Below are positions 1 to 64,000 of a stretch of 64,000 nt of DNA, piece after piece. The stretch covers positions 3,410,001 to 3,474,000 of the forward strand of contig JABRWF010000006.1 of the NCBI GenBank assembly GCA_018343915.1, written 5' to 3'. Within the stretch, counting starts at the first letter, position 1. Each line of letters opens with the position of its first letter. Origin of the DNA: Agroathelia rolfsii (Eukaryota; Basidiomycota; Agaricomycetes; Amylocorticiales; Amylocorticiaceae). The notes beneath the pieces were generated by a model. That model was not told the origin of the DNA and did not search any database. It worked only from the letters and a program-made list of their open reading frames with translations. The position numbers and the translations under genes are program-made.

Positions 1-780
1 ACTGGCCATTATGTGACCACTAGTTATATGACTTATTATATAATAAGTCTAGAATATGGGTCTAGGTTATAATACTATTATAGACTCACTATAGTGCAAT
101 ATCACATCATACTTAGCACCTCTACACACAGACCATGTACTAGTGCATAGACCAGGTAGAAATACTATATAACCCTATAGTGCCTCTACCTAAAGACCCC
201 AGATTTGTTCTCTTTATCTTTAGGTAAGCACAGTAGTGCTTTGTATTAAATAGTTCAACTAATATAATAATAACTTTGTCTTCAAAACCTATCTCTCCCT
301 CTCCCCTCTCTCAAATTCTCTCTACTTTGTGCTAGGAGGTTGCAAGTGTGCTTAGTGCTGCTTGTAGTAGGAGTGTGCTCTGTGCTACTCCTGTGTATAT
401 ACATAAGATAGGTCCGGCCCTTATAGTGACCATTTATACTTGCAATAACACAAATCAATATTATGCTTAGCACACTTAAGTAAACAACAACTAGCTTGGA
501 GTTAATCAGGGTTAAGATACCTCAACCCCTATCTATATATACAAGATAGTTTATATTCTGCCTATAAACCTTACTTGAAAGTGTTTATACTTGGAGTAAA
601 GCTTGGTGATAGAAAGACTCAAACTCGAGTGAGAATAGAAACTAGGCACAGAGAAGTATACACCCCTGTATCCTAAGTCCTAGAAAGAGTAAAATAAGCC
701 TTACTGCCTACTCCATACTTTTGAGAGGTTTCTGTAGACTTTAGTTGAGTTTTGGTGATAAGAGTCAGATATATTCTTAA
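1..780 (+). repeat. Degenerate copy of LTR-like repeat family A
   Basis: AT-rich sequence without a gene. It matches, in the same orientation, 2040-2475 and 4310-4760, and in reverse 2480-2607 and 3492-4290. Shared landmarks are a TATATAACCCTATAG block near 170 and a pyrimidine-rich run near 290-320. The layout (TATA-like box, then a short leader-like stretch) resembles an LTR, but I could not define clean ends. The copy is cut at its 3' side by a degenerate copia LTR. Confidence 0.6.
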
Positions 781-1451
781 CAGGAAAGGCTTGTAATCTT
801 TATCTTGTAGACTTGGTAAGTCTGGGGTAAAGTTAGTACCCTAGGAGCTAGTCTTATAGACTATTTAACTCACTATTTTTTGAGTGAAATAACTTATATT
901 TTACAGCTGATTTAGCTAGGGTTTATATACTACAAAATATTCTAATATCTGAAGAATTTATAAGCAATGTCTTTGCTTAAGTAATCTGCTTGGTAAGCAA
1001 AGAGTGTATGGTTTATACTGACAAATCTGCTCTGTAAGCTAAGTATAGTGTTTATAAGTAAATTGAATATTTGAATGAATAGGAAAGTGATATTAGTAAT
1101 ATATCTCAGATATTACTAATGTCTTTGAAGGTAATTACTAATATATTTACGTGATTTATAAGCTGATTTATAATCACAATTATGTATTAGTAAGGAAAGT
1201 GAATTGTTTAAACAAAAGATATTTAAAATAAATATTTAAATGATTTTAAGAAATGAATATTGAAATATAAATATATTTTGGAAATATTCATAATAAAGTG
1301 AATGAATAAATTGCTTTATATCTTCACAACTAATAGTTGTAAATTCTTGAAATAAATAACAGTAATAGATAAGATATAAACTGATTTATTGAAGTATTCA
1401 TTGGAATATTTAGAAAGATTTGATATATTAAAATATGTATATCTTTCAACA
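781..1451 (-). repeat. Degenerate antisense copia LTR fragment
   Basis: Read on the minus strand this matches the LTR of the copia element at 5899-6925. The stretch around 781-900 is the complement of about 6635-6720, and the fragment ends at 1451 with the complement of the LTR's first bases (TGTTGAAAGAT). It lacks the last ~200 bp of the LTR and has many substitutions, so it is an old relic of the same family. Confidence 0.65.
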
Positions 1452-1924
1452 ATCAAATATATAAGGAATTCTTACAAAGGCTATCACTGGTAAGATTGAT
1501 TTACTTCTCTGCACTTGAGGGATGGATTATGCAGCTATTATTCAAGTTATTTATGTTGAATGTTCTATTGGCATATATTTCAAGTGATTTGCACTTTATG
1601 TAGGTTTGGATGTTTAATAGTATGAACTCTAATACTTACTAATAGTCTAATGGCTTCAAGGATCTTGATAGATACCCAAATAACTTGAAGTTATTTACCT
1701 AGCATAATACTCTTATTGATATCCCTAGGATGTTATAGGCCTGAAATACCACCTGATAGCATATGCTGATATTGCAACATAATATAGGTCTCAGGCTTGT
1801 GGCATCTAAATATAAAATATATTATACATTAAGTACATACTATGATGCATTTGCTTTATCATTCAATTATCCACCTAATATTGATGAGTCTTTCCATCAA
1901 ATTGCCATTATATATATTACAAGT
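1452..1924. other. AT-rich spacer, no gene recognised
   Basis: Very AT-rich sequence between the antisense LTR relic and the next A repeat. No coding region or conserved motif can be supported. Confidence 0.5.
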
Positions 1925-4760
1925 TGCTCATGTATTATAAATTTATTTAAGATTTTTTATTATTTTTCCGATTTTTCTCTATTTTTTCTCTATTTTTTGG
2001 TATATAATATATATATTATATAAGCAGACATTACATAAGTACTTTGATGACTAAGCAAAGTCATGTGATCAGTCATCATATAACTAGTCATTATGTAACT
2101 ACTAGTTATATGACTTATTATATAACAAGTCTAGAGTATAGGTCCGGATCACAACACCATCATAGACTCACTATAGTATAATATTGCATCATACTTAGCA
2201 CCTCTATGCACAGACCATGTACCAGTGCACAGACCAGGTAGAAATAGTATATAACCCTATAGTACCTCTACCTGAAGACCCTAGATTCATTTTCTTTATC
2301 TTTAGGTAAGTATAATAGTGCTTTGTATTAAATAGTTAACTAACATAATATAACTTTGTCTTCAGAGTTATTTTGCTCTAGGCTTACAGAGCCTATCCCC
2401 ACTCCCCCCTCTCTCCCCACAAAATCCTCTCTGCTTTATGCTAAGAGGTTATAAGCATGCTCCGTACTGTATCAAGAGTATACCTGACTCTTGCCACCAA
2501 AACTTAACCAGTACCTATGTAAACCTCTTTAAGATGTGAGGTAGCTAGTAATGGCTGTTTTACAACTCCCAAGGCCTGGGATATGCAGGTGTATATGCCT
2601 TATGCCTTGTCACAACCTCAGTAGTACTATGTTATAGATAAAATAGCATTCAATCATGTTTACCAAGTATATATTTAAGTTTACCAAGCATATACCCAGG
2701 TTTATTCAGCATATACTCAAGATAACCATGAAATTACTCAAGTATTTATTAATATTATTATCAAGCTACAAATCATGCTACAGAGGCTATGATATATAAT
2801 ATATCATCTATAAGTTATAGTATATCACAGTAAACCATAGTTTATTATTTGGTCAAAGCTTAGTTCTAAGCCTTGGGCTTAGAAGCAGGTATATTACTAT
2901 TTCCGCTCCTTTTCACTGTTATGCTGGTTGTGACATGTTATACGTCATGTCACACAAAAGAGCATAACTTTGCATTCCCCATCTTTAGGCACTATCACAG
3001 TTATACAGGAACTGCCATACATTATGATAATCATTGGAACAATCAAGGAAGAACCTAGGAATAATATTGGATTATTTAGTAAGGATTAGTAACTAGAAAA
3101 GCATACCAAAGTAGGAGAACAATAGTATACAATCATGTATTTAAGTTACTAAGGTCTAAGAGATATTCCCCATCTCACAAACCTCTTTTATCAATTCTAT
3201 CATTGTTTTCTCACTGTCTAAAGCCTCCTCCAAGTCCTTGCTAGCCTCAAATAATATTTGCTAAGTGTTTCTATTATCCTTATAAGTCTAAGTAGTATTG
3301 GGTGTTAACCCCTTACTATTTAGACTCCTTCTATTGTATTCCATTGTTCTAAGACCATAGTTACTATAGCTATTGTATCCCTAAGTCAGGGATAGTATTA
3401 GTCACGCTCCTAAGTATCTATTGTACCACTTCCTTTATATCAAGTCACAGTCATAGTCATAGATACATTTTATAGTTATAGACCTGTAACATACCCTATC
3501 TCAACTATCACTCACTTCAGAGTGTTTTAGTCACTAAGCTTTACTCCAAGTTTACTGAACTTTCAAGTAAGGTCTACTATCACAACACCAAAGATCTTGT
3601 GTGTGTTAATAGGGGTGCAGGGTATCTTAACTGTGACAAGCTTAGAGCAAAGTCTTTGCTTGCTTAAGTGCACTAAGCACTATGTAATTTGTGTTATTGC
3701 AAATGCAAATGGTTACTACAAGGGCTGGACCTGTCTTATATACGTATATGGGAGTAGCACTAAGCACACTCCTACTATAAGCAGCACTGAGCATGCTTAT
3801 AACCTCCTAGCACAAAGCAGAGAGGATTTTTTAGAGGGGATAGGGAGAGAGAAGAGATAGGGACTCTAAAGATAAAGTTTTTATTATATTAGTTATTACT
3901 TAATACATGGCACTACTTGTGCTTACCTAAAGACAAAGAGAACAAATCTGGGTCTTCAGGTAGGAGCACTACAGGGTTATATACTAATTCTACCTGGTCT
4001 GTGCACTGGTGTGTGGTCTGTGCATAGAGGTACTAAGTATAGTGTAATATTGCATTATAATGAGTCCATTGTAATGTCATGGTCTAGGCTCATGTTCTAG
4101 ACTTGTACATATATAATATATCACATGACTAGCTGTCACATGATGGCCAGTCACACAGTGACTAGTCACATGACTTGCTTAGTTATTAGGGTGTTTATGT
4201 AATGTTTATATAATATGCAAGTTATATATCAAAAAATAGAGAAAAATCAGGAAAAATTCAGAAAAATAGTAAGAAATTCTAAATAAATTTATAGTACAAC
4301 AAGCATCTCATAACATGCTACTTATAGTAGAGACTTGCTTAGTGCAGTCTCTGTATATATGTATAAGACAGGCCCAGCCCTTATGGTGACTATTTCCATC
4401 TGCAACAACACAACCAATATTATACTTAGTGCACTTAAGTAAACAAAGGCTTGCCCTGCATTTATCAAGGCTAAGATACCCTGTATGCATATCTATATAC
4501 ACAAAACATTTGGTGTCCAAACCGTAGACCTTGCTTGAAAGTCTAGCAGACTTAGAGTAAAGCTTAGTGATAGCAAAGCTCCATTTTGAGTGATAGTGGA
4601 AACTATATACAAGGCATATACATCCTTGCATTCCAGGCCTTGGGAGTTGTAAAACAGCCATTACAGGCTACCCTATACCTTACAGGGGTTAACATAGGCT
4701 CTAGTTGAGTTTTAGTGACAAGAGGTAGGTGTGCTCTTGATAATGTAAGTTCTAGACACA
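1925..4760. repeat. Self-nested inverted cluster of repeat A
   Basis: Order of blocks: first half of A in + orientation (1925-2475), second half of A in - orientation (2480-2607 continuing at 3492-3810), first half of A in - orientation (3810-4290), second half of A in + orientation (4310-4760). This is what results if one A copy inserted inverted into the middle of another. The - copy is further split by a B-family solo LTR (2608-3491). The two first-half blocks form a ~0.5 kb inverted repeat. Open frames in here are short and not supported as genes. Confidence 0.55.
2608..3491 (+). repeat. Solo LTR, family B (diverged copy)
   Basis: Begins TGTCACAACC and ends near ...CCTGTAACA. Its length and sequence match, in reverse complement, the solo LTR at 8170-9017; the segments around 2860-3060 and 8640-8800 are recognisably the same. 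It interrupts a copy of repeat A: the A sequence resumes on the other side. Flanking pentamers TGCCT and TACCC differ only by transitions and may be an eroded target duplication. Confidence 0.6.
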
Positions 4761-5893
4761 CTAACTCTCATTGATTCCCACTACAATAGGATGAGCTTAT
4801 CTGATTGAAACAATGTGTTTAGTTAACCTAGTAAGAGAACACTAAATGTTTTGCAATTTATACAGTCTTTTCTATCCTTGTGTTACATGATGATGATTTT
4901 AGCACTTTATAGTGCCTGGTCTGACTTGACTTCAAGTCTGAGTTGCCAAAGCCACAGTGGTATTTAGAAATATCTAGTACATTGAGCAGGTAGATATGCA
5001 CTAGATATGCCAAAAGCTGGGGGTGGTATCACACGTGCATAGTGGATTGAATTGACTGTATTATTTGTTTTACTGTGCAGAGCTGGCAACACCATGTTTA
5101 AATACATATGCCCCACTAAAAGTCTATTATATGGGCTTACACTTTCATTTTTCTTGTATTGCACCCATCTCCCCTGTTATTCTTTAAATAAAAATTCATG
5201 GAGTATGTTATAGGTGTCCTCTGTAAGCCTGGATTATCAAATTACACAAATATTTTGTAGTTATCTATCAATGTGCAACTTGATACCTATTTCTAGAAAG
5301 TAGCAAAATAGCTCAGAATATCTCAAATAGTAGCACTGCTGAGTATTTGTATGAGCTTGGGTTTAATTTGGCGTACACTAGATACTTGTAATTTTGCTTA
5401 GCTTAGGAGTTTCCTACTAGCCGGATTACCTTTTTTTTGGACTAGCCTCATCGATGGATTGTGTTATCAGCGAGTGATGTATGCCAGTGGAATGGATAGC
5501 AAATTTAATTTTTTGATTAACCGGACTGTGAGTCAGTGACCGATATATCCTTTATCAGGGTTGATCGATTTTAATATCCGAATCATTGGATTGTAATTGA
5601 TTGTTCGAACCAAAGAGGGCTGGATCACCTGCTGATGATCATTAACACAATCCAAGTTGCATGGACACCTGCCGTACCTAACTTGAACTGGATAGAAAAA
5701 TCTTCTCACTTTTGGAATATATGGATAGCCAGGTTAGCTTACTACGCTCATACTTATTTGAAGTCGTATTAAATTTCAGAACGTACTTCTTTTATGATTT
5801 TCTAAAACATTGTGGAGTGAGGAATAATGTTACTTACCGCCAACAAGATCATTGCTCCACAAGGTAGGATTATCCGATTGCTTAGCAGTAGCA
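4761..5893. other. Non-coding stretch between repeat nest and copia
   Basis: No convincing gene. From about 5400 the composition becomes less AT-rich and looks like host sequence, which resumes at 15746 after the copia insertion. Short open frames have no recognisable features. Confidence 0.5.
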
Positions 5894-5898
5894 TTGCG
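5894..5898. repeat. Left target-site duplication (TTGCG)
   Basis: TTGCG stands immediately before the TG of the 5' LTR and is repeated at 15741-15745 directly after the CA of the 3' LTR. Five bp is the usual duplication for Ty1/copia integrases. Confidence 0.93.
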
Positions 5899-6925
5899 TG
5901 TTGAAAGATTGAATATTTACAAGCTTCATATCTTTCCAATAATTCCAATGAATACTTCAAATAATCATCTAACATCATGTCATACATGATTATTTATTTC
6001 ATGATTTTACAACCGTTCATTGTTGAGATATTAACAATTCTTTACATGCATATATTCATTGAAATAATATGTATATATTCTTTTATTTAATATTTTCAAT
6101 ATTTCATTATATCTAATCTTATCAAAGATAAGATTATCATATCTGAAGTCACTTGACTTTATCATTTATGAATATCTTTTTCATAAATATTAAACAATTC
6201 CATTTAAATATTCATTTCTAAATAATTATTGTGAATATTACTAATTGATTTTTCACGCCCTAGATCCTTGCTTATAAATCACCAAAATATTTACTAAGCA
6301 AGTTCATAATATTAGTAATATTTATAAAATATTACTAATACAGATCTAATAATAGGATATTGAGATCAATAGACATTTTACTTACTAATACTATACAAAT
6401 TACTTACTAAGCACACAGATTGCTTACCAAGCATATTATTCAGCAAATAGGAATATTACTAAGCTGATTTATAAGCTGATTTGTAAGCAACCCTTCTTAC
6501 TAAGCGGATTAGATAAGCACAGGATTGGCTTACTAATCTTATAGAAATTAGAATATTTTGTATTATATAAGCACCAGCAAATTTGGCTGGAAATGACAAG
6601 TTATTTCACTCGAAAATAGTGAGTTAAATAGTCTACAAGACTAGCTCCTAGAGTACTAACTTCACCAACAGACTTACTAAGTCTACTATAAGACAACAAG
6701 CCTTTCCTAAAGGGAAAACAAGTAGGTAGTCTTAAAGGGACACCGGCTATAGTCTTATATTAAAGATATAGAAGTAAACTAATCGCTTCCGATTTCTTGT
6801 AGATCTAAGCCTATCTACAAAGATAACTAACCCTGCACTTTTCTACCACAAGTAAGTATTTGGTTTAAACAAGGTTTACAGTAGTGCACACGTGCATTAC
6901 ATTCTATATCATAACCCTTTTAACA
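5899..6925 (+). repeat. 5' LTR of copia element
   Basis: TGTTGAAAGATT...CCTTTTAACA, 1,027 bp. Reading it against 14714-15740, I found two substitutions (near 6067 and 6853), both transitions, and no indels. Confidence 0.95.
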
Positions 6926-6941
6926 GGTTATGAGCCCTGCC
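6926..6941 (+). other. Putative primer-binding site
   Basis: GGTTATGAGCCC directly follows the 5' LTR, as expected for a tRNA primer site, and resembles the TGGTATCAGAGC-type sites complementary to initiator tRNA-Met seen in many copia elements. The match is imperfect and the primer tRNA is inferred. Confidence 0.45.
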
Positions 6942-6950
6942 TAAAAAGGC

Positions 6951-9297
6951 AGTCAGTATAAAAACAGGAGTAACTAACACAAATTTGTTATTCTAGTGTC
7001 TTCCTTCAACACCGAGATCTCCAACACATTCACCACTGTTGCCCAGGCAATCAACTTTGCCAACAGTAACCCCACCACCTCCATTGATCAATCAGAGATT
7101 GACAAGCAGTGGCAAAAAGATCTCAAGAGTAAAGCCTACTGATTAAATAAATCAAAAGAATTACTAATAAATTCTTTATAGGCACAGAAATCCTCTGGTC
7201 ACCCTCTGAACCCATCAAGCAAGAAGAAGATATCGATCTCCTTCAGGCCTTTTTAGACTCAGACAACGACATCGAGGAAAAGGAAGACAGCCTCAATAAT
7301 ATCAACCAGGCCCTCAGCAAATTTACGATCAACCCAGAAATCAACTGGGAAACTTACCAGGACTTCACAAATAGCTTCAAGGATATCAGGAAGGAATCTC
7401 CAGCTACTTACATATCCATAATCACAGATATTGAGGTCAACAAGGACCAGTACAATCTTGATCACAACAAGATCACCTCCTATATCACAGCTGAAATAAC
7501 ACATCAGCAAGACATCTGGTGTAAACATTTCAACATCCCCTCCACAGGACCTTGCTGGACCGTGCAGGATATATTTCAAGAAGCTGCTAGGTATAACCTG
7601 GAAGAATTTGTGTACCCAGGAGAAGAAGATTCAGAACCCTCTGATATCAATATCTCTGACACCTCCTCCCCCTTCACATTATCTCCCTTGGTCAGTAGTG
7701 CCAATCTAGTGGAAAGAAGCCCCCTAGATAAATCAATTGGTGATCTTCAGGTAAAGTAAACAAAACTTTATCATTTCACCATCACTAACACACTTTTAGG
7801 AGCTTAATAAACTCCCTGAAGAACCCATCGACAAGACCATCGGTTGAGGCACAGAAGGTCAGCAAAAATCAACTGCTCCACCTTCAAATCATTTATATAC
7901 ACCCTGGTCAATAGGAAATCACGAGCTCAACGACTAGGCAAAGATTCCAACACCACAAGAAATTCCTGAACCCGGTGAAGGTATTTGATTTATTAAATTA
8001 AATACATCACAACCTCACTAACAACCAGTCTTAACATCACCACTAGAACTCCTCAAGTTTGCTCTCAAGACAGTTGACGTCCTAGAGCAAACCATCCAAC
8101 ACCAATCCTCACAGCTTTCGTGGTACAAGTCTTCTTTAGAGGACCTTACCAGAGAAGTCCGGGGCCTCCTATCACAGGCCTAAGGCAATATCCTGCAATA
8201 CTATGATTTTAGCTATTAATACTATGATAATATATTCTGTGAAAGACTATGAAAGATAAGGAATAGTTAATACAACCTAGTACAGGGCCAGCAGTAATGC
8301 CTCTAGGGTTTCCAACCCTGAGGTTACTTATAAGAACAAAGCTATGATTAGGATAACTATAATAACTGTGACTTATGACTTGGACTTGTAGGAGCGGTAT
8401 AGAGACAAGGAAATACTCTTAAGGCTGATAGACACTTGAAGGGGACTTTAGACAGTGAGACAATAATACTAGAATTGACGAAAGAGGTCTGTGAGATGGG
8501 GAACATCTCTTAGACCTTAAAGGTTTAAATACATGATGGTATACTATTGTTCTCTATATTGGTACGCTCTCCTAGCTTCTAACCCTTACTAAATACTCCA
8601 ATATAACTCCTAGGATCCTCCTTGATTGTTCCAATGATTATCATGATGTGTTGTGGTTCCTATGTAACTGTGATAGTGCCTGGAAGATAGAAAATGTAAA
8701 GTTACGCTCTTTTGTGTGACGTGACGCGTGACATGTCACAACCAGCGCAACAGTAAAAGGGAGCGGAAACAATGATATACCTTCTTCTAAGCCTTGGGCT
8801 TAGAGCTAAGCTATGATCAAATCATAAACTATGATTTGCTGTAATATACTATGACTTATAAGTAATATACTGTGAGATGCTATGTATCATAGCCTCTATA
8901 CCATGATTTGTGGCTTGATAATAATAATATTAAATACTTGGTAAACCTGAATGTATGCTTATTAAACATGAATAAATGCTATAGTGTCTATGGCATGGTA
9001 TAACTATGGTTGTGACACCTCCAATACACCATTGGTTGGACCAACGAGATCCAGAAGGCAAAGGAGATCAAGACCCAAGAGGAACTTGAAAATCTCAAGA
9101 GATTGGTGAATACCCAGAGTAGGAGACTTGTTGATATTGATCTACACCAGAGAAATTTCAGCAGGAGACACTCTGGAGAGTTGAGGGAATTTAAGGACAG
9201 GTTTGAAGCACAGACCAGAAAGATCTTAGAGAATCAGACTGGTACATCACACAGAGGTGGCAGGAGGAACAGGGAGCACAGATATACTCCCTTTTGA
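6951..9297 (+). pseudogene. Copia accessory ORF1, spliced, broken by stops and solo LTR
   Basis: An extra coding region upstream of gag, not recognised as a known family. It has intron-like gaps at 6952-6996, 7129-7181, 7751-7799 and 7981-8028, all GT-AG with CTAAC-like branch sites and compatible phases. The first would join an A at 6951 to TG at 6997 and so create the start codon by splicing. The product is hydrophilic and Glu/Asp/Gln-rich, with a probable coiled coil around the last exon. In-frame stops lie at 7845 (TGA) and 7935 (TAG). A solo LTR at 8170-9017 splits the last exon; removing it plus one CCTCC copy restores the frame exactly, to a stop at 9295-9297. Alternatively a donor at 9242 joins to ORF2 at 9617. 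Confidence 0.6.
8170..9017 (-). repeat. Solo LTR (family B) nested in copia
   Basis: 848 bp, read on the minus strand as TGTCACAACC ... TGTGATA, flanked on both sides by CCTCC (8165-8169 and 9018-9022). It has no internal coding region, so it is a solo LTR left by LTR-LTR recombination or a small non-autonomous element. It is related to 2608-3491. It interrupts the accessory ORF of the copia element. Confidence 0.88.
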
Positions 9298-9616
9298 ACA
9301 TTTTTTTATATACATCAGAATCATCCTTTTTCTCAATAAATTTTTCTATCTCTTTTTGTTGTTAGGAGCCCTTGTATCTTTTATACAGCTCTACTTTCTT
9401 ACAAAAATCTTCTTTTATCTTTTAAAATCTCTTCTATCTGTATTTTTGTGAAAGTAACTATAGCATTTAGTTACCACAAATATTCATTGTATTCTATTTC
9501 TCTGAATTTCCTTAAAGTCTGCCCAACATAAGTTTTTATAAGCTCATCATTTTAATTTTGGTTTGTATTGAGCTTTACCTGAAACTTTGGCATAAAAACC
9601 TTTATTCTGGATTTAG
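9298..9616. other. T-rich internal spacer, probable intron
   Basis: Pyrimidine/T-rich non-coding stretch between ORF1 and ORF2. It ends in TTTAG at 9616. Together with the GTACAT donor at 9242 it would form a 375 nt intron in correct phase (one leftover base plus two). Confidence 0.4.
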
Positions 9617-10341
9617 ATCAGGAAATAGAAACTCACTTATTTGACACAGGTGAAGAAGATACACAGACTCAGAAACCTTTTGAGTTTGAAGAAGAAAAAC
9701 CTTCTAAGAAATTAAGTAAAACTGCACTTAAGCTCTTAGAAAAGAAAAACAAAAAGAAACTTCGAAGAGAAGGACATATCACCCTTAAATCTCGTTGGGA
9801 AACATACCACAAAGATTTCCCTACACCATCCAGAAACCCAGAATTATACCTGGAAATAAAGAAATTCCTATTTGATAGTACCAAATATAATTGGGAAAAA
9901 GTCAGCCAGGATTTCCAGAACAAGTTCTTCACCCTCTGTGCAGAAAGAATAATTCTTGCAAGAGTATTCGGAAGATTTGACAAAGTTGAACCCTTTACAT
10001 TTCCAGACGAAGAAGTAAGAGGAAACTCTCAAGACTATACAAGGTATCTTATTAAAATCACTCCAACGCCTCATAATTGGAGTATACCATACTTCACACC
10101 GGAGGAAATTGAAGACAAAGTTAGTCTTACAGATATAGAGAGATTAGACGATATAATCTACCTCTATAATTCAGGACATTGGGATAGCATACATCCAGGT
10201 CCAAACCTTAAAGACTTTAAGGAATTCCTAGAAAATCATCACAAGGAATACCTTGAAACAAGCCTCAACAGGATTATAGAAAATTATAGCATATATCTAT
10301 ATCCTATTGAAGACAGCTTTATATCCTGGGAATTTATATAA
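9617..10341 (+). CDS. Copia accessory ORF2 (exon-like, no own start codon)
   Basis: Open for 241 codons from a splice-acceptor-like TTTAG to a TAA at 10339-10341, seven bases before the gag ATG. The product is rich in Glu, Lys and aromatic residues; the first 60 residues are strongly charged (possible nuclear or nucleic-acid-binding stretch). There is no ATG at the front, so it is probably a downstream exon of ORF1. No family recognised. It may act as a second structural protein of the element. Confidence 0.5.
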
Positions 10342-10347
10342 GTCAAA

Positions 10348-13300
10348 ATGACTGAAATACTTATAAAAGATATACCCTCAGGATTTCCTGTTTTCAACGG
10401 TTCAAATTGGGCCAAATTCTCAGTTAAATTTTATTTCCTAGCCAAGTCATTGCGCATTTGGACAATGTTCTCTAAAGGATTACCCAAGGATGATCCTACT
10501 CCCTTACAAAAACCAGATCTCAAGCCAGCAGAAATTCTACCACAAGAATTAGCTTCAGCTGCAGGGATTTCTTGGGGAGAAGACAAAAAAATCATTCTAC
10601 CTAATGCATGGGATTAAGCAGATGATCGTGCAAAGGGTTTACTTGGAGGATGTGTAAATGAAACTTGGGCAAATATTTTAATGGCTGAAGAAACAGCTGC
10701 TAAAATGTGGAATAAAATTTACACAGCGGCAAAAGCTCAAAGACTTGCAGAAGGTCAAAGATATCATACTGAGTTCTACTCCTACAGACTCAGGACTGAT
10801 AAATCAATGGCTATACAAATCTCAGAAATGCAAGAAATACAGACAAGAGCCAATGCTACAGGATTATCTATTGGTGAAAAGGATTTCATCTCACACATAG
10901 GAGAAATACTTCCAGATTCATACCGCATGATTTGGGGTAGTATCCTAAGAGCAGTGGGAGGTTACGAGAAGGCCACAATAGACTTAATCCGGGGAGAATT
11001 GCAGCAGGAACAAACCATACGTGAATCTCTCCACACTAATAATAAATCTCAAAGCAGGTCCAATATGTCTAAAGGCCAAAGAAAATTCAAAAAGAAATTT
11101 AAAGGTCAAGACAAAACAAATAGTCAGGAGTCAGATAACAAAAACTATTGCAAAAAGTGCAAAAAGTATATTAAACATACTACTGACAAATATATAGACA
11201 ATTGGAAACCTCTTAATCGAAAAAATATAGGAAAGAAAAACTATAGTGGAAAATCCAAAACAAATCAAAGAACAGAAGAAGTTGAAGGCTCTTCCGATGA
11301 AGGAACAAATACTTCACTCTCTCTGTACCAAACTGAAAAAACACAGGATGATGAATTCTTTTACCTAGTTGATTCAGGTACTAGCCATCACTCCACATTT
11401 GATTTAAAGGATTTTCACCAGTACAAACCATTTCCTCCTGAAAAACAAAAATACACAATCATCTCAGATGGCACCAGACTCCCAATTAAAGGGATAGGTA
11501 CTGTCAAAATCAAACACATTGATTCCAGTGGGAGAATACATGTACTCGACATTACAAATGTCAGGTATATTCCAGACACTAGAGAAAGATTACTATCCCC
11601 TCAACAAATTTCACAAAAAACAAATGGGATATGGATCATTGGAAAATCTGGAAAGACCATGGAATTAATGATCAACAAAAAAAAGATTCTAAGCGCATAC
11701 ATCAATCCAAACAATAATTTTGAGCTTAGAGGATCAATCACACAAAGTCAACATGCAAAATCTTTGCATAGCTCAGAAGAAACACCCTATGAATTAATTC
11801 ATCAAAGATTTGTACACTCAGGTAGTGATGTTATCCATAAAATCTTAGGAAACACCATAGGTGGACCTAAAAATATAGGAAAAACATCTTATGAAACCTG
11901 TGAAGGTTGTGCACTAGGGAAATCTATCAGAGCACCACATTTTCCATCTCCAGAGCGTACTAAAAACCCAAATGATTTGGTACACTCAGACTTATACTCA
12001 CTTCCAGTAAATGCCATCCGGAGTAACATAAAATATGTTGTGACATTCCTAGATGATGCCACTTCATATTGCACAATGTACTTCATATCATCAAAAGATG
12101 AAACACTTGAAGCATTTAAAAAATATGTTACATGGTCAGAAAGGCAATCTGGAAATAAGTTAAAAACTATCAGATCAGATAGAGGTGGAGAATATATGTC
12201 AAAAGATTTTGACAAATTTCTCAATGACTTTGGTATTTCTAGAGAAACTTCTATTCCGCATACACACCAACAAAATGGCAGAGCAGAAAGAGTTCAAAGA
12301 ACCATCCATGAAAAAGCTGAAGCCATTAGGAAAACTGCTGGAATGAAAGAAGGATTTTGGAAAATATCCATAGAAGCGGCACTATACATCTATAACCGTA
12401 CACCTACCAGAGTTCAATCCTGGAAAACTCCATATGAATCTTGGTATGGAAAACAACCAGATATATCAAGGATACGGGTATTTGGATGCCAAGCATGGAT
12501 GACTATTCCAAAGGAAGGTAGAAAAAATAAACTTTCAGACAAAGCCAGAAAAACAATTTTCATAGGATACCCAGAAGGTTCCAAAGGTTGGAGACTTTAC
12601 GATCCAATTACTGGAAAGATATGGGATTCATACAATGTTAAGTTTGATGAACACATATTTCCTATGAAAGAAAAGAAAAAGGCTCAATATATGCTACCTC
12701 AAAACAATGAGGCAGATGTATCAGGCTCTGAAACTACCTCAGAAAAAATACTTTATCCTCGAAAACAAGATGAATACATAGACATAGGGAATATAACAAA
12801 CCCTATCTCTACAACAGATGATGAAGAAGATATTTCATATCTTGAAGAATTAAGAGATACTGAAATACGTAACGAAGAGCTAGAGCCAGATAGTATTTCT
12901 GGAGCACTTGGAAGAACAGGCAGATTTGGACCACTTGGAGATTTTTCTGAAGAATATTTCCCAGGTGAATCCCCAATACCAGAAGCAAACATAGATCCTG
13001 GAGAAACAAGTTGACCTAGAAGAGAAAAGAGACCTAATCCCAGATATAAAGACTATGTCACTTCAAGCCAAATCAAACCAGTTCAACCAACTATAAATCA
13101 TTTGCTAACATTGGCTGCAGACGTCAAAAATATTCCCAGAACATATAAACAAGCAATGAATTCACCTGACCATGAAAAATGGGAAGAAGCTATGAAAAAA
13201 GAAATGGATTCATTAAAATCTAGGGATGTTTACAATCTGGTTAATAGACCCAAAAACAAGACAATCCTCAAAGGAAAATGGGTTCTAAATATTAAATTAG

Positions 13301-14694
13301 ATGGACGTTACAAAGCTAGATATGTTGCTAGAGGAGATTTACAAACAAATGATACATTTGATGACACTTGGTCACCAGTCGCAAGATATGAGGCATTCAG
13401 AGTTTTACTTGCAATAGCCACATATAGTGATTGGGAAATTGACCAAATGGATGTTACCACTGCATACCTTTATGGAAAACTTGACCATGAAATTTACATG
13501 GAACAACCCACAGGTTTTTCAGTCAAAGGAAAAGAAGATCAAGTCTGCAAGCTTAAAAAATCCCTCTATGGATTAAAACAAGCAGGTAGACAGTGGAATT
13601 TTGAAATACATTCAACACTTGAAAAGATGAATTTCAAAAGAACACACTCAGATGCAGGTATCTACATAAACCATCAACAAGTGGGAGACCCAAATGATAA
13701 AATCATTCTCATTTTATATGTTGATGATTTATTAATCATGGGAAAAGTGAAAAAGCGAATTCAAGACTTCAAGAAAAAACTTATGGAGAAATATGAAATG
13801 AAAGATCTTGGAGAAGCTAAATCATTCCTAGGCGTCAACATCAATAGAAACAGGAAAAATAAATTACTGTCTATTGATCAAAAAGATTACTGTAAAGGTA
13901 TCCTAAAGAAATTCCAAAAAGAAAAATCAAAAGGATATTCTACACCGATGTCAGCAAGCATCCAACTCAAATCTAACCCTAACCAAGTGACAGAGGCCAA
14001 TAAAACCCACTACAAAAGTATGATTGGTTCACTCACATTCTTAACCATCATAACTAGGCCAGACATCACTTTTGCTGTAAACAAATGTGCAAAGTACAGT
14101 GAAAATCCTGGAAAAGAGCATTTCACTGCAGTAAATCATATATTCCAATACCTATCCAAAACCCCGGATAAAGCCATTGTCTATCAAGGACAACACCCAA
14201 AAGAATTAACCGCATATTCAGATGCAGATTGGGCAATGGACTTAGATGACCGGAAATCTACAACTGGATACATTACCATGATGTGCAAAGGTGCAACTTC
14301 CTGGTCAACCAGAAGACAACACACTACTGCATTATCCAGTGTAGAAGCTGAATATATGGCCCTCACAGAAGCAGCAAAACAAGTTAAATGGTTACGGAAA
14401 CTACTAAATGACATAGGTGAAGATATATCTAATCCAACAACTATTTTCACAGATAATCAAGGAGCTATTAGCCTAGCCAATAACCCTAAACATGGTGGTA
14501 GAGGTACCAAACACATCGAAGTTAGGCATCACTTTATCAGAGAAACAGTCTCCAATGGTACTGCTAGGACTGAGTATATTAATACTAACCAACAGCTAGC
14601 AGATGTTTTAACCAAGCCTTTAGCAGAAACAAAGCACAGCTATTTTTCAAATTTAGCTGGACTAACAAATGATCTTAGATGGTTAAAGCAATAA
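10348..14694 (+). pseudogene. Copia gag-pol polyprotein with two in-frame stops
   Basis: One continuous frame from ATG 10348 to TAA 14692, interrupted by TAA at 10615-10617 and TGA at 13012-13014. Order: gag; a zinc-knuckle remnant (CKKCKKYIKHTTDKY, final Cys replaced by Tyr); aspartic protease (DSGTSHHS near 11370); GAG-pre-integrase (HQRF, CEGCALGK); integrase with D (HSDLY near 11990), D (SDRGGEY near 12175) and the QQNGRAER-E region near 12275; reverse transcriptase with YVDDLLIMG near 13720; RNase H (DADW, SSVEAEY, ADVLTKPL). Catalytic residues look intact, so the copy is inactive mainly because of the stops and knuckle change. Integrase before RT is the copia order. Confidence 0.95.
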
Positions 14695-14704
14695 AGCATT
14701 CATT

Positions 14705-14713
14705 GAGTGGGAG
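14705..14713 (+). other. Polypurine tract
   Basis: GAGTGGGAG, nearly all purine, directly abuts the 3' LTR. It is the expected plus-strand priming site of reverse transcription. Confidence 0.55.
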
Positions 14714-15740
14714 TGTTGAAAGATTGAATATTTACAAGCTTCATATCTTTCCAATAATTCCAATGAATACTTCAAATAATCATCTAACATCATGTCATAC
14801 ATGATTATTTATTTCATGATTTTACAACCGTTCATTGTTGAGATATTAACAATTCTTTACATGCATATATTCATTGAAATAATATGCATATATTCTTTTA
14901 TTTAATATTTTCAATATTTCATTATATCTAATCTTATCAAAGATAAGATTATCATATCTGAAGTCACTTGACTTTATCATTTATGAATATCTTTTTCATA
15001 AATATTAAACAATTCCATTTAAATATTCATTTCTAAATAATTATTGTGAATATTACTAATTGATTTTTCACGCCCTAGATCCTTGCTTATAAATCACCAA
15101 AATATTTACTAAGCAAGTTCATAATATTAGTAATATTTATAAAATATTACTAATACAGATCTAATAATAGGATATTGAGATCAATAGACATTTTACTTAC
15201 TAATACTATACAAATTACTTACTAAGCACACAGATTGCTTACCAAGCATATTATTCAGCAAATAGGAATATTACTAAGCTGATTTATAAGCTGATTTGTA
15301 AGCAACCCTTCTTACTAAGCGGATTAGATAAGCACAGGATTGGCTTACTAATCTTATAGAAATTAGAATATTTTGTATTATATAAGCACCAGCAAATTTG
15401 GCTGGAAATGACAAGTTATTTCACTCGAAAATAGTGAGTTAAATAGTCTACAAGACTAGCTCCTAGAGTACTAACTTCACCAACAGACTTACTAAGTCTA
15501 CTATAAGACAACAAGCCTTTCCTAAAGGGAAAACAAGTAGGTAGTCTTAAAGGGACACCGGCTATAGTCTTATATTAAAGATATAGAAGTAAACTAATCG
15601 CTTCCGATTTCTTGTAGATCTAAGCCTATCTACAAAGATAACTAACCCTGCACTTTTCTACCACAAGTAAGTGTTTGGTTTAAACAAGGTTTACAGTAGT
15701 GCACACGTGCATTACATTCTATATCATAACCCTTTTAACA
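14714..15740 (+). repeat. 3' LTR of copia element
   Basis: 1,027 bp, near-identical to 5899-6925 (two transitions found). It ends CCTTTTAACA before TTGCG. Confidence 0.95.
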
Positions 15741-15745
15741 TTGCG
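15741..15745. repeat. Right target-site duplication (TTGCG)
   Basis: Matches 5894-5898; marks the integration site of the copia element. Confidence 0.93.
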
Positions 15746-16581
15746 TGCGCATAGATAGTACTCCAAGCTCAGAATGGGGAGCCCAAGTTTATTCTTATTG
15801 AAATTTGTCTAAAGCCCTACTTTCTTCGAGTTTGGCTTCAAGCTGATGGTGCTAGTACTGAGTATGTAACTTTGGATAACCTGGATTGTATCTAGCATAA
15901 TCGATTGCTTACTAGACAGGTTAGAAGAATACCTACCTCTAGGCGCCTACTACTACTGCTAGTCTCTCGTTCACAGTTTGCCTTGGGGTACTTGTAACAC
16001 ATAAGAGTACACGTACTTCTCATACTGGTCCAGGCTGCGATGAACTATTCTGCTCAAAAAGGTGCTTGACGGGGCCCAAATAGATCCCCGTTAGCAGCTT
16101 AGAGTTTTCCTTCGGCCGCAGCCAGTATCCATAACCGAAGGATGGAGGGAATGGTTTTGATTATCCAATTTTGGAATTTTATCATCTACCACACCTATAA
16201 AGCATGCTTGAGCATCCCTGTAGGCGCTTCATGGCGCTTGTATGATGATCTACTGGTATACATGATCGACCTGGCATATGATATGCCAACGGAGCACTAC
16301 GGGAGCCAAGGCCGAATGTAAAGGGCCTGGAGGCGCATGCGCGACCTACTGATCATAACATGAAGCAACAAATACATATTCAGGTCATTAACCTGTTTTA
16401 TACCTATAACCGGTGGATACAGGATGGCCAATGAGCATCGTGGGATCGTAATCACAAAGAACTGCACCACATACTGTAACATGGCCGTTCCTCATCGATA
16501 GCGAAACGAAAACACTTGGTGTTTTAGTAAAGTGGAGAGTAAAAAATTATATTATCATCGACACTTGAATTTATTGGGGGC
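15746..16581. other. Intergenic, upstream of hexokinase
   Basis: Host sequence continuing from 5893. No gene recognised. A short perfect hairpin (GGCATAT/ATATGCC) lies near 16273. Confidence 0.5.
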
Positions 16582-16588
16582 TATATAA
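16582..16588 (+). promoter_or_regulatory. TATA-like box of hexokinase gene
   Basis: TATATAA about 95 bp before the hexokinase ATG. Similar spacing is seen upstream of the lectin and inhibitor genes in this window. Function inferred from position. Confidence 0.4.
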
Positions 16589-16682
16589 CTTGGGCACTCC
16601 TCCCTTGATTCATACAAACCCAGTATCCATCCTCCCTCTTTTCTAGCACCCCAACTTGGAATCTCTCAATTAAAGTACACAT

Positions 16683-19251
16683 ATGTCGTCCAACCGTCAA
16701 GATAGCAGTGACTCGCGTTCCAACCCTCCGGATGACAATGCCTTGAAAATTTATTATAGAAAGCCCATTCTGGACTATCTCAGGGCTATTTTCACGCTTG
16801 ACCACGCTGTCCCCATTAACGGGCTTGCAGACGATAAAAGGGAAGAGCAAAAAAGGAGTATCATAGATGCTCTTGTCAAGGAGTTTCGACGAGACCTTGG
16901 AGTGCCAGTGAAAGATGAAAATGAAAAAAAGGATGCAGGCCCCGAGGCTAATAAATCGACCGATAAAAAGTCACAGTACGTATTGAACTGAGTTAAGAGG
17001 CTTTCATGCAAGACTGATTGCGAAAGTAGACCACCAGTAGAAGATACTGAAGATCTTGATAAAAAAGACAACGAAGAGAAGACAAAAGCCCGAGAACGTC
17101 CTCCGGCTGGTAGAATGTTGTATGTAATGAATTGCATGACGAAACCCCAATGCAAAACTGATTGCGCAAGTAGACCAACGTTTATCACTGAGGAGATGAT
17201 GCAGAAATGCGGGGAAAAAAAGTATGTAGCATGCGTTTTGGGCATGATCGCATGACTTATACTTCTACAGTGAGTTTTTGACACTAGATCTCGGGGGCAC
17301 GAATTTGTGGGTACCCTGAGCGACATCGTCCATTTACTACATTTCCTGACCCTTAGTAGACGTATTTGCCTAGTTAAATTCGATGGCCAACGTGAAAAGA
17401 CCACACTCAATTTTTATCAACAAGGCGGAAAAATAGCAATAGAAGTACCCCAAGGTATTAAAAAAGGCAATGCGAAGGGTCTTTTCGGTATGATTCCCCC
17501 CCCCCCCCTAAAAAGTTGTATATACTCCTTACCTTGTATATTTTCTGTAGAGTTTTTAGCTGTATATGTTAAGGAAGCTATAAATGGTTTCCGGGATAAA
17601 AAACTACTAGAACATACGACAGACCCTTTGTATCTATGCCTGGCGTTTTCATTCCCTGTGGATCAGGAACGCCTTGATGCAGGCAAGCTAGTACGCTGGA
17701 CCAAAGAATATACAGTAGAAGGTGTCATAGACAATGATGTGGTGGGCCTGCTTCAGAAAGCCTTGGAATCAAAGCTGGAAGGACTGGAGCCGGAAAGACC
17801 AGTCAAATGCGTGGCTCTAGTGAATGATGTAAGTAGCCATAAATCGCCATTTGGCATGCTCAGGTCTTGAATAATATTTTATAGACTGTTAGCACTATGT
17901 TGGCAAGTGCATATGTAACGGAGGGCAATAGTGTCTGTGGTGTTATCTTTGGCACAGGCACAAACTCTGCCTATTTAGAGAAGAATGAAGCCGAGACATA
18001 CCTGGGTGACCTGAAGAAAGAGCCGATGATCCTCAATACTGAGTGGGGAGCATTTGACCAGAAGGCAAGTAATCGCGTTCTTTTCCGCAGAAGACCATTA
18101 AAGTTTCTTAACTGGATTGGAAATGGACAGTTACCGATTACTCACTTCGATAATCAACTGGATCAAGAATCCAATAATCCAAGATCTCAAGTTTTCGAGA
18201 AATTCGTTTCCGGGAAGTATCTTGGTGAAATCACGCGCCTCGTCTTGCACTTCCTCGCTAAAGGCTTGCCGAATGTCTCCATCATTTTCAAGGGCCGGGA
18301 GACGACGTGGCTAACACAACCTTATAAGCTTGACGCATCTATTCTGTCCGCAGTGGAAGATGCATGGCTCGAAAGGCGTCAAGAGAGCAAGAATGAAAAC
18401 GATGGCGATCAAAATTCGATGGATAAGAAGGAAAGTGTTTTGATAAAGAATTGGGATGAGAAGTGGGTGAGAGAGTTAGGGATGCCAGTGGAGGATACCC
18501 AGCGGCGCAAAAAACTCCAAAATGCACTCAATGGACTGAGAATACTCCCCTCTTACGATGACGAACACATCAGAAATTACGCTAATCAAGAAGACAAGAA
18601 AAACCCTGACTTGCACTTACTTAAGCGTCTAGAATATGTGCAGGAGGCCATTCGGGAAAAGCTAGCGCCGATACGGGATAATAGTTCCAAGGCTCAATCC
18701 GATGACGCCAGTGGAAAGGGTGTCGATGAAAAGGATAATGGTACGGAAGATGAGAAGCAAGGCAACATAGAATTCCGTGACCAAATCACGCTGGCGGATG
18801 CGTTCATCGTCCGAGAGGTGTGTCATCTAATCGCACGCCGAGCTGTGGAGCTGGCTGGCTGCGCGATTATTGCGATTCTGGTGCAGACGAAGACGGCTGA
18901 GCTGAAGCCACTCCCCAAGTCAGGGAATGATAGCCAGCCTCGGACTGATATCACGATTGGCGTTGACGGCAGCTTGGCAGAGCATTATCCGACTTTCGGG
19001 GACATTGTCAAGGACACCATACGCGATTTCATCGGTGAGGAAGTGGCTAACAGAGTCAAGCTCATCCTAGTGAAGGATGGCAGTACCATTGGCGGTAGGC
19101 CGTTTCAAGTCGTTCCTGTAATTCCAACTGATTTCAACGCTATCTGTATACAGCCGCGATTGCTGCACGTATAGGTTCCAAGTCTCCGAGTCCTAATACC
19201 ACTAAAGCGGATAAATCTCAGAATGACGGCGCTAATCAGGACAAACGGTAG
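16683..19251 (+). CDS. Hexokinase, enlarged and diverged
   Basis: ATP-dependent phosphorylation of glucose/fructose at C6, cytosolic. Exons by my reconstruction: 16683-16975, 17027-17119, 17171-17221, 17271-17306, 17360-17487, 17551-17828, 17885-19094, 19154-19251; phases agree and give 728 residues. Landmarks: LDLGGTN phosphate-1 motif (~150), FSFPVDQ, RWTK, LVNDT with the catalytic Asp (~292), FGTGTNSAYLE, NTEWGAF, GVDGSL (~650) and a C-terminal adenosine motif GSTIGAA that needs the last intron. It is about 200 residues longer than usual fungal hexokinases because of a Lys/Glu-rich N-terminus and a charged insert between exon-7 motifs. The usual TKGF is TKEY here. An in-frame 66 nt segment, 18065-18130, begins GCAAGT and ends CAG and may be a GC-AG intron. 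It converges on SAC3. Activity towards glucose is inferred. Confidence 0.9.
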
Positions 19252-19467
19252 TGATTGTTTCAATCGTGCCATCAATCAGCGTATGAATAAAGGAAATCTG
19301 GTTTCTCCCGCTGCCATTTGTAATCGTACGACTAAAGACTGTACATGCACCATTTTGTTGCTAGCTCGCGACTTGTACGACATCGTACTACAAATTAATG
19401 GATTGATGAATCGTAAATTGAAGCGAAGACAATGTATGCGGTGATATTTATTATGCTGCAAATCAGA

Positions 19468-22400
19468 TTAATTCCCATATTTTTTCTTGATATCCTTCGT
19501 GAGCGCTTTCAACATGGCAACCGACACCACCACCGGGGGCCGACTTTCAGTAGTAGCCGAACTGTTGTCGTCTTGGAAGGATGGCTCGTCGTCCATCATA
19601 GAGTCAACCGTCACTTTGGCCCTCTTCACACTGGAAAAAGGAGAATAAGATCAGTTGAAAAAAAAAAGTTGAGGGGTAATAGGCAGAACATACGGAGCCG
19701 TATCTTCCGAGTCCAACCGCCGTTTCGGTGAGCGACGCGCGGGAATTCCGGCGCTCAGCTTGCTCAGGCTTGTTTGAAGTTGTAATGACGCCGCGTTCAC
19801 AGATATCTCGAATCTACGAAGCGTCTCGTCGATGGATGCCGTCGCCACAAGGAACGAGGAGTTGGGCGTCCCCCCAACAGCTTCATCTAGTCTGCTCAGA
19901 GCTAGCTGACGTATATGATGGGTGAAGGATTCTGGTAAGAATTCTGCGGGGGGTTAGTAGGGCAAGTTAGGAATCTTTCGAATGAAATGTAATGGCTTAC
20001 CTTTGCCCGTATCCCTCTGGATCTGGAGATCTTGGATGGCGCTTGAAATGACACTGTTGGCACCATGGCTACGAAGCCAAGAGATGACACGCTCAAAGGC
20101 AGCACTAAGTGAAAATCATTTTTAACCAACTGAAAGAAAAGAGCTTAAGAAACGGTACTTGCTCTGAATCATCAATGCCTTGCATGTTGATGCTGGGGTG
20201 AGATGGCAAAGCATCGCCTTTTCCAATCAACTCGGCGACATGGAAAACGATCTCATCCATCAGTTTAGACGCAGCTTCAACCATACGATCATATAGCACC
20301 CATTGGACTGGGAGAGAATGATTTTAGTGACTGAAGACTTTAAAGTAAAGTTCAACTTACACTCATCGTCTTCCCAGCATGCATCATCCCATTCGGTAAC
20401 AAAGTCGCGCCATGACACTTCAAAGACCTTGAATAGATCTAAAAATTATTTAGACCACCCATTGATTTATACTATGAAAGAATGGAAGCCTTACCATGTA
20501 CGGTGAACTTTCGGACAAGCCGCCCAGACGCGTCAAGAACCAATTGCTTCAAAGCGGCGTATTGGCGTTCGGCCAGATCCATCGCTTTTGAGGCGAGCTG
20601 CGCGGTCGAGAAGCTGCTGATAGAGCCGTCTTCGATGTATCTCTGGCACTGTATACCAGTATGTCAATGAAAATTCGTTAAGTATATTTAATCAGACAGA
20701 GCTTACAAGACTGGTGAACTGGGTCTCTTCGGCTTTTGACTCCGGCTTGTTAGCCCAGGAAAGAGCCAAAAGCGCTGGCACGTAGTGCCTATCTGGAGGA
20801 AGCTCCTCGATGACACTGCGCAATCGCAAGCAATCGTCGACAATAAGCTTTCTCCTGCGAAATGTCGTGAGCACTCCAAATAGCCAACAAGGAACAATAA
20901 TAAGATTCATTACCTATCCAGGTCATCCTCCTCATCCAACGGACTTAGCTCAAACACAATCAGCCCGGGATACATCTCATTCGACGGGGCACCCTCATCG
21001 GTATCACCGTCCACGAGCCTCACAGGGATAATATCCCCACCTCCTTGACCGAGAGGATACTCGCGCCCGAGCTGCCGCGAGAGGTATGTCCCATCCACGT
21101 CCCCATTTACCGACATCCACAATCCCCAGTTACTCGGCGACAATATCATCGACTCTTGCAAGAACCGTTTGACAGTCTGTACGAGCGTGCCCTGGCCCCA
21201 AGACTTTTCGTGCATTTTCTGATTCTATTAAAATAAAACAGGTCAACAATCAAAAACAAACAGAAAAGAAAAGAAATTAAGGCCACATACATTCCTCAAC
21301 CTTTCCGCCAACTCCTCATCCGTCTTCGGCCTCGCTGACGCCTGCTCAAATGAAGGTCTCGGCCTCTTGCGCTTCTTCACCACCGTCGGCGCCGATGCCC
21401 GACTCACAGTGCTCAGCACCCGCTTGCGGTCACTGCCCCCCGCGGAGGAGAACGAGTTGGCGCGCTCGCGCTCGCGGTTGACTTTCGAGCTGTAGACCTC
21501 GCTACGCCTGCACGCCTCGCGCCATGCGGCGCGATCCGTCGCACGACGTTGCCATGTAGCGAGGCTATGGCGCATTAGCAAGCTGTGGCGCGCAAAGTCG
21601 AGGGCTTGCGAGTCTAAGCGGGCGAGATGATCAGGGGAGGAAGAAATGTCTTTGCCCTTGCCTTTACCCTTATCCCTACCGTTCTGCGGCGTCGTAGGCG
21701 GCAAGGAGGAGGAAGGCGTCGTAGGCGATTCAGGCATACGAATTGTAGATGATGATGATGATGATGATAATGGTGGTAGGATGGGCATATGTGACGCAGT
21801 GGCTATTCTTGTTGGCGTGTGCGGTGTCCCATGTATACCCTTCAGTCCCAGCGCAGACTCGTTAGTGGCGGCAGCAGCGGCAAACGAACTTTGCATCTTC
21901 TCAACGCCCGGCGTACCAAGAGGGAGAGGGCTCAGCACACCACCATGCATGGGCATAAACTCCTTTGGGAGCCGAATAGAGGGCTTGGATGAGCCCGCCG
22001 TGGCAATAGGTCCAAGTGCGGTTGGTGTCGTTGTCGATAAAGCGTCGGGGGTTGCAGGTGGTTGCGGGAATGAAGATACTGCAAAAGAAGAAAAGCCCGC
22101 GGGTGTACTCGGCAACGACACGGGATCGTGCTTTGGAGCACCAGGTACGGTGGTGATTGGCGTCCGTGGCTGGGAGAAGGAGGTGGTTGAGAAGGAGGTG
22201 TTGATGACTGGCCTTTGCGGAGGAGCGAGAGAAGGTGTCGTCGAGGTTGCGATAGGAGGAAAAGAAAATGGCGTAGATGAAGATGGAGCAAACGCTTTAC
22301 TCGAGGGAAGAGAAGGAGGAGGCATGAACGCTTGCGGCGCAGTATTTCCCGGTGTTATTTGCGCAATGGCAATGGTGGAAGAAGTCGCCGTCGCTTCACC

Positions 22401-24898
22401 AAAAAATGGTTTTGGTAACCCCAGTGTAGCAGAAGGTTGTATACCAAACCCATTCGCAATTCGTTCTGATGGTCCGCTGTCCGCTTTCTCTGAGCTCGTA
22501 AAGGGCACCGCAGGTTCTGTTGATGAAGATGCTAGAGGCGGTGCATCAGCGAGTGAGGGGAACTTTCTTTCCTCGTTCTTGGGGGCTTGGAACGTCGACT
22601 CGGACGAGCCTAAAGGTGGCGCATCTGCGAACGAGGGGAACTTTACCTTCTCGTTCTTCAGCGGTCCGAATCCCGTAGACGTTCCAGAACTCGAAGACGC
22701 GAAGAAATTAGGAATCGCATAGGCTGCAGCCTCTTTTTTAGGCTTAGCAGCCATGGATGGTGCTGGGAACGCAGGTGATTGTGCAGTAGAAGTGACACCA
22801 GCAGACGACAGTAAATCAGTTGGCTTGAAAGAAGGGGCGGCCGCGTTGAGCGTAAATGGCGACGATGAAGACGATTTGGCGCCAAACCCATTCGCTTGCT
22901 CAGGCGCAGCAGATGAGCCCACCCTCTGACCGAACCCACCGAAGGGATTCGATGCACTATCACTACTAGGCGCATCACCTACAAGTTTCAGGCCAGGGGG
23001 CGGGCTCGGCGCGTTGGAAGGTACTAAGCTATCAAATGGCGAGCTTGAAACAGCTCCACCAAAACTACTTTTCCCATTAGCTTGTGGTTGCTGCTGCTGC
23101 GACGGCGCAGAAAGACTAGCAAAAGCCGATGAGCCGGTCAGGAAAGCAGACGGTGCCTGTTCTCCCGAAGGCTTAATGCCAAAAAGTGTTGGTTGGGAAG
23201 AGCTAGATGCACTTCCCGTATCCGATAACGTTGGTGCGGATGGTACGAAAGGGGAGGGTGTGTGTGTTGGCACGTTTCTGACGCCAAAAGGAGAGGGGCC
23301 TGACGCAGCCCCACCGAATGGTGACGGTTTAGTAGATGTAGCATTGTCGGAGGGCGGTGATGCAACCGCCTTGGGCTTAACACCAAACGGATTTGAGAAT
23401 GGGGATGGTTTTTGTTCACCAAATGTTGACGGAAGATGAGTCGTAGTATCCTGCGATGACGAAGGAGCATCAGCTCCAGGGGCCTGAACGTTCGGCGGGC
23501 TACTTGACGCGCTTGCTTTCGCGATCTTGTGGTACCCGTCCATCACCGGCGCCTTAGACTGTACACCGTCGATGATTTCCGCCCATGTTAGGTCTCCTTT
23601 AATATGCTCGATATCCGGCACTGACGAGCGTCCAAAGACGGACTGGAGGATACAAGCGACAAGGTACATCATACCTTTGTCGCCTTGCTCATGCAGCAGC
23701 CCCACAAGCCTCTGGAAGATCTGCATTCCCTTGGCGTCAATCTTAGGCTTTGAAGTTTTAGCAATAAGACCGTTAATTTGATGGATATGCGCACGGAAGC
23801 GCATGACGCATTTGAATATGGCGTCTTGTTTTTCTGGGGGCACGTCAGTGTAGAGTGTCTTGTCACGAATTTGATGGAGGATGTGGTACACTCGGAACTC
23901 TGCTTCGGCTGGAGAAACGTACACAGGTCGACCATCGGCACCGGCCTTGTTATCCATGTAGAACTCTTGCAGAGAGATGAGGGCTATATGCGGGATGAGT
24001 ACATGTCCACTGATACAAGCAGGTCACATGCGCACATTGTCTGACGGCGATGTCATAATTGGCATCCCATTCATTCGTGCCCACAAAGAAATGCACGCCA
24101 ATAATTGAGAACCGGGCACATCGCTGAAAACACTCAATCGCTAGCGGTCCATTCTCGTGCTGAATGGTGAAGTCTGTCCGGATGGCGCGCGTGCGGTCGT
24201 AAATAAAAGTAAATGTTTCCTTGAAGTCGGCTAGGGGAATGAGGTCGCGGAAGAGATAGTCGAGTGTTTTCTGCGAGAGAGAAGAAATTTTGGGTGTCGG
24301 TGTACTAGCTTTCTGGATTGATCATGATAGTTTCAAGGGGGGGAGTACCTTGAGGATATGCGGCGGTCGAACATCGGACGGGATCATGACGTCCCCGTTT
24401 GCGCGGGCAAATGCACGAACACATCGTTTGTGATCAACCTTGTTGGTACCAGGTACCTGCAGCGAAGCTTAGGAACGATTCCTGACGTATAATAAATACC
24501 ACACACCTTCTCCCACCTCCTAATATTACCAGAGATCATCCGTTCGTAGCGCTCAAAGCGGGCACACATGTCTGTGCATGTTCCCTTCATAACCAATGCA
24601 TCTTCGAGTCGTCTTCGGACGCCTGGGGCATCAATCTTGCCATCCTTGATGGCCTGGGCGGTCTCTTCTTTACGTTGCTTTACAAGCTATACAAGAGCAT
24701 CATAGTGTGTAGCATAAAAAGGATAGATATTCAACGCACGAGAGCAAAGTATTTCTGGAGCTCCTCCTTTGTCTCAAACTCTGGCTCTTCAACCTCTTGC
24801 CCAGAGTCTTGTGATAGTGATTCCTGGGCAGCGTCATCTGGAGACAATGCACCATGAATATCCAACTCATTAATGGATAATATCTTGCTTGCCTGCAT
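19468..24898 (-). CDS. SAC3: SAC3/GANP-family mRNA export protein
   Basis: Nuclear mRNA export scaffold of TREX-2. Exons (minus strand): 24898-24740, 24686-24507, 24456-24349, 24270-24036, 23983-21291, 21224-20914, 20854-20707, 20648-20495, 20438-20361, 20307-20163, 20104-20001, 19943-19694, 19630-19468; phases agree, giving 1,575 residues. The SAC3 domain covers about residues 85-340: GTCTDMC (~90), VRAFARANG, DVRPPHIL, TLDYL, FIYDRTRAIRTDF. Then comes a ~700-residue Ser/Pro-rich linker with many NPFG, SPFG and GFG motifs, like FG-nucleoporin repeats, then Lys/Arg-rich and helical C-terminal exons. The intron 20106-20162 uses a GC donor (GCAAGT). The ATG at 24898 is chosen because it opens the frame of exon 1; an upstream ATG at 24950 is out of frame. 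A TTTATT (AATAAA on the minus strand) lies just after the stop. Confidence 0.88.
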
Positions 24899-25213
24899 CG
24901 CGGGTGTCCTGGACAGACCGCTTCCAGGTGCGATTCCGGGTGCTGCTCATGGGTGAGACTATAATCATGGTACACGTCAGAGCAAGTTGTAAACGATAAG
25001 ACCGGTCTGAGCACACACTAGTATGCCTAGTCCAGTAGCCTGTTCGGTGTTAGAAATTGACTAGGGAGTGGAGGTGATGATGCTGCCTGGGTGTAATAAA
25101 CGAAATAATAATCCGTCGAAATAATAAAACAAGCCCCGTGTTTTGCTTCCGGCCAACATATCCCATTTTATTGCCTTTTTTTTTCTTGTCCATACTGTCC
25201 TGTAGGGCCCACC
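24899..25213. promoter_or_regulatory. Shared divergent promoter of SAC3 and MAK21
   Basis: 315 bp between two divergent start codons, with no other feature. It must contain both promoters; both genes are housekeeping (mRNA export, ribosome biogenesis), so co-regulation is plausible but only inferred. A T-rich run lies near 25175-25190. Confidence 0.5.
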
Positions 25214-28200
25214 ATGCCCCACTCCAAGCAAAAATCGAAGAAAAACTCTGAAGAGGTGCTCAGAGATCAGATCCACGCACTAGGCGGTACGGAAGAAGAC
25301 TTGGAGCTCGTACGGCAGGTTGAGAAGGGCCATGGTGGAAAATCATCAACTGCTGCTGCCGTAGACGACGTGTGTTGCTCGACAGATCCATCTCTTTTTT
25401 CTTCATCTTCTCACAAAATTGCATAGGTAGCTCTAACAAAAGATGTTTCGGCATTTCTCAAGAACCTGAATATCAATTCTGGCGTATCTGGCGCTGCAGA
25501 AGAGCCCAGTCCTGATCCAAAGCCCGCCACTACAAAATCGAAATCAAAAGACAACAAGAAAAATCAAGGCGACAGGAGCTCAAAAAATGCATCGAAACCT
25601 CCAAAAGAGAATAAGGAGGAGCCTTCAGTAGTAACCGTGCCAACACCAAAACCATCTTTACATGCGAAAATTGCCGCTGAATCAAAATCAAAACATCGAC
25701 ATGCAAAATTTGTCATAGACCCCGTCTCGCATTGGTATACCGCCCTGCCGCCTCTTCCACCTGCTACCAAACCATTTGATCCAATCACAACCGCATCTTT
25801 ATCCTCACTAAGCGCCAAAGCACAGGAGCTGCATGCCTCAGACAGCGAACTCTACCAATCGACATCTGCAGCGTTGCCATCATCTTCTGACGTCAAATTC
25901 TTGTCCCAAATCCTCTCGTCTGGTACACTCTCAGATCGTTTGAGTGCTCTCACGCTACTTGTACAAGGTAGTCCGTTACACAATACAAAGGCCCTCGATA
26001 CCCTCCGTTCGATGGCGGAACGAGGCAAAGGCAGTGGTGGCCGTGGTGAAAGTCTCAAGGCACTGAGATGCATCGTCGACTGGTGGATTGGTGGTGGTGC
26101 TCCAGAGCGCAAACTCAAGTAAGCGAATCGATATATTCAAAACTGCATTTGACTCAAGTACTATTGTGTTTAAGATATTTCCGTGATCAGTCATTAACCC
26201 ATCCCAAGGTCACTGATGCACATCTTGTCCTATGGCACTTTGAAGACTGGCTCAAAAAGTTTTTCTTCTCTGTCCTTCAAATCCTCGAGGTAACAAAATG
26301 TAGATCATTGGCATTCTTCCTCTAACTTAGAAAGTATGTAGACCCTAACCCTTGACCCCCTCCCCTACGTTCGCACACAATCCCTCTCCCTTGTGACTAC
26401 CCTCTTACGGGACCGCCCCGAACAAGAGCAAAACCTCCTCCGACTTCTCGTCAACAAACTCGGAGATAACGAAAAACCTATATGTGCACGCACAAGCTAC
26501 CATCTACTCCAAGTCCTCCAGACCCATCCATCCATGAAAGCCGTGATCATCAACGAAGTCGTTAACCTTGTTCTCCGCCCTGCTGCCGCAGCCGCCAGTT
26601 CCTCGATGACAGCATCGGCAGCACCTGCAAACAAACACATTCGGTTCGATGACGCAGGAGAGTTGGCTAAACCCACCAAAGAAAAGCAGCAACAAAAGAA
26701 CGCGAAGAGGGAGGGAAACCCCCATGCTCGGTACTACGCCGCCATCACGTTCAATCAGATCGTGTTGACCTCGCAGGACCGTGATGTTGCGCGCAAGCTA
26801 CTGGATGTGTATTTTGAGATGTTCAAGGAGATCTTGGGTGAGCCGGAATCCGAGGAGACTGCTGACGGGGACGAGGCAGAAGAGGCAGAGGATAACAAGG
26901 ATAAGGATGGCAGCGGTAGGGTGAAAGTAAAGGGGGGCAAGGGTAAAGGTAAGATGAAGGCAAAGGAGATCAAGGGCGATGCAGGCTTTGCAGAAGTAGA
27001 GAACGCTCAGTCGAGGTTGGTTTCTGCATTGTTGACGGGTGTGAACCGTGCATTGCCATTCGCAAAGATGGACGCTACTGATGCTGGGTACGATCAACTT
27101 CTTGTTTTCTGGTCTGCAACTTTTGACTAACTTGCCCTACAGACTGAACAAACACCTCGACACGCTTTTCCTCATCACGCATACATCCACATTCAACATC
27201 TCCCTCCAGGCCCTAGTACTCATTCAACACATATGCGCCTCCCTCTCCAAAGCCAACACCACTTCATCTTCCTCCGCCGCCGCCGTTACCAACTCTCTCG
27301 CGAAGACCCTCACGGATCGGTACTACCGCGCCCTCTACGCCTCCCTACACGACTCGCGGTTGGCCCAAAGCTCCAAGCAGGCCATGTACCTTAACCTCTT
27401 CTTCCGTAGCGTCAAATCCGACGTGGACAGCGAACGTGTACGTGCGCTTGTGCGGAGGTTTGTTCAGGTTCTTGCCACTGGTGGGAGTGGTGCGACCGAG
27501 TTCGTCGCCGGTGGGCTGTTTTTACTTGGGGAGGTGAGTACATGAATTTTTTTGGCTTTTTGACTATAACGTATACTTTCTATAGCTTTTCGGCACTTTC
27601 CCTGGCTTGAGAGAAATGCTGTCTAGCAGCGATAACTCATCACCATCGACAAATAACAATTCGGAATCCACAGAGACCTACGACCCGCGCAAACGCGACC
27701 CTCAATACGCACATGCATCGTCCTCGCCTCTCTGGGAACTGGTAAGTATCCCTCTTTTCCTATCAACCCAGCGAATAAAATAGAAAAAAAACCTAACCAC
27801 CCCTCCTCCTTTTCTCCTTTGCTCAATAGGTTCCCCTCCTCACACACTATCACCCAACCGTCTCTTTACATGCACACCAACTCCTCTCCGGCCAACCACT
27901 GACCGCCTCTGCCGATCTATCCCTCAACACGCTCACTCACTTCCTCGACCGATTTGTGTTCAAGAACCCGAAGAAGCCCAAGCCGCGCGGTGCGAGCGCC
28001 ATGCAACCTGCTGCCGCCGCCGCCGGTGGGGCGAGCGAGGGTGTGAAGTTGCTCAGGGGTGAAGTGGCAGATGTGGAAGGGACAATGAATGATGAGAAGC
28101 GGTGGTTGAAGATGAAGGAGGGGGATGTCCCGGTTGATCAGGTGCGTTTTTTTTTTCTTTTGATTTCTCAGTTGTTATTTTTCGGGATTATATGTAACTA

Positions 28201-29028
28201 AACAATCAAATTTTAGATCTTTTTCCATCGGTACTTTACAAAAAAAAGTGAGAGAGAGAAAGCGAGAGCGAAGAAGGTGGAGAACAGAAAGGGTGACGCG
28301 TCTGATTCTGATGCAGAAATGGGTGAAGACGATGAAGAGGACGATGACGAAGACGGCGAAGGAGATGAAGGTATCAAAGGCAAGAAGAGCCAGAAGGTAG
28401 GTGATCAAGGCAATAACCTTGACGATGAAGATAGTGGATTTGAGAGCCAACCTGGTCTTCCGGATGGCTTCGACGATGAAGATGACGACAGCGATGTGGA
28501 AGAGGCTGAGATCTGGAAGGTTTGTTTTGTTATTTTTTGAGGATTTATGACAATCTTTTCACAACATAACCTCGACAGGCTATGAAAGCAAGTATGCCAG
28601 CTGCCGAAAGAGACGATGATTTGATGGAGGATAGTGATGAGATTCCTTCTGATCTCAACGAGAGCAACGACAATACTGACGGAGATGGGGAGAACGATGG
28701 GTCTTCACAACCCGAGAAAGATGAAGACGAAGATGAGGAGGGATCGGATCATTTCTCACTTGCTGAAGGCTCGGATGACGATGACTTGATTGATCTAGAC
28801 GCGGATGCACCCACAGGTCTAATCGAGTATGATGGCCCTGATGCAGACGGTACTGACGAAGGGGAAGAATGGCGCGGTATCACTGACTTGTCGCAAGCTA
28901 ACAACAAACGGAAGAGGGAAAAAGAGAACCGTAAAGAGGCAAGGAAGAAGTTGCGTTCGTTACCTACATTCGCAAGTTATGAAGACTACGCGAAGATGAT
29001 TGAGGACGGACCAGAGGACGACATCTGA
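25214..29028 (+). CDS. MAK21: MAK21/NOC1, 60S ribosomal subunit biogenesis factor
   Basis: CBF/Mak21-family nucleolar protein that works with Noc2 in early pre-60S maturation and export. Exons: 25214-25369, 25427-26118, 26175-26289, 26342-27087, 27143-27533, 27586-27741, 27830-28141, 28217-28519, 28579-29028; phases agree, 1,106 residues. Diagnostic stretches: KAKFVIDPVSHWYTALPPL-like block (~150), DPLPYVRTQSL (~325), the CBF domain with DRYYRALYASLHD and LFFRSVKSD (~620-690), and YDPRKRDPQYAHA (~725), which is typical of the family. The C-terminus after ~870 is highly acidic (Asp/Glu runs), as in homologues. Part of exons 8-9 recurs as a pseudogene fragment at 38531-38770. Confidence 0.92.
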
Positions 29029-29446
29029 TTCCTTGACCAACACCATGATAGCAACCATTTTTTGCATCTGGTTGCCTATATATTTCCAATTTTGCTGGTT
29101 GTAGATCGATTTGTATCCATTTGTCCATATTTCAGGCAATTTACAAAGCTCAGAAATCCACGTACCAAGTCGGAAGTTCGGATGTATGACGCTAATGCAT
29201 ACATGACCCTGCGCCTCCTTATAGAGATTTTTGAAGCATTTTGGGGAATTTGGGCCGAGATATAGTGTTGAAACTCTGACGGAGAATATCCAGTCTTTGG
29301 CGCTGGCTTACGCGCTGACTGCGGCAGGAGAGATTGCATAGTATGTGGGAGGCGAAAGCGCGTAGCACTTTCTAATTTTGAAGAACCCACTCGTAGCTGG
29401 AGGAAGGTACATATTAGTAGGTGCAGGCCGTATCATATACGTAGCT
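29029..29446. other. MAK21 downstream region
   Basis: No gene recognised. It contains a short direct repeat (GTAGCTGGaGGAAGGTACAT near 29393 and again near 29441) at the point where homology to the right arm of the palindrome begins. Confidence 0.4.
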
Positions 29447-29978
29447 GGCGGAAGGTACATAAATGTAAGCCGTGGCGCATTATAAGAGAGTAGGGTCATG
29501 CCAGCCACATCCGTTTGGCTCAAATTTAAGAAAGTCTTATACAATGACTGAAACCACCTGAGGTAACGCGGACCCAGAACCTCAGCGCTCGGCACTGAGT
29601 GCGCTACTAAGCGCGTGCCTAGACAACTCGGAAGATCAACGATTTGCTATGGCTCTATACGTCACAGCACTCTTGTGTGGCGTCGACCAGTGAATTCAGA
29701 CAGAAGAATTAAGATATTGCAAAGTAAAACGCCGAGTATATGCGCTTCAAGACATGAATATGAGACAATAAAGCCGAACTTGAAGTTGTTTATCGTAATT
29801 TCATTGATATTTCGATTGATATATGAGTCGTACTGCTATGTGAGTCGTGGCATCCCGTCCACAATCCAACCATGTAAAGCGTCTGCCTTGGCAAATATGT
29901 TGTAAAAAGCTACGCAAACACCTGGTAGCCAATGATTTCATTCCGTCCCTTGGTACCAACATATAACCTCCGGTTGTG

Positions 29979-31120
29979 TCAAACACCTACCTTGGTAACG
30001 GAATAATTGAGATCCCAGGTCGACACACCCGTCCATGTCCCCGTTGTCTCGACCTCAAGCTGAGTCTCCTTGGAGCGTAGCACAAGCGTATAAGGCACTT
30101 GGAGCTGGCCACGCTGAACTGTAGCCACTGCTTTGAAGCTCTGTTCCGGGCCAGCTTTGACCGTCATCGATGACTTCCACAACTGATTGAATGTGTTGGC
30201 GTCGCCGAACTTCCACGTCACATCTGTGTACGGCTTGACTTGGAACTTTCCGTTTTCTATAGCCGGGATCCCAGCTGAAAATTAACTCATCATTAGCAAG
30301 TGTAGGCGGGGAGACTCAGTAGAGCGCGAGGGTGATAGGATCATAACAGCCTTATATGATTATTGTATTCCGGGGTCAGTAACGTACCATTGAACGTAAA
30401 TCCAGATGCGATTGTAAATCCAGCAGTGTACTCCCACGTAGCAGTCTGTGGCTGAGCCTGGTTAAGTTCAAAGTCTAATTCCGTGTCGTCAACTGTATCG
30501 TTCTTGAGCGTTTGCGTTTCCAGCGTATACGGAGCCGCGTCTTTTATAGTGGCAAGTTCAAGATTGTAGTTGACTTGGACAAATTCCATGTCTTCGAACA
30601 GGAACGAGAAGTACTGGTCAGAGTAGACGTCGGTCGCCGGGACGTTGCCTAGATAGGGCTCCGCAACACGACTGAAGACAACCGTGTTTGTATATGGGCA
30701 CACAAGTCGAAACATATTCACATAATTCGGATCTTGGCTCGGCTCAAGCTTGAACCAGCTGTGAGAAAGAATTAGTCTAAATAGCTCCCATCCGTCTAGT
30801 AAGTCCCACAAATAGTAGACTTACTTGTCCACGTAGTAAGTTGGATTCGGGTCATCGTATCCGATATGCCAGACATAGGGCGCGGCGAAGGTGCGAGAGT
30901 ACAAGAACTTGCCCGACACCTTTCCCTTGATGAGGTACAGACCCGCATACTCCCCTGTCCCGGGGATAAGCGAGAAAAATTGATCATCGAATTCGTTCTG
31001 GTATGGGTAGTAGAAGACCTCTGGCTCGGGGGCATTACGCGAAACGAGGACCTGTTGGCTATCATGACCCAAGAGACGGAAGTAAATGCCTGGAGGTGGG
31101 ATGTAGAAGTAGCTGCTCAT
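29979..31120 (-). CDS. LSL-type pore-forming lectin (left copy)
   Basis: Homologue of the Laetiporus sulphureus lectin family: an N-terminal beta-trefoil (ricin-B-like) carbohydrate-binding half (about residues 1-150) followed by an aerolysin-like pore-forming half (about 150-320). Exons 31120-30825, 30758-30388, 30274-29979; phases agree, 320 residues, close to the family's usual ~315. No signal peptide, as in other cytoplasmic mushroom lectins. Family members bind galactose-type glycans and are regarded as defence proteins against predators; that role here is inferred. No breaks are seen. It is identical to the right-arm copy at 48879-50020. A TATATAA lies at 31198-31204. Confidence 0.9.
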
Positions 31121-34100
31121 GCTGCTAATGGAAAACTTGAAGTACTACAATCGGGGAGTGGATTGAGAGTGATCAGTACCAGCAGTAACCGCTCATATTA
31201 TATACCTTTGAGCAGACACCCCCAAATTCATCATGTCATACCATTGGCAGTATGAGAGCGGGCTATGACCGCGCCGGCTTCAAGTTATTGTGACATAGAT
31301 CCTGGCATGCCTGACATACAGAAGCTACCCCAGCACTCGAGAACGGCTCCTACAACCCCAAATTGTTATGCTGCAAATACTCGGATTCCATTTGTTCCTA
31401 AGTATAGAGCTCAGGCGAAGCGAGAAATATACCTTTCTCTCCTTGACCTTGATTCATGACCGGATAATTATTCTACTGACCAGTATTTATGACAAGTTTG
31501 TGTACCCACTCTCTGCAATATGGCCCAGGCATGCGTTTGTAAGCAATGACTCGGACCATCCATTTGCTCATAGCAGAGCCCATGGGTCCAGTTGAAACTG
31601 TGAAGACGGTAATCCATAGGTACATCGTGTATGCGCCAACCATATGAATATGAAGCCCAGTAGTGCGAACGGTTTGTGGCCCGTTCGTCACGGTTGACAT
31701 AATACTAGTGCGTACTTGACATTCACCACTGGTTCCGAGTCATGACTAATGGAAAACCGTTGAAACGCCGAGCAACAGGTGATAGGCGCTGGACGTAAGC
31801 TAAGGGCCAGTAAGTATATACAAATATCCGAATGAATAGATATCCAAGAATACCAAGTTCATCGATGTTGAATTCAATACATAACATGCTAGGTACGACT
31901 GCAGGAACGTTTTCATCGGGAGCTGCTCTTGCCCGGGCCATGATCTTCCCCAGTACCTCACTCATCTCCGACTCATCGATTACTTGCAATGGTGTATGTC
32001 AGGTTCATATGCACAAGGTGGTCAGATGAGACCTTACTGCAGTGTATTATAAGATGTTGAGTAATGTGATGCATTTGAGGTCACGGCACTTGTCTTTCGA
32101 TGCGAAGACCTGACTTGATATCCGCGGTCAATGCAGAGAATTGTTGCTGCCAGGGTAAATTGAGAGTAGGATTCATGATAGAGAGCACTCTAGGTGCAAA
32201 TAACCACTATAACTTGATTAATTCGGACTGAGTGTGTGCGTATGAACCTTATTGGGTACCACAAACTTAAACTTGGTAAAGGCAAAGAAGAGTGAGAACG
32301 AGATATTATAATCGAGCAATCAACCCAGATTCCCAGAGCAGTAGAAAAACAGGAAAAAGAAAGCCATAATGGACAAAGAGGAACTGTGCCAAGGCTAGTC
32401 GACGGGGATCGAGTCCACCCGAGTCGTCATCATAGGTACACGGTGAAAGCGAGGATATTGCAAGTGCAGACTACTGGTTCATTACCAGTAGAAAACAACC
32501 GAAATGCCCAGCTACAGATGATAGGCGCTCGAAGCAAGCAAGGGCCATTAAATATATATAAAAACCCAAATAAGGTAGATGTCAAGTCCGTCGATAGTGA
32601 ATTGAATGTACTCGCGGGTCGTAAAAGTTTCCGTGAATCACGTGGTAGCCACACTCAGCCACCCGGCTGCTTCGACATATCAATATCTTTCTTAATGTTT
32701 CACGCTGAACTGAGAAAATACCAGGACTATTCATCAAAGGTTTAGCTACTTACAGAAACCTGCAAGGGACCTTACATCACCTTCTGGTGTGAAATTCTGA
32801 GGGAGATATTGTGGTCGAAGATGTGGCTCGGTATAGCTACTAGTACCACATGATCCACGGAAACTTTTGCGACCCGCGAACTAGTATAGGATGCTAGGTA
32901 CGAACGGAGTAACTCTTTCACGAAGAGCTGCTACGGTCTAGGCCATGATCAACAATATTCCTGGTACCTCACCAATATCCGACCCATTGATTAGTTACAA
33001 TAATATATGTCAGGTTCATGTGCACGAAGTGGTCAGATGAGACGTTACCGTATTATCTGATCTTCAGTAATGTGCGGCATTATGTGCTGCACTGGAAGCA
33101 ACCTGAAGTCACGTTACTTGCCCTTCAGTAGAAAGACCTGGCATAATATCCGCGGTCATGCTGAGAATCGTTACTGTCAGGGCAAAGTGAACGTAAAACT
33201 CACGATAGGGGTTGTACATTTGTATTGGTAGCTGCCAGTGCCGAAGATGCATGGTACCAACAGCAAGTGCTCAGGCCATAAATCCTTTTTTTTACGCTCT
33301 ATAGCTTGAACATGTGACGAATGGTAACGAGGAGATTCCTCTACATCTCAGTCTTTGGCTAGTACCACAAGAAGTTTGTTCATTGGGTGTACTAGCATTT
33401 GAAGTTGGGCCTAACTGTAACGATGTCATTCAAGTTCATTCATGTTATTATCAGTGGACAATCTGGTGAAAGAATACTAATAGCCCAATTTTATCATGAT
33501 GCACGAAGAATATGTATATAGATCGTGCTGAATGACATGCGTTGTGCTCGGTAATCCAGCCCAAGTCAGAGAAGAACAGCATCTAGGATATTTGTTAACA
33601 ATTTATAACATAGATCACCCTAATATAGTTAAGTACCAGGGGAGTGGTGAGTTTTGATACATGTATACCGCATCATGTACCAAAAGCAAACTACGGTGTA
33701 GAGAGAGCTGTAGTGTAAATTACGCGGGATAAGGAAGTGTGGTGTGTAGTGGCAAAAGGGTTATTGTGAGTTGATATCAATTGTCACCTTGTGCTGCATC
33801 AGGAAAACATGATTTTTCTGAACCTCTAAAGGCGTCTAAGGTCATCTAATACTACAGTGGCATGCATCTGATGTTTCTGAGCGACTGAAATTGAAGGAAG
33901 CTCCTGAGTCGGTTTTAGCTATAGTGTAATACAATTACTTTGCAACCAACTTCTCGGGAGTGAAATGTCTCCCTTCATAAGAGGGCTATGATCTGATATG
34001 CTACGCTATCATGACGGGAGTGTGATGAGGTATGTATATGAACCAGTTGTATCAAGATTTACGTACTGCAGAATCCAAACACTGAAAACGAGGAAAAGAG

Positions 34101-34731
34101 GACCAACTACAAGTACTTTTCATCTGTGACACTCTTGTGATACCCCTATTCTCTCAACCAAAACGTCCCTAGCCATGTGACGCTTGACTACGAGGCCGAT
34201 AGAAAAGCTTGTTACACTTGTGCATACACGGCTACATAAGCAAAACCATTAGCCTTACTCGACATTCTTATATGCAATACACCTTGGGGCTCTTTTGATT
34301 ACAATCCTAGAATGTATAGTTACTCTCTAAGAATATTATCTCTGATGTTTTCATAAATTTTGGAGGTTATAATTTACTCCGAAAAATCCGTATCAGCTTA
34401 AAACTTGGCTAATGAAGAACGGATTTTCTTCCTCTTGAGCTACACTTATTTAATCCACTTAAGAAAAATGCTGTACATTCTCGGCCTGTACTTCTTTGAA
34501 TATTGAGCAAAAATTTTGCATGACCATGCTCGGGCGATAATATATAAATGTGGTTGCAAAGCATCTATCTAAGATACATTGTACTATTGATCTTTAGAAC
34601 TTCAACCTCAACTTCCACTGCTACGCGCCGGTCCGCACGCCGCTTCTTCATATGGACCCTATAAGCCATAAATGCAAGCAATTTGAAGCAGCAGTACTAA
34701 GCGCTTCTATTTAGCCATTTAAACAGCTAGT
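31121..34731. other. Gene-poor interior of left core
   Basis: No intact gene. It contains two diverged direct copies of a ~450 bp unit (31735-32180; 32480-32610 continuing at 32881-33220), a MITE-like insertion (32611-32880), and a segment at 32180-32470 that recurs in diverged form at 38755-39030. A fragment at 31723-31989 (-) resembles decayed coding sequence but has no recognisable domain. Confidence 0.5.
32611..32880. mobile_element. MITE-like element with long terminal inverted repeats (left)
   Basis: About 270 bp. The ends CTCGCGGGTCG...CGACCCGCGAA are inverted repeats; similarity continues inwards for about 80 bp (blocks such as TTTCCGTG and GTGGTA, then CTTCGAC near both ends). It interrupts one copy of a direct repeat, so the empty site can be compared with 31850-31880. 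A TA flanks both sides. No coding capacity. Confidence 0.6.
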
Positions 34732-34851
34732 ATGGCTCGTTTATATCCCAAGGACCAGATGGATCAGTTCAAGGTAATTCAGACAATCTTTTACCAGGGT
34801 AAATGTGACATGATTAAGGAGATTAAGAGTGAGCAGTGGTGGAAGAGCTGA
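34732..34851 (+). CDS. Small ORF, 39 residues, unrecognised (left)
   Basis: ATG to TGA, product MARLYPKDQMDQFK... ending QWWKS, rich in Lys, Gln and aromatic residues. No family recognised. Being inside the homogenised core, its identity to the right copy is not evidence of selection. It may be a relic of a larger gene. Confidence 0.2.
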   Translation: MARLYPKDQMDQFKVIQTIFYQGKCDMIKEIKSEQWWKS

Positions 34852-35040
34852 TTGTTGTGGACTAAAAGTGTAGCAACTATATCCTCAAAAAAATAAATGG
34901 TGCAACAACTGCCTTCTAATCTCGAGAAAATAAGATAATTTTTATTATCAGTTTTTCTTTCTGTGTAATCTGTGACATTTAAATTGATTTTGATGAGACA
35001 CTAGTAGGATATCGCTCAATCCAGTTATTTTTTGAATTTG

Positions 35041-35666
35041 TTAGGCTGGGATAATCTCGAAGACTTCATTCGGAGGGTAATAAGGAGGCTCGGAAAGCCC
35101 AACAATCAATGGATGGCACTTGATCTGTAAAAGTAAAAGAAAAAAAAAATCTAATGGCAAATAGTCAATATTATTAAATAAAGAAGTCCTTACCTGCTCG
35201 TTAGGCTCATCGGGAGCCACCCAACCCCTTGACCGGTCCTGTGTGGTTATACTGAAAAAACATTGTATAAATATTTCAGCGTGAAGCAAAACAAAAACAA
35301 ATGATAACCTACATATAATGATTTTCTTCATTCCGTGGAGCAGCCTCAATACGCCAATTTTCAGGTTGCGCCATATCTGGGAGAAGAACTGCAAAGACTG
35401 AGTCCTGTACACCGGCAGTTGGGCTGCCTCTGGCTTTCATAATGTAACCGTTCAAGTCTACTTTTTCGATTTCCCACTATCACGCTCAAACAGTGAATAA
35501 TCATGATCCCCGAGCTAGTACAAGGACTGACCGTAGGGCCTTGGACCTCTGAAGGAAGCAAGACGACCCGCTTTGGTAAGAGGGTCTTATCTTCCACAGG
35601 GGCACGACCGACGGCATTGCCAGTAGCAACGCTTCGGATGATATAGGTGCCAGATTGAAGAGACAT
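35041..35666 (-). CDS. I66-type serine protease inhibitor (cospin/cnispin-like), left copy
   Basis: Small beta-trefoil inhibitor as known from Coprinopsis (cospin) and Clitocybe (cnispin). Exons 35666-35532, 35476-35313, 35251-35194, 35124-35041; 146 residues, the family's usual size. Visible family features: N-terminal SLQSGTYIIRSV, a central ARGSPTA, NWRIEA, GWVAP and the C-terminal PLIVG...PPYYPPNEVFEI. No signal peptide. Members inhibit trypsin-like proteases and are thought to act in fruiting-body defence; the target here is not predictable. TATATAA at 35726-35732. Identical to the copy at 44333-44958 and diverged from the paralogue at 52479-53127. Confidence 0.85.
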
Positions 35667-37675
35667 TTCTGAGGGTTTCAAAACTTGGAGATGGTAGATG
35701 CACAAATGTCAACCTACCTGGGTTGTTATATATCTAGTCATAACCTGATTTTAACCAGTATGCTATATGACGCTGAAGAGCATCTGAGTCTGATTAATTC
35801 TAGCAAGACTGGAGATTAACCGCGGTGAATCTAAAGTAGTCACAACAGCTCTCCAAGTCCAATACTATAGTGCTTCTGGCCGAGTAGTATGTCAAACTGT
35901 GGCTACGTCAATACATGAAACGAATAGCGCAAAATTTACATGCCTAAAACGCGACAAGGTTCCAGGCTTGTATGACGTATTTCGCTCGATCCCAATACCT
36001 TCATTATCTTCATGGAGATAGACCTCCCAAAGTGGAATGCTACGTGGGTGGAGAGAAGCGGTGCAAAATGCATTACAGTCAAACCTGCATATATTTCTTC
36101 ATCCACAATAGAACTTATAAAACATTTACCCTATTCACTTCATGTATTGAATGGGTCATCCAAGGACATGAATATGCATCATAATGACCGCAGCAGGCCT
36201 ACACCGGGTCAAATTGGGATGTTACTTGATCCATCGTTGTCGATTGATATAGGATGAATACTATTCGTGACATCACTGTTGCATGTCCTATGGAAGCTAT
36301 TACAAGCTCCTACAATATAGGATCTTTTTTTCATTATCATAGATGGAACTTGCGACAACAATGTAGTGTGTGCTTGGAATATCGGTATTGTACTGTTGTA
36401 TAGGCATAGTGTTAACTTAAGGTACACAGCACGCGCAGTGAAGCCATAGACCAGAACGTTTGGGATAATTTGAGAGTACATAAGGAAAAACAGATCATCA
36501 CTCAAGTGTAAAAACTCAGGAAAGTACACGAAGAAAACCAAGTCTGTCGACAGCTCATCGGATATGCCATTAGCGGATGCTCGGTCAAGGCATAGAGGTG
36601 GAGCGGCAGTGCAGAACTGTTATTGAGCGCATAATTTCATCATTATTCCATTAGTCTTATTGCGTCCCAAGATCATGATACACGCACAATATCGTGAGAT
36701 GATATACTGATATGACGCTTCATAATATGCAAAGTGGTTCATTCAACCAGGATCATCCCCAATTTCAGCCACCATTTACTCATGCATGCGCTTATGAATT
36801 ATTAAGCCGCATCGAATTTAGGATTAAATTGAGCCATGGTATAGGAGCGATATCATTCAACATCATATGTGCAAAGACTACCAATTTTGAATTATCTGTA
36901 TCTTGGGTGATATCATGAGCGTTAAGAAAAGGTTTTTGGTTGGTGCCAACACGGTACTAAATCAATGCACCAATAGTCAATAGGCATCCGTATTCCGTAG
37001 GCTCCATATACATACAGAATACTGGATGAGGATCGTTCGTTCACTTTCTGTACAAAGACCGAGACATAGATTAAGCGCCAAAACGGATGGGTACCTGCCG
37101 GCGTACATAAGAGAGCTACTGGAAATATGGCACAAACCGATCATGCCAGACGACCAGACTAGGAGGATGAGGCCTCGACATAAGAATGATTTGGTTGAGC
37201 TATGATGATAGAATCTACAGAGACGAAATATTAAGATTATATTGTTGTAAACAAGTAGCAGGGCTTCGGATAGGGTGCCTAGCCAACCAATAGTGCTACC
37301 AAAAATAATGTAATTACCATTTCCCCAAAATGTTATGGCTTGTTACATACATTTTTGTCAAGATGAAAAGGCTAGCTAACCCGTATTTATGGAGAACGGT
37401 GGCCAGCGGCGGTGCATGGAAAAAGCGCCAACGAAGTGTCTCGCTCCATCAGGTTGAATCTGGGTCATGATTGTCAGGTTTGAAGTATTGTACCAAATTA
37501 GACAAGAGCAGTATTCTGGTACAGCATGATTCAGATGAAGGAAAGCACCTCAATCTTGTTGAACACGGAGAGAGTGGTGAGTCCAAACATGTTTATAGCA
37601 AACTAGTGGTCTAGGAGAGACAGGCTAATAATATGAGTAGGAATCATGAGCATAAATGGAAGGATTCGTCCCTAC
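35667..37675. other. Gene-free part of left arm
   Basis: No gene recognised; short open frames lack conserved features. The identical core ends within it at 36769, after which the sequence drifts away from the right arm. Confidence 0.45.
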
Positions 37676-38443
37676 CGTATGAAGGCCAAAATATCAGTCA
37701 AGCACTCCCACTCAAATTTTTGCATTTCCGGCCAGTCAATGTCTACCCCGGCGAAGTCAGGTTCAGACTTGAATTTGGCAGGCGCTGGTGGGGATAACCA
37801 GTTCTGGTCGCCCGTAGCATGGAATAGCTGCCCATGAACGAGCGAATGAAACGGCTCAGTTCCCTTGGGCTGGGGGACTTGTAAGATGGAATTACGTGTT
37901 AGAGGTTCATTTATTTATGCGTCTGATCATTGAAATTTTAAACCTACGCGAGCTAATACCGAAAATCTGTCCAGTGATTCTCCATTTCCCGCGATCTAAT
38001 AGCAACGACCCACTATTGCGCATGAATTCGTCCTTGAGAACCCATCCGCCAGTGCCGACGAACATAGCTTCGTTAATTTGTCTGTGACGATCTGGGTTAT
38101 CTTTTTAGTAAATTGGAAGTGCAATATAGAAAAAGATATATCACCATATGTCTGCCAATTCAAGACAGCAAAATGCGACCCGTCTCTCCAGAATCTAACG
38201 GGGTCGAGGTTGCTTGACTGGATGCGTGTACCTCGTGGATAAACACGCCACATATTAGTAATACTCTTCTCAATCAATCCCTTCTTGTTATCATCAGACT
38301 CCTTGCGAAGTGACAACATCGCCGACTCAGATATATTAACCAAGAAATGTTTTGGATCCAGTAATCTCTCCAGCAGCCACCCCTTCTTTGGCTTTATGCT
38401 ATGGGGGTAGAAGCCCATGGCAGCCAGCTCCGGAGAGATCTTC
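37676..38443 (-). pseudogene. Truncated phospholipase C copy
   Basis: Matches exons 4 (3' part), 5 and 6 of the intact PLC gene at 40159-42189, in reverse orientation. It starts abruptly at codon ~KISPELAA of the linker, so the whole X domain is missing, and a deletion of ~420 bp removes exon 7. The Y-domain motif [11 protein letters not shown] reads [11 protein letters not shown]. Splice sites are partly altered. It has no catalytic histidines and cannot be functional. Confidence 0.85.
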
Positions 38444-40158
38444 ATAAACAAAAGATGAAATGTGATGAGAAACTAGCACGTTCAAATAGACCGTGGATCG
38501 ATGATTCTGACGTAGAAGCAAAACACCTACAAAGGTGATGAAGAAGTAAAGGGGTATGTAGCAAGAAAGCAGAGGCTCAAGGCAATGACCTTGAAGATGT
38601 CGGATTCAAGGTCTAGCCTGGTTTTCCGGATGTTTCGATGATGAATATGAAAAAAAAAAAAATAGTGATACTGAAGAAGCACCCGCGAGGCTCGTATTGA
38701 ACTGGTATTTCGTGAGTTGATTTGTTTCGTTGTGACTCCGACAGGTTATGAAAGTGAGCACTCTAGGTGCAGATGACGGTGATAGCTTGATTTGTTTGCA
38801 CTGCAAGTTTCCTTATGGGCTTCATCGCGTACGACAGACTTGGTAAAAGCAGAGAAGGATGAGAGTGGGATAATATAATTCAATAATTAACTCATAACAG
38901 TAGAAAAGGAGGGAAAGGAGATCTGTAAAGAACTAAGAGGAACTGTGTCAAGGCCAGCCGACAGGGATTGAGTCCACCTGAGTCATTATCAATAGGCACG
39001 CGGGGAAAGCGAGGCAGTCGGGAGCGCAGATGATATTGCAGCGAGTAAGATGAGCGGCAATAATAGATAGGGATGTAAAACAATAGAGGAAATAACAAAG
39101 ATTGACTGTGCGACTGCGCGAAAACGAGCACGTGTGACAAAATGGACGGTCTGTATGAAGAAAAGCCCCTCTCTCCTCACGCTACATGGCCTACTGTCTT
39201 TGGAGCATGCTGGCGGGTAGTGCACATGAGAGTGGTAGGGCGGAAGCCCGAAGCGCTTTTCGATCGCGGCCGGGAATCGTGTCACCCGAAGGGAATAGAG
39301 GTGAGCAGCGGTCAGGTGGGTTAGGTACATCGTCCCCGTGCTGCTCGTTCCCTTGTTTTTGAAAATTCTCAGGATCAATTTCAGACTAGGATAAGGTGGT
39401 CGGGATTTGCAAGGGATTGGTGGATAAGGCGAATTCCGAGTACGACATTAGCGGGCGGAGTGGAAGGCGACTTACTGCCTTGTAGCATCCACCCTGGGCG
39501 GGACACCGCTCCATCCCGGCGTCGTACCTCCTTGGCAGAAAGCGCTGGCTTCCAGTGCGTACCAACTCTTTGACAGACGACCTTTTACGGTGATCTCGAT
39601 GCTTTGGCACCGAGTACTACGTCTATCGGATCCGCAATCCGTAACCCGAAACTGGGCTCATTGTCAAACGTGCGATTCCATGAGGGCTCTGCGAAGATAA
39701 TTGAGAAAAGTTCTGAGGATGACATCTGGTATAAGAAAGAAGGCATCCAGCTACTGCAGGGGGTCATAGTCATGGCTGGAATTCATTGAACAAGTCCATG
39801 AACAAAACCACTGGTAGCCTCGGAAGATCGGACCGCGGACCGTGACCATGGTAAAAGTTAAACAATGCCATACTAGTACATACACGCATGCAGTGGCATC
39901 TTCAAGTTCGCTATTCAAGTTCAGAGCTCTAGGCAGGATCATTATGATATGACTTGAGCCTTGAAGGTCATATTTGACTGAATACTGCATACATGTACCG
40001 GATATTCGATGACTGTAACCAACTGCAAGTTGCTAATGGAAACAGGGACTATTTATATCGTTTTTCAAATAACAAAAAAGTTTCTGAACCGTACCGAGCC
40101 ACTGGCAGCACAAGCGAAATCGTCTCCCTCTCCCTCTCTCTCACTATCAAACGACAAT
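38444..40158. other. Palindrome hinge, left part
   Basis: Single-copy sequence between the arms. It holds a MAK21 fragment (38531-38770), a diverged copy (38755-39030) of the segment seen at 32180-32470, and an unexplained stretch at 39600-39790 whose + frame has coding-like composition (DDIWYKKEG) but no recognisable gene. Confidence 0.5.
38531..38770 (+). pseudogene. MAK21 exon 8-9 fragment
   Basis: Resembles 28350-28600 of MAK21, including the end of exon 8, the intron and the start of exon 9 (CAGGTTATGAAAG versus CAGGCTATGAAAG). It has an A-run, frameshifts and stops. Because the intron is kept, it arose by DNA duplication and not by retroposition. Confidence 0.75.
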
Positions 40159-42189
40159 ATGGCTGAATATGATGTCGACAACCAGTGGATTGCTGCGGCA
40201 TCTCAAGTGTTGACATTCGATACTCATCTGAACATCAAGCCGTTAGACGGCTCCACTAGACTCAGTTCGAACGTTCTTGCCTTTCTGGATTCACAAGGCT
40301 TGGTAAAGACATGCCTCGTTAGCTGAACACTCCAGCAGGGCTGATCATTCTACTCTAGACACCTGAGGACGTGTTCAACTCTCCAATCGTCTCACCGCCT
40401 CCCGTGGATGACTCACAGCCGCTTACACATTACTACGTATCGTAAGTGATCTGATTGGATGACCCACGTGTGATAGACTCTAATACGTGGCGTAACCTTC
40501 TAGAACCTCTCATAACACATACCTTCTCGCCCGCCAAATCCTCGGACGTGCATCGTCCTGGTGTTACATCCATGCCCTCGCCACTGGAGCGCGCTGCGTC
40601 GAGATTGACGCATGGCCAAACAAAGACCACACGGACATAATCGTCACCCACGGACATACATTCAGCACCTCAGTCACATTCGAGAGTGTTTGCATAGCCA
40701 TTGCTGATTCGGTAAATGACGACGATTGGCCTGTGTTTGTGAGCTTAGAGAATCATGTCCCACCAAGTGGGCAGCAACGTATGGTCGATGTCATGCAGAG
40801 TACTTGGGGTGAGAGACTTGTACGGAAACAGCTTGAAGGGATCGATGATGAGACCATTTCGCCTCGCGATCTCAAGGGTCGCATTCTGTTAATGGTGTTT
40901 GCCATTTCAATCCTCTTGGCTATCGTTTGATCACTTACAAGCTTCCAAGGTCGAGTATTACCCTCCAAATACACAAAGTCTCGAAGAAGAAGTGGAAAAC
41001 GAGAAGCTCGAGAGTGACGAGGATTGCTCCTCTGCAGAAGAAGCCGAAGCCCCCGACTTCCTAGAAAGGCTGGAAAACGAACTTGGCTTTCCCTTCCACC
41101 GGCGTCGCAAACCCAAGAAAAGCGAAGAAGCGTCGAAGATCTCTCCAGAGCTGGCTGCTCTGGGGTTCTATGCCCGCAGCATGAAGCCAAAGAAGGGGTG
41201 GCTGCTGGAGAGATTACTGGATCCAAAACATCTCTTGATTAATATATCCGAGTCGGCGATGTTGTCACTTCGCAAGGAGTCTGATGATAACAAGAAGGGA
41301 TTGATTGAGAAGAGTATTACTAATATGCGACGTGTTTATCCACGAGGTACACGCATCCAGTCAAGCAACCTTGACCCCGTTAGATTCTGGAGAGACGGAT
41401 CGCATTTTGCTGCCTTGAATTGGCAGACATATGGTGATATATCTTTTTTCTATATGGCACTTCCAGTTTACTAAAAAGATAACTTAGATCGTCATAGACA
41501 GATTAACGAAGCTATGTTCGTCGGCACTGGCGGATGGGTTCTCAAGGACGAATTCATGCGCAATAGTGGGTCGTTGCTATTAGATCGTGGGAAATGGAGA
41601 ATCACTGGACAGATCGTCGGTATTAGCTCTCGTGAGTTTAAAATTTCGGTGATCAGAAGCATAAATAAACGAACCTCTAACACGTAATTCCATCTTACAA
41701 GTCCCCCAGCCCAAGGGCACCGAACCGTTTCATGCGCTCGTTCATGGGCAGCTATTCCATGCTACGGGCGACCAGAACTGGTTATCCCCACCAGCACCCG
41801 CCAAATTCGAGTCTGAATCTGGCTCCGCCGGGGTAGACATTGATTGGTCGGAAATGCAAAAATTTGAGTGGGAGTGCTTGACTGATATTTTGGCCTTCAT
41901 ACGGTAGGGACGAATCCTTCCATTTATGCTCATGACCCCTACTCACATTGAAATTATTATCTTTAGTCTGACGGTAATCCAATCCACTTCCTCCCCTGAA
42001 TCTGGTCTCTTACAAGCGCTCGAGCAAGACCTCGACTTGGGCAACAAACATACTCGGCTGGCCGTATTTTGTGCCCGCGCTGACCATATCCAAAGCGGAT
42101 GGCACTTGATCCCCCTGTTGGATATGAAGGGGAAGGGTACTATTACGGGGGCTACGATGTTGGTAAATATTAAGGTTGAAAATATTTAG
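40159..42189 (+). CDS. PLC1: Phosphoinositide-specific phospholipase C
   Basis: Hydrolyses PIP2 to IP3 and diacylglycerol at the plasma membrane. Exons 40159-40302, 40359-40441, 40504-40894, 40950-41433, 41488-41631, 41702-41903, 41967-42189; phases agree, 556 residues. X domain (~70-205): SHNTYL with the first catalytic His, VEIDAWP, VTHGHT with the second His, SLENH. Acidic linker (~210-245). Y domain (~285-385): [30 protein letters not shown]2-like domain follows, starting near [14 protein letters not shown]. No EF-hand or PH region is visible, so it is a short fungal type. It sits at the hinge; its 3' part (from 41135) belongs to the right palindrome arm. Confidence 0.9.
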
Positions 42190-44332
42190 GATCTAATGTA
42201 TGTGGATTTTTGGTGGGGAGAATTATTCTTAACTAAACTTTGTATGTTCGAAATGGCGAATATCATGATACGGTTATCATGAGAGCAATGCATTTGTACG
42301 GAAGATCTCATAAAGACTAGTACTGCAAAGACACGCGCCAGTATTACTTAAGCGGTGCCATGCAAGACTCGGTCACGGTGCCGACCTGTCTCTCTCTATA
42401 AACATGTTTGGACTCACCACTGGCATTCTCTCCGTGCTCAACAAGATTGAGGTGCTTTCCTTCATCTGAATCATGCTGTACCAGAATACTGCTCTTGTCT
42501 AATTTGGCACAATACTTCAAACCTGACAATCATGACCCAGGTTCAACCTGATGGAGCGAGACACTTGGTTGGCGCTTTTTCCGTGCACTGCCGCTGGCCA
42601 CTGTTCTCCATACATACGGATTAGCTAGTCTTTTCATTTTGACACAAATGTATGTGATAAACCGTAACGTTTTGGAGAATGGGGACTGCATTGTTTTTAG
42701 TAGCACTATTGGTTGGCTGGGCACCCTATCTGAAGCCCTGCTACTTGTTTGCGACAACATGATCTTGACATTTCGTCTCTAAAGATTCTATCAGCATAGC
42801 TTAACCGAATCATTCCTATGTGCAGGCCTCATCTTCCTGGTCTGGTCATATGACATGATCGGTTTGTGCCATATTTCCAGTAGCTCTCTTATGTACGCCG
42901 GCAGGTACCCATGCATTTTGGAACTTAATCTATGTCTCGGTCTTTGTAAAGCAAGTGAACGAACAGTCGTCATCCAGTATTCTGTATTCATATGGAGCCT
43001 GTCGTATACGGATGCCTATTGAATATTTGTGCATTGATTTAGTACCGTGTTGGCACCAACCAAAAACCTTTTCTTAACGCTCATGATATCACCCAAGATA
43101 CTTCAACTTCAAAATAGGTAGTCTTTGCATATATGATGTTGAATGATATCGCTCCTATACCTTGGCTCAATTTAATCCTAAATTCGATGCAGCTTAATAA
43201 TTCATAAGCGCATGCATGAGTAAATGATAGCTGAAATTGGGGATGATCCTGGTTGAATGAACCACTTTGCATATTATGAAGCGTCATATCAGTATATCAT
43301 CTCACGATATTGTGCGTGTATCATGATCTTGGGACGCAATAAGACTAATGGAATAATGATGAAATTATGCGCTCAATAACAGTTCTGCACTGCCGCTCCA
43401 CCTCTATGCCTTGACCGAGCATCCGCTAATGGCATATCCGATGAGCTGTCGACAGACTTGGTTTTCTTCGTGTACTTTCCTGAGTTTTTACACTTGAGTG
43501 ATGATCTGTTTTTCCTTATGTACTCTCAAATTATCCCAAACGTTCTGGTCTATGGCTTCACTGCGCGTGCTGTGTACCTTAAGTTAACACTATGCCTATA
43601 CAACAGTACAATACCGATATTCCAAGCACACACTACATTGTTGTCGCAAGTTCCATCTATGATAATGAAAAAAAGATCCTATATTGTAGGAGCTTGTAAT
43701 AGCTTCCATAGGACATGCAACAGTGATGTCACGAATAGTATTCATCCTATATCAATCGACAACGATGGATCAAGTAACATCCCAATTTGACCCGGTGTAG
43801 GCCTGCTGCGGTCATTATGATGCATATTCATGTCCTTGGATGACCCATTCAATACATGAAGTGAATAGGGTAAATGTTTTATAAGTTCTATTGTGGATGA
43901 AGAAATATATGCAGGTTTGACTGTAATGCATTTTGCACCGCTTCTCTCCACCCACGTAGCATTCCACTTTGGGAGGTCTATCTCCATGAAGATAATGAAG
44001 GTATTGGGATCGAGCGAAATACGTCATACAAGCCTGGAACCTTGTCGCGTTTTAGGCATGTAAATTTTGCGCTATTCGTTTCATGTATTGACGTAGCCAC
44101 AGTTTGACATACTACTCGGCCAGAAGCACTATAGTATTGGACTTGGAGAGCTGTTGTGACTACTTTAGATTCACCGCGGTTAATCTCCAGTCTTGCTAGA
44201 ATTAATCAGACTCAGATGCTCTTCAGCGTCATATAGCATACTGGTTAAAATCAGGTTATGACTAGATATATAACAACCCAGGTAGGTTGACATTTGTGCA
44301 TCTACCATCTCCAAGTTTTGAAACCCTCAGAA
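42190..44332. other. Gene-free part of right arm
   Basis: Counterpart of 35667-37640. It includes the ~420 bp lost from the left arm. No gene recognised. Confidence 0.45.
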
Positions 44333-44958
44333 ATGTCTCTTCAATCTGGCACCTATATCATCCGAAGCGTTGCTACTGGCAATGCCGTCGGTCGTGCCCC
44401 TGTGGAAGATAAGACCCTCTTACCAAAGCGGGTCGTCTTGCTTCCTTCAGAGGTCCAAGGCCCTACGGTCAGTCCTTGTACTAGCTCGGGGATCATGATT
44501 ATTCACTGTTTGAGCGTGATAGTGGGAAATCGAAAAAGTAGACTTGAACGGTTACATTATGAAAGCCAGAGGCAGCCCAACTGCCGGTGTACAGGACTCA
44601 GTCTTTGCAGTTCTTCTCCCAGATATGGCGCAACCTGAAAATTGGCGTATTGAGGCTGCTCCACGGAATGAAGAAAATCATTATATGTAGGTTATCATTT
44701 GTTTTTGTTTTGCTTCACGCTGAAATATTTATACAATGTTTTTTCAGTATAACCACACAGGACCGGTCAAGGGGTTGGGTGGCTCCCGATGAGCCTAACG
44801 AGCAGGTAAGGACTTCTTTATTTAATAATATTGACTATTTGCCATTAGATTTTTTTTTTCTTTTACTTTTACAGATCAAGTGCCATCCATTGATTGTTGG
44901 GCTTTCCGAGCCTCCTTATTACCCTCCGAATGAAGTCTTCGAGATTATCCCAGCCTAA
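44333..44958 (+). CDS. I66-type serine protease inhibitor (right copy)
   Basis: Mirror-identical to 35041-35666. Exons 44333-44467, 44523-44686, 44748-44805, 44875-44958; 146 residues, four exons with intron phases 0, 2, 0. TATATAA at 44267-44273, 66 bp before the ATG. Same domain reasoning as the left copy: a cospin/cnispin-like beta-trefoil inhibitor, cytosolic. Intact. Confidence 0.85.
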
Positions 44959-45147
44959 CAAATTCAAAAAATAACTGGATTGAGCGATATCCTACTAGTG
45001 TCTCATCAAAATCAATTTAAATGTCACAGATTACACAGAAAGAAAAACTGATAATAAAAATTATCTTATTTTCTCGAGATTAGAAGGCAGTTGTTGCACC
45101 ATTTATTTTTTTGAGGATATAGTTGCTACACTTTTAGTCCACAACAA

Positions 45148-45267
45148 TCAGCTCTTCCACCACTGCTCACTCTTAATCTCCTTAATCATGTCACATTTAC
45201 CCTGGTAAAAGATTGTCTGAATTACCTTGAACTGATCCATCTGGTCCTTGGGATATAAACGAGCCAT
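45148..45267 (-). CDS. Small ORF, 39 residues, unrecognised (right)
   Basis: Mirror of 34732-34851; same reservations. Confidence 0.2.
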   Translation of the reverse strand: MARLYPKDQMDQFKVIQTIFYQGKCDMIKEIKSEQWWKS

Positions 45268-47118
45268 ACTAGCTGTTTAAATGGCTAAATAGAAGCGCTT
45301 AGTACTGCTGCTTCAAATTGCTTGCATTTATGGCTTATAGGGTCCATATGAAGAAGCGGCGTGCGGACCGGCGCGTAGCAGTGGAAGTTGAGGTTGAAGT
45401 TCTAAAGATCAATAGTACAATGTATCTTAGATAGATGCTTTGCAACCACATTTATATATTATCGCCCGAGCATGGTCATGCAAAATTTTTGCTCAATATT
45501 CAAAGAAGTACAGGCCGAGAATGTACAGCATTTTTCTTAAGTGGATTAAATAAGTGTAGCTCAAGAGGAAGAAAATCCGTTCTTCATTAGCCAAGTTTTA
45601 AGCTGATACGGATTTTTCGGAGTAAATTATAACCTCCAAAATTTATGAAAACATCAGAGATAATATTCTTAGAGAGTAACTATACATTCTAGGATTGTAA
45701 TCAAAAGAGCCCCAAGGTGTATTGCATATAAGAATGTCGAGTAAGGCTAATGGTTTTGCTTATGTAGCCGTGTATGCACAAGTGTAACAAGCTTTTCTAT
45801 CGGCCTCGTAGTCAAGCGTCACATGGCTAGGGACGTTTTGGTTGAGAGAATAGGGGTATCACAAGAGTGTCACAGATGAAAAGTACTTGTAGTTGGTCCT
45901 CTTTTCCTCGTTTTCAGTGTTTGGATTCTGCAGTACGTAAATCTTGATACAACTGGTTCATATACATACCTCATCACACTCCCGTCATGATAGCGTAGCA
46001 TATCAGATCATAGCCCTCTTATGAAGGGAGACATTTCACTCCCGAGAAGTTGGTTGCAAAGTAATTGTATTACACTATAGCTAAAACCGACTCAGGAGCT
46101 TCCTTCAATTTCAGTCGCTCAGAAACATCAGATGCATGCCACTGTAGTATTAGATGACCTTAGACGCCTTTAGAGGTTCAGAAAAATCATGTTTTCCTGA
46201 TGCAGCACAAGGTGACAATTGATATCAACTCACAATAACCCTTTTGCCACTACACACCACACTTCCTTATCCCGCGTAATTTACACTACAGCTCTCTCTA
46301 CACCGTAGTTTGCTTTTGGTACATGATGCGGTATACATGTATCAAAACTCACCACTCCCCTGGTACTTAACTATATTAGGGTGATCTATGTTATAAATTG
46401 TTAACAAATATCCTAGATGCTGTTCTTCTCTGACTTGGGCTGGATTACCGAGCACAACGCATGTCATTCAGCACGATCTATATACATATTCTTCGTGCAT
46501 CATGATAAAATTGGGCTATTAGTATTCTTTCACCAGATTGTCCACTGATAATAACATGAATGAACTTGAATGACATCGTTACAGTTAGGCCCAACTTCAA
46601 ATGCTAGTACACCCAATGAACAAACTTCTTGTGGTACTAGCCAAAGACTGAGATGTAGAGGAATCTCCTCGTTACCATTCGTCACATGTTCAAGCTATAG
46701 AGCGTAAAAAAAAGGATTTATGGCCTGAGCACTTGCTGTTGGTACCATGCATCTTCGGCACTGGCAGCTACCAATACAAATGTACAACCCCTATCGTGAG
46801 TTTTACGTTCACTTTGCCCTGACAGTAACGATTCTCAGCATGACCGCGGATATTATGCCAGGTCTTTCTACTGAAGGGCAAGTAACGTGACTTCAGGTTG
46901 CTTCCAGTGCAGCACATAATGCCGCACATTACTGAAGATCAGATAATACGGTAACGTCTCATCTGACCACTTCGTGCACATGAACCTGACATATATTATT
47001 GTAACTAATCAATGGGTCGGATATTGGTGAGGTACCAGGAATATTGTTGATCATGGCCTAGACCGTAGCAGCTCTTCGTGAAAGAGTTACTCCGTTCGTA
47101 CCTAGCATCCTATACTAG

Positions 47119-47388
47119 TTCGCGGGTCGCAAAAGTTTCCGTGGATCATGTGGTACTAGTAGCTATACCGAGCCACATCTTCGACCACAATATCTCCCTC
47201 AGAATTTCACACCAGAAGGTGATGTAAGGTCCCTTGCAGGTTTCTGTAAGTAGCTAAACCTTTGATGAATAGTCCTGGTATTTTCTCAGTTCAGCGTGAA
47301 ACATTAAGAAAGATATTGATATGTCGAAGCAGCCGGGTGGCTGAGTGTGGCTACCACGTGATTCACGGAAACTTTTACGACCCGCGAG
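47119..47388. mobile_element. MITE-like element (right)
   Basis: Mirror of 32611-32880, within the identical core. Confidence 0.6.
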
Positions 47389-48794
47389 TACATTCAATTC
47401 ACTATCGACGGACTTGACATCTACCTTATTTGGGTTTTTATATATATTTAATGGCCCTTGCTTGCTTCGAGCGCCTATCATCTGTAGCTGGGCATTTCGG
47501 TTGTTTTCTACTGGTAATGAACCAGTAGTCTGCACTTGCAATATCCTCGCTTTCACCGTGTACCTATGATGACGACTCGGGTGGACTCGATCCCCGTCGA
47601 CTAGCCTTGGCACAGTTCCTCTTTGTCCATTATGGCTTTCTTTTTCCTGTTTTTCTACTGCTCTGGGAATCTGGGTTGATTGCTCGATTATAATATCTCG
47701 TTCTCACTCTTCTTTGCCTTTACCAAGTTTAAGTTTGTGGTACCCAATAAGGTTCATACGCACACACTCAGTCCGAATTAATCAAGTTATAGTGGTTATT
47801 TGCACCTAGAGTGCTCTCTATCATGAATCCTACTCTCAATTTACCCTGGCAGCAACAATTCTCTGCATTGACCGCGGATATCAAGTCAGGTCTTCGCATC
47901 GAAAGACAAGTGCCGTGACCTCAAATGCATCACATTACTCAACATCTTATAATACACTGCAGTAAGGTCTCATCTGACCACCTTGTGCATATGAACCTGA
48001 CATACACCATTGCAAGTAATCGATGAGTCGGAGATGAGTGAGGTACTGGGGAAGATCATGGCCCGGGCAAGAGCAGCTCCCGATGAAAACGTTCCTGCAG
48101 TCGTACCTAGCATGTTATGTATTGAATTCAACATCGATGAACTTGGTATTCTTGGATATCTATTCATTCGGATATTTGTATATACTTACTGGCCCTTAGC
48201 TTACGTCCAGCGCCTATCACCTGTTGCTCGGCGTTTCAACGGTTTTCCATTAGTCATGACTCGGAACCAGTGGTGAATGTCAAGTACGCACTAGTATTAT
48301 GTCAACCGTGACGAACGGGCCACAAACCGTTCGCACTACTGGGCTTCATATTCATATGGTTGGCGCATACACGATGTACCTATGGATTACCGTCTTCACA
48401 GTTTCAACTGGACCCATGGGCTCTGCTATGAGCAAATGGATGGTCCGAGTCATTGCTTACAAACGCATGCCTGGGCCATATTGCAGAGAGTGGGTACACA
48501 AACTTGTCATAAATACTGGTCAGTAGAATAATTATCCGGTCATGAATCAAGGTCAAGGAGAGAAAGGTATATTTCTCGCTTCGCCTGAGCTCTATACTTA
48601 GGAACAAATGGAATCCGAGTATTTGCAGCATAACAATTTGGGGTTGTAGGAGCCGTTCTCGAGTGCTGGGGTAGCTTCTGTATGTCAGGCATGCCAGGAT
48701 CTATGTCACAATAACTTGAAGCCGGCGCGGTCATAGCCCGCTCTCATACTGCCAATGGTATGACATGATGAATTTGGGGGTGTCTGCTCAAAGG

Positions 48795-48801
48795 TATATA
48801 A
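48795..48801 (+). promoter_or_regulatory. TATA box of right lectin gene
   Basis: TATATAA, 84 bp upstream of the ATG. The three inhibitor genes have the same heptamer 66-86 bp upstream (44267, 35726-35732, 52393), suggesting a shared promoter type. Confidence 0.5.
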
Positions 48802-48878
48802 TATGAGCGGTTACTGCTGGTACTGATCACTCTCAATCCACTCCCCGATTGTAGTACTTCAAGTTTTCCATTAGCAGC

Positions 48879-50020
48879 ATGAGCAGCTACTTCTACATCC
48901 CACCTCCAGGCATTTACTTCCGTCTCTTGGGTCATGATAGCCAACAGGTCCTCGTTTCGCGTAATGCCCCCGAGCCAGAGGTCTTCTACTACCCATACCA
49001 GAACGAATTCGATGATCAATTTTTCTCGCTTATCCCCGGGACAGGGGAGTATGCGGGTCTGTACCTCATCAAGGGAAAGGTGTCGGGCAAGTTCTTGTAC
49101 TCTCGCACCTTCGCCGCGCCCTATGTCTGGCATATCGGATACGATGACCCGAATCCAACTTACTACGTGGACAAGTAAGTCTACTATTTGTGGGACTTAC
49201 TAGACGGATGGGAGCTATTTAGACTAATTCTTTCTCACAGCTGGTTCAAGCTTGAGCCGAGCCAAGATCCGAATTATGTGAATATGTTTCGACTTGTGTG
49301 CCCATATACAAACACGGTTGTCTTCAGTCGTGTTGCGGAGCCCTATCTAGGCAACGTCCCGGCGACCGACGTCTACTCTGACCAGTACTTCTCGTTCCTG
49401 TTCGAAGACATGGAATTTGTCCAAGTCAACTACAATCTTGAACTTGCCACTATAAAAGACGCGGCTCCGTATACGCTGGAAACGCAAACGCTCAAGAACG
49501 ATACAGTTGACGACACGGAATTAGACTTTGAACTTAACCAGGCTCAGCCACAGACTGCTACGTGGGAGTACACTGCTGGATTTACAATCGCATCTGGATT
49601 TACGTTCAATGGTACGTTACTGACCCCGGAATACAATAATCATATAAGGCTGTTATGATCCTATCACCCTCGCGCTCTACTGAGTCTCCCCGCCTACACT
49701 TGCTAATGATGAGTTAATTTTCAGCTGGGATCCCGGCTATAGAAAACGGAAAGTTCCAAGTCAAGCCGTACACAGATGTGACGTGGAAGTTCGGCGACGC
49801 CAACACATTCAATCAGTTGTGGAAGTCATCGATGACGGTCAAAGCTGGCCCGGAACAGAGCTTCAAAGCAGTGGCTACAGTTCAGCGTGGCCAGCTCCAA
49901 GTGCCTTATACGCTTGTGCTACGCTCCAAGGAGACTCAGCTTGAGGTCGAGACAACGGGGACATGGACGGGTGTGTCGACCTGGGATCTCAATTATTCCG
50001 TTACCAAGGTAGGTGTTTGA
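48879..50020 (+). CDS. LSL-type pore-forming lectin (right copy)
   Basis: Mirror-identical to 29979-31120. Exons 48879-49174, 49241-49611, 49725-50020; 320 residues. Beta-trefoil lectin half followed by an aerolysin-like half, no signal peptide, no break. The stop at 50018 follows a possible splice donor (AAG|GTAGGT), so a slightly different C-terminus is possible, but the length already matches the family. Confidence 0.9.
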
Positions 50021-50540
50021 CACAACCGGAGGTTATATGTTGGTACCAAGGGACGGAATGAAATCATTGGCTACCAGGTGTTTGCGTAGCTTTTTACAAC
50101 ATATTTGCCAAGGCAGACGCTTTACATGGTTGGATTGTGGACGGGATGCCACGACTCACATAGCAGTACGACTCATATATCAATCGAAATATCAATGAAA
50201 TTACGATAAACAACTTCAAGTTCGGCTTTATTGTCTCATATTCATGTCTTGAAGCGCATATACTCGGCGTTTTACTTTGCAATATCTTAATTCTTCTGTC
50301 TGAATTCATTGGTCGACGCCACACAAAAGTGTTGTGGCGTATAGAGCCATAGCAAATCGTTGATATTCCGACTTGTCTAGACAGGGGCTCAATGCACTTG
50401 GCGCTCAGTCTCTGAGTTTGTTACCTTAGAATGTCTCGGCCATCTTCTAAGACTATCCTGAGTTTGACTCATATGAATATGGCTGGCATGATTCTACTCT
50501 CTTGGAACGTGTCATAGCTCGCATTTATGTACCTTCCGCC

Positions 50541-52392
50541 TGTGATTTTGTCAAGCCAGCCAGCCAGCCAGAATCAATACAAAAAGCAAGATAAAATTCC
50601 GCCTGTCATTGTACTTGGTCGCGGTACGCCGACAAACGAATGCCGGTACAAACTCAACACACAGCTACTCTAAATACCATGTCACGCTACGCGTGACTGT
50701 TACTACGTCACACATACTCCGTAGCTATGGATTGCTATTCTAACACCGCCAGCTATGTATATGAGGTCACAAAGCCATTGAAAGGCCCTTAATTATTATT
50801 ATTACTATTATTATTACTGATGTGACACAAGGCGAAAATTTCTATCAACTTTCGTGCGCCGCCATTTGGGATGTACCGATCAATCGTCATTTGGGCTCTT
50901 ATTCGACTCTTTCCTTCCGGACCCAGGCTCAGCATCCAGTATCAGTATAAGGGTCCTGTGACTAGCTCTCAAAGACGCGGTAAGCCTGAATCGTAATTCA
51001 AGGGGAATAACTTGTCATTACTTGCAATTTAGTTAGAACTTGATTATATGGCACTAAATTCAATACATGACTGTACATCCACCGATGAGTTGTTTACATA
51101 CTCAATTGTCCTCGTCAAATGGTAATATTCTCTTGATCACATAGTTACATTTGTATCTTCCGAGCCTTTCTTGGTTATGGGACTACTAGCATGCGTGCTT
51201 TGTACCTTCTCAAGAGATGACATGCTCATGCAAAGACGACAACACAACACTACGCCAACATTCCAAATTTCAATCGTGGTCTCAATTTTGCTAACCGTTT
51301 TCTCTAGCAACCGCATCACCAGGGTTGCTAGCGGCTCCTTTGATTCACGCATTGGAGACGCCATGAGTAACATCTATTTTGTATCAATGCAGTATTCATC
51401 CCTCGGGTTCAACCCGAGCAAAGTGGGCAGCCTATCGGTATCGCTAGGATAGCAACGTGTTACATTAGCTCTATCACTTCACGAATTAAACAGAGCTAGT
51501 GTAAGTGATCGACTACCATCACATGTTTACTATCGCCTACCTGGGAAGGCTAACAAGCTCTTGCATTTGTAATTGAATTTTCAAAGCACCATGACACATT
51601 TTGCACCACCTTCACTATAAGCAAATTTGAGTTTAAACACTCCTACACGCGCTAAGTTTCGTTTTATCTTCCATATAGACGGTAGGACAGATAACAATAC
51701 AAATGAGGAGTATTCAGACTTGAATAGACAACAGCTTCACCCTTTGTGTTTTCCATAACCACATAACATGACGGACACCAATAAATTCCATCTCAATTGG
51801 CAAGAAGTCTATCTTTCGGGGATGCTTTGCATGCTAGTGATGACATGTATACTAGGGAATAGAAATTCTGTTACACTTCCAATTTATATCAACACACCTA
51901 TGCAAGTATAATTCCATGTCCTATACAACACCTCGAGCTTGCTCGTTTTAAATAAAATACAATACAACATACATACATACATAGATTCAATAGATGAAGA
52001 AAGAGCGAAGGTATAAGAAATTGCGTTTAGGGTATCTTTGGCCAATGAAAACGCCCCCTTGGGGTGGAGCTGTTTTGAATGAAAATTGAATTTGAGAGCC
52101 AAAAGACCATTTCCTCTATGTACATGCAAGTAGATGTAAGTATATATGAGGCCTACTTGAAGCGCGTGTATAGTATTTCATCACACTTCAAGAATACAAG
52201 TTCTGTGCTATTCGCTTTGTACTGGAATTTAACCACGAGCGCTCTGTCAGAAGACCTATGTAGAGCTCCAAGACCATTATGACTTCCCCCTTCTAGAATA
52301 AGCCATATTCTGTTCGGCTCCTGTGACGGTGGTGCCAGTGGTCCGTGACGTAAAGAGGGTAATAAGCGATTAAAAACAAGTTATCCTCCTCA
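50541..52392. other. Intergenic region right of palindrome
   Basis: No confident gene. It contains a (GCCA)n run near 50560, an ATT microsatellite near 50790 and a CATA repeat near 51965. An open frame at 51171-51452 has no recognisable domain. Confidence 0.45.
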
Positions 52393-52399
52393 TATATAA
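52393..52399 (+). promoter_or_regulatory. TATA box of third inhibitor gene
   Basis: TATATAA 86 bp before the ATG at 52479, in the same arrangement as the arm copies. Confidence 0.45.
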
Positions 52400-52478
52400 C
52401 AACTTGAAGTTATAAAGGACCTAGGTAAGCGTATATACCAATACTAGTTACCTCCATCTTTCAAAGCTCTCCTATAGT

Positions 52479-53127
52479 ATGGTTCTTGAGCCTGGCATCT
52501 ACATCATTCGAAACGACGGCAGGAGGATTGGTCGTAGCTTGGAGGAACTTCAAGACCTCACACCGAAGCCCGTCCTTTTAGCTCCTCGTGAAAGTGAAAG
52601 TGAAGCGCACCCAGTCAGTTCTCGTACTGGCTCATAAGTCACGATGACTCACTGTTTAGGCCTCGATAGTGGATGATTGAAGCAAAAGGCCCTGACAAGC
52701 CTGACCAATATATTCTCAGAGCTCGAGGCGATCCGACCGCCAGAATCAACAACTCTGTCTTTGCATTACTCACAGGTGATCAAGCATTTCAGAATGAAGG
52801 ATGGCGTATCGAGGCTGTGCCACAGCATGGAGAAAATCGTTATATGTAAGTAAAAAAAAAAAACTGATTTCACCCGAGGTATTCATAGTATGGTATTTCT
52901 TTTAGCATAACTACCCCGAGTCAGGATCGCCAAGAAGGTTGGGTAGTTCCTGATCAACCAGAGGAGCAGGTAAAAATCTTCTCGTCAAACTTGATCGATA
53001 ACTCAATAATCTTCCTCACAATCTGATTTTGCAGATTAAGTGTCAGCCATTGGCTGCTACACGTTCGCTGCCTCCCCGATATTTTTCGAATGAGGTGTTC
53101 GAAATAGTTCCAGTGTACCGAGACTAG
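52479..53127 (+). CDS. I66-type protease inhibitor, third diverged paralogue
   Basis: Exons 52479-52613, 52670-52845, 52906-52969, 53035-53127; 155 residues. The first exon is 135 nt, as in the arm copies, and all three introns sit at homologous positions with the same phases. It shares EPGIYIIRN at the start, RARGDPTA, GWRIEA, GWVVP and PPRYFSNEVFEIV near the end, but many residues differ, including the loops expected to contact the protease, so its specificity may differ. It lies outside the palindrome, so it escaped homogenisation. Confidence 0.85.
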
Positions 53128-53610
53128 CTATATTGAACTGAAAGAATTATTGGATAAGGGTGCAATATTAATCTTCTTTCATTTTCTTCAGTTGGACTCG
53201 AAGGCAGCCCATGTCAATTCCTTTATGTGCAGGCGGTGGCCGGCGGCCACGGAACTCTGGACTTTACTATCTTCAAAGTAGTGAGCTCGATATGGGATTA
53301 TGCACTAGGATATATGAGCTATATTAGCGAGAAAATGTAAATCCAATTCTGAAGCAGTGTAAGACGCTGGTATATCCATGATTAACAGAGGGAATCATAA
53401 TATCAATACATTTTGATCAAGAAAAATGCGGATACAGAGTATATAGGATGAGAAAGACAAGTGAAGAACTAAAATCGATATTATATGAACATAGATGCGA
53501 ATTTTGAACATGGTATACATGCATGTAGAAATCCACCAGTCGTATAAGCGTGCCTTTTATACCAAATAACCGTGGCATCACTCAAAGACGTCGGAAAGCT
53601 GGAAGACATT
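53128..53610. other. Intergenic
   Basis: No gene recognised between the inhibitor paralogue and the repeat-protein gene. Confidence 0.5.
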
Positions 53611-54238
53611 TTACGATCTCCGGCGGAGAAGACCTAGCAGATTCAAATTAGATATAGCTCAGAATTGTATTCTAGTAAAACTTACCAGACAAGAAAGAGG
53701 TTTTCGAGGTTTTCGTTCTTTGTTCAATCACGGGCACACCTCCAGTAATACCATATGAGGAAGAGAGCTTTCCAAACGCTCTCTCGTAGTCCTTAGCACC
53801 ACTGCCGGATTGCGTGGGCATTGCAAATAGAGAGACCTCCTTCGACGACTTTGATTTCATCAATGTATGTGCAACACTGGGCTGGGGTACACCACCACCG
53901 AGTCCGTATTGGCTTTGGAGTTGTCCGAAGGCCGACGAATAGTCCTTCTCCTGCGCCTCGGGAGACTTAGACGAAGGAAAGACGACGTGCGCAACCTTGT
54001 GAGCTGATTTGGACCGTGACGGTGACGTTTGCTTCGCCTGCTTGTTCGAAGACGATGGCACACTGGGAACACACCCACCGAAACCGTACGTCGATTGGAG
54101 GTCGGCGAAGGCAGAGGAGTAGTCTTTTGACGATGCGCTAGACATCAGCGGCATGGAAGAGCGACTCGAAGACGCGCTTTTAGTGGTAGTGTATGAGGCA
54201 AATGAGCCTGAGGCGTGCATATAGGATACAGTGCTCAT
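53611..54238 (-). CDS. Three-repeat Y-AFG-YG-GGVP protein, copy 1
   Basis: Family not recognised. Exons 54238-53686 and 53633-53611, about 191 residues; the short last exon would end ...GLLRRRS. The protein has three spaced copies of a ~21-residue motif, KDY-x2-AF(G/A)-x-L-x-S-x-YG-x2-GG(V)P, separated by Ser/Lys-rich linkers, and a Ser/Thr-rich N-terminus. The ATG at 54238 (MSTVSYMHAS) is preferred; an in-frame ATG at 54286 also exists in both copies. No signal peptide or membrane segment. The motif is amphipathic and may be a binding module; function unknown. The upstream ~200 bp is shared with the inverted paralogue at 57173. Confidence 0.7.
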
Positions 54239-54490
54239 TGAGTGAGGAGTATGTAGCAGGTGGTTGGGAATAGTTGTTGGGAGCAATGCAGAAGCTTAAG
54301 CGCTATGGGCTTGTGTGCTAGTGACGATGATGATCACATCCCACATCTTTGACGGTCATTTTATATGATGTCAAGAGCAATAAAACCCTAAGACCGGGGC
54401 AAGACGAACCCTGAGACCAGGGCAATACGCAATCAAAGGTTGTATGCGCAGTGGCTGCGCAATTACTAGTCATAAGCGCAGATGAGTCCA
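53611..54490 (-). repeat. Left arm of smaller inverted duplication
   Basis: Gene plus promoter, reverse complement of about 56960-57720. Both arms keep a block around TTGCGCAGCCACTGCGCAT and a block around ATATAAAATGACCGTCAAAG. The arms are clearly diverged, unlike the large palindrome core. Confidence 0.8.
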
Positions 54491-55032
54491 TGCACATCCA
54501 AGTCCGAGTCGCTTTCGGAGCCGCAGGGGCCTGATCAGGCGTTTAACTAGTGGTTCCATGGGCGACGAAGGTTCTGTTTCACTCTGTTGGGCAGTCCTTC
54601 GGGAGTACTGCCACTCCTTCGAGTCATCATGATCGCGGCTGCTGTGAGACTTGTGAGACCCGCAACCCAAATTATGTAAGCAATTGGCCCTTGCCCTATT
54701 CTTCCTGCCCGAAGATGGAAATTCTCTGAGACAGATGCTTCCGTCATGAAAGAAAGCAACTACTGCATATTTATGTTTCGACTCTCCAGTTTGTTTCTCC
54801 GTTATTAACAACAAGGCTCTCATCCAGAGTATAAACGTTGCATGAATCGCCGATGGAGTGGTATCGCGATAATTCTTGTATTCTGGCTGATTGGTAGGCT
54901 GTCAAGTAACCGTCGACTCGAATTAGTAACCGACCCAGTCAAAAATGACTCACTCGCCCATGCGATGCCCTGCCTTCTTTCCCACACATAATCAGGCGTA
55001 GGCTGCGCATATATTAGGCAGCCCCTGTGCAC
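54470..55032 (-). other. Possible small spliced gene with one membrane segment
   Basis: The minus-strand frame at 54759-54547 encodes a hydrophobic stretch, AYIIWVAGLTSLTAAAIMM, followed by Arg-rich residues, which looks like one membrane helix. Upstream frames (55032-54820, 54823-54620) could be earlier exons, but I could not build a consistent model. Confidence 0.25.
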
Positions 55033-55123
55033 ATAATCATAAGATGGGCTGATTTTAATATTTCAAATTATATGGCACCGAGGCGCTATTCTAGTACAAT
55101 ACTAATAGCTATGTAAAATATAG

Positions 55124-56775
55124 TTAATCCTGTAAGTCGTCAATGCTCCATTTGGACCGTGGCCCAATAGAGTAACAATCATGATCCCCAGCCAAAAACC
55201 TATGCATTGACGCCCATGCAATCATGGCGGCATTATCTGCGAGGATCATAGTCAGAGAAGGATTAACAGACGGCGTACTAGATCTGATGAACAAACAAAC
55301 CTGTGCAGAGTGATGCGGGTGGATATGCAATACGTGCCGGATCTTCAGGTCTGTCCTCCTCGAGACATCTCTGCAGCCTGTATAAACACAAAACATAGTC
55401 ATACAAATAGGTATTTACGATGACGACAATGCGACACATGACCTAACTAACCTTTCTCTGAGAAAAGAATTACTGGCCACGCCCCCGCTGGCCACAACAT
55501 GGTTGATTTTAATGCCTCGCTGCTCACACAATCGAAAAGCGAGCAAAAGCTTCTTTTCTAGCTGCTGCACAGCAGCCGTCTGGAACGAGCGTGCCAACGC
55601 ACGTTTGGTTGCGATGTCCAGCGCCTCTACACCTCCATTCAGGCGCAAATAGCGCTCGATGGTGGAGTGATACGACGAAAATGAGAATGCCAGCTGACCT
55701 CGAGCAGGGCTAGGCATCACAGGGATCTCGGAGACTGTGGCAGCTTGGGGATCGTCTTTCTCGGCGCAGAAGCGCTCCAAAGCTGCGCCCAGGCCCAATT
55801 CGGACCATGTCAGGCCAAGCATCCGAGACACTTTATCGAATGTCCTTCCGATACTTTCGTCTCCTGTGGTGGCAAGTGTCTGAAAAGAGGTAGGTGACGT
55901 GGCCAGCAAGATTAATGTGTGGCCGCCGGATACGAGGAGGGTCAAGAACGGATATTCGGGAATTTCAGAGGAGGGTAATGTCAGGAAGGGCGTCAAGGCG
56001 TGTGCTTGCTTCTCTCTGGGGTGAGCGTTATACTACGTGAAGGAAGTCATCCTCCATAGCACGTACCATGTGATGAACACCAACAATGGGCTTATCCAGT
56101 GCAGCGGCCAATGTTTTGGCTGAGTTGACACAGACGCTAAGAGAACGGCACGTGAGTTATCGCTCTTTCTTCCAGAATTTGAGTGGCAACCTAAGACAAC
56201 CACCCATGCCTAGTGTTTCTAATTCAGTGGAATGGTCGTGTTTGCGAAGAGGGTGCATGTACCTGGACCACGTGTGAAAGCAACGCCATCAACATCTGCT
56301 GCTTTCAAGCCAGCTATGTCTAAAGCGCGCTTGACAGCTCTGGGCTTGATGAGAGATATCAGAAACTGAAGACCTGTCCGAATAGCCAGTCCCAACCATA
56401 TTTTTTTGATGAGCGTCTATGGCTGCCCAAGGGTAAATGCCGCCATAGCCTTCAAGTTACATCGTGAGTTTTCGACCTTTTCAGTCATATGTATGGAAGA
56501 GAGCAAAAAGCGCCAAGAGACCTTCATGTCTGCGAAAGCTAGGGTTCGTACAAGACCGTTCATCTCAGGTGCAATTAAGCTCACACATGATTCTGCTTAA
56601 CAACTACGTTCGAAAGTATACGGCGGTCCGAGGAGACGACGGCAGCACAAGTATCATCAGCAGAGGACTCAAGAGCGAGTACTGTAAAGCATCGGCGCTT
56701 CTCATAGGTAGGAAGCCTCGCGGTGGGCAATTTGTGAATGTGACGAGTATTGCGAATGCTGTGAATTATTGACAT
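55124..56775 (-). CDS. QRI7: QRI7/OSGEPL1-like tRNA threonylcarbamoyltransferase
   Basis: Mitochondrial Kae1/TsaD-type enzyme that puts the t6A modification on A37 of ANN-decoding tRNAs. Exons as read: 56775-56587 (or 56585), 56449-56374, 56339-56263, 56209-56191, 56136-56067, 56008-55452, 55377-55301, 55236-55124. Motifs: VLALESSADDT, YGGIYPWAAIDAHQKN, VDGVAFTRGPG, NSAKTLA, VGVHHMQAHALTPF (metal-binding His pair), LVSGGHT, VVASGGVASN, LCTDNAAMIAWA. The Arg/His-rich N-terminus fits a mitochondrial presequence. Oddities: a 19 nt micro-exon, a 34 nt apparent intron (56340-56373), and an exon 1/2 junction whose phases do not agree with canonical sites. Either a one-base lesion or unusual splicing is present. 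Confidence 0.85.
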
Positions 56776-56959
56776 GCTAGTAAGTAACTCGTGAGCAGAC
56801 CCGGAAACAAGCTCAGGATACCAACGTTCCTGTAGGATGTGACAAGTATATGTCACGTTCCACGTGACTCATTACCATCACGCTCTGCCAAGCCTCGCAG
56901 CGACTACGGTTTCGAAAACGACTGCGTTTGAATCATCTCAGGTCTGAGTTGCATCGACT

Positions 56960-57720
56960 CACAACTGCGCTTAGTTGCGCAGCCACTGCGCATTTACTAG
57001 TCTTAGATCATGTACCGTCCTGGGCTTGATGCTTTACCGCCTTTGTCATCATATAAAATGACCGTCAAAGATGTGGGATGTGATCATCACCAGCACACAA
57101 GCCCATAGCGCTTAAGCTTCTGCATTGCTTCCAACAACTATTCCAACCCAACTGCTACACAATTCTCACCCAATGAGCACTGTATCCTATATGCACGCCT
57201 CAGGCTCATTTGCCTCATACACCACCACCAAAACCGCGTCTTCGAGTCGCTCTGCCGCGCCGCTGATGTCTAGCACATCGTCAAAAGACTACTCCTCTGC
57301 CTTTGCCGACCTCCAATCAACATACGGTTTCGGCGGTAGTGTCCCCAGTGTACCGTCATCTTCGAAAAAGCAGGCGAAGAGAACGTCGCCGTCACAGTCA
57401 AAGTCAGCCCACAAGGTTGCGCACGTCATATTTCCTTCGTCTAAGTCTCCTGAGGCGCAGGAGAAGGACTATTCATCGGCCTTCGGTCAACCGCAAAGTC
57501 AATACGGACTCGGTGGTGGTGTAGCTCAGCCCAGCGCTACGCATACATCGATGAAATCAAATTCGTCGAAAGAGACCCCTCTGTCTACGGTACCCACGCA
57601 ATCCAGTAGCGACGCCAAGGGCTACGAGAGAGCGTTTGGACAGCTTTCTTCATCATACGGCCTTTCCGGCAGTGTTCCTGTGATCCAACAAAAGACGAAA
57701 TAGTCGAAAGGTCTTTTTTA
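56960..57720 (+). repeat. Right arm of smaller inverted duplication
   Basis: Counterpart of 53611-54490; together they flank 2.5 kb with QRI7. Confidence 0.8.
57173..57703 (+). CDS. Three-repeat Y-AFG-YG-GGVP protein, copy 2
   Basis: 176 residues from the ATG at 57173. It has the same three repeats as copy 1, with drift: the middle repeat has AFGQPQSQYG (Leu to Pro) and the third starts KGYERAFG. A TAG at 57701 replaces a sense codon of copy 1 and removes the exon junction and the GLLRRRS tail, so copy 2 is C-terminally shorter. The promoter region is shared with copy 1. It is either a diverging paralogue or in early decay. Family unknown. Confidence 0.65.
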   Translation: MSTVSYMHASGSFASYTTTKTASSSRSAAPLMSSTSSKDYSSAFADLQSTYGFGGSVPSVPSSSKKQAKRTSPSQSKSAHKVAHVIFPSSKSPEAQEKDYSSAFGQPQSQYGLGGGVAQPSATHTSMKSNSSKETPLSTVPTQSSSDAKGYERAFGQLSSSYGLSGSVPVIQQKTK

Positions 57721-58524
57721 TCTAGTGAGTGTTACTTGAATGTATCTCGTAATTGTTCGAGTCGTGTCTGACTTGAATGTGCCATTCACAGGCCTCTTAT
57801 CTACGTAAATGATAAAATGACGTCGTTGTCGTCATCATCATTCTCTCTCTTTTGCATACTATCCAACACCTATGCGAAATTTCCATTCCATACGTGTTCT
57901 CCATTCGGATTGATACCATGTCTTTATTCGTCTTTCGTTCTCAATCCTTCTCGGATTCCTATTTCACACATCTGCTCCCTCCTTTCTCGGATATCTTTCA
58001 TATTTCTCTGTCATTCTTTTTGGTCTCGTAGTCGTCTATATATATATATATGTAATCATACACCGATGCCTAATAGCTATACGTCATCTCATATATTCAT
58101 TGTTGACAGGTCGCAGTGCTTGGTTTTTTATATGATATTTTTGACAATCAAACCGCGCAAAAAGGCAACGAAGAGCGCTCCTTTGAGAAGGTGCTAGTAC
58201 TGTAACTGGAGTTGCGCCGTAGGAGTGAAATATTGTCGCATGACGTTTTCTCCGCACCTTGAGAAAGTTGCAGCAGATTTACTATGGACTTTTGCACGGA
58301 CGTCATGACACTTTGAATCTATAAAAAGTATGGGCACAATAGAGCGAAGAGGAATTTGAAAAATAACAAATGCAGTGAAATAGCACCAAGCACCAGCATG
58401 AAAACCGACTATCATATTCCTACATCTCTATGCCAAATCATATCCGACAAAAGCCGCACGGAGAGTATGTTATGCTGGTCGAAACGTGAGCTGGTAGAAA
58501 ACGACACCTAGATGTCAGATACCT
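57721..58524. other. Intergenic
   Basis: No gene recognised; a TA microsatellite near 58040-58052. The pyrimidine-rich + strand at 57830-58030 gives spurious open frames. Confidence 0.5.
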
Positions 58525-61500
58525 TTACTCGAGGTTTTTAGAACCTCTGATCGCCATATTCGGACATAACTCATCGTTCTTCTTGATGAACTGAGACGAA
58601 TGTCGTTTGTCATCAAACATAGAGGGGGCCTGGAATCGTCGGAGTTCTTCTGCAGCGGGGTTATTCGTTCGAAACACTTCAGGAATAGATCTTCCCGAGG
58701 CATCGAGCAGTCTTCTCCAAGAGACCTCTTCTTCTTCCTTGATGGGGCCCCAGACGTGATGGTCAAGACCTGAGAACCAGAAGTCATACGCAGTATAACG
58801 AGACTGTCCAGCTACTCTGATTTCTCTTTTCGGAGAAGCCTGGCAAGAGAGGTTGACGACGGTCGACTGAGTAGAAGCTAGTGCGACGACGATTCGAATG
58901 ATTGGTATGCATCCTACACAGTAGTCTTTGTCATCCGTAGAAAACAAATCTAGTTTGTAGGGATCCATAGCATCGAATAAAAGGGGGTCGATTTTTGAGC
59001 CATATTTGATGTTGTTCTTAATCTGGAAAAGTATATACGTCACGTTATAGCGTCCCAGAGCCTCGTCGTAATACGTGATTGGGATGATAAAATCTATCCC
59101 CGGCTGATTCGGTGGGCACTCGACTCCAGCACAACGAGGCAGATGTTCCCACATAAAGCTCCGGTTGAGGACATTCGAATCCCCAACTTTCACGAAATGA
59201 TTTGTGTTCATCCTGGAGTATTTGAAAGCTTCTCGAAGGCATGTTTCCAGGGTGACCCCGCTGTTAGGATGGACGCAAGACGGCAATGCATCAAGTACAT
59301 CGCAAACAAATACACCTTCGGACGATGGCGAGCCGCAGAGTGCCTGCAGAAACTCGGTGACGGACCAAGCTCCAGGCTCACCCGCTTTGGCCACCATGTC
59401 AGTGGCAAGGGTCACAAGGAGTTTAAAAACCGCCTCACCCCGTGGCCCACGCTCGACTTCAGGGCGGCGGTATTCATTGGCAAGAACCGATGCAGCATTG
59501 AAAGGAACCGTGTTCATCACCAATCTTGCTCCTTCCGCCAGAATGGGCTCCGAAGGCGAGATCGTATAGACACCATCAAACGAAGGCTCAGCCCGCAAGC
59601 ACACGCGCATGTGGTTTTCGACATGGCGCATCTCTCGTTCTTTGCCTTCGTATGACCAGCGGTTGAAGTCAAGACCCAAGCGACACACAAGGCAAGCTAA
59701 TAGCGCATCCTCGTGCTGAATGTTGCTTGGATTAATGATACTCCAGTCGTCCATCTTCGTGAGCTTTTGAGCGGCAAAGGCAATGATGTGTTCTTTCAAT
59801 TCATTGACTCCGCATGTATACCGCGTCGCAAACCTATTGAGCCAGAACTTTAACTTTATATACATGAAACACACAGAATATACACACAATGGCCGGCCCA
59901 GTCTGACCAAGTAGTCCATTTGCATCACATCATCGATCGTTGTCTGACCTTCAACGGCGTGTCTTGCCAGCATGTCATACCCGAGGTCAGTGTATGGCGG
60001 CATCAACGTAAGCCCAGTAAACTTTGTAATGCGTGCAGAAGAGTCGAGACCTCTTGGAGGCGTGAACTGGAAGATTTGACCTGTGGTTGATAAGAAAAGG
60101 GAGAAAATGGCCTGATCCCGTATTTTCCGCAGTGCACGTCGCAAGCAGGAGAAATGAGTTGGCGGAGAGGTAGAAGCGTTGGTTGCTTCTACGATCGTTC
60201 CCAAGGTATGCGCTTCGTCGAAAGAGAGAATAATGATGGGCGAGGATGACCTCCATTCGTCCTGTTTGAATTTGAGAAAAGCTTTTTCCAACAATTTGGC
60301 AGCATCAACGATGGTCACATTCGATATGAACCCGGAATCGGCTTTTCTGTCGTGTTCATTTCAAAGTATAAAAGAAAGAAAGACAAAGCTCACTGGAATG
60401 TTTCCAAGAGATAATGTGGTCGGGCGAGTCTGGCGCTCGCACCTGCACAGGTTTCGCCTGAGTCACAGGGCCTGACTTCTCGTCTCGTGAGTCATTACGA
60501 CGCCCACGGTCTTCTGCTGGACTCAGCTTCTGAGCGAAATCGATCACGCTCCGAAAAAAAACCTCTCGATTTTTGCTGGGTCTTTCAAACTTCTGGTTTT
60601 TGTTCATGTGATCTCGAAAAGTAGACGCCACATGCTTGATGGAAACATCGCTTGATGGAAAGTTTCCTTCAATCCATTTTGTCGCTTCTATAAAGACTGA
60701 TGTCAAGAATGCCTGGGCAATTTGATTAGCCTCTGCTTCTTTCCTTGCCTGCGTAAGATAGTTTCGAACATCAACGTCTGCTGGAGGAAATCCTTCAAAG
60801 AATATTCCGGTTAATTGCACCATCCAGTAGCGAATCCGTTTGATAGCCCACCCGAAGAATCATGGCGTAGGCAAAATGGGATTGTAAAATGGGTTTTGCT
60901 CGTTTCATCGACCAGCCTCGATTTTCCCATTCCAGACGACTGAACGATGGAGGAATATTTAGCGTAGTATTGGACCCTATGTCTTGTAAACTCCTCGCAT
61001 AGGGTTTCAATATGGAACCAGAGTGACTCGTGAGCCTTGCCGGTGTAGTCCTCACTCCAAGACTTCACGGTCGCTATGGAGGCGTTAGAATGCTATCATC
61101 GGAAGGTTCAGGCACGTACCATCAGTAGAAAGTGATCCAGAAATTGTGAGATCACCCGAGTTTGGCCCTCTTTCACTCACAAGGAATGCTAGAGTCATTT
61201 CAGACATTTGAACGCCACAAAAAATAAACATATTTACGCAATTGGAACAGAAACCCCAAGTCAAAGTTAGATTCAGTTTCCAGGAAGCCGGTATATATAT
61301 CCTTCAGGTCAGTAAGCTCTTTCTCAGTCAAGCGCTTTACATGTGTATGTATGTCGTCGGTTGTTTGGGGCGCCTTCTTCAAACATTCTAGCTGGAGATT
61401 CGTAAGCAGATTTTGGAAATCGGGATCCGTCAAAACCTCGAGCGTTAATTGGATGCAGCATGACAAAGCATATGGAAGATGCTTTTTGCGGGAATATAAT

Positions 61501-61709
61501 AGCTGTAATAATCCCTCCATTGTCAGTTCCCTGTGCAGGCGCTTCAGGAATCGTGCTATGCCATCCGGCACGGACTCGGACCCGGACAGGTCTTGTCTTG
61601 GTCGCTTGAGGGGGGAAGGACTATGTCTTTCATCAGTCGAGGGGTCATACGATGCTTCGCGCTTTTCGTTGGGCATTGTGTTGAAGGATCTAGTTTGTGG
61701 TTGATGCAT
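58525..61709 (-). CDS. P-loop NTPase with nuclease-like C-terminus (Crinkler/RHS-like)
   Basis: Exons 61709-61238, 61188-61120, 61073-60852, 60792-60499, 60442-60394, 60346-58525; phases agree, 975 residues. Start 61709 or the in-frame ATG at 61676. Near the N-terminus PLKRPRQ looks like a nuclear localisation signal. Walker A SSGMGKSR (~226-233), followed by IPFCLR and GFPPADVDVRNYL; Walker B IIILSFDEAH (~406-415). In the C-terminal quarter GIDFIIP ... YILFQIKN has the spacing of a PD-(D/E)XK-type D...QxK core. This pairing of a degenerate NTPase and a restriction-nuclease-like domain is known in the Crinkler/RHS-type proteins, which are expanded in some fungi and oomycetes. The assignment is by motif only; it could be a related fungal NTPase family without nuclease activity. 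Confidence 0.6.
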
Positions 61710-62796
61710 GCGCTTGTCGAGTCAGAGATGTGACCATAGTATGTCACATGTCACTTGCTATCATGTGATCATAGGCCGTTATTTCTGAGTTCAAGTCAGT
61801 CATGTCGACAACTCGGAATCTTCGCATCACTTACAATACAATAAGTACCTTTTCGATCGTCAGGTCTCAGGTTGTGATCCATAAGAAACTCCGGATTGAT
61901 TTTTTTTTCTTACACCTCACTGTAAATTTGAATGGTAGACAGAATCAAGAACCGGCGCCCTCAGACACGCACTTATAAAGCAGGAATAAAACCTAAAGGT
62001 CAAAATAAAAATAATGCATTCAAAGTATGTGAGAGATATGGAACATGTACAAGACATTTTGAGAGAGAGAGAGACCGAGATCAAACTATCACAGATGGAA
62101 AACTAGTTCAAGAGAAACAAACAGAGAAACAAACATAAGAAAGGTAGAAAAGAGGTGTGTGCGTATGTGTGCGGAAAGCTAGTATTATTATCATAAGTGC
62201 GAGAGAAAGACAAAGAGTAGAAGTAGACAGGGGAGAGAAAAACAAACAAAATGTGGATAGGGAGCGTAAATGAACACGAGTTACTCGATGACTGATAAAA
62301 GAGAAGAAAGAGGAAAAATATACGTCGTGGTAGTATGAAGTAAATATAGTACTAGTTACGCAATGAGTAGTAAAAGGAACAGAAAGAGAGAAACAAGGGG
62401 ATAGTAAAAAAAAATTGAAAAACCGTCTGTTTGACGTGGATGTGGATGCATGTGTTTTACGCGAGTTTTTGGTGTAGTACGGACAACCAGGTAAATGAAA
62501 AACAGTCAACAAACATGGAATGACGCTAAAACAAAACAAAAAAAGAAAAGAACCGTTCAGATGTAATAAATGACGCAGGGGGAGAGGAGTGGGGGTAACG
62601 CCCGTTGCCTGCCACAGTATCAAAGACAAACAACAACATAAACTATCCACAAATGCATGAAGAGAAAGAAGGAGAGAGGGAAGAAAGCGTGCAGGAGGGA
62701 GGTGCAGCAACGAGGGAGAGGCGAGGCTTGGAACATAGGAGATTCATAATAAAGAAAGAAGAAACAAACAAAAGCGGCCCTCTTCTTCTGTCGATC
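61710..62796. other. Purine-rich intergenic / 3' UTR region
   Basis: From about 61930 to 62790 the + strand is strongly purine-rich (runs of GAGAGA, AAGAAAG). The minus strand would be the 3' UTR of the gene ending at 62797, so the asymmetry may be a pyrimidine-rich 3' UTR. No gene supported. Confidence 0.45.
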
Positions 62797-64000
62797 TCAC
62801 TCGTCCTCCTCCTCAGGTTCCTCCATTACATTATGCAGCGGTGCACCATGCACGTACCGTCTCGGACTGTCCAGCCCACTCGAACCCATACCAGGCATCG
62901 TCGACGGCTCTGGCAGAGACTCCTCATCGTACAAATCCGAGGGCGACGTGCTGATGCTGATATCCGAAACTGGCGACGGCGCTTTGGGAATGGAATCCAA
63001 GCGAACTGGTAGCCTTGAAGGAGGCACAACCGGTTGCGAAGACGACGATGAGGAAGAAGATGGGATGACGGGTGGCTGCTGTTGGAGCGGTTTCGGTAGG
63101 GGTCCACGCGGGATGACGAGAGGCGCAGGTGTGACTCTGGAAGAAGAACCCTGTGCGCTCTGCTGCTCTCGTTGCCTGTACATCTCAATGAGCGATGCAG
63201 TCTTGCTCCCGGATGGCTTCGGAGGCTCCTCAGGAGCTGCTGGTGCGGGAGCAGGCACAGGCGGCATGGGCAGCACGCGCAATTTCGGCTGTAAAGGCGG
63301 CACGACCGTATCTGATCTTCGCGTAAAGCCAGGCGCCAGAGCATTCGTGCCAATTCCATTAGCGTACCTATGGGGGTACGGAATGTGCTCTTCGAGATCC
63401 TCCCTCGCGCTACTATCCATCGAATCCTTCGTCAAGGACTCATCATCCGCAAACGGCCTGCGCGGCTCATTAAACCCATTCATCTCATCCGCCATTCGAG
63501 GGTCAGCAGCACCCGCAAGCTGTGGCTGGCGCGCCTGTAGTCGGCGCTCAGGGTGTAGATCAAAGTACCCCATTCCCGCGCCCCGCCGGTGTGGCCGCGG
63601 ATAAGATACCTCCGAGTCATTCTCCGTATCCCCTCCGTCGGCGGGAGACTCGCCGCTGCCGTCCTCGAAATGGCTACTGTCTCGATCCGCAATACTCGCC
63701 GTCCGAGAGTCCACCACCGGTTCCGCGTCCAACTCATCCATGTACGAAGATAACGGCAACGGAGGCGGCGTGTTCTCTCTTACCACCTCCGGCACCTCAT
63801 CCGCCCTGCCATAAGCACGGCCACCACCACCACCACTGAGACTAGGATCGATCCCTCTCGGCATACGCGGACCCACGCGCATCTCCGCAGTTTGCCCATC
63901 CAACTTCCTATCCCCCGTCGCCACGAGAATATCCACCCACGCATCATCCTGCCCACCACTACCACCTTTCTTCTTCTTCTTCGAAGGCGACACCCCATCC
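62797..64000 (-). CDS. Low-complexity basidiomycete protein, partial
   Basis: Open to the window edge on the minus strand with no ATG near the front, so the 5' part lies beyond 64000. About 400 residues visible, rich in Pro, Ser and acidic residues. The visible start has a Lys-rich run followed by DDAWVDILVATGDRK, which looks like a conserved patch; others are GMGYFDLHPERR and ASLIEMYRQRE. It ends in an acidic tail (EEPEEEDE). No catalytic domain; probably a disordered scaffold or cell-cortex type protein, but the function is unknown. Confidence 0.6.
   Translation of the reverse strand, partial: DGVSPSKKKKKGGSGGQDDAWVDILVATGDRKLDGQTAEMRVGPRMPRGIDPSLSGGGGGRAYGRADEVPEVVRENTPPPLPLSSYMDELDAEPVVDSRTASIADRDSSHFEDGSGESPADGGDTENDSEVSYPRPHRRGAGMGYFDLHPERRLQARQPQLAGAADPRMADEMNGFNEPRRPFADDESLTKDSMDSSAREDLEEHIPYPHRYANGIGTNALAPGFTRRSDTVVPPLQPKLRVLPMPPVPAPAPAAPEEPPKPSGSKTASLIEMYRQREQQSAQGSSSRVTPAPLVIPRGPLPKPLQQQPPVIPSSSSSSSSQPVVPPSRLPVRLDSIPKAPSPVSDISISTSPSDLYDEESLPEPSTMPGMGSSGLDSPRRYVHGAPLHNVMEEPEEEDE

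Follow-up and report, generated by a model that had tools for sequence, protein, structure and literature searches.

An inverted duplication with a sharply bounded identical core in a fungal genome assembly, probably homogenised by arm-to-arm gene conversion

Introduction

How can the two arms of an inverted duplication be identical over several kilobases and yet differ by many substitutions on either side of that tract? This question is raised by a locus within a stretch of 64,000 nucleotides (C6:3410001-3474000, here called the window, to which all positions without a contig name refer) of a fungal genome assembly of 37.67 Mb in 8 contigs; one genome was analysed, at the assembly level. Conversion between the arms of inverted repeats is a well-known process (accessible parts of PMC3723533, PMC7292649, PMC12510652 and PMC12844118). 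For palindrome P6 of the human Y chromosome, the available text of PMC3723533 gives conversion tracts with minimum lengths that average 2,068 bp and reach up to 9,023 bp, and conversions far commoner than inversions. A tract of about 7.1 kb, as would be needed here, therefore has precedent in the P6 range.

Results

Two inverted arms share an exactly identical core

BLAST, a direct letter check and a global alignment (29000-38600 against reverse-complemented 41000-51000) showed two inverted copies of about 9 kb each that flank a unique spacer (Table 1). As originally predicted, position x pairs with position 79,999-x without mismatch or indel over 7,079 bp, so that 29691-36769 is the exact reverse complement of 43230-50308; the first mismatches beyond this core lie at 29690 and 36770. 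The predicted divergence of the edges, by many substitutions and a deletion of about 420 bp, was likewise borne out. The outer side (29447-29690) has 53 mismatches in 232 aligned columns (22.8%) and two gaps, one of 2 and one of 10 bp. The inner side (36770-38443) has 133 mismatches in 1,673 columns (7.95%); here arm A lacks 421 bp in four gaps (384, 19, 12 and 6 bp), and there are two further 1-bp gaps. Mismatches are confined to the edges, and the limits of the core are sharp.

At the rate of the inner edge about 563 differences would be expected in the core, and, with sites taken as independent, the probability of zero differences is about 10^-255. The 95% upper bound of core divergence is 4.2e-4, about 0.5% of the inner-edge divergence. 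Differences within the inner edge are unevenly distributed (variance/mean 2.2 in 50-bp bins), and its longest identical run, which measures 87 columns, does not stand out against shuffled data (p 0.08). At the outer edge, 32 changes are unique to arm A vs 15 to arm B.

A search of the whole genome with the core stretch 36000-36600 gave three matches (all 3 candidates scored), namely the two arms at 100% and one on contig C7 at 81%. With the whole arm as query, the matches listed (38 of 125 candidates) did not include the arms themselves and comprised matches longer than 300 bp at no more than 91% and short dispersed repeats at no more than 94%. Neither search, the second among the matches listed, found another near-identical copy of the core. 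Dispersed short repeats lie within the core at 32609-32879 and 33664-33769, mirrored in arm B; one core repeat has inverted ends and is MITE-like, and a core repeat unit of about 105 bp has at least 15 copies elsewhere in the genome (84-90%).

Table 1. Features of the inverted duplication and of the genes within it (window positions).
Feature	Position	Strand	Remarks
Arm A	29447..38443		BLAST and global alignment; C7 without a copy at the matching place (about 5.1 kb of other sequence)
Arm B	41135..50540		BLAST and global alignment; syntenic with the single C7 copy (reverse orientation)
Identical core, arm A	29691..36769		7,079 bp, 0 differences from arm B
Identical core, arm B	43230..50308		7,079 bp
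Inner edge, arm A, diverged	36770..38443		133/1,673 columns differ; lacks 421 bp that arm B and C7 have
Inner edge, arm B, diverged	41135..43229		Contains 3' part of PI-PLC gene
Outer edge, arm A, diverged	29447..29690		53/232 columns differ from arm B
Outer edge, arm B, diverged	50309..50540		Letter comparison with arm A
Hinge	38444..41134		2,691 bp; full length found only here; PI-PLC 5' part; orientation as on C7
Middle stretch, no counterpart at C7 locus	30609..36004 (mirror 43995-49390, arm B)		Lectin 5' part, I66 piece, dispersed repeats
Putative LSL-type lectin gene, arm B	48879..50020	+	Open pieces 48879-49178, within 49179-49655, and 49718-50020; candidate introns between
Putative LSL-type lectin gene, arm A, identical	29979..31120	-	Mirror of arm B
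I66 inhibitor gene, first part, arm B	44303..44635	+	PF16850, profile 1-45 of 146
I66 inhibitor piece, arm A, identical	35364..35696	-	Mirror of arm B
PI-PLC gene, approximate extent	40009..42189	+	X domain ORF 40496-40930, Y domain ORF 40899-41474
PI-PLC 3' fragment, arm A	37996..38443	-	Cut off at 38443

The homologous contig carries the locus once

On sequence comparison the genome reads as two haplotypes of a basidiomycete, apparently of the mushroom group, with C7 homologous to C6. The stretch C6:1000001-1004000 has one counterpart, on C7 (90%), and C1:2500001-2504000 has a full-length counterpart on C2 (94%) besides two short matches. C6 and C7 are collinear at 1.0 Mb and at 3.55 Mb (C6:3550001-3554000, 86-88%). 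The region of the window is inverted on C7 relative to C6, and nearby sampled places, which are repeat-rich, are also inverted or moved; C6 3305411-3310000 and 3429451-3482584 were found inverted and rearranged, at sampled places, vs C7 3313942-3318436 and 3328089-3375155. Repeats of the TTAGGGG(G) type stand in runs at three of the five contig ends examined, with 6 to 9 units within the terminal 200 bases; the other two ends, where C6 and C7 start, have only two units each. The best named relatives of window genes are from basidiomycetes: LSLa of Laetiporus, LBL of Laccaria and, for a 904-aa ORF, a single weak and distant match labelled Mycena galericulata. A hexokinase piece gave one match, at 94%, under the strict cut-off of 1e-100.

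The locus is present once on C7, where window 19451-29231, parts of 38871-39716, 39915-43995, 49390-50539 and 50751-57964 follow in order and in one common reverse orientation. As arm B, the hinge and both outer flanks stand in the order shared with C7, arm A is the extra copy on C6. At its place C7 holds 5,117 bp without match to the C6 sequence compared (E 1e-3), barring one stretch of 88 bp that resembles C7's own arm copy. Arm B and C7 both contain the 421 bp absent from arm A and can be aligned across them, so that the loss occurred in arm A. For the middle stretch, a loss from C7 is likelier, by inference, than a gain on C6, because a truncated remnant of the lectin gene is still present on C7. 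In its left half the hinge can be aligned to C7 in pieces only (parts of 38871-39716, 67-73% identity), and the comparison with C7 showed no net inversion of it. About 211 bp that border arm B on its outer side (50540-50750) are absent from C7, part of them 73% like a stretch near C7:3380.3 kb.

The core doubles a lectin gene and part of an inhibitor gene, and the inner edge a PI-PLC fragment

The three lectin pieces matched LSLa (1w3a) in order, at residues 4-92, 94-218 and 216-313 (E 6.5e-30, 3.3e-32 and 9.6e-22), and Pfam gave no match for pieces 2 and 3. The LSLa match takes in both the N-terminal beta-trefoil and the C-terminal module, which assigns the predicted product to the LSL-type (aerolysin-fold) lectins. 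With the middle piece, a whole-genome search gave four matches (all 4 candidates scored), which are the two arms and two pieces of the C7 allele; the piece is open throughout in the two arms only. The C7 pieces (C7:3354968-3355117 and C7:3355105-3355218) lie in different frames, this allele being truncated, and contain two in-frame TAG stops at about query residues 125 and 129. Since these stops fall inside the part that matches LSLa, they are not explained by read-through of an intron. Judged by its reading frames, the middle lectin piece has two open copies on one haplotype and none on the other.

The I66 piece matched PF16850 above the curated cut-off (E 1.1e-12), with profile positions 1-45 of 146 in one open piece; the remainder of the domain probably lies in a further exon. 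It also gave a weak PDB match to 'Serine protease inhibitor 1'. A genome search gave eight matches: besides the two arms there were six weaker matches interrupted by stops, and intron read-through may account for some of these. Next to arm B, 52455-52688 also resembles I66; it is likewise interrupted by stops (or introns) and is present on C7 too. One haplotype thus carries, in the core, apparent defence genes in duplicate, their function being predicted from family membership.

The PI-PLC gene spans the hinge and arm B, with the inner breakpoint of arm B (41135) inside it; hence arm A has only its 3' fragment. The stretches 40009-40326 and 41908-42189, which are without domain match, are probably further exons of this gene. 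Third-position changes numbered 6/11 for arm A, 5/6 for arm B and 12/16 for C7, too few for a test of decay in arm A.

Other features of the window and mating-type searches

Outside the duplication, 5898-15740 is a Copia-type LTR retrotransposon with 1,028-bp LTRs (99.8% identical) and, as read by eye, what appears to be a target-site duplication, TTGCG; integrase and reverse transcriptase domains were found in two of its ORFs. From position 1 to about 15.7 kb CpG is depleted (observed/expected 0.03-0.51 per kb), which suggests CpG methylation. No tRNA or Rfam RNA genes were found in the 64,000-nt window.

All four homeodomain matches exceeded the cut-off (4/4) and form divergent pairs at C1:1824636-1826050 and C2:1351695-1353022, while 14 control genomes gave none. 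Two such pairs, one on C1 and one on C2, are what two basidiomycete mating-type alleles would look like, and the pairs are probably the two HD alleles. No homeodomain match fell on C6 or C7 and no mating-type gene was found in the window; so far as homeodomain genes go, their location on C1 and C2 speaks against reading the window as a mating-type locus. A search for STE3 gave no match here, and the controls were likewise without match; the region, rearranged between C6 and C7, may still be linked to a pheromone/receptor locus.

Origin of the identity of the core

To place the differences between the arms, both were compared with C7. In the core, 199 of 1,596 alignable columns differ from C7 (12.5%), a comparison that covers 1,596 of the 7,079 core columns as C7 is without the middle 5.4 kb. 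At the inner edge, 181 of 1,662 columns differ from C7 in arm A and 174 of 1,662 in arm B (10.5-10.9%), and the two divergences are similar (p 0.08-0.17). The ratio of arm-to-arm to C7-only differences, in contrast, is 0:199 in the core vs 132:109 at the inner edge (Fisher p 3.9e-45, with independence of sites assumed). C7 aligns unbroken over both core boundaries, in the matches 29437-30609 and 36004-37625. A paralogue at C6:3373-3375 kb, 66-74% identical in three pieces (1,252 columns), served as a second outgroup: 37 informative sites unite arms A and B, 7 arm A and C7, and 11 arm B and C7. The sites place the arms as sisters with C7 outside, 18 of the 55 conflicting with this grouping. Because the arms are sisters relative to C7, either the duplication is younger than the split of C6 and C7, or its edges were converted in the past.

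These results support the view, put forward in the original prediction, that an old duplication was followed by conversion between the arms; the core-C7 rate, the unbroken C7 alignment at the boundaries and the sister grouping of the arms all bear on it. What characterises a homogenised palindrome was found at this locus, namely inverted arms around a unique spacer, an identity far higher than the age of the duplication would allow, and outgroup evidence from both C7 and the C6 paralogue. Therefore, we consider an old inverted duplication with a recent arm-to-arm gene conversion of the bounded core to be the probable history, and hold it with good confidence. Because divergence in the core is at most about 0.5% of that at the inner edge (95% bound), the last homogenisation is young relative to the duplication. 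The identity is also not a general property of inverted repeats in this region, since a control duplication in the same window has no homogenised core. Its copies (53669-54374 and 57043-57741), which flank a TsaD-type tRNA-modification gene, are 85.7% alike on C6; the duplication is also present on C7, with 92.4% identity of the first copy to its syntenic counterpart and 82.6% of the second. One contrast is left unexplained by a simple history of two steps, as the outer edge (about 23-25%) is far more diverged than the inner edge (8%).

A variant of this history is that the core has been kept alike over the long term by repeated conversion, in the manner of Y palindromes. The lectin and inhibitor genes lie inside the core and the broken PLC copy in the edges, which would suit it, as would the uneven density of differences at the inner edge; older small conversions or mixed constraint may there blur the age of the duplication. 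However, one identical tract is visible and a single event explains it. We hold repeated conversion to be rather unlikely, with the reservation that it is a sub-case of the preferred history and its probability overlaps with that one.

It could also be that the identity was made by the assembler or polisher, which would have put one consensus into the middle of both arms, and an inverted repeat of 7 kb in a genome with two haplotypes is a classic trouble spot. Against this, the differing edges (8% and about 23%) should separate the reads of the two arms, and true differences of 8% should normally survive polishing. The order and orientation of both flanks and of the alignable hinge agree with C7, and a chimeric palindromic read would have given identical edges as well. 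We therefore judge an artefact to be improbable.

The middle 5.4 kb of the core (30609-36004), missing at the C7 locus and holding dispersed repeats, might suggest that the core is mobile, or young in some other way, and entered two old and diverged copies by separate insertions. The identical core nevertheless runs 918 bp and 765 bp past this stretch, into sequence that C7 shares unbroken; since homology to C7 continues through both core limits, these are not the ends of an inserted element, which is thereby ruled out. Moreover, C7 has kept the broken 3' part of the lectin gene and so most likely lost the stretch, and no further near-identical copy was found with 36000-36600 or, among the matches listed, with the whole arm. 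Separate insertions are thus very improbable.

Finally, a single recent duplication with unequal change afterwards, fast at the edges and slow in a constrained core, deserves hardly any credit: the genes of the core could be under selection, but the core differs from C7 no less than the inner edge does, so that this rate comparison rules out constraint as the cause of the arm-to-arm identity, and long core stretches without recognised genes, as well as dispersed repeats, also show 0 differences between the arms.

Discussion

Under the preferred history of an old duplication and a recent conversion, the starting point would have been a C6 segment that reached from inside the PI-PLC gene through the I66 inhibitor and LSL-type lectin genes and is now arm B. 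After C6 and C7 had diverged, an inverted copy of this segment would have been placed beyond the 5' half of the PLC gene as arm A. The copies would then have diverged until about 8% of the inner edge differed, and the PLC fragment of arm A would have lost its 421 bp. Recently, one arm would have overwritten the other over about 7.1 kb by non-crossover homologous repair, be it gene conversion or a long tract from gap repair or a break-induced process, and the hinge would have kept its orientation on balance; an inverted hinge was rejected, since relative to C7 no net inversion is seen. The anatomy, the exact identity, the order of branching, the similar rates of core and inner edge relative to C7 and the orientation of the hinge are direct observations, from which we infer the recombination mechanism, its occurrence as a single event and its recency. 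A single recent tract of about 7.1 kb suffices to explain the core.

The locus is a new clean case, in a basidiomycete, of a process that is itself already known. Among the literature matches listed, which covered few subscription papers, no title named an LSL-lectin or I66 palindrome in a mushroom. Its exact ends, the diverged edges that act as internal controls and the outgroup on the homologue make it an unusually clean record of what is probably ectopic conversion in one long tract. From loci of this kind one can measure, for basidiomycetes, how long such tracts are and how often conversion occurs relative to inversion. The locus further suggests that a probable defence gene can be doubled and homogenised on one haplotype while on the other its allele is a broken remnant, a haplotype difference of a kind that a collapsed assembly would hide. 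One could speculate that, in a fungus with two haplotypes and in a rearranged region that pairs poorly, the palindrome serves as a private repair template: repeated conversion between its arms would maintain the sole intact copies of a defence lectin while the allele on the homologue decays. We regard this as unlikely; if true, such a palindrome would be a fungal counterpart of the gene rescue ascribed to Y palindromes, acting on a defence gene rather than a sex gene.

Centromere repeats of Candida tropicalis are alike between chromosomes. Like the arms described here they are inverted repeats of a fungus, and the accessible text of PMC7292649 describes them as homogenised; they are centromeric, whereas the present arms form a single gene-bearing locus without sign of centromere function. 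The P/R loci of Cryptococcus and Kwoniella resemble it in being inverted gene copies of basidiomycetes, for which repair by conversion within an allele is proposed in the available part of PMC12510652. Those repeats carry pheromone genes, while PLC, I66 inhibitor and LSL-type lectin genes are found here. With human Y palindromes such as P6 the locus shares inverted arms around a spacer, and those arms are kept alike by multi-kilobase non-crossover conversion with rare inversions, according to the portion of PMC3723533 drawn on here. Unlike them, it has arms of about 9 kb with one bounded identical tract and edges that have diverged by 8-23%, in a fungal host with two haplotypes.
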